From a virus, in IMG/VR virus record IMGVR_UViG_3300028392_000284, positions 1 through 24,051 of that record: a stretch of 24,051 bases of DNA; one strand, written 5' to 3'. The notes below the pieces were generated by a model, which saw nothing but the letters and a program-made list of their open reading frames with translations, was not told the DNA's origin and made no database searches. Of the stretch, positions 1 through 24,051 are shown piece by piece. Within the stretch, counting starts at the first letter, position 1, and each line of letters begins with the position of its first letter. A program made the translations under genes and the position numbers.

Positions 1-633
1 CGACTGAGACATATTGATCTCGTCAAAGCCCAACACGCCCGTACCCATCATGCCGTTCTTGAACTGCTTGCTGATGGTATCCGTTGGGTTAAACAGGCCT
101 TTCATGCCTTCAACCAGACCAGCGTTGGCAGCGGGGTTAACCGTTGCATAACGTGGTGACATCACAGCGGCGTTTTCGTTCAGCTTCTGCTGCGCTTGCA
201 ACAGAACCAGCGAGGTGCCTGGGGTCGTGCCTGGCGAGCCAACCGTGTTACCAATTGCTTTGTAAGCATTGGCAACGTCAGCGTCAATGCTAGAAGCCAA
301 CTGCGAGATACGCGGCTTGAGAACGCGCTCTGCGAAGTCATCCAACTGCATTGTCAGTTCAGCAGATGTAAAGTTCACGCCGATATGCTTCTGCGAAGCC
401 ACGGTCAGGGTGGTGAACTGCTCGTTGTCGTCCTGAACTTGCAGGGCAGCACCGTCAGTCACCAGAGCGCGGTCGGGCAGACGAATACGCAGGGTCGAAC
501 CGATCTTTGCACCTTCAACAGCAAAGCTGTCGTCGTACTGACGGTTCACGTTACGGGTAAGAACCAGATTGTTTTCCAAGATCTCCAGGGCCTTCCTGGT
601 GATCATGTCAATCGTAAGAATGCTATTTGACAT
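1..633 (-). CDS. P22-like major coat protein, N-terminal 211 residues (cut by window edge)
   Basis: The frame is open from an ATG at 631-633 to the window edge with no stop, so only the first 211 codons are present. The product would be the subunit of the icosahedral capsid shell. The start (MSNSILTIDMITRKALEILE) and the later stretches VNRQYDDSFAVEGAKIGSTL, LPDRALVTDGA and TVASQKHIGVNFTSAELTM look like the P22 gp5 coat family: a helix that names the gene's N-arm, then a basic/acidic strand region and a middle domain beginning ERVLKPRISQLASSIDADV. An AAGGAA ribosome site lies 7-8 bases before the ATG. It lies 16 bp downstream of the scaffold gene, the usual scaffold-coat order. The identification rests on remembered family patterns, not a search. 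Confidence 0.86.
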   Translation of the reverse strand, partial: MSNSILTIDMITRKALEILENNLVLTRNVNRQYDDSFAVEGAKIGSTLRIRLPDRALVTDGAALQVQDDNEQFTTLTVASQKHIGVNFTSAELTMQLDDFAERVLKPRISQLASSIDADVANAYKAIGNTVGSPGTTPGTSLVLLQAQQKLNENAAVMSPRYATVNPAANAGLVEGMKGLFNPTDTISKQFKNGMMGTGVLGFDEINMSQS

Positions 634-649
634 GGTAATTCCTTAAAAG

Positions 650-1387
650 TTAGCGATTCTGAGCTTGCCATTTCTTAGTCTGGCGCAGCCGTTCTGCTTC
701 AATCCATTCCGAGGCAGACATCGTTTTGGTGGACCGGGGGTCCGTCGTGTCATAACTCGGATTGCCTGAAGTTCTGGCAGTTACCGGACTAATCGGTGCG
801 GGCGCGGACGTAGTACGTTTAACTGGCACATCATTGGCTATTTTAGCCTCAATGCGTCCAATCTCCTTTGCTTGCAAGATCGGGCTAAGACGAGAGATGC
901 GATCTGTCTCTTTTGGATTGGACCCAAGGTAGTACGCTACATCAGGGCCAGCATCAGAGGCTTGAATCGCTTGCGCCATCACGGTTGTGATCTTAAGACT
1001 TGGGTTGTACGCGACTTGTTCAAAGTCATCGTACTTGGTCCGAGCCTCTTCTTCACGCTCGTGATATGCCTCAAGAATCTCCGTCTGCTGGCGCTGCTGA
1101 TCCCGTTGTGCGATTAGCTGGATTGCTTTGGCTTCTGCATACGCATCAACCGAATCAAACTGATCTACTGGCGGAACATCAACGGCAACGGGCGGCGGTG
1201 CTTGACGCTCACGCTCCCACTTTCGCTGTTCTCTTGCGAGACGTTTTTGAATTGCGGCATCAAGTTCCTCTTGCGAGAATGTCTTGGGCGCAACTTCCGG
1301 CGTATCTACTACAGGTTCTGGGACCGCCGTGGCTTCCAGTTCCGGCGCGGGCGCTACTTCCGCTTCAATCGCTACTTCTTCGGTCAT
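650..1387 (-). CDS. Phage scaffolding protein (P22-like position)
   Basis: This 245-residue protein is very acidic and rich in Ala, Pro and Glu for its first 40 residues, followed by FSQEELDAAIQKRLAREQRKWERERQ and a long charged, helix-forming middle (roughly residues 75-120) with many Gln, Glu and Arg, which fits an elongated coiled-coil scaffold that fills the procapsid and leaves before DNA packaging. The final part is rich in Lys, Arg and Trp (SEWIEAERLRQTKKWQAQNR), matching the basic coat-binding tail expected of scaffolds. It stands immediately before the coat gene in the transcript. P22 scaffold is longer (303 residues). The ATG at 1385-1387 is preceded by an AGGA site that overlaps a small inverted repeat. 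Function is inferred from composition and position; no enzymatic motif is present. Confidence 0.78.
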   Translation of the reverse strand: MTEEVAIEAEVAPAPELEATAVPEPVVDTPEVAPKTFSQEELDAAIQKRLAREQRKWERERQAPPPVAVDVPPVDQFDSVDAYAEAKAIQLIAQRDQQRQQTEILEAYHEREEEARTKYDDFEQVAYNPSLKITTVMAQAIQASDAGPDVAYYLGSNPKETDRISRLSPILQAKEIGRIEAKIANDVPVKRTTSAPAPISPVTARTSGNPSYDTTDPRSTKTMSASEWIEAERLRQTKKWQAQNR

Positions 1388-1390
1388 TGT

Positions 1391-1404
1391 GAATCCTGAG
1401 ATTC
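1391..1404 (-). promoter_or_regulatory. Small hairpin overlapping the scaffold ribosome binding site
   Basis: Read on the minus strand this is GAATC-TCAG-GATTC, a perfect 5-bp stem with a 4-base loop, ending four bases before the scaffold ATG. The only Shine-Dalgarno-like sequence (AGGA) lies partly in the loop and partly in the 3' arm. It could modulate scaffold translation, but a 5-bp stem is weak and may be chance. Confidence 0.25.
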
Positions 1405-1442
1405 CCCGGTGAGCCGCGCCGGTACGGTTATCTTACATCAAA

Positions 1443-1766
1443 TTATTCTGGCAGTGCAACCTTTTCCCAAGGCAATCCGTCAATAGTAGATAATTCATCC
1501 GACAATGCGGATTCAATATCTGAAACCATGTCAATTCTCAAAGAAGTCAATGTGTCTTTCAGCCATTGAATTACCATCTGTTCGGTAACCTGCTCAAACG
1601 GAGTGAAATTTTCGCTTAAATTGTCAACATTTACACAGGCAACGCTTGTCCAAGGCTTTTTGTGAATAGACTTGCGAACTTCATATTCTACTTTAAAAAC
1701 AACATTAGTTTTGCCTTGATGTTCTGGCAAACATTCAATTTTAGTTATTGACCAAATTGAGTTCAT
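1443..1766 (-). CDS. Small conserved-type phage protein, function unknown (107 aa)
   Basis: I do not recognise this 107-residue protein with certainty. It starts MNSIWSITKIECLPEHQGKT, continues with a beta-strand-like stretch (VVFKVEYEVRKSI), and ends in a helical region containing QMVIQWLKDTLTSL followed by a short acidic tail. It has no signal peptide, no membrane segment and no catalytic motif. The ATG overlaps the stop of the preceding 135-aa gene as ATGA, and a GGAG site stands 8 bases ahead, so the two are probably translationally coupled. It lies between tail adhesin genes and the scaffold and is lower in G+C than its scaffold neighbour, like the tail genes upstream, suggesting it belongs to the adhesin block. 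Confidence 0.7.
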   Translation of the reverse strand: MNSIWSITKIECLPEHQGKTNVVFKVEYEVRKSIHKKPWTSVACVNVDNLSENFTPFEQVTEQMVIQWLKDTLTSLRIDMVSDIESALSDELSTIDGLPWEKVALPE

Positions 1767-2170
1767 GGCGCTACTCCAATAAATCCGTAGATTGTGTATT
1801 GGTCGCTGCCGCTAACTGTTGCGGAAGGCAATGCGTATGTCCCACTTCGGTTGTACGCGCCAAGACATCCTCCAGCGGCACTAGCGCCAAATGCAGCGTT
1901 CCAGTAAGTTTGAACAGTGTTGGTTCCACCATCGCCTTGAGTCTTGACCATTTTGATGTCGTAATTGAGTCCGTTATTGGCGTCAAGTTGAAAGTTTAAG
2001 GCTTTTGACAATGCCGAAGCAGTAATGTTTGAACAATCTACACTACGCCCTGCGGTCAAATCAGACACAGCAACTTTTACTGTTGCGCTTGATTGAACAA
2101 TGGGTAGAACCTCTGTGCCAGCAAGCGGAGTGGTTGCGCTAGTAAGCGCGGAAATCTTTTTATCTGCCAT
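1763..2170 (-). CDS. Short tail-fibre-like protein (135 aa)
   Basis: The N-terminus, MADKKISALTSATTPLAGTE followed by VLPIVQSSATVKVAVSDLTAGR, is a pattern I know from phage fibre and base proteins where it precedes a receptor-binding or trimerising region. The remainder (residues about 45-135) is rich in Gly, Ala, Ser, Thr and Asn with alternating hydrophobic residues, as in a small beta-sandwich, and ends YTIYGFIGVAP. There is no signal peptide or transmembrane helix. A clear AAAGGAG site lies before the ATG at 2168-2170. It is followed directly by the 107-aa gene through an ATGA overlap. It is probably a virion tip or accessory adhesin, but no ligand can be named. Confidence 0.62.
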   Translation of the reverse strand: MADKKISALTSATTPLAGTEVLPIVQSSATVKVAVSDLTAGRSVDCSNITASALSKALNFQLDANNGLNYDIKMVKTQGDGGTNTVQTYWNAAFGASAAGGCLGAYNRSGTYALPSATVSGSDQYTIYGFIGVAP

Positions 2171-2191
2171 GCTGACTCCTTTAAGACTTAG

Positions 2192-2485
2192 TTAGCAATT
2201 TTCAGCACCAGAAAACTCTGGCAATGTTTTTAAATGCTCGTAAACTTGAGCAATAAAGTTTGACGCGCCAGCTTCAACAGAAACAGGAACTTGGTACTGC
2301 TGAAAAAGGTTTTTATCGCCACCTGTAAAACTTACGATTGCGTTTACTTCATTTTTTGTGCCATTAACAGACACAACCTTTATGTAAGCCGGAAAAGATA
2401 CGGATCGTGTCCCTTCTTCAATATTGCCCATTGTTGTTTGAACAACAACTTTTCCTTCAAGGGACATAATTTTTCGCAATGCCAT
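2192..2485 (-). CDS. Hypothetical phage protein (97 aa)
   Basis: A 97-residue protein of unrecognised family. It begins MALRKIMSLEGKVVVQTTMG and has alternating hydrophobic and polar residues in the first 60 positions (VVVQTTM, AYIKVVSV, VNAIVSF), suggesting a small beta-rich fold, then a helix near the C-terminus (FIAQVYEHLKTLPEF). The single cysteine is the last residue. An AAAGGAA site precedes the ATG at 2483-2485, 16 bp after the tailspike stop region, so it is co-transcribed with the tailspike. A role as tailspike accessory or chaperone is possible from position only. Confidence 0.62.
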   Translation of the reverse strand: MALRKIMSLEGKVVVQTTMGNIEEGTRSVSFPAYIKVVSVNGTKNEVNAIVSFTGGDKNLFQQYQVPVSVEAGASNFIAQVYEHLKTLPEFSGAENC

Positions 2486-2500
2486 TGCAATTCCTTTTAA

Positions 2501-4309
2501 TTAATAACTTGGATACCATTTTACGCCATCATAGTGCAGCGTCATGGCTTGACCAACAACAGCAGTTGATGCTTTTCCAATGTTTCCAGCGGTTGTCAAA
2601 GTGAAAGCCCCATCGGGAATAATTGTTACGCTACCCCGAAATGAGGTTAATGGAACATTAATTGTTGCAATAGCTGCCGTGCCAGAAACGTGAAATATTT
2701 GCTGAGAACTTTCAATCGAAATTGTTGAAGCAGACGCAATTGCCGTTGTGGTTGCCGATGATGTGTTGTGTAATGTAGTATTTAGAACTATTGCGCCAGC
2801 ACCGTTTAAATTGACAACTTTAGTGTTTACAAAACGAACAATGGCGTTAGACACTTGACCAGCACCAACATCGGCTGCGCTGTCACTTGCTATTTTATAA
2901 GGAGTCCAATTTTTTATTGCACAATTTACAAAATTGAAAATTACGGGCAATGTTGAATTGCCTTGAATCATAGTGCTGCCAGAATAACTCCAAACATTAT
3001 TACCACGATATGGCGGGCAATTATCTAAAGTAACCATTGCAATGCCGCCATCACCCGCGCCTGAGTCAATCACAAACATATTGGCGGCATCTGATGCCAT
3101 GTAAAAATTGCAGATATTTTTTAGCTTAATTTCGCCCTGAACATAGAAGTTGGCACAGGCAATTTCAATTGTTGTGCCGATCATGTTAATGTCTTTGCCT
3201 TCAACACCATATCCAAGTTGTGATGTTGTTTTTAAGACTTCTCCACCCAAAACAACAAGCTGCCCGACTACGTTTTGGATTGATCTTGCCGCAGTTTGCC
3301 AAGTGGTGGCGTTGTATCCTGTCTGAGAAGTCCACTCATAAGGGTTGCAATCCAGTTGAGGTGCAACAAGTGTTATAAAACCATTAGATTGATTACCAAC
3401 AAACGCTTTTTGAGCGCCACGGCATTTAAACCCATAAACAGCATTTTCAGATTGGGCCGCGTTTACAGATGCAGTTCCAATCTCTTGCCCAAATATAAGC
3501 CCAACAAGGCAATATGAAACGGCCATGCCGTATACGTTATTGAACTGTGCTGGCGCTGCATTGCTCACACTATACCAACGGATGGCGCACGCATAATTTT
3601 TAAAATCTGCGTTGACGTTGACGTTGTACAGTTTTAACTCTCGACCAGTAATGCCTAAAACAAATGTGGCCCCTGCGCTTGAAAATGATCGTGTTCCAAC
3701 AAGACCATACCCATTAAAATCAATAGTTTGACCAATTGAACTAATTGTTACCGCATCAACAGAATAACTTTTTGAAAACTTGATTGATTTTCCGCTATCA
3801 AAAGCTGCTTGAACTTTAAGTTGGTCTGTTGCGCCAGCAAAATCTTCAACGTCCCAAAAATCGCGCATTTTGTCTTGTGCTGATCTTGCGACAACACCAG
3901 AGCCGCTTTGAACAAAACCGATCCAGTCTGAACCGTCGTTGTCTGCAAGATCTTGGACTGTTCCAACTTGGCCCTTAAAACCCGTGAACGCAACATTTGC
4001 GGCATTTTGTGAGTTAATGCCTGAGATATTGTCGTAGGTGGCAATTAGGACATTATTGGCGTCTTCCAACACAAACTTGTACGACACGCCATTAGTTAAC
4101 CAAATTTCACCGCCACCTGGAACACGCCCAGCAGCATCCAAAATAATAGGATTAGTACGGGCAACATTCCCCGCGTTAGTGGTGTAAGAGGCAACCGGCG
4201 TAGTTGTACCGGCAAGATAGGTGTACAACTTGCCGCCTGACAAGATGACACCATTGTTGTCAAAGAATTGAGCCGCTGCGCCGCCCACGGGAGAGAGATT
4301 GACGGCCAT
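2501..4309 (-). CDS. Tailspike-like protein with P22-type head-binding N-terminus and beta-helix body (602 aa)
   Basis: Residues 1 to about 110 carry the pattern of tailspike head-binding domains: a small beta sandwich with FFDNNGVILSGGKLYTYLAG, a run of NPIILDAAGRV and a terminal strand before YDNISGIN. P22 tailspike has the comparable QPLIINAAGKIV in the same place. Residues about 170-480 have the irregular, Asn- and Gly-rich strand pattern of a right-handed parallel beta-helix (for example KNYACAIRWYS and CNFYMASDAANM). The final 60 residues (GSVTIIPDGAFTLTTAGN to WYPSY) resemble the closing domain of many phage fibres. Such proteins bind, and often cleave, surface polysaccharide. No catalytic Asp/Glu pair can be assigned by eye. 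The gene is noticeably A+T-richer than coat and portal, as expected for an exchanged adhesin. Confidence 0.75.
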   Translation of the reverse strand: MAVNLSPVGGAAAQFFDNNGVILSGGKLYTYLAGTTTPVASYTTNAGNVARTNPIILDAAGRVPGGGEIWLTNGVSYKFVLEDANNVLIATYDNISGINSQNAANVAFTGFKGQVGTVQDLADNDGSDWIGFVQSGSGVVARSAQDKMRDFWDVEDFAGATDQLKVQAAFDSGKSIKFSKSYSVDAVTISSIGQTIDFNGYGLVGTRSFSSAGATFVLGITGRELKLYNVNVNADFKNYACAIRWYSVSNAAPAQFNNVYGMAVSYCLVGLIFGQEIGTASVNAAQSENAVYGFKCRGAQKAFVGNQSNGFITLVAPQLDCNPYEWTSQTGYNATTWQTAARSIQNVVGQLVVLGGEVLKTTSQLGYGVEGKDINMIGTTIEIACANFYVQGEIKLKNICNFYMASDAANMFVIDSGAGDGGIAMVTLDNCPPYRGNNVWSYSGSTMIQGNSTLPVIFNFVNCAIKNWTPYKIASDSAADVGAGQVSNAIVRFVNTKVVNLNGAGAIVLNTTLHNTSSATTTAIASASTISIESSQQIFHVSGTAAIATINVPLTSFRGSVTIIPDGAFTLTTAGNIGKASTAVVGQAMTLHYDGVKWYPSY

Positions 4310-4317
4310 TTTATTTC

Positions 4318-4806
4318 CTACGCAGTAAGTGCAGCAACTTTATCTTGAAACGCTTTGATACGAGCGTCCAAGGCGGCAGTCTTGGCTTTCAAATCAGCCT
4401 GTTGGGTGTCAATCTCAACCTGGGCCGCAGTCTGAGAAACCTCACGATCTGTTACAACTTTCTCGCGCAACTCAACCGCTGTCTCACGGTCTACCGCAGC
4501 AGCAAGCGCAGCTTTAGCCTGGGCGTTCAGATCTTTGGCTTTGGATTTTGCCTCGACCAGTTCCTGCTTTGCCGCTGCGCGGTCAGCCGTCGCGTCAACC
4601 CTGATGGCGTATGCTTCTGCGTTAGCAGATTCCAGTTCTTGCCTAGCGCGTTCCCTGTCGGTTACCGCATCTTGGGCGGCAGACAAAGCACCTTGGCGAA
4701 TAGCCAGTTCGTCACGCAACGCGGCCATGTTAGCCAGATCAATTGGAAACTGCTTGGTAAAATAATCAACGTAGTTCACAGCAGCGGAGTCGTTAGAGAC
4801 TTGCAT
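4318..4806 (-). CDS. Coiled-coil protein, probable virion or tail component (162 aa)
   Basis: The start is set at the ATG at 4804-4806 because it has a GAGG site 6 bases upstream and lies just after the previous stop; a longer reading frame would overlap the 101-aa gene by nearly 200 bp with unlikely composition. After MQVSNDSAAVNYVDYFTKQF the protein is almost entirely heptad-like Ala/Glu/Lys/Arg/Gln helix (about residues 30-160, for instance DRERARQELESANAEAYA), predicting a long parallel coiled coil. No catalytic motif is seen. It lies between a 101-aa small protein and the tailspike, so it may be a trimeric stalk, connector or assembly factor. The family is not recognised beyond the coiled coil. 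Confidence 0.7.
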   Translation of the reverse strand: MQVSNDSAAVNYVDYFTKQFPIDLANMAALRDELAIRQGALSAAQDAVTDRERARQELESANAEAYAIRVDATADRAAAKQELVEAKSKAKDLNAQAKAALAAAVDRETAVELREKVVTDREVSQTAAQVEIDTQQADLKAKTAALDARIKAFQDKVAALTA

Positions 4807-4813
4807 TTCAACC

Positions 4814-5119
4814 TCAAGAATAATAGGTAATGTTGAGTTTGGCGCTGGCAGTCTGTTCAATGAACTGGATCTGAGACAGATCGCCGTCATACTGCAACGT
4901 AACACCAGCGGCCAACGGCATTCCAACGCTCGCGGTAGGGGCAACGCCATCGTCGCGCCAACGCACTGCTTGCGTCTCGGGCGTAATGATCGCAATCCGA
5001 GGAGAGCCAATCAATCCGCTTATATCGCGGGGCGGCACGGTCAGTTTGGTAGCAGAACTCAGACTTGTGATCTGCTGGTACCCCATTACAGAGGTAATCG
5101 CCTTGAGGTTAATAGCCAT
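4814..5119 (-). CDS. Small phage structural-type protein (101 aa)
   Basis: The protein begins MAINLKAITSVMGYQQITSL and contains the stretch VRWRDDGVAPTASVGMPLAA followed by LQYDGDLSQIQFIEQTASAKLN. This pattern of an Arg-Trp-Arg-Asp-Asp-Gly core followed by a beta-rich end recurs in small phage virion-associated proteins, in my memory usually annotated hypothetical. There is no signal peptide and no membrane segment. It has the strongest ribosome site of this region (AAGGAG, 7 bases before the ATG at 5117-5119), located inside the last codons of the upstream 38-aa gene, which it overlaps by one base (TAATG). High expression suggests a structural role, but this is inference. Confidence 0.68.
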   Translation of the reverse strand: MAINLKAITSVMGYQQITSLSSATKLTVPPRDISGLIGSPRIAIITPETQAVRWRDDGVAPTASVGMPLAAGVTLQYDGDLSQIQFIEQTASAKLNITYYS

Positions 5120-5235
5120 TAGAATCTCCTTCTTTCGGTAAATGACCGAAGTTTAATCAACAATTGTTCTGCGCCAGTGACAACAGACTGAAAAAAATCT
5201 CCAGCAAAAAAAGCACCGCCAAAAAATGAGTTCAT
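5119..5235 (-). CDS. Tiny Phe/Gly-rich phage protein (38 aa)
   Basis: This 38-codon gene reads MNSFFGGAFFAGDFFQSVVT then GAEQLLIKLRSFTERRRF. Its ATG (5233-5235) overlaps the stop of the 138-aa gene as ATGA, and its stop overlaps the ATG of the 101-aa gene as TAATG, filling the gap between the two exactly. The first 15 residues consist of FF doublets separated by Gly/Ala (FFGGAFFAGDFF); the C-terminus is basic. Short phage proteins with FFGG-type openings occur beside tail genes. No function is known to me; membrane-surface association or a role as a small virion component are possible. Exact fit in the overlap chain is the main evidence that it is real. Confidence 0.66.
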   Translation of the reverse strand: MNSFFGGAFFAGDFFQSVVTGAEQLLIKLRSFTERRRF

Positions 5236-5648
5236 GTCGGCCAAATGATTTTAAACGGGTCATCTTGCGTAGTTATATCACGAAGTGCCTGTCGGTAAGT
5301 GGCCCATTTTGCCTTGTCTACCGGAGAATCTTCTAACTGTGTCCAGTCCGTATCTTTGAGCATCTGGTTACGTTGGCTGCGGATCACAACCCACTGGGTA
5401 TCAACCCGTGATTGAAGCTCTTCAACAGTCAGCGGCTCAACGTCAACCAAGCAGCACATCCCGTCATACAGATGCGGGATAGAAGATACCAGCTTTTCTG
5501 TTGCGTGGTCGTAGGGTTTCCACACAGTGATGACGTAGTAGCCCTGTTCTGCAATCCAATCTAAAGATGGGCCACGGTCGCCAAACGATGTGTTGGGGAA
5601 CCACTCTGTGTGGTCCTTGATGATAAGTTCTGAGTTGGCAAGCTGCAT
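5232..5648 (-). CDS. Tail-assembly-chaperone-type (Phage_tail_APC-like) protein (138 aa)
   Basis: The C-terminal half (about residues 85-138) has the signature of the tail assembly chaperone family PF16778 as I know it: an Arg-x-Arg-Asn-x-x-Leu-x-x-Thr-Asp-Trp motif (RSQRNQMLKDTDWTQLEDSP), then KWATYRQALRDIT and a final Trp-Pro (KIIWPT). Residues 1-80 form a separate small domain with FPNTSFGDRGPSLDWIAEQG. Proteins with this tail usually sit next to fibre or lectin genes and are thought to aid their folding or attachment. It starts 2 bp after the LamG lectin gene (stop at 5651), so that lectin is the natural client. The ATG is at 5646-5648; SD-like bases (AACGAGG) lie just upstream. Confidence 0.7.
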   Translation of the reverse strand: MQLANSELIIKDHTEWFPNTSFGDRGPSLDWIAEQGYYVITVWKPYDHATEKLVSSIPHLYDGMCCLVDVEPLTVEELQSRVDTQWVVIRSQRNQMLKDTDWTQLEDSPVDKAKWATYRQALRDITTQDDPFKIIWPT

Positions 5649-5650
5649 GG

Positions 5651-7681
5651 TTACCTCGTTGGGAACGCGGCTGTTGGTACAGAGAAGCTAGCAGTATACC
5701 TAGCAATCCCTTTTGTAATTCTGGTGTCTTGTATGTAACCGTTAAAATAATTTCCAGCCGCTTGTGAAGTTTGGTAACCAATTAACAGCGGTTTGCCGCC
5801 ATCGCTCATAGCTGTTACTTGAGCGGTAGACGTAACTTGAGTACCATTAAAAAACACCTTAATAGTAGAGCCAGTTCTAACCATTGCCACATGGTTCCAA
5901 ACATTTAGGGTTACAGAGGTGCTTGCTCCGTAGTTTGTTTCGGTAGGTGACAACCCATTTCCATTGCCAAGAACTGCTACCAATTGACCAGCAGAACTAA
6001 CTGCAAGCCCGTACTGAGAATAAGATGCGTTAAAAACACCGTCTTTGTTAAGTATTTGTTGGTTACTTGCGGTCAGCGTAGTGCAATAAAACCACGTTTC
6101 AATTGTAAAATCGCCAGAAACAAGATTCAACTGGGGGCCAGAAAGAATACTCAAGTAATCCCCGGTCCCATCAAACTTCATGCTTGTTGGGGGCCATTTT
6201 GCTACTGTAATGCTAGCTTGGGCATCACCAGCCGTGGTTGCATTGTTCTGCACCGCAGCGTCGTAGATTCCCGCGTTGGTGAAGTTGGTCAGGAGGCTGG
6301 TGTTGGTTATTGCTGTGACTGGTGCGGTGGGCGGGGTAAAGTTGGCAGTGTAGACTGCTGTGCCTTTGACAATTCTAGAGTTGGAAATGTAGCCATTAAA
6401 AACGTAAGTAGCGGGTTGCCCTGTTTGATAGCCAATCAACAACGGTTTTCCACCATCGCTCATCGCAGTTACCTGCGCTGTAGAAGTAACCTGTGCCCCA
6501 TTAAAAAAAACTTTAATGGTTGAGCCTGTGCGAACCAGCGCAACATGATTCCAAGTATTTAACGGCACGGTAGTATTATTCCCGTAATCCGTAAATGTTG
6601 GGCTTACCCCGTTGCCGTTCCCAAGAGACGCAACCAATTTTCCGGCAGAAGTTATACCTAACGAATACTGAGAATAAGACGTACCAAAAGTTCCATCTTT
6701 GTTAATTATTTGCTGTTCTGTTGCCGATAGTGCCGTGCAATAAAACCAAGTTTCAATTGTAAAATCGCCAGAAACAAGATTTAAGGCTACGTTATAAGCA
6801 ATACTTAAATAATCCGTACTACCATTAAAATACCCACTCCCCCCATACGCCGCAGCGGTGTACGAAGCAGTCGGGGAAAACGGTTGGAATGCTTGTGTTC
6901 GGGGGGAACCAGAAACAGTTAATGTTTTTGGACTTGAAGAATTGTCTTTTACCCTGTTGTCTTGTAAGGTTAGTAATAAAGTATTTGCAGAAGATGTTAA
7001 TGGAGAAGTTGGAACAGAAAAAGTGCTTCCACTATATATGTTGGTATTTGAAACCTTAAAATTAGATAGGTACCCAGTAATACCATTTGTGTATGACCCG
7101 GAATCTAACCATCTTCCAATTTGCAAGGAGCCGCTAATGGCATTGGGGACGCTGCCAGTAGCTTTTTGAACCCCATTTACATATACGGTTACAGTAGAAC
7201 CGCTTCTAACCAATGCTACATGATTCCAAGAATTTAAAACTAATGGGGCGCCGCCGCTAATTGGGGTTCCCGCATCAGCAAAAACATTAATAGTTGGGCC
7301 ACCTGCATTATATGTGCAGGCTAAAGAGTTTGGATTTTGCGTGTCATCTATACCAAAAAAATTACTATTTGCAGAAGCAGTTGGAAAAAACCAAAACTCT
7401 ATTGTAAAATTTGCAGATAAAGATGTGGTTCCACCAACACTAACATATTGAGTAGTTCCACTAAAAAAGTTACTCCAATACCCATTAGGCCAATACGGAG
7501 TCACAGAACCCTGCGTTGGGGTTCCGTTACGGGTGATGGTGAAGTTGTTTGTCGAAGAATCTAAAAACGTATTGTTCTGCTGCCCGTTTGTGCTGGTTGT
7601 TTCCAGTAACAAAGGAACATACGGAAAGTATGGGTCTGTAGCAACCGCCGCTACTCGGCCTGATTTAGATGCAGCAAACAT
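5651..7681 (-). CDS. Virion lectin with three tandem LamG/concanavalin-A-like domains (676 aa)
   Basis: Three consecutive LamG-type beta-sandwich units can be traced. Unit 1 covers about residues 75-230 (FTIEFWFFP, SWNHVALVRSGSTVTVYVNG), unit 2 about 283-450 and unit 3 about 501-671, the last two each with GDFTIETWFYCT, WNHVA.VRTGSTIKVFFNG and a long shared MSDGGKPLLIGYQT. The repeated WNHVA.VR-GST-.V..NG motif is the hallmark of LamG_3 (PF13385) domains, which bind sugars or stabilise fibres. The N-terminus (FPYVPLLLETTSTNGQQNN) is a common opening in phage lectins. There is no signal peptide, fitting a virion protein made in the cytoplasm. The start overlaps the preceding fibre stop (TAATG). 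Units 2 and 3 are near-identical in protein but clearly diverged in DNA. Ligand unknown. Confidence 0.82.
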   Translation of the reverse strand: MFAASKSGRVAAVATDPYFPYVPLLLETTSTNGQQNNTFLDSSTNNFTITRNGTPTQGSVTPYWPNGYWSNFFSGTTQYVSVGGTTSLSANFTIEFWFFPTASANSNFFGIDDTQNPNSLACTYNAGGPTINVFADAGTPISGGAPLVLNSWNHVALVRSGSTVTVYVNGVQKATGSVPNAISGSLQIGRWLDSGSYTNGITGYLSNFKVSNTNIYSGSTFSVPTSPLTSSANTLLLTLQDNRVKDNSSSPKTLTVSGSPRTQAFQPFSPTASYTAAAYGGSGYFNGSTDYLSIAYNVALNLVSGDFTIETWFYCTALSATEQQIINKDGTFGTSYSQYSLGITSAGKLVASLGNGNGVSPTFTDYGNNTTVPLNTWNHVALVRTGSTIKVFFNGAQVTSTAQVTAMSDGGKPLLIGYQTGQPATYVFNGYISNSRIVKGTAVYTANFTPPTAPVTAITNTSLLTNFTNAGIYDAAVQNNATTAGDAQASITVAKWPPTSMKFDGTGDYLSILSGPQLNLVSGDFTIETWFYCTTLTASNQQILNKDGVFNASYSQYGLAVSSAGQLVAVLGNGNGLSPTETNYGASTSVTLNVWNHVAMVRTGSTIKVFFNGTQVTSTAQVTAMSDGGKPLLIGYQTSQAAGNYFNGYIQDTRITKGIARYTASFSVPTAAFPTR
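5669..6781 (-). repeat. Duplicated LamG domain: copies at 6323-6781 and 5669-6127
   Basis: Residues 301-453 and 519-671 of the lectin align without large gaps and share long identical runs such as NLVSGDFTIETWFYCT, VRTGSTIKVFFNG and VTSTAQVTAMSDGGKPLLIG. At DNA level the copies differ at many third codon positions (compare 5771-5855 with 6440-6524), so this is an older duplication kept by selection on the protein rather than a recent tandem event. Confidence 0.8.
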
Positions 7682-8652
7682 TATGTGTAGTTTTGCCCAA
7701 TGGTGGTGCCATACCAGCTAGTACCGTCAGAGAAAAACGAATAGATGTCCTTCTTGCTGGCGGTGCTAGTAATCGTCGGCGCAGTAGCTGAAGGCCATGA
7801 TACTGTTGACCAAGTAACCGTCCGGCTTCCCGTACCATCTTGCGCCAAAATAATAATGAATGATTTGCCAGCCACCGCTGTGGGCATTGTGATCGTTGCG
7901 TTACCAGTCAACGTCAAAATCTGAACAGTACCATTGGTCAAAGCAACCGTAATCGCAGTACCCGTGTTGGCCGTATACGCCGTTTCAACGTAGTTTGTTA
8001 CCGTGGGGTTGGTCAGCGACGGAGTGTTATTAAAGACCAATAGACCAGAGCCAGTCTCATCAGTCATTGCCGAAATTAAGTTGGCACTTGAAGGTGTTCC
8101 CAAGAATGTAAGAACGCCCGTTCCTGTTGTGGTCGTTGCAGGAGCCGCGCCAGCACCTCCACCAATAACCAACGCATTAGCCGCCAACGCAGCCGAGGAT
8201 GCCCAAGCACTACTGCTTGAAAAATAAGGAACACCGCCGCTAGTGCCAGCGACCGTCAAAGCCAGCGTTCCAGATCCCGTAATTGGCGAACCGGCAACCG
8301 AAACAATACCGCCAGTAAATGTCTGCGCTACCGAAGAAACAGCACCAGCCTGAACAAGCAGATTCCAGTACGTTGTATTGGTTGGCAGGTTTCCAATTGA
8401 AGCCAGAATACAGATGTAACTTGAACTGTTGTACAGAACAATGTCATTTACATAGTATTGCGTTGCGCCGGAATACGTTCCTTTAGACGCAACCCCAAGA
8501 GAATAGCCAAGACTATTCCAAGCCGTTGAGCCTGTACCAATCTTGAATCTGCCGGTATCAGTCTCAGCACCCATCTCGCCAACAGCAAGGGTGGGGTTGG
8601 CGCTAGTCCAAGCCGAAGCAGTTCCGTTTCTAATTTGAATCTGAACGGCCAT
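7681..8652 (-). CDS. Tail fibre with Mtd-type N-terminal domain (323 aa)
   Basis: Residues 1-50 (MAVQIQIRNGTASAWTSANP, then LAVGEMGAETDTGRFKIGTGSTAW) match the small beta-prism unit at the N-terminus of major tropism determinant-like fibres (Mtd_N, PF18454), which trimerises and attaches fibres. Residues about 57-100 (YSGATQYYVNDIVLYNSSSY and TYWNLL) resemble a carbohydrate-binding module of the CBM5/12 kind. The rest is Gly/Ser/Thr-rich fibre with GSPITGSGTLALTVAG, a motif shared with the 320-aa fibre upstream, and a C-terminal strand region ending SFFSDGTSWYGTTIGQNYT. Start and stop overlap both neighbours by one base (TAATG). There is no reverse transcriptase nearby, so nothing suggests a diversity-generating element despite the Mtd-like domain. 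Confidence 0.76.
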   Translation of the reverse strand: MAVQIQIRNGTASAWTSANPTLAVGEMGAETDTGRFKIGTGSTAWNSLGYSLGVASKGTYSGATQYYVNDIVLYNSSSYICILASIGNLPTNTTYWNLLVQAGAVSSVAQTFTGGIVSVAGSPITGSGTLALTVAGTSGGVPYFSSSSAWASSAALAANALVIGGGAGAAPATTTTGTGVLTFLGTPSSANLISAMTDETGSGLLVFNNTPSLTNPTVTNYVETAYTANTGTAITVALTNGTVQILTLTGNATITMPTAVAGKSFIIILAQDGTGSRTVTWSTVSWPSATAPTITSTASKKDIYSFFSDGTSWYGTTIGQNYT

Positions 8653-9614
8653 TACGGCGTACCTCCATCAATCGCGGTAATCCCGCCATAGTTACTTGTT
8701 GGCGTTCCACCGTCAAGGTTTGGACTGCCGCCGCCTCCACCGCTTTGGGTTACCCAAGACAACGTGCCAGATCCGTTCGTTGATAGCACCTGCGCTGACG
8801 TGCCGTCTACAGCGGGAAGCGTCCAAGTCACATTGCTAGAAACCGTTGCAGGGCCTTTAAACGCTACATAGTTGCTGCTATCCGCATCAGCAAACCGCAA
8901 CGCCCCCTGCGTTCCTAATTGTACGTTAGTGCCATCCCAAGTGAAATTGGCAGAACCACCAAACGAACCCGAGTTATTAAACTGAACCTGCGTGTTTGAA
9001 CCACCGGGAGTGCCACTACCACCAGAATACTGCGGTATGTTAAGCGTATTGCCAACGAACGTGGCAGCGCCAGACGTTCCGCTGGTGGTTAGCGTAATTG
9101 GAGCTTGGTAGTCCGTTCCGGCGGTCGCAGCAGAGAATGCGCTTGTGCCGTTACCTTTGAGAATTCCGGTAAGCGTAGTTGCCCCAGAACCACCATTCGC
9201 AACAGGTAACGCAGTACCAGAATAAGAAATAGCCAACGTCCCAGATGTTGTAATAGGCGAACCAGTAACCGTAAATATTGATGGCGCAGATAACGCCACG
9301 CTGGTTACCGTGCCAGAACCACCGCCACCGCCCGTGTACTGCGGAATATTTAAGACGTTACTGACAAACGTAGCCGCGCCACTTGTACCAGTTGTGGTAA
9401 GCGTTATAGGAGCTTGATAGTCCGTCCCTGCCGTAGCGGCACTAAACGCGCTAGTGCCGTTACCCTTCAAAACACCAGTTAATGTGGTAGCACCAGTGCC
9501 ACCATTTGCAACATCAATCGTGCCAGATAGCGTATGTGCCGCATTCCACGCAGTCGCGCCGGTTGCGCTAAACGAACCGTCTGCTGGCGTTGAATGGTTG
9601 ACAGTTAAAGTCAT
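8652..9614 (-). CDS. Repetitive tail fibre protein (320 aa)
   Basis: A Gly/Thr/Ser/Ala-rich fibre built around two copies of a 62-residue unit (residues 35-96 and 138-199) that starts VANGGTGATTLTG, continues KGNGTSAFSAATAGTDYQAP and ends LNIPQY. This GGTGA..L.G.LKGNG pattern is common in trimeric phage fibres and hosts. Between them stands TVTSVALSAPSIFTVTGSPI; the end (LDGGTPTSNYGGITAIDGGTP) is the usual closing tag of such fibres. No enzymatic domain is present. The ATG overlaps the preceding stop (ATGA) and has no visible Shine-Dalgarno, so its translation is probably coupled. It lies first in the adhesin block, next to portal and the Dps-like gene, which suits a portal-proximal shaft. 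Confidence 0.76.
   Translation of the reverse strand: MTLTVNHSTPADGSFSATGATAWNAAHTLSGTIDVANGGTGATTLTGVLKGNGTSAFSAATAGTDYQAPITLTTTGTSGAATFVSNVLNIPQYTGGGGGSGTVTSVALSAPSIFTVTGSPITTSGTLAISYSGTALPVANGGSGATTLTGILKGNGTSAFSAATAGTDYQAPITLTTSGTSGAATFVGNTLNIPQYSGGSGTPGGSNTQVQFNNSGSFGGSANFTWDGTNVQLGTQGALRFADADSSNYVAFKGPATVSSNVTWTLPAVDGTSAQVLSTNGSGTLSWVTQSGGGGGSPNLDGGTPTSNYGGITAIDGGTP
9018..9512 (-). repeat. Two 186-bp in-frame repeats within the fibre gene (9327-9512 and 9018-9203)
   Basis: These code for the two 62-aa units of the 320-aa fibre. The proteins differ at only a few of 62 positions (for example GGTG/GGSG, TTTGTSG/TTSGTSG, SNVLNI/GNTLNI) while many synonymous bases differ, so the unit is conserved at the protein level. 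Confidence 0.8.
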
Positions 9615-9973
9615 GCCAAGAAGCGCAGCCGGTACAGAGCGCGGAGGTAAATTTCTATAATATTATCAATAAGTTGCTGCAAAGACATATCAGTCTTGTC
9701 AACAATTTCGTATCGACAACCTTCAATTTCTTTCAACTGCTCTTCCAAGAACTCAACAATGTTAGTCGTTTTCTTGGCAGTCATCAGCGTGATCGGCCCG
9801 ATCAGCCCGTGCCGACCCTGGTACGCCTCGGCAAAGTCATCTGCCGCTTCAACAATTAGCTCATAAAAATGACCAAGCGCCTTGTGCTTACTGTAACTGC
9901 GCGTGTTCAGATGTACGCTATGGGCTACATCCCGAGCCAAGAACAATAAGCCTACAAAATCCGCGCATTTCAT
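9611..9973 (-). CDS. DUF5856-like small phage protein with Dps/ferritin-like residue pattern (120 aa)
   Basis: The sequence has the pattern I associate with the phage family DUF5856: LLFLARDVAHSVHLNTRSYS, then KHKALGHFYELIVEAADDFA and EAYQGRHG. It looks like two long helices followed by a third (residues 70-115), compatible with a small four-helix or three-helix bundle. His18, His30, Asp45 and Glu49 are spaced as H-x11-H-x14-D-x3-E, the same spacing as the intersubunit ferroxidase site of Dps (H31, H43, D58, E62 in Listeria numbering); His21 in HLNT is an alternative first ligand. A GAAGGA site sits inside the end of the portal gene, and the ATG overlaps the portal stop. Dps-like fold and metal binding are inference. 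Confidence 0.66.
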   Translation of the reverse strand: MKCADFVGLLFLARDVAHSVHLNTRSYSKHKALGHFYELIVEAADDFAEAYQGRHGLIGPITLMTAKKTTNIVEFLEEQLKEIEGCRYEIVDKTDMSLQQLIDNIIEIYLRALYRLRFLA

Positions 9974-12132
9974 TGCATCATTCCTTCAGAAGGCATTTCC
10001 ATCGGCATGGATTCCTCACGCATCTCTGGCATCATCAAATTCTGCGACTCCATAGCCGCAGCGACCACGCCCATTGCAATGTCTTGGATCTGCTCTTCAG
10101 ACATACCCGCCTGAACAGCACTAATACGCTGCGTCTCAGCCTGATACGCCTTAATCTGCGCCTCAAAGTCCTTGCGCTCCATGTCCTGCGCTTCCATTGA
10201 CTTGCCGACATTTTGCAACATATTGTGCAATTGATCCAGTTCTGCCGCCATCGCTTGCATTTGCTGGTTGGCAGCTTGCAGTTCGGGATTGTCTTCGGCG
10301 TCGCCCATGAGCTTGGGGTCAATCGTCTTGGCAAACCGCTTTGCCATTTCTTGAGCACCAGGCCAGTCCATGTTCTTGACAAACAAGTCGCCAGCCACCG
10401 CCCAAAGTTGCGGGTTGCCTTGCAGTAGCTGCGCCATTGCCTCAAGAGCCTCTTGGCGCTTGGTGGCATAACCCGGACCAGTCGCAACCACTACATCGTA
10501 TTTGCCAACAGACGGGTTGTAGATCTTGTCGATCACAATCCCTTCTTGGTTCTGGATCTTACGCACTGGCTCGGCTTGAGTCGGGTCAATCTTGACCATC
10601 TTCGTCTCGCCATCAATCCCAATGATTCTAGCGATGCGCTGCGTGTCGTAAATCTTGGGGATCATGTCCACCAACTGCCGACCAACGTAACGTACAGCCC
10701 GTGCTAGGTTGTCTTGGTAGTGGTAAGTCCCGACATCGCCCTCACGCTGGCGAGCCAGAATAGCCCTGCCAGATCGTTCGTTGGAAGTCATTCCCAACGA
10801 GGCGTTGTACTGCCCCGTTGCAGACTTAATGTCCTCGGAAGCACCAACTTTAGCTTGCAACAAGCCAGATGATGCCATTGGCGGCTGCGCACGTTGTGGC
10901 AGCGGCAATATTGCACCCTGACCGTCCGTTACGTCCGGGTTGACCTCCAAATAAGGCCAGTTATTTGTGTTTGCGGTCTTCCACTGGGTCTCATACCCCT
11001 CAAACTGACCGCCATAACCAATAAATGGTGCTTTTGGAGCCAACGCAAGCATCTCTGCCTCTTGGCTAGTCCAATAGTTGTACATCCGCTGTGCATCTTT
11101 GGCGTTACGCACCAACCCACTGATATAAATGCGACCCTCAACCTCGTATTCGTTACCGATCACCCGCACAACAGGGATGCAGCTACCGGCCCATTCCTGC
11201 TTTTCAAGGATTTCGTAGCCGTTAATTTTGGTCCAACAGATCTTCTTGCGATCCGCTTGGCGTGACTTCTTAGGTTTGCCGTAAACCGCCCGCAACTCTT
11301 TGTCTTCCGGCGTTCCTTGGAATGCAGTCACATTACCAGGGTACAAATTCAACGTCTGCGTGTCGTATTCGCAATAAAAATACTCAGCAATACGAATCGT
11401 GTCCGTATTTAGCCACTGGCTCAGGTTCTGATCCCCTACACCCAGCGTCTCAAGGGTGGACAAGGGCGATGCGTTAGGAAACAACCGTGCGTATTCGGCT
11501 TTAGACAAATCCTCAGTGATAAAACACCACTCGGCGTCGCTGCCGCATGGGTCCTGAATCAGCGGGTCCATGTAAACCGAGAAGCTATTGCGTACCCGCG
11601 CAATCTTGATGTCTTGGTCAAACGTATTGTCGTCGCAATACTCGGTCAAGACCCGAATATAACCCTCGCCATACGCAACCTGGTTCTCGCAAGCCGTATC
11701 GTAGGCAACGTCCGCATCCGAGATGTACTCGATATGCCGAATCATGCCGTTAAAAATTTCGGCAACCTCAACATCAGCGTTGTCATCAACCGGGATGACC
11801 TTGACGCTAGGCCGATTCTGGCGCTGATCGTTGGTAATCTGATGTACGTGCTGCGGCAGTTTGTTAATCGTCAAGCAGGGCCGCGCATTGATCGTCTGAC
11901 CCTGCACCGCACCACGGGTCGCCAGCACATCTGCGGGCCATTGCCATTGGTTATCCGGGCTACCCGCGTAGAACCGCAGGTCGTCTAGCTCATCCTCTCG
12001 ACTCTCAGAATACGCCGAAATAGCCATAGATAGGCGATCCCGTGCCGTTGACAGTACATCTGAGTCGCTCTTGAGTGGTTTACCACCCAGTGCGACGTTG
12101 CCAACAGCGTTAATCCCGGTGTAATCAGCCAT
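9970..12132 (-). CDS. Portal protein, P22-like (720 aa)
   Basis: This is the dodecameric ring protein through which DNA enters and leaves the capsid. Length is close to P22 portal (725 residues). The body contains AISAYSESREDELDDLRFYA, PCLTINKLPQHVHQITNDQR and QNRPSVKVIP near the N-terminus, the usual opening of the P22_portal family (PF16510), then DADVAYDTACENQVAYGEGY and a stem region. The final 130 residues are helical and Gln/Met/Glu-rich, like the barrel, with a Met-rich end (NLMMPEMREESMPMEMPSEG). I chose the ATG at 12130-12132 over a GTG two codons upstream because GGAAG is correctly spaced only from the ATG; it overlaps the preceding stop by one base. It follows TerL after three tiny genes. 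Confidence 0.9.
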   Translation of the reverse strand: MADYTGINAVGNVALGGKPLKSDSDVLSTARDRLSMAISAYSESREDELDDLRFYAGSPDNQWQWPADVLATRGAVQGQTINARPCLTINKLPQHVHQITNDQRQNRPSVKVIPVDDNADVEVAEIFNGMIRHIEYISDADVAYDTACENQVAYGEGYIRVLTEYCDDNTFDQDIKIARVRNSFSVYMDPLIQDPCGSDAEWCFITEDLSKAEYARLFPNASPLSTLETLGVGDQNLSQWLNTDTIRIAEYFYCEYDTQTLNLYPGNVTAFQGTPEDKELRAVYGKPKKSRQADRKKICWTKINGYEILEKQEWAGSCIPVVRVIGNEYEVEGRIYISGLVRNAKDAQRMYNYWTSQEAEMLALAPKAPFIGYGGQFEGYETQWKTANTNNWPYLEVNPDVTDGQGAILPLPQRAQPPMASSGLLQAKVGASEDIKSATGQYNASLGMTSNERSGRAILARQREGDVGTYHYQDNLARAVRYVGRQLVDMIPKIYDTQRIARIIGIDGETKMVKIDPTQAEPVRKIQNQEGIVIDKIYNPSVGKYDVVVATGPGYATKRQEALEAMAQLLQGNPQLWAVAGDLFVKNMDWPGAQEMAKRFAKTIDPKLMGDAEDNPELQAANQQMQAMAAELDQLHNMLQNVGKSMEAQDMERKDFEAQIKAYQAETQRISAVQAGMSEEQIQDIAMGVVAAAMESQNLMMPEMREESMPMEMPSEGMMQ

Positions 12133-12389
12133 CAACACTTCCAGCGTTTAAGTGACGCCTTAGCCCGTTCCGCATCGCCTTTAGCGTGGGCCACAACCCC
12201 TTCCATTCTAGCGCAAAAGCTAGACTTCCTACCCTTATCGGCTTCCGTCTTTGGATTAGGTGCTGGCGCTTTTAAGTTACTACCAGTTGCGGCGTTGTAC
12301 TTCTCACGCCCTTTGGCGGTCAGTCCAGCGCCCTGTTTAACTGGCAACTTCTCACCACGCCCAACCGATAACGATACGCCTTTCTTCAC
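12132..12389 (-). CDS. Small basic phage protein, DUF6321-like (85 aa)
   Basis: The 85-residue product is basic and Gly/Lys-rich with MKKGVSLSVGRGEKLPVKQG, AGLTAKGREKYNAATGSNLK and a closing SFCARMEGVVAHAKGDAERA. I recall this KGREKYN..TGSNLKAP...FCARM arrangement in many environmental phages under DUF6321. The start codon is GTG at 12387-12389, sharing four bases (GTGA) with the stop of the 49-aa gene. Two cysteines (about residue 59 and the last residue) are present. The function is not known; with two neighbours it makes a set of tiny basic genes between terminase and portal, which suggests DNA packaging or head-DNA contact, as inference only. Confidence 0.68.
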   Translation of the reverse strand: MKKGVSLSVGRGEKLPVKQGAGLTAKGREKYNAATGSNLKAPAPNPKTEADKGRKSSFCARMEGVVAHAKGDAERAKASLKRWKC

Positions 12390-12535
12390 TTCTTTTTTGC
12401 CGTCTTTGCAGACTCTTTGAAGTCTTTAGCGGTTGGCGCTCCGGGAGTTCCGGGTTTACGCATCTTCTCGCCAGAACCAGCAGCAATACGTGCTTTTTTG
12501 GCGTTGATATTGGCGTATAGTCCGGGTTTACTCAT
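12386..12535 (-). CDS. Tiny basic protein (49 aa)
   Basis: The frame reads MSKPGLYANINAKKARIAAG, SGEKMRKPGTPGAPTAKDFK and ESAKTAKKK. I have seen MSKPGLYANINAK(R)KRI..GSGEKMR-type proteins in many phages in this same position. About one third of residues are Lys or Arg, with a Lys-rich C-terminus. Start overlaps the stop of the 43-aa gene as ATGA; its stop overlaps the next start as GTGA. The AAGAAGAAATG context gives only a poor ribosome site (AGAAGA), so coupling is likely. Function unknown. Confidence 0.68.
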   Translation of the reverse strand: MSKPGLYANINAKKARIAAGSGEKMRKPGTPGAPTAKDFKESAKTAKKK

Positions 12536-12663
12536 TTCTTCTTCGCCGCTTCACGCTTGGTAGCGTAGGCAATCGCAACTGCTTGTTTGACTGGTTTGCC
12601 AGCCTTTACTTCAGTCTTAATGTTTTCTTTGAACGCTTTTGCGCTAGTAGACTTTTTGAGCAT
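12532..12663 (-). CDS. Tiny basic protein (43 aa)
   Basis: The frame reads MLKKSTSAKAFKENIKTEVK then AGKPVKQAVAIAYATKREAA and KKK. The KPVKQAVAIAYATKREA stretch is a recurring phage pattern (similar to proteins labelled DUF6496, not certain). The product is short, helical and highly basic. The ATG at 12661-12663 overlaps the TerL stop as TAATG and its own stop overlaps the next start as ATGA, so it belongs to a tight packaging-gene chain. It may bind DNA or another head protein; no direct evidence. Confidence 0.66.
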   Translation of the reverse strand: MLKKSTSAKAFKENIKTEVKAGKPVKQAVAIAYATKREAAKKK

Positions 12664-14186
12664 TATGCACCCATCCAAGATCCGGCCATTGAGTCACGAT
12701 TCATCGTAATAGTACGAGGCCGTTCAACGTACTCACGGTGCGCTACAGGATAAGCAAAGGTCACCGCCAGCGCGTCGGCTGCGTCAGGTGATGCCAATCC
12801 TCTAGACTTCATTTCTTTCTTGCCTTCCAGAAAGATCGTACCCGCCGAGTTGGGCTTTTTCATCGGCCCAACCAAGTCATCTTTGAGCATCTTGTCTTGC
12901 GGAATGCTGGCGGTTTTTAACCACTCGCGCATCGCGCCCCACATCTCAGCCCGCTTGTTACCCCACATTACGGGGTTTTTGGCTTTCCAACCAAAGTTCA
13001 CCCCTCGCACCTTATACCGTTGCTCTGTTAGCCTGTCAAGTATACCGTAGCCCAAACCGCCTTCGTCGATTACAGTCAGCGTCGGTTTGAATTCGTCAAT
13101 CGCGTCAATGACACGACCAACAATCGACATCGTATCCTCGCCCTTGTACCGCTTGATCGCCACAATGTCGCGCCCGCGTCTGACGACAATAACTGTCGAG
13201 TCCAACCCACCCCTCGCCGGATCGACCCCTATTACTATAGGCGCGGTCTCGTCTTTGTATTTAGGCCGCTTGAATGCGTCCTCGACGATCATCGGCGAGA
13301 TGAACTGATCCTCGCCCGCGCTTGGGAAGTCGCCGTACACCTCTACGCGCGCTTGGATCGAATCCTCGCCGTACTCCGCGATGATCTGCTCGTAGACCTG
13401 CTTGTCCGTCCCCTCGACCGTGCGCGCATCTATCTGGCGTGTCTGCCAGAAATCACGCTTACTATTAAACGTCTCAAAGAAGTACCCGCTGTTACGCCGT
13501 GGGTTGCTAAACGCAAACCAGTACCTGTCTAAAATGTTCTCTGTGAAGAAGCCCGCACCGACTGACCAGATCGCGTCGGCGATACCGCTTGCCTCGTCAA
13601 AGATCAACATCATCCCGTCGTGGTTGTGTACTCCGGCGTAAGCGTCTGGGTTCTCTTCTGACCAGAGCTTGCCTTCCGCTGCCCAGTAGCGCGTACCTTT
13701 TTTGAGATCGCGCTCGACCAGTTCGGTCAGCCATTGTGCCGGTACGATCTTAGTCGCGCTGATCTCCCACCAATGGCTGTTGATAATCATCGCTTGCCAC
13801 TTGGTCAACTCGCCCCAGGTCACCGACCTTAACTGCGCTTCGCTGTTGGCACTAACAATAACCGTCGAGCCGATCCGAGTAGACAGCATCCACAGAATTA
13901 GCCAGCTAACTAACGCAGACTTACCAATACCCCGCCCGCTGGACACCGCCTCGCGTAGCGTGTCCATGTTGACCTTACCCTCGTTGACTTTGATGTGCTT
14001 GGTAATGTCACGCAGTATTTCGCGCTGCCATTTGCGCGGCCCGCTGAACTTAGCTAACGGTGTGTTGGGCTGGCCCCAAGGAAACGCGAACAGTACAAAC
14101 GCTTCAGGATCGTTCGCTATTGCGGGTGACCACAACCGCGTCATCAACGTCTGCTCTTCGGCTGATGTATAGATCGTTTTTTGCAT
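12663..14186 (-). CDS. terL: Terminase large subunit (TerL), ATPase and nuclease (507 aa)
   Basis: The motor that packages DNA into the procapsid. The N-terminal ATPase has Walker A at residues 83-90 (SGRGIGKS), Walker B at 192-198 (MMLIFDE, Asp197/Glu198) and FAFSNP at about 224-229, the coupling motif. The C-terminal RNase H-like nuclease has acidic residues in GVDPARGGLDST (Asp322), VIDEGG (Asp374) and SPDAADAL (Asp468, Asp471). Length is typical. The opening LMTRLWSPAIANDPEAFVLF and AFPWGQPNTPL is one I recognise from P22/T7-type podoviral large subunits. The listed ATG overlaps TerS by 83 bp; a start at Met15 (14142-14144) would shorten the overlap to 41 bp and cannot be excluded since ribosome sites are weak at both. 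Confidence 0.93.
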   Translation of the reverse strand: MQKTIYTSAEEQTLMTRLWSPAIANDPEAFVLFAFPWGQPNTPLAKFSGPRKWQREILRDITKHIKVNEGKVNMDTLREAVSSGRGIGKSALVSWLILWMLSTRIGSTVIVSANSEAQLRSVTWGELTKWQAMIINSHWWEISATKIVPAQWLTELVERDLKKGTRYWAAEGKLWSEENPDAYAGVHNHDGMMLIFDEASGIADAIWSVGAGFFTENILDRYWFAFSNPRRNSGYFFETFNSKRDFWQTRQIDARTVEGTDKQVYEQIIAEYGEDSIQARVEVYGDFPSAGEDQFISPMIVEDAFKRPKYKDETAPIVIGVDPARGGLDSTVIVVRRGRDIVAIKRYKGEDTMSIVGRVIDAIDEFKPTLTVIDEGGLGYGILDRLTEQRYKVRGVNFGWKAKNPVMWGNKRAEMWGAMREWLKTASIPQDKMLKDDLVGPMKKPNSAGTIFLEGKKEMKSRGLASPDAADALAVTFAYPVAHREYVERPRTITMNRDSMAGSWMGA

Positions 14187-14565
14187 TCTCTAACACTCTG
14201 GTTTGCGCGGCTTCTAGCGCCTGTGTGATGCTGATCCGCTGATACACATCAACACTAACTTCTTGTTTGGCCGTCCACTCGTGACGGTGACGCAGGATCT
14301 CTAACGCGGCCTTGGCGTCGCCATTTAACGCCGCGTTATTGAGAACCTGCGAGATCTCACGCTCGTTATCCGCGCGGCCTTTTTGTTCAGCCATTTCCGC
14401 TAACGGATCTAGCTGACACAGTTGCCGATACTCAGCGGGCAGCATACCAGCAGCCAGCGCCAGCGAGTCACCCTTCAGACCTAACTTTGCTGCGTCGTAG
14501 ATCGACTGAAGACGCGCCTCTGTTGCCTGAACATTTCTGACAGTTAGTGGCAAAGATTTGAACAT
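14104..14565 (-). CDS. Probable terminase small subunit (TerS, 153 aa)
   Basis: The protein is mostly helical and begins MFKSLPLTVRNVQATEARLQ, then SIYDAAKLGLKGDSLALAAG MLPAEYRQL, a helix-turn-helix-like stretch of the kind that recognises pac or cos DNA, and continues with a helical oligomerisation region (NNAALNGDAKAALEILRHRH). It comes directly before TerL in the transcript. I set the start at the ATG 14563-14565; an upstream TTG (14602-14604) would give 13 more residues encoded by the TGTAGGCAA-type repeats and looks unlikely. No good ribosome site is visible for either start. P22 TerS is 162 aa, similar. The call rests mainly on position, size and the helix-turn-helix; sequence similarity is not obvious to me. 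Confidence 0.7.
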   Translation of the reverse strand: MFKSLPLTVRNVQATEARLQSIYDAAKLGLKGDSLALAAGMLPAEYRQLCQLDPLAEMAEQKGRADNEREISQVLNNAALNGDAKAALEILRHRHEWTAKQEVSVDVYQRISITQALEAAQTRVLENAKNDLYISRRADVDDAVVVTRNSERS

Positions 14566-14571
14566 GATTCG

Positions 14572-14891
14572 ATTGTAGGCAATGTAGGCAATGTTAGCAA
14601 TCAAAAAAATTTTAAAAAATGTTTGCGGGGGGTGCGTGGACGTGACCGGTCGGCCGTCGGCCCTACCCGGCCCCCCTCAGCCAAACGGCCAAAATGTCAG
14701 CAATTGTCAGCAATGAAATAAAACCCTTTCAATTTGCATAACCAATGTCAGTCATTGTCAGCAATGGTTTTGAATTCTGTTAAAAGCTATAACTAATGTT
14801 AGTAATTGTCAGCAATGCTTTTCAACTCTTATAAAACGTGGAACTTGTGGTTTTTGGCAAAATGTCAGCAATGTAGGCAATGTTAGCAATG
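14572..14891. repeat. Iteron-like array, forward units of TGTCAGCAAT type
   Basis: Five clusters are seen: 14572-14602 (three 9-bp units, TGTAGGCAA, TGTAGGCAA, TGTTAGCAA), 14693-14715, 14744-14766 and 14795-14817 (each 23 bp, two units 11-12 bp apart, e.g. AATGTCAGCAATTGTCAGCA), and 14861-14891 (three units). The three 23-bp blocks start exactly 51 bp apart with 28-bp A+T-rich spacers. Units within a block are about one helical turn apart, as expected of sites bound cooperatively on one face. No coding sense is apparent: the region overlaps the TerS start and has no convincing gene. Confidence 0.72.
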
Positions 14892-14950
14892 GAAAAAAAT
14901 CGGGCTGGCTCAGAACGCGTGGGGGTTTGGCGGCCATTAGCGCGGCCAAA

Positions 14951-15000
14951 TTCCCTATATATAAAAATTGACTTTTGAAACAAATATTAAAAAAGTATTG
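14951..15000. other. A+T-rich core (possible unwinding element or divergent promoter)
   Basis: The stretch from TTCCCTATATATAAAAATTG to AATATTAAAAAAG contains very few G or C in 50 bp and lies between forward repeat units on its left and inverted units on its right. It is a natural place for DNA melting by a replication initiator, or for leftward and rightward promoters. It also contains TTGACT, but no well spaced -10 follows. Confidence 0.4.
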
Positions 15001-15105
15001 CTGACATTGACTAACATCGCCCGAAACCCGCGCCAATATTGACGTTGAGCGTAGGCAACGTTTTTTCTTCGATTGCTGACATTGTGCTGACACGTTGCCT
15101 ACAAC
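14997..15105. repeat. Inverted-orientation units of the same repeat (ATTGCTGACATTG)
   Basis: On the other side of the A+T-rich core the repeat reads in the opposite sense: ATTGCTGACATTGACTAACA at 14997-15016, a degenerate stretch near 15035-15060 with GTAGGCAACG, and ATTGCTGACATTGTGCTGAC followed by ACGTTGCCTACAA at 15072-15104. Unit spacing is 9-11 bp as on the left. Confidence 0.66.
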
Positions 15106-15135
15106 TGTTGGTTGGATATTTGTGTAAAAAGTTTG

Positions 15136-15165
15136 TTGACAGCTACACAGCGCGCGCGGTAATCT
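15136..15165 (+). promoter_or_regulatory. Candidate sigma70-like promoter for the clamp operon
   Basis: A perfect -35 (TTGACA, 15136-15141) is followed after 18 bp by TAATCT (15160-15165), a weak -10 with three consensus matches. The predicted start lies about 45-50 bp upstream of the clamp ATG. A 15-bp palindrome follows just downstream, where a repressor could sit. The weak -10 suggests an activated or regulated promoter. Confidence 0.42.
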
Positions 15166-15175
15166 CTACTCACGG

Positions 15176-15190
15176 CGCGCAAGTTGCGCG
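15176..15190. promoter_or_regulatory. 15-bp palindrome, possible operator
   Basis: CGCGCAAGTTGCGCG is an exact inverted repeat (7-bp arms, one central base) between the candidate promoter and the clamp gene, at roughly +5 to +20 of the predicted transcript. It could be an operator or an RNA hairpin in the leader. There is no U-run after it, so it is not a terminator. Confidence 0.4.
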
Positions 15191-15221
15191 TCGTCACACT
15201 TCACTACACTAAGGGCACACA

Positions 15222-15830
15222 ATGAAAATCAACGTCAAACTCTCAGCGCTCCACGCCGTCGCGCAACTTGCGGCCGACAAGGAAATTCGCTACTACATGG
15301 TCAGCGTTCGCGTTGAGGCGAACTCGAATCAGACAATTTTGACAGCTACTAATGGTACTTGCGTCGGGATGTACCGCGTCGTCGACGTTGAGAACGAAGT
15401 CGACGACAAGATTTCTTTTCTACTACCGCTCGACGTCATCAAAATGCTAAAGCCAGCAAAAAATGGTCTCGACGCGGCCGTGATCGAAACCAATGACGGC
15501 GCGACGGGAACGATCAGCGTAGTCGGAGGCGCGACAGTAGCGTGGGCCGCCGTCGACGGGAGATTTCCCGACATCGCGCGCGTCATCCCTCAACAATGTA
15601 GCGGCGAAGTTGCTCAGTTCGATCCCGCGCTGATTGCCAAATTCGCCGCCGCTAATAAATGTCTGGGATCGAAGGCTAATCTTAAAATTTGGCACAATGG
15701 CGGATCGGCCGCGCCGATCACGCTCAACGATACGAAGTTTTTCGGCGTATTGATGCCGTACCGGGATATGACGGGGTTAACTAGTTACGCCGCGCCGTCG
15801 TGGACGTTTGACGCATTTTCAACACTTTGA
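15222..15830 (+). CDS. Miniature DNA polymerase sliding clamp, DnaN domains II-III equivalent (202 aa)
   Basis: Residues 2-125 align from memory with domain II of E. coli beta clamp: EIRYYMVSVRVE against DVRYYLNGMLFE, ATNGTCVGMYRV against ATDGHRLAVCSM, SFLLPLDVIKML against VIVPRKGVIELM, and DGRFPDIARVIP (112-123) against DGRFPDYRRVLP. Residues 126-202 would be a shortened domain III, with FDPALIAKFAAA for the domain's first helix and FFGVLMPYR (173-181) for the C-terminal AAYVVMPMRL. Domain I is absent: the protein starts where domain II would. E. coli beta has 366 residues. A clamp tethers the polymerase to DNA; with two domains per subunit a ring would need three subunits, as in PCNA and T4 gp45. 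AAGGG lies 7 bases before the ATG. It is the first gene of a rightward operon beside the repeat array. Confidence 0.77.
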   Translation: MKINVKLSALHAVAQLAADKEIRYYMVSVRVEANSNQTILTATNGTCVGMYRVVDVENEVDDKISFLLPLDVIKMLKPAKNGLDAAVIETNDGATGTISVVGGATVAWAAVDGRFPDIARVIPQQCSGEVAQFDPALIAKFAAANKCLGSKANLKIWHNGGSAAPITLNDTKFFGVLMPYRDMTGLTSYAAPSWTFDAFSTL

Positions 15831-15843
15831 AGGGAAGCACACC

Positions 15844-16071
15844 ATGAGTAACTATAACGGCTGGACCAATTACGCAACTTGGCGCGTCAATCTTGAGATG
15901 TTTGACGGCTATGAAGGCACACTCAGCGCCGATACAGCGCGCGAGATCGTCGAGGAGTACATCGAAGGCTCAAGCGTCGAGGGTTTGGCGCGCGACTACG
16001 CTCTTGCGTTTATCTCCGACGTCAACTGGCACGAAATTGCCGCCCACTATCAGGAGGAGGTCGAGGTATGA
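15844..16071 (+). CDS. Small conserved phage protein, DUF7249-like (75 aa)
   Basis: The start at ATG 15844 was chosen because AAGGGAAG stands upstream and the protein then begins MSNYNGWTNYATWRVNLEMF, a pattern (NGWTNYATWRVNLE) that I recall from many small phage proteins, catalogued I believe as DUF7249. A start at 15808 would overlap the clamp gene and add an unrelated sequence. The rest is acidic and helical (ADTAREIVEEYIEG, YALAFISDVNWHEIAAHYQE). The function is unknown. It overlaps the next tiny gene by ATGA, with a very strong AGGAGGAGG ribosome site near its end that serves that next gene. Confidence 0.72.
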   Translation: MSNYNGWTNYATWRVNLEMFDGYEGTLSADTAREIVEEYIEGSSVEGLARDYALAFISDVNWHEIAAHYQEEVEV

Positions 16072-16166
16072 AAATCGAAACACTTGCAACCGGCGCGCTA
16101 ATCGGCTGGATTATCGTAACGAGCGTGATATTGGCCGAAAATATAGCGGCCGCTCTGTGTCGTTAG
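16068..16166 (+). CDS. Tiny single-span membrane peptide (32 aa)
   Basis: The frame reads MKIETLATGALIGWIIVTSV then ILAENIAAALCR. Nearly all of residues 6-30 are hydrophobic, enough for one transmembrane helix. The ATG overlaps the preceding stop (ATGA) and is preceded by AGGAGGAGG, 7 bases away: the strongest ribosome site in the window, supporting expression. It follows a clamp gene and a DUF7249-like gene and precedes the terminator at 16218. It could be a small membrane anchor, a host-takeover peptide or holin-like; no family is recognised. Confidence 0.6.
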   Translation: MKIETLATGALIGWIIVTSVILAENIAAALCR

Positions 16167-16216
16167 TGATTGCGGCGGTACTTGCCGCAATCCTAGTAAT
16201 TATCCTTGACTTATGA
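16157..16216 (+). CDS. Possible second hydrophobic micro-peptide (19 aa)
   Basis: A GTG at 16157 opens a frame reading VSLVIAAVLAAILVIILDL and ending TGA at 16214-16216, just before the terminator. It overlaps the stop of the 32-aa gene by 10 bp in another frame. The peptide is hydrophobic throughout. There is no visible ribosome site, so expression would require reinitiation. Evidence is weak and chance is possible. Confidence 0.25.
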   Translation: MSLVIAAVLAAILVIILDL

Positions 16217-16217
16217 G

Positions 16218-16242
16218 AACGGCCCGCAAGGGCCGTTTCTTA
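16218..16242 (+). terminator. Intrinsic terminator of the clamp operon
   Basis: AACGGCCC-GCAA-GGGCCGTT is a perfect 8-bp stem with a GCAA loop, followed on the plus strand by TCTTATT. It closes the rightward operon and lies immediately before the stop of the leftward primase-helicase gene, so transcripts from both sides converge here. Only the plus-strand side has a T-rich tail. Confidence 0.75.
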
Positions 16243-18522
16243 TTACCGCGCCGCCGTTATCGGCGTGACGTTACCCATCGTAACTTCTGGCTCGACTGCG
16301 CGCCGAAGGTCCGAAGCACTCATTCCAGCATTATCAGGCGCGCAGAAAATGTGCTTTCGAGTAGGTAGAGCGCGCGCCGATAACCGCCCACAATCTATCC
16401 ATCCGGCTTCCTTAAGAGCGTGAAGCAGAGCCGATTGGTATAACTTCACACCAGCGGGAGCGAGCGCGCCCAGAGTGTCGCAAACGCCTTGGAACGGCGA
16501 ACCGATCACACCACGCGCAAACACAGAACGGCGCGCGCGGATCGTCTCAAGTAACCATGACTCCGCACTCGACATTGAATTCTCGACTAGATTCGCCTTG
16601 AATTCAGTCATTGCGGGAGTAGCGGCCGGATTGAACCGGCTAACGTCCCGCGCATATAACCAAGATCCAATCGAGTCGAATCCTCCCGCGTTGAACCAGT
16701 CCCACATCGCGCGGCCGGCCGCCTCGCTCATGCGCGGCGCATGGGACCAAACACAGAACCATCGGCGGTCCTGCGAACCTAGCGAGATCGGGACTAGGTC
16801 ATTCGTAAACGCGAGCACGAAGCCCCGATTTAACATCATATAGGGATGAAGTCCCTTTCGATTGATAGGCAACACATCAGGAGGCGCAGCAATGATCGGC
16901 TTGAGTTTGTTCGCTAACTGTCGGCGATCAGCGGCGTTTGGTTCCTTCAACTCGTTAATCAGCAGGATCTCAGACTCTAATTGATACCCCCATTGGGACG
17001 ATATAGAGTCATTGTCAACGATCCCTAGATTGATCTTACCGTCCCCACAGACCGCCCATATAAACGGTGCCCACATCGTATCCTTACCGCAGCCCTCGTC
17101 GCCCCCATGCAGAATGGCGTGGTTAATCTTGACCTCCGGGTGCTGGACCTTATAGGCCATTGCATCCCATATATGCTCAAGTTCTGACCGCTCTGGGACC
17201 AAACGCGCGCAATGGTCGAGCCATATAGATATATCGTTGACCACGCCAGACACAGAAGGCCGCGCGTTGCGCCACCAATTTCCAAACACCTCACCGTTGC
17301 GCGACACGAGAACCGAATCTCCCGCCGCATAGGTGATCCCGTTTAGGATGCGACCGCCGCAAGCCTGACGATTCTCATCAAACCATAGCGAAGCGCTGAT
17401 CAAGCGCGCGCTCTTGCCCGTCTGGTGCATAGATGTACACATCACGCCGCGATAGGTCGAATCAAACGCGCGCCGCGTGATCTCTCGACGCTCTATAAGA
17501 TCGAAGTAAGCGTCATCCGATTGTATATAAGCGAACCGCTCATGCCAGCCCGACCGCTCGACGCGCCCCAGTTCGCGCGCTTCGACTTGCGCGATCACGG
17601 CCTTGGCGTCATCGGTAAACATCTCCGTAGGCGTCAATTTAGACAATGCGCCATTCACAACCGACGCGAGCAGTTCATCACGTAGGCCATAGGTCCGCTT
17701 GGGACCGCCTTGCTCTTCAACCCATGCTAAGAACCGCGCGGAATCCCATTCGATGCAATGCGAGTGCAGACAGCAATAAGCCCGCGAAGCGGGCATATAA
17801 CGGCCCTCTGGGTTACCGTCGGAGTGTTCCGCACTGTTAGGGCAGATAACGCCCCACCAACCCGCCGGGTTACCTTTTTGTGTGACTTCCTTGCGCTCGA
17901 CAAGCCACGCCAGCACATCATCCGACCCGTCGTCCTTTAGGACGCCTGGACGAAATGTTGTAGTCTCGACCGCGCCGGGGACGACCGATAGAGCGTTGCA
18001 GATCTCTTCAAGACTAAACTCGCGCGAGGGGTTGAATTCAACCAAACGCGCAGCGAAGCGCCCGCGTCCGGGCTTTAGGTTGATCGAGCCGGGGATGCGG
18101 ATGTTACGCACCGGATTGATAGCGCCGGGGTCCGTATAGCCCGCAGCGGCTATAGCCTTGATCGCCGCGCTATAAACTGACTTATGAGGCTGATCGTCTA
18201 GCCGGAATACGTAGCACCATTGAAAGTTATCCTTCGACGTTTCAATAATCCACGTAGGTCTGATCGTAGGCGTCTTAGACTTCGTACCGACGTCATCTAG
18301 AACCAAGCACCACACGTTCTCGCAAAACGCAGCGCCCGCACTGACCCGCTGACCGTCGAACCGCGACTCTATAAACGAGCCAATGTTGACGTACCAAGCG
18401 CCTTCACCGCGCGGCTTGCGAAACGCAGGATAGGCGTAACCGCCCTCGCGCTCGACTTGTTTTGTGAATAGTACAACTTCACCCTCGGGCGCGAGGGCTA
18501 TGATATGATCCACCAGTTCCAT
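16243..18522 (-). CDS. Primase-helicase: primase-like N-terminal half and DUF5906-type SF3-like helicase (759 aa)
   Basis: Residues 1-180 resemble RepB-type/phage primase domains (VWCLVLDDVGTKS near 70-82, TWIIETSKDNFQWCYVFRLD at 90-109, NPVRNIRIPGSINLKPG at 136-152). Residues 227-256 contain a zinc-site pattern (C227, H233, C250/C251, H253/H255, C256). The C-terminal half is a DUF5906/SF3-like ATPase: Walker A GGDEGCGKDT at 473-482, Walker B-like ILLINEL at 519-525, a sensor AFTND at 571-575 and the arginine motif SQDRRWF at 583-589. One polypeptide would therefore prime and unwind DNA ahead of the family A polymerase. A very good AGGAGA site lies 8 bases before the ATG. It is the last gene of the leftward replication operon. 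Catalytic residues of the primase half are not certain. Confidence 0.85.
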   Translation of the reverse strand: MELVDHIIALAPEGEVVLFTKQVEREGGYAYPAFRKPRGEGAWYVNIGSFIESRFDGQRVSAGAAFCENVWCLVLDDVGTKSKTPTIRPTWIIETSKDNFQWCYVFRLDDQPHKSVYSAAIKAIAAAGYTDPGAINPVRNIRIPGSINLKPGRGRFAARLVEFNPSREFSLEEICNALSVVPGAVETTTFRPGVLKDDGSDDVLAWLVERKEVTQKGNPAGWWGVICPNSAEHSDGNPEGRYMPASRAYCCLHSHCIEWDSARFLAWVEEQGGPKRTYGLRDELLASVVNGALSKLTPTEMFTDDAKAVIAQVEARELGRVERSGWHERFAYIQSDDAYFDLIERREITRRAFDSTYRGVMCTSMHQTGKSARLISASLWFDENRQACGGRILNGITYAAGDSVLVSRNGEVFGNWWRNARPSVSGVVNDISIWLDHCARLVPERSELEHIWDAMAYKVQHPEVKINHAILHGGDEGCGKDTMWAPFIWAVCGDGKINLGIVDNDSISSQWGYQLESEILLINELKEPNAADRRQLANKLKPIIAAPPDVLPINRKGLHPYMMLNRGFVLAFTNDLVPISLGSQDRRWFCVWSHAPRMSEAAGRAMWDWFNAGGFDSIGSWLYARDVSRFNPAATPAMTEFKANLVENSMSSAESWLLETIRARRSVFARGVIGSPFQGVCDTLGALAPAGVKLYQSALLHALKEAGWIDCGRLSARALPTRKHIFCAPDNAGMSASDLRRAVEPEVTMGNVTPITAAR

Positions 18523-18541
18523 GTGCTCTTCTCCTGTGTTG

Positions 18542-18570
18542 AAGCCCGCCCTTCCCGGCGGGCTTTTTTT
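18542..18570 (+). terminator. Intrinsic terminator pointing against the replication operon
   Basis: AAGCCCGCC-CTTCCC-GGCGGGCTT has a perfect 9-bp stem and 6-base loop and is followed by a run of T's (18561-18570, seven in a row) on the plus strand. Flanking genes are both on the minus strand, where the hairpin has only CTTCAAC after it, so it stops plus-strand (antisense) transcription rather than that of the operon. It sits 55 bp from either gene. Confidence 0.72.
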
Positions 18571-18576
18571 GTCCGG

Positions 18577-20433
18577 CTATTTGCCGTAACGGGTCATTTG
18601 CTTAACTTCTGCCTTTAAGGGCAGTCCTGCCGCCCAAGGCGGTGACGTACACATAACGCGGCGCAGTAGGTCGGGGTCTCCGTCCTCAAGGACGATCTCG
18701 TCATGTACGTGGAGCACTACGTTATCTAGCTGGCGTAGCGCGTGGCGAAGCACATCATTGGCGACTGCTTGCGTGATGTTCTCGCAAGCCAAGCCCTTCC
18801 ATAATCTAGCGCGCGGCCATTCTTTAGCGTCAGCGGCGGGCTTCCAAGCGGCCTTGCAGTATGAAATGCCATCGTCTTCCAGTTTGGCGAACGGGTAACA
18901 CAGAACGCGGCCCGAAGGAAGAATGTACCAGAGATGCTGCCGGTCGAATAAATAAGTCACACGCCCCGCGCTGAACTCGGCGTTAGGCGTGTGCATAGCT
19001 GATGTGTATGCGCGCTCAAGCTCCGACCAGAACCGCACGGCCCATTGATTAGACCGTCGCCAAGCGTCTACCATGCGCCGCGCGTCGGCTTCGGGTAGAT
19101 GAATACCATAGGCCCGACCCATAGCCGCGAACGCACCTACGCCCCCGGCGTACCCGCACGATAACTCCTGAATCTTGCCGATCTGACGCTGATCGTCCGT
19201 CACCTGATCGACCGAGCACCCAAAAGTCGCAGCGGCGTTGATCTTATAGATGTCTTGGTCAAACTGCTTGAGCTTCTCGTCGCCCATGGCAGATAGCCAC
19301 GGGTTAACGCGCGCCTCGATAGCAGACCAGTCAGCGACAGTAAAGTTACCAATCAGCGCGGGTCGGAGCATCCCCTTGAGCACATCTGTAACTCTTCGTC
19401 CGTGAAGAGGGACAATTGCTCGACCGCACACCATGTCGTCTCTGACGGCGGCAGGGTCTTTGGCGGTCTTGCGGGTGAAATTATGGACTTGTGCGCCGTA
19501 AGAAGAGGCTCGCCCCGTCGCAGATCCGCCAGCAAAAACAAATGCGCCTCGAACTCGGTCATCTTCGACATCGGCCAACTCCTGTAAACGCTTAAACTTC
19601 GCAATCGAGGACGCCCATAGATCGTCCGCGCATTGCACCACCTCGCGCACATCTGGGTCTAAATCATCACACGCCAATAGATTAGCGCGAACGGCCTTGT
19701 CGATGCTGTACTTCTCACCGACCCACATGAGCTTCTTTTGCTCGTCCGTGACACGCGCCAGCACCCACTCGCGCATACGTGGCGAGCGCACCGCAAGGCC
19801 GCCGGTGATCTCAGTTACGATACTTTGTATCTCAGCTAGTTCGGCGTCAGCATAGCGAATAGCGGCCTTGCATAGCGCAACGTCCACCTTCACGCCACGG
19901 TCGTTTATGCGCTCGTTTACGTGGTAGTCGAGCAGTTCCTCATCCGATAGCTGACGCAGAGCGAGGCTAACGGCGCGCATGGCGCGCACATCCTGCTCGC
20001 AGTATTCGATCAGTTCTGGGATGAGCTTGTCATTGTATGGCGGCACGCAGCACTGCCGCACAAGGTAATCGCCGCGCCGGTCTTTCTTCATGTCAGCGCC
20101 AGCAAAGCGACCGACGTCCTCAAGCGAGCCTGGGGCGCAGTTCGCGCGGGCTTGTGTTGCGGTGCAATAGAACTGCTCAAGATCGAAGTTGATCTGTAGC
20201 ACATACCAAAAAATCAGACGCTCAAACGCGGCGTTATGCGCGCGGATCTGACCTTTATGATTTAACACATCAGACGGAAATGTTAAGTCTGGGGTCCAAG
20301 TTTTAACAGGTTCATCGTCGAATGCGTAGGACATACAGATGACTTCGGTTTCCAAGTCCTGCGCGTAGTTATAGACACCCGCGACCCGAAGGTCGCAGGT
20401 GCTACGGGTTTCGAAGTCAACCCAAAGGATCAC
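18577..20433 (-). CDS. Family A (Pol I-type) DNA polymerase with 3'-5' exonuclease (618 aa)
   Basis: The N-terminal exonuclease begins with DFETRS (D6, E8) and later shows YCEQDVRAM (D148) as its third acidic motif; exo II is AHNAAFE around 65-71, where a motif-II Asp cannot be identified (Asn67/Glu71 there). Polymerase motif A is TVADWSAIEARV (D368), motif B is R416-QIG-K420-IQE-L424-SCG-Y428 and motif C is LHVHDEIV (574-581, H577 D578 E579). The residue equivalent to E. coli Pol I Phe762 is Leu424. The protein is shorter than Pol I because there is no 5' nuclease domain. The start codon is GTG at 20431-20433, directly after the preceding stop. It is the replicative polymerase of the phage, in operon with nuclease, primase-helicase and an unknown 206-aa protein. 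Confidence 0.9.
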   Translation of the reverse strand: MILWVDFETRSTCDLRVAGVYNYAQDLETEVICMSYAFDDEPVKTWTPDLTFPSDVLNHKGQIRAHNAAFERLIFWYVLQINFDLEQFYCTATQARANCAPGSLEDVGRFAGADMKKDRRGDYLVRQCCVPPYNDKLIPELIEYCEQDVRAMRAVSLALRQLSDEELLDYHVNERINDRGVKVDVALCKAAIRYADAELAEIQSIVTEITGGLAVRSPRMREWVLARVTDEQKKLMWVGEKYSIDKAVRANLLACDDLDPDVREVVQCADDLWASSIAKFKRLQELADVEDDRVRGAFVFAGGSATGRASSYGAQVHNFTRKTAKDPAAVRDDMVCGRAIVPLHGRRVTDVLKGMLRPALIGNFTVADWSAIEARVNPWLSAMGDEKLKQFDQDIYKINAAATFGCSVDQVTDDQRQIGKIQELSCGYAGGVGAFAAMGRAYGIHLPEADARRMVDAWRRSNQWAVRFWSELERAYTSAMHTPNAEFSAGRVTYLFDRQHLWYILPSGRVLCYPFAKLEDDGISYCKAAWKPAADAKEWPRARLWKGLACENITQAVANDVLRHALRQLDNVVLHVHDEIVLEDGDPDLLRRVMCTSPPWAAGLPLKAEVKQMTRYGK

Positions 20434-21054
20434 TTACCCTGCGCGACGACGGCGCGTCGGCTGGGGAGCTTCCTCTTCAGGTCCGTCCATCGACATAAAC
20501 TCGACGATCTCAAAAATCGGCGTGTAAATGCGACCGTAGGACTTGTGCTGGTAGTGCTCTTTCTTGAGCAGCACGACCGGCACGGGCTTCGACTCATCAA
20601 CCGACACTTGATTGGCGAACGCAGATGCAAGCGCCTCGTAGGAACGCTTGCCGCCGACCGAAGTCGTCGAATAGCGCGCCTCAAGACCCTTGTCCTCGCC
20701 CGTCAAACACTTGAGCGAGAACCCGACTTGCTTCTCCCATCCACGCGCGGCATGGGGAGGCGCGTCGTCCGTGTCTGGCAACGGGTCGGTCAGCGCAACC
20801 ATTCGCTCGCCCAGCACTACGCCGTCGCCCCAGGCGATCCAACCGTGTACGAATGAGAAGGGGTTAACGGCCCACTTTGAGTCAGACTCAACTTCAGTCT
20901 GATCAGCGCCGAACACCCAATGACCGGTCTTGTCCATTTTCAGGATGACCGAGCCAGCGGAAGCGGCGGGGGCTGCAACGGTCTTGATAGCCGTTGCGAT
21001 TGCTGCGAGAGCGGGGAGACCAGCTTTATTGAAGGCTACTAAATTTGACATCAT
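20434..21054 (-). CDS. Replication-associated protein, possible ssDNA-binding protein (206 aa)
   Basis: The protein is not assigned to a named family by me. It starts MMSNLVAFNKAGLPALAAIA with an Ala-rich helix, then MDKTGHWVFGADQTEVE, WAVNPFSFVHGWIAWGDG and other aromatic, strand-rich segments (residues 40-180), then a short acidic stretch (MDGPEEEA) and a basic end (PTRRRRAG). Proteins with the GHWVFGADQ..V pattern occur next to phage polymerases, and size, aromatic content and position suggest an ssDNA-binding protein. Two adjacent ATGs (21054, 21051) are both usable; AGGA lies close upstream. The polymerase GTG follows its stop without a gap, so the two are probably coupled. Alternatives: a recombination mediator. 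Confidence 0.66.
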   Translation of the reverse strand: MMSNLVAFNKAGLPALAAIATAIKTVAAPAASAGSVILKMDKTGHWVFGADQTEVESDSKWAVNPFSFVHGWIAWGDGVVLGERMVALTDPLPDTDDAPPHAARGWEKQVGFSLKCLTGEDKGLEARYSTTSVGGKRSYEALASAFANQVSVDESKPVPVVLLKKEHYQHKSYGRIYTPIFEIVEFMSMDGPEEEAPQPTRRRRAG

Positions 21055-21055
21055 T

Positions 21056-22180
21056 TCATCCTAGTTTAAAAAGAGCAGTTTTCATCTGCTCGGGGAGGAA
21101 CACAACCGCTGACCGGGGATCACTCTCCGGGGCGATTGTGGTTCCCGACGACACCGCAACAACGATGTCATCGGGGAGGTTGAGTTTACTCCTTTTCAGG
21201 ATCTTCTCAACCTTGGCGGGCGACAGCAGGGCCGTCTCCACCAATTCTTCACGGTCAACGCCTAGCTTAGTCAGCGCAGCGTAAGCTTTGTCTTCGTCAA
21301 CCCACTGACGCAGCGCGCGCTTAGGGACCAGTTTGTAACCATGAACCGGCTCGCCAGACTCAAGAATCTGATGCGCCAGATCGCGCAGGTCAGCGATCCA
21401 CTTCTCAACCAGATCAGCAGTCGCCAAATACTCGCCAATCTGCGCGGGGTCTAGGTCCTTAATCTGCACCTTAAGCGCCCGCTCTGCCGCGCCGGTCATC
21501 TGTGGGCAGATCGGCTTGGCAGGGCAGTAGCGGCAATGGTCGCCAACCTTAAGCGGAGCAGCGGCGTTCTGTGACGCGGTGACGGCATGGACTAAATCAC
21601 GCTCAAACTGCTTAACGCGCGCGACCGTAGTCGTCCAACGCTTGACCGCTGGCGGCTGGACGATGACCATCTCGACTTCAGACACGCCCTCAAACGCCCA
21701 TTCCAAACCTTTGGTTCGCATCGCAGCAGCGGCGTAGAACAGCAACTGCTCGTTCTCTTCAACATCTACTTCACCGCGCCCAAACTTCCAATCAAGGATG
21801 ACGGCGCGGTCGTCAATCCGGCCAATCAGGTCAGCAGACCCGAACACGCCCGGAAGCAGTTTGCCAAAATTAACGTGCGACTCGACTTTGTACTCCATGT
21901 CGCCGTTTGGGTCGATCTCGTTTAGCGCCGCCATCGCAGGGACGATCTTCTCGTCGATCAAGTCTTCGGTCATGGTTTGATCGTTTTCGACCATGCCGAG
22001 CACGCTCTTGATCTCTAAACTAGGATCTTCTAACAGCATCGCCATCGCGCTATGGCACAGCGTGCCTTGATCGGCGGCGTCACCCGCCACACGCGGGGGC
22101 ATCTTCTGCACAAGCGCGACTGAGCCTGGGCAGTTGACCACGCGCTTGGCGGTCGAACCGCCAACGATATTAGAGTGCAT
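21056..22180 (-). CDS. DUF2800-type PD-(D/E)XK nuclease with cysteine cluster (374 aa)
   Basis: The protein resembles the DUF2800 (PF10926) / RecB C-terminal nuclease group, which acts on DNA ends in replication or recombination. His43 in QGTLCHSAM lies early, as in RecB-family nucleases. The core is GSADLIGRIDDRAVILDWKFGRG with Asp117, Asp130 and Lys132 (D-W-K), followed by ENEQLLFYA (143-150, Gln145) motif. Cysteines C216, C219, C225 (HCRYCPAKPICP) plus C17 in NCPGSV would bind a 4Fe-4S cluster, the common feature of Cas4/AddB-like nucleases. AAAGGAAAA precedes the ATG at 22178-22180. It overlaps the upstream 99-aa gene by 11 bp. Exonuclease activity and polarity are inferred from the family. 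Confidence 0.82.
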   Translation of the reverse strand: MHSNIVGGSTAKRVVNCPGSVALVQKMPPRVAGDAADQGTLCHSAMAMLLEDPSLEIKSVLGMVENDQTMTEDLIDEKIVPAMAALNEIDPNGDMEYKVESHVNFGKLLPGVFGSADLIGRIDDRAVILDWKFGRGEVDVEENEQLLFYAAAAMRTKGLEWAFEGVSEVEMVIVQPPAVKRWTTTVARVKQFERDLVHAVTASQNAAAPLKVGDHCRYCPAKPICPQMTGAAERALKVQIKDLDPAQIGEYLATADLVEKWIADLRDLAHQILESGEPVHGYKLVPKRALRQWVDEDKAYAALTKLGVDREELVETALLSPAKVEKILKRSKLNLPDDIVVAVSSGTTIAPESDPRSAVVFLPEQMKTALFKLG

Positions 22181-22469
22181 TTGCTTTTCCTTTGATCAAG
22201 TTCGTGAGTGATTCCTGCGACAGCATCGCAGGGTTGTGACGCCCTAACATCTTCGTGACCCACCCGCGTTGCCAGAGCAGCGACAGGGATACTTTAGCGC
22301 CAAGGGCCAGCAACTCTGCCGTGGTGTAGGTCTTGCCGCCGGGGGCTACCCAAGTGTTCTTGATGCGCCAATGCGGTACGCACATCAGGTTGCCTTTGTA
22401 GAACACAGGGGTCAGGTCCAACGGCTCGAAGTCGCCGTTGTCGTCTTTCATGATGTGTATGAGGTTCAT
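22170..22469 (-). CDS. Hypothetical protein in the replication operon (99 aa)
   Basis: A 99-residue protein starting MNLIHIMKDDNGDFEPLDLT, then PVFYKGNLMCVPHWRIKNTW and APGGKTYTTAELLALGAKVS, ending in a basic helix (SLTNLIKGKANAL). The CVPHWRIKNTW stretch contains Cys and His but not a full zinc site. No family recognised. A strong AGGAGG is located about 10 bases before the ATG, which overlaps the stop of the preceding gene as ATGA. A later Met7 is possible. Its position at the head of the nuclease-polymerase operon suggests an accessory role in replication. Confidence 0.6.
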   Translation of the reverse strand: MNLIHIMKDDNGDFEPLDLTPVFYKGNLMCVPHWRIKNTWVAPGGKTYTTAELLALGAKVSLSLLWQRGWVTKMLGRHNPAMLSQESLTNLIKGKANAL

Positions 22470-22627
22470 TCTGCGTTGTCCTCCTCATGACTGATGGTGA
22501 CCTTGTACAGCGTGGAATACCCGCTGCAATCGAACTCTACTTTGTTGAACTTGGCGTTGGGCAGCAAGCTCTCAAGGTAGGTGATGAGGATGTTCTTGAT
22601 CTCTTCGCGCTCTAGGATTATTTTCAC
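22466..22627 (-). CDS. Small phage protein, first gene of the replication operon (53 aa)
   Basis: The open frame extends to 22747, but the likely start is the GTG at 22625-22627: a GGGAA site stands 7 bases upstream and the protein then begins (V/M)KIILEREEIKNILITYLE, a pattern I recall in small phage proteins. It continues LLPNAKFNKVEFDCSGYSTL and YKVTISHEEDNAE. The longer form would overlap the divergent promoter and the start of the VRR-NUC gene. The stop overlaps the next ATG (ATGA). Function unknown. Its small, charged nature suggests a regulator or partner protein. Confidence 0.55.
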   Translation of the reverse strand: MKIILEREEIKNILITYLESLLPNAKFNKVEFDCSGYSTLYKVTISHEEDNAE

Positions 22628-22663
22628 TTTGGATTCCCATTTAGTGAAGTGGTTGGAGACGTC

Positions 22664-22692
22664 ACTTTGCCCGATCACGATCTGCTTGTCAA
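22664..22692 (-). promoter_or_regulatory. Candidate leftward promoter of the replication operon
   Basis: Read on the minus strand, TTGACA (complement of 22687-22692) is followed after 17 bp by CAAAGT (22664-22669), a weak -10 with three matches. It would start transcription about 30 bases before the GTG of the 53-aa gene. Its -35 shares bases with that of the rightward promoter. Lower confidence because the -10 is poor. Confidence 0.35.
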
Positions 22693-22714
22693 CAACTTTT
22701 TTGCAAGATATGAT
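22686..22714 (+). promoter_or_regulatory. Strong sigma70-like promoter of the VRR-NUC/helicase operon
   Basis: TTGTCA (5 of 6 consensus) is followed after exactly 17 bp by TATGAT (5 of 6). The expected start nucleotide is 6-8 bases beyond the -10, at about 22720-22722, which coincides with the A of the VRR-NUC ATG. The transcript would have no leader. Confidence 0.6.
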
Positions 22715-22720
22715 GCCGAC

Positions 22721-23002
22721 ATGAAAGAAAGCGAGATCGAACGCCACTTCGTCTGGGTTGTTGAGACGATGGGCGGCAAGACGTACAAGTTCACAAGCCC
22801 CGGCGTCCGAGGCGTGGCTGACCGCGTGGCGTGTCTGCCGGACGGGTCGACGTGGTTCGTGGAACTTAAAACCAAGGGGGGAAAACTCAGCAAACTACAG
22901 GAACACTTCGGCGCAACCATGCGCCAACTCAATCAAAACTACACAGTAATCTGGAACCTAGAAGGGGTAGCACAATGGTCCTTAGACCTTACCAAGAAGT
23001 AG
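22721..23002 (+). CDS. VRR-NUC nuclease (93 aa)
   Basis: Residues 1-93 match the VRR-NUC fold (PF08774) of PD-(D/E)XK nucleases: ESEIERHFVWVVETMGG at the start, then SPGVRGVADRVACLPDG with Asp34, and WFVELKTKGGKLSKLQ with Glu48-Leu-Lys50 and Gln60. Such small stand-alone nucleases are usual in phage replication clusters, where they may process branched or flap DNA or resolve junctions. The ATG at 22721 was chosen because the sequence reads well from there; a GTG at 22649 would give an unrelated prefix lying over the promoter. No ribosome site is visible, consistent with leaderless expression. The helicase gene starts inside the end of this gene. Confidence 0.85.
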   Translation: MKESEIERHFVWVVETMGGKTYKFTSPGVRGVADRVACLPDGSTWFVELKTKGGKLSKLQEHFGATMRQLNQNYTVIWNLEGVAQWSLDLTKK

Positions 23003-24051
23003 CCGCAGACTTTCTCTACGGCCAGGATCGCGCGATGATCCTAGCGCCCGTGGGGGCGGGCAAGACGGCCATCACGTTGACCGCGCTGTCGGCGCTGCTC
23101 AAGATCAAACGCAACGCCTTAGTGCTTGCACCTAAACGGGTAGCCGAAAGCGTATGGGCGACTGAGGCCGCGAAGTGGGCGCCAGAGCTAACCGTCGCGG
23201 TCGCTGTTGGCACACCTAAGCAACGCCAGAAAGCGTTTGAGTCTGGCGCGCAGGTGGTCGTAACCAACTACGAAAATATTCCGTTCCACGTTGACTTTGA
23301 CTGCATCATTTTCGACGAACTGACGCGGCTCAAGAACCCATACGGCGCGCGGTTTAAGGCGCTCGCCAAGTTAATTCACCACATTGAAATCCGGTGGGGC
23401 TTGACCGGATCGTTTACCAGTAACGGGTTGGAAGATGTGTACGGGCAATGCAAGATCATTGACCAGACGTTGCTAGGGCGCTCTAAGGGCGCGTTCTTGC
23501 AGCAATACTTCATTGCCATAAACCCTGAGTTCGGCCAATGGACGCCGCGCGTAGGCAGTCTGGAACACGTGATGGAGCGTATCAAACCGGCCACCTACGT
23601 CCTTGAACCGGGCGAATACAGCGACAAGTTACCGCCGCTGCACATCGTTCATGTGGACTGTCAGATGCCGATGGACCACTACAACAAACTCAAGAAAGAG
23701 TTTGTTCTTGACAATATTGTGGCGGTCAACGCTGGTGTGGTGACGGGCAAGCTGCAACAGATGGCGTCGGGGTTCATATACGACACGCATCAAACGCCCG
23801 ATCTGGTTATGAAGGGCAAGTTCATCACGCATCAGACGCCGATCTGGTTCTCAAAACATAAGTTTGAGGCGCTGGACGATCTGCTGGCCGAGAATCAACA
23901 CGCCAACACAATTCTGGTGTATCAATACCAAGAAGAATTGATGGAACTGCACCGCCGCTACTCCAATCTAGTTACGCTTGACGATGATAACGCCATCGAA
24001 CGCTGGAACGCCGGTCAGATTGAACTGCTGGCGGTCCATCCTAAGTCTGCC
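22975..24051 (+). CDS. SNF2/superfamily 2-type helicase, N-terminal 359 residues (cut by window edge)
   Basis: The frame is open through the right edge. Motifs: RPYQ (Q-like, residues 4-7), Walker A PVGAGKT at 25-31, ALVLAPKRV (Ia-type) at 48-56, DELT at 114-117 (Walker B, DEAH-like), and LTGSFTSNGLEDVY at 143-156 where SNF2 proteins usually have LTGTP. The second RecA-like domain begins near residue 290 (HKFEALDDLLAEN, ILVYQYQEEL) and is cut in what appears to be motif V (AVHPKSA). GAAGGGG lies 8 bases before the ATG (22975). The product would remodel or unwind DNA during phage replication and is commonly linked to a VRR-NUC gene. The sequence also carries a small internal duplication at 23785-23849. 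Confidence 0.84.
   Translation, partial: MVLRPYQEVAADFLYGQDRAMILAPVGAGKTAITLTALSALLKIKRNALVLAPKRVAESVWATEAAKWAPELTVAVAVGTPKQRQKAFESGAQVVVTNYENIPFHVDFDCIIFDELTRLKNPYGARFKALAKLIHHIEIRWGLTGSFTSNGLEDVYGQCKIIDQTLLGRSKGAFLQQYFIAINPEFGQWTPRVGSLEHVMERIKPATYVLEPGEYSDKLPPLHIVHVDCQMPMDHYNKLKKEFVLDNIVAVNAGVVTGKLQQMASGFIYDTHQTPDLVMKGKFITHQTPIWFSKHKFEALDDLLAENQHANTILVYQYQEELMELHRRYSNLVTLDDDNAIERWNAGQIELLAVHPKSA
23785..23849 (+). repeat. Imperfect 24/23-bp direct repeat in the helicase
   Basis: ACGCATCAAACGCCCGATCT... at 23785-23808 recurs as ACGCATCAGACGCCGATCTG... at 23827-23849. The second copy lacks one base, so the same DNA is read as THQTPDLV in copy 1 and THQTPIWF in copy 2. Frame is restored because the distance between the copies is 42 bp. 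The duplicated peptide lies between the two RecA-like domains. Confidence 0.7.

Follow-up and report, generated by a model that had tools for sequence, protein, structure and literature searches.

Between the leftward packaging genes and the rightward clamp gene of a virus record lies a stretch of clustered short repeats, which raises two questions: what do these repeats serve, and which protein reads them? The window analyzed here comprises all 24,051 bases of an IMG/VR virus record that is probably a fragment, and megablast of it against known phages returned no match. A sequence-only reading of the locus had offered either a replication origin bound by an initiator or a regulatory region shared by divergent operons. 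The very probable answer is that the array is the phage's replication origin, bound by the phage's own primase-helicase via a C-terminal winged helix, the wing of which would read the variable bases of the repeat unit.

Layout of the array and its surroundings

The clustering of the units is real: 12 of the 13 matches to TGTNNGCAAT in the window lie inside the array (at 14574–15081), when 1.03 would be expected (sd 1.00) and the maximum seen in 100 shuffles was 4. The features of the array and its neighborhood are as follows (clades A and B being two groups of relatives described in the next section).

14104–14565, minus strand: terS, 92–100% identical across clades A and B
14574–14601, plus strand: cluster 1, three tandem units with a 9-bp period (TGTAGGCAA TGTAGGCAA TGTTAGCAA), adjoining the terS start; kept in clade A, missing in clade B
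14693–14715, plus strand: doublet 1, TGTCAGCAAT twice, 10-bp period; the 51-bp step is retained in clade-A relatives
14744–14766, plus strand: doublet 2, TGTCAGTCAT TGTCAGCAAT, 10-bp period
14795–14817, plus strand: doublet 3, TGTTAGTAAT TGTCAGCAAT, 10-bp period
14863–14890, plus strand: triplet with a 9-bp period, TGTCAGCAA TGTAGGCAA TGTTAGCAA
about 14951–15000, no strand: A+T-rich core (CCCTATATATAAAA...), a probable unwinding element; a similar TATATA-type core occurs in clade B and distant relatives
14997–15017, minus strand: reversed doublet, TGTTAGTCAA TGTCAGCAAT as read on the minus strand
15050–15060, plus strand: degenerate single unit CGTAGGCAACG, a forward copy on the reversed side of the core
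15072–15105, minus strand: reversed triplet with an 11-bp period, TGTAGGCAACG TGTCAGCACAA TGTCAGCAAT; clade B likewise has an 11-bp triplet
15136–15165, plus strand: candidate clamp-gene promoter, TTGACA - 18 - TAATCT, immediately past the array; below the cut-off of the promoter scan
15222–15830, plus strand: sliding-clamp-like gene, within the swapped block
16243–18522, minus strand: primase-helicase, 759 aa, with a RepB_primase-like N-terminus and a DUF5906 helicase; the proposed initiator

Forward clusters with a 9- or 10-bp period are thus followed by the A+T-rich core, the reversed doublet and the reversed 11-bp triplet, the whole occupying the entire gap between the terS start (14565, minus strand) and the clamp gene start (15222, plus strand). 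The unit is variable within the window, TGTCAGCAAT, TGTAGGCAAT and TGTTAGCAAT being among its variants. The three 23-bp double-unit blocks described earlier do start at 14693, 14744 and 14795, exactly 51 bp apart, whereas the claim that the unit is reversed beyond the core holds for the doublet and the triplet and fails for the degenerate forward copy at about 15050. The array was also correctly said to contain no gene between the packaging genes and the clamp gene: a 94-aa minus-strand ORF (14809–15093) is composed of the repeats and was rejected as a gene, no credible gene being left within the array.

To the left of the array, terS, terL and the portal gene are found on the minus strand, terS and terL overlapping by 83 bases (14104–14186). 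To the right, the sliding-clamp-like gene is followed by a small DUF7249-like gene, beyond which the primase-helicase, a family-A DNA polymerase, a further protein and a DUF2800 exonuclease are encoded on the minus strand. The clamp-like gene matches PF02767 (below its cut-off), phrog_947 and a processivity-factor family, its top PHROG being phrog_3007, “RusA-like Holliday junction resolvase”, a name that looks wrong for it.

Exchange of the array block among relatives

The ten closest relatives (clade A, clamp 91–95% identical) all carry the array with the 51-bp doublet step visible, some of their variant units being missed by the exact pattern used; this retention of position and spacing, along with the wing covariation presented below, strongly supports what had been proposed from the window. 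Extra sequence with small ORFs is inserted between the array and the clamp gene in L009, L012 and L016, the array being intact. Eleven more records (clade B, clamp 64–67% identical) are devoid of the TGTNNGCAA array and retain its layout with a different unit sequence: TGTGAGC occurs 4–7 times in about 580 bases and not once in the other 6.5–10 kb, accompanied by TGTACCC and TGTTTGC, 8–11-bp steps, a CCC(T)ATATATA core and the reversed 11-bp triplet. In clade B and distant relatives, too, the TATATA-type core sits between forward and reverse clusters. The clade-B arrays and a few others are degenerate and were recognized partly by position and by eye, word counts having been used for the G+C-rich clade-B arrays, on which a plain EM motif search did not work.

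Wherever a clade-B record includes these genes, TerL, PolA and helicase residues 1–315 are 91–99% (mostly 96–99%) identical to those of the window, and TerS 93–100%; for most records of the two clades the TerS figure is 97–99%, despite the replacement of the unit. What differs is a single block:

14572–17570, no strand: array, clamp gene, small gene and helicase C-terminal half, swapped as a unit between clades A and B; the right edge is gradual, around helicase residues 300–350

Compared fragment by fragment, the window and G003–G005 share about 90% identity on the flanks of this block and mostly 10–65%, or no alignable sequence, within it; for the clade-A genomes G001 and G002 identity stays mostly near 90% across the block. 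According to the sequence-only reading, repeats absent or scrambled in close relatives, together with no change in skew, would speak against it. Taken literally, half of this is what clade B displays, yet there a different unit has taken the place of the repeats, with the layout unchanged, and replacement of the unit jointly with the helicase C-terminus is what an initiator/origin pair predicts.

A second, independent swap separates L213 (unit ATTGGCAAT/ATTGTCAT) from L209 and L210 (TGTAGTCAT, TGTAGGCAAT). Between them, the polymerase, the primase and a large portion of the ATPase region are mostly 94–98% identical and the packaging genes mostly 88–100%, while the identity of the helicase C-terminus drops from 82 to 61% and from 84 to 70%, and from there to terS there is mostly no alignment. 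In the same comparison L216 and L230, which share the unit, keep mostly 83–96% identity across the C-terminus; a large part of their array region can be aligned as well, the gaps falling in the intervening genes. The best explanation for these patterns, as far as sequence comparison goes, would be that array and wing are passed on together as a single specificity cassette, recombined with breakpoints inside the helicase gene.

Genomes with a related TerL and a different replication module offer a few controls, which are only suggestive: G012 and G014 (TerL 81–82% identical, without a primase-helicase of the window type) show no array-like repeat peak (scores of 15–18, as against 35–67 in the window, G001, G006, G008 and G009), L053 and L104 (records without the window-type helicase) score 29 and 21, and clade-B G004 itself scores low because its array is degenerate. 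G014 (L129) has a quite different primase and polymerase, and packaging and replication modules appear to have been exchanged among these phages. TerL is 81–85% identical in L053, L097, L104 and L083, all of them records without the window-type helicase. Elsewhere in the window, the tail-fiber region (1400–9500) varies even among genomes that are about 90% identical in their remaining parts.

Helicase wing and unit sequence

The part of the helicase that is exchanged with the array ends in a predicted winged helix, the elements of which are listed below.

16285–16569, minus strand: C-terminal winged-helix domain, residues 652–746, from AlphaFold2 models
16405–16437, minus strand: predicted recognition helix, residues 696–706, QSALLHALKEA, nearly invariant across unit types
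16342–16398, minus strand: predicted wing, residues 709–727, with R717 at the hairpin tip; R717 covaries with unit base 2

An AlphaFold2 model of residues 586–759, built from an 80-sequence alignment, has a pLDDT of about 90 in the domain and shows, in order, a helix, a strand, two helices and a two-stranded hairpin; as the strands of the latter span residues 709–716 and 719–727, R717 is placed at the turn, and as the third helix is nearly invariant across unit types, the variation would be carried by the wing and not by the helix. The full-length primase-helicase model is poor (mean pLDDT 48) and usable for the C-terminal domain only. Foldseek with this domain gave no significant match (best E 0.11), many of the weak hits being winged helices, RFX5 included, and nothing was found for it by a PDB sequence search or in Pfam.

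When near-identical helicases are aligned, their differences concentrate in one strip ahead of KKHI. Among 123 distinct helicase/array pairs, 67 combine Arg717 with TGT units and 54 combine another residue (Ala, Ser, Gly, His or Thr) with non-TGT units of the T(A/T)T type, leaving two discordant pairs, L282 (dominated by an unrelated simple repeat) and L181. The unit class was assigned by a simple rule, the TGT tandem count, with cases that it could not place left out; an earlier rule, under which T(A/T)T matches counted against TGT, was too crude, as rotated and opposite-strand words matched, and was replaced before the fresh-data test. On a tree built without the wing, and without L203, L206, L226 and L217 (the records of which end before the array), there are 14 changes of residue 717, as against 16 of the unit label and likewise 16 of the joint label; the two excess label changes match the two discordant records. 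The observed agreement between residue 717 and unit (98.4%) was reached by none of the 3000 label histories simulated without recombination.

The 717 rule and a 90% threshold were set down ahead of three further scans for new loci, and 72 of the 74 decided cases among these fit the rule, a count drawn from loci phylogenetically linked to the first set and to one another and thus not from independent cases. By residue, Arg was accompanied by TGT units in 30 loci and by another unit in none (one locus being left unclassed), and non-Arg residues by another unit in 42 and by TGT in two (four unclassed). KSR wings were paired with TGTGGA/TGTCCA units in each of the 28 fresh loci that have such a wing. 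One of the two exceptions, L320, has an array 3' of the helicase gene in which the clusters towards terS are TGTGGAC(A/C) and those towards the helicase are TTGGGTCAT, the latter matching the wing of L320 itself; this array looks like a hybrid stemming from an exchange with a breakpoint inside it.

As the clamp and small genes share the exchanged block, linkage alone cannot single out the helicase, which the residue-level scan does. In a scan of C-terminal columns, unit class was predicted best by residue 717, with mutual information of 0.894 where 0.993 is the maximum, and next best by 715, 720 and 711; these four leading columns all fall in the wing, and the remainder of the helicase C-terminus, equally linked to the array, predicts unit class less well. 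Further correspondences are seen at residue 715: Lys pairs with TGTGG(A/G) or the near-palindrome TGTCCA, Met with TGTAGT, TGTTAG or TGTCAG, Tyr with TGTAGG, and Ser, which is the residue of the window, mainly with TGTCAG. Small residues at both 715 and 717 go mainly with ATTGGC/ATTGCC, and Gly717 with TTTGGG/TTTAGG. All of this is as expected if the wing-tip residues read the unit letters and change in step with them.

The scan bears directly on the possibility that array and helicase C-terminus merely co-occur as exchanged neighbors and that the array is really bound by the clamp or by the product of some other intervening gene. The presence of the clamp and small genes in the same block speaks for it, whereas the best unit predictor is a single wing-tip residue, the top four columns lie in the wing, and many array-bearing relatives have no clamp homolog detected at the cut-off used, which together make this possibility very unlikely. 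Less credible still is a packaging site (pac/cos) read by TerS, which the immediately adjoining terS and terL might bring to mind: the unit is replaced while TerS stays constant in most clade A and B records, hence the array is not a TerS-read site, and covariation with the unit is found in the helicase wing instead. As the site sequence does not follow TerS, this candidate was rejected.

A control region, in which the helicase or another regulator from the block would bind the array as an operator of the divergent terS-terL and clamp operons, replication starting elsewhere, is somewhat harder to set aside and yet improbable. The array does lie between divergent operons, a TTGACA-type site past the array is found at the equivalent place on the clamp side in clade B and other relatives, cluster 1 (14572–14601) overlaps a promoter-like terS site (TTGCTA-17-TACAAT, minus strand), and further promoter-like matches fall in doublets. 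These matches, however, number four against 2.0 expected, an excess over chance that is not significant; at least ten units around an A+T-rich core seem excessive for an operator, the array is hundreds of bases away from terS in distant relatives, and the covarying residues belong to a helicase and not to a repressor. Shared regulation may nevertheless be an additional role of the array, and initiator binding at cluster 1 could link replication with packaging-gene expression.

Origin reading and known systems

The initiator-bound origin is consequently the best-supported reading, owing to the comparison of relatives and the helicase/unit covariation, and the best-supported initiator is the primase-helicase at 16243–18522, presumably acting through its predicted C-terminal winged helix. 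Features of such an origin are present at the locus: multiple short repeats flank an A+T-rich element in a non-coding region, a helicase with a predicted C-terminal DNA-binding domain is co-encoded (the array lying 3' of its gene, past the clamp gene), and the match of initiator specificity to the iteron is seen as covariation. The suggested GC-skew check lends the origin reading no support, no extreme or switch being found at the array in the near-complete relatives G001, G004 and G005.

Binding, melting, loading and origin function are steps that we infer, and they might proceed as follows. The 9–10-bp units would be bound by the C-terminal winged helix of the primase-helicase, the nearly invariant recognition helix probably supplying common contacts and the wing (residues of about 711–721, chiefly R717 at the tip) reading the variable bases, with Arg 717 corresponding to G at base 2 (TGT...) and small residues or His to A or T (TAT/TTT...). 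Helicases on the forward and reverse clusters would then lie on either side of the A+T-rich core and melt it, load on both strands, and provide priming and unwinding to the PolA and clamp of the phage.

In iteron plasmid and lambdoid origins, repeated initiator sites lie next to an A+T-rich element. There, a separate initiator recruits the host helicase, whereas binder, helicase and primase are apparently one protein in the window phage (iteron plasmids are reviewed in PMC4980987). A likeness is also offered by the ori/crr of satellite phage P4, where most copies of the annotated type 1 repeats are TGTTCACC (8 bp), tandem steps are 9, 10 or 11 bp, both orientations occur and the alpha gene is followed immediately on its 3' side by the crr copies; the window array similarly has short units, 9/10/11-bp steps and both orientations, and lies 3' of a primase-helicase gene. 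In RFX1, the major groove is reportedly read by the wing. The origin-binding domain of P4 alpha is a winged helix resembling RFX1 (PMC10516667, citing Yeo 2002, Gajiwala 2000), and the modeled domain of the window helicase, with its varying wing, recalls both. Profile comparison of P4 alpha and the window helicase by hhalign, however, detected no homology (E 0.44 and 0.45, probability 0.1), the primase domain of the window helicase is a different one, and P4 has two separate sites, unlike the window phage, for which one array was found.

In SaPI/PICI and SCCmec replicons (Rep, Cch2), the C-terminal domain of the initiator helicase binds iterons 3' of its own gene, and in PICIs two iteron sets flank an A+T-rich region (PMC6092414, PMC7581432). 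These are satellites or chromosomal elements with other units, whereas the window belongs to a podophage with the clamp and other genes between helicase and array. As for exchange, the DNA-binding domain of RepA and the origin covary in PLE satellites of Vibrio cholerae and are exchanged as modules with breakpoints within the initiator gene, for which the nuclease Odn has been proposed as the driver (PMC8263062). The PLE initiator, however, is a RepA_N protein and not a helicase, its iterons are semi-palindromic and of about 30 bp, and two module types are seen there as against about ten unit types in the window family; a PLE-type RepA_N replicon was rejected for the window, the initiator candidate of which is a DUF5906/RepB_primase protein. 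A limited literature search found no report of the origin of this phage family or of a wing code, and no precedent for a code that ties single residues to units over many natural variants.

A broader proposition, towards which we lean with moderate confidence, is that origin specificity resides almost wholly in the wing, the recognition helix being invariant, and that cassette exchange has repeatedly rewritten a compact code, in which Arg 717 stands for G at base 2 and Lys, Met, Tyr or Ser at 715 for the next bases; rivals such as satellites, origin-directed nucleases or competing phages are a plausible source of pressure behind this. How can specificity shift in an initiator and in its origin at once, with no dead intermediate on the way? 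For this question the phages at hand provide natural material: wings that match about ten different unit types, about 14 changes inferred from the tree, and an array that appears to be a hybrid. Given these natural variants of unit and wing, the code would lend itself to tests on a small protein domain with short DNA probes. The parallel with the PLE/Odn arms race (PMC8263062) suggests that origin identity may face diversifying pressure more widely, and a likely origin and initiator can now be assigned to a widespread, little-known podophage family. The host of this family is hinted at by helicase relatives L394–L400, the contigs of which were binned with betaproteobacterial (including Rhodoferax), other proteobacterial, actinobacterial and Mucilaginibacter metagenome assemblies.
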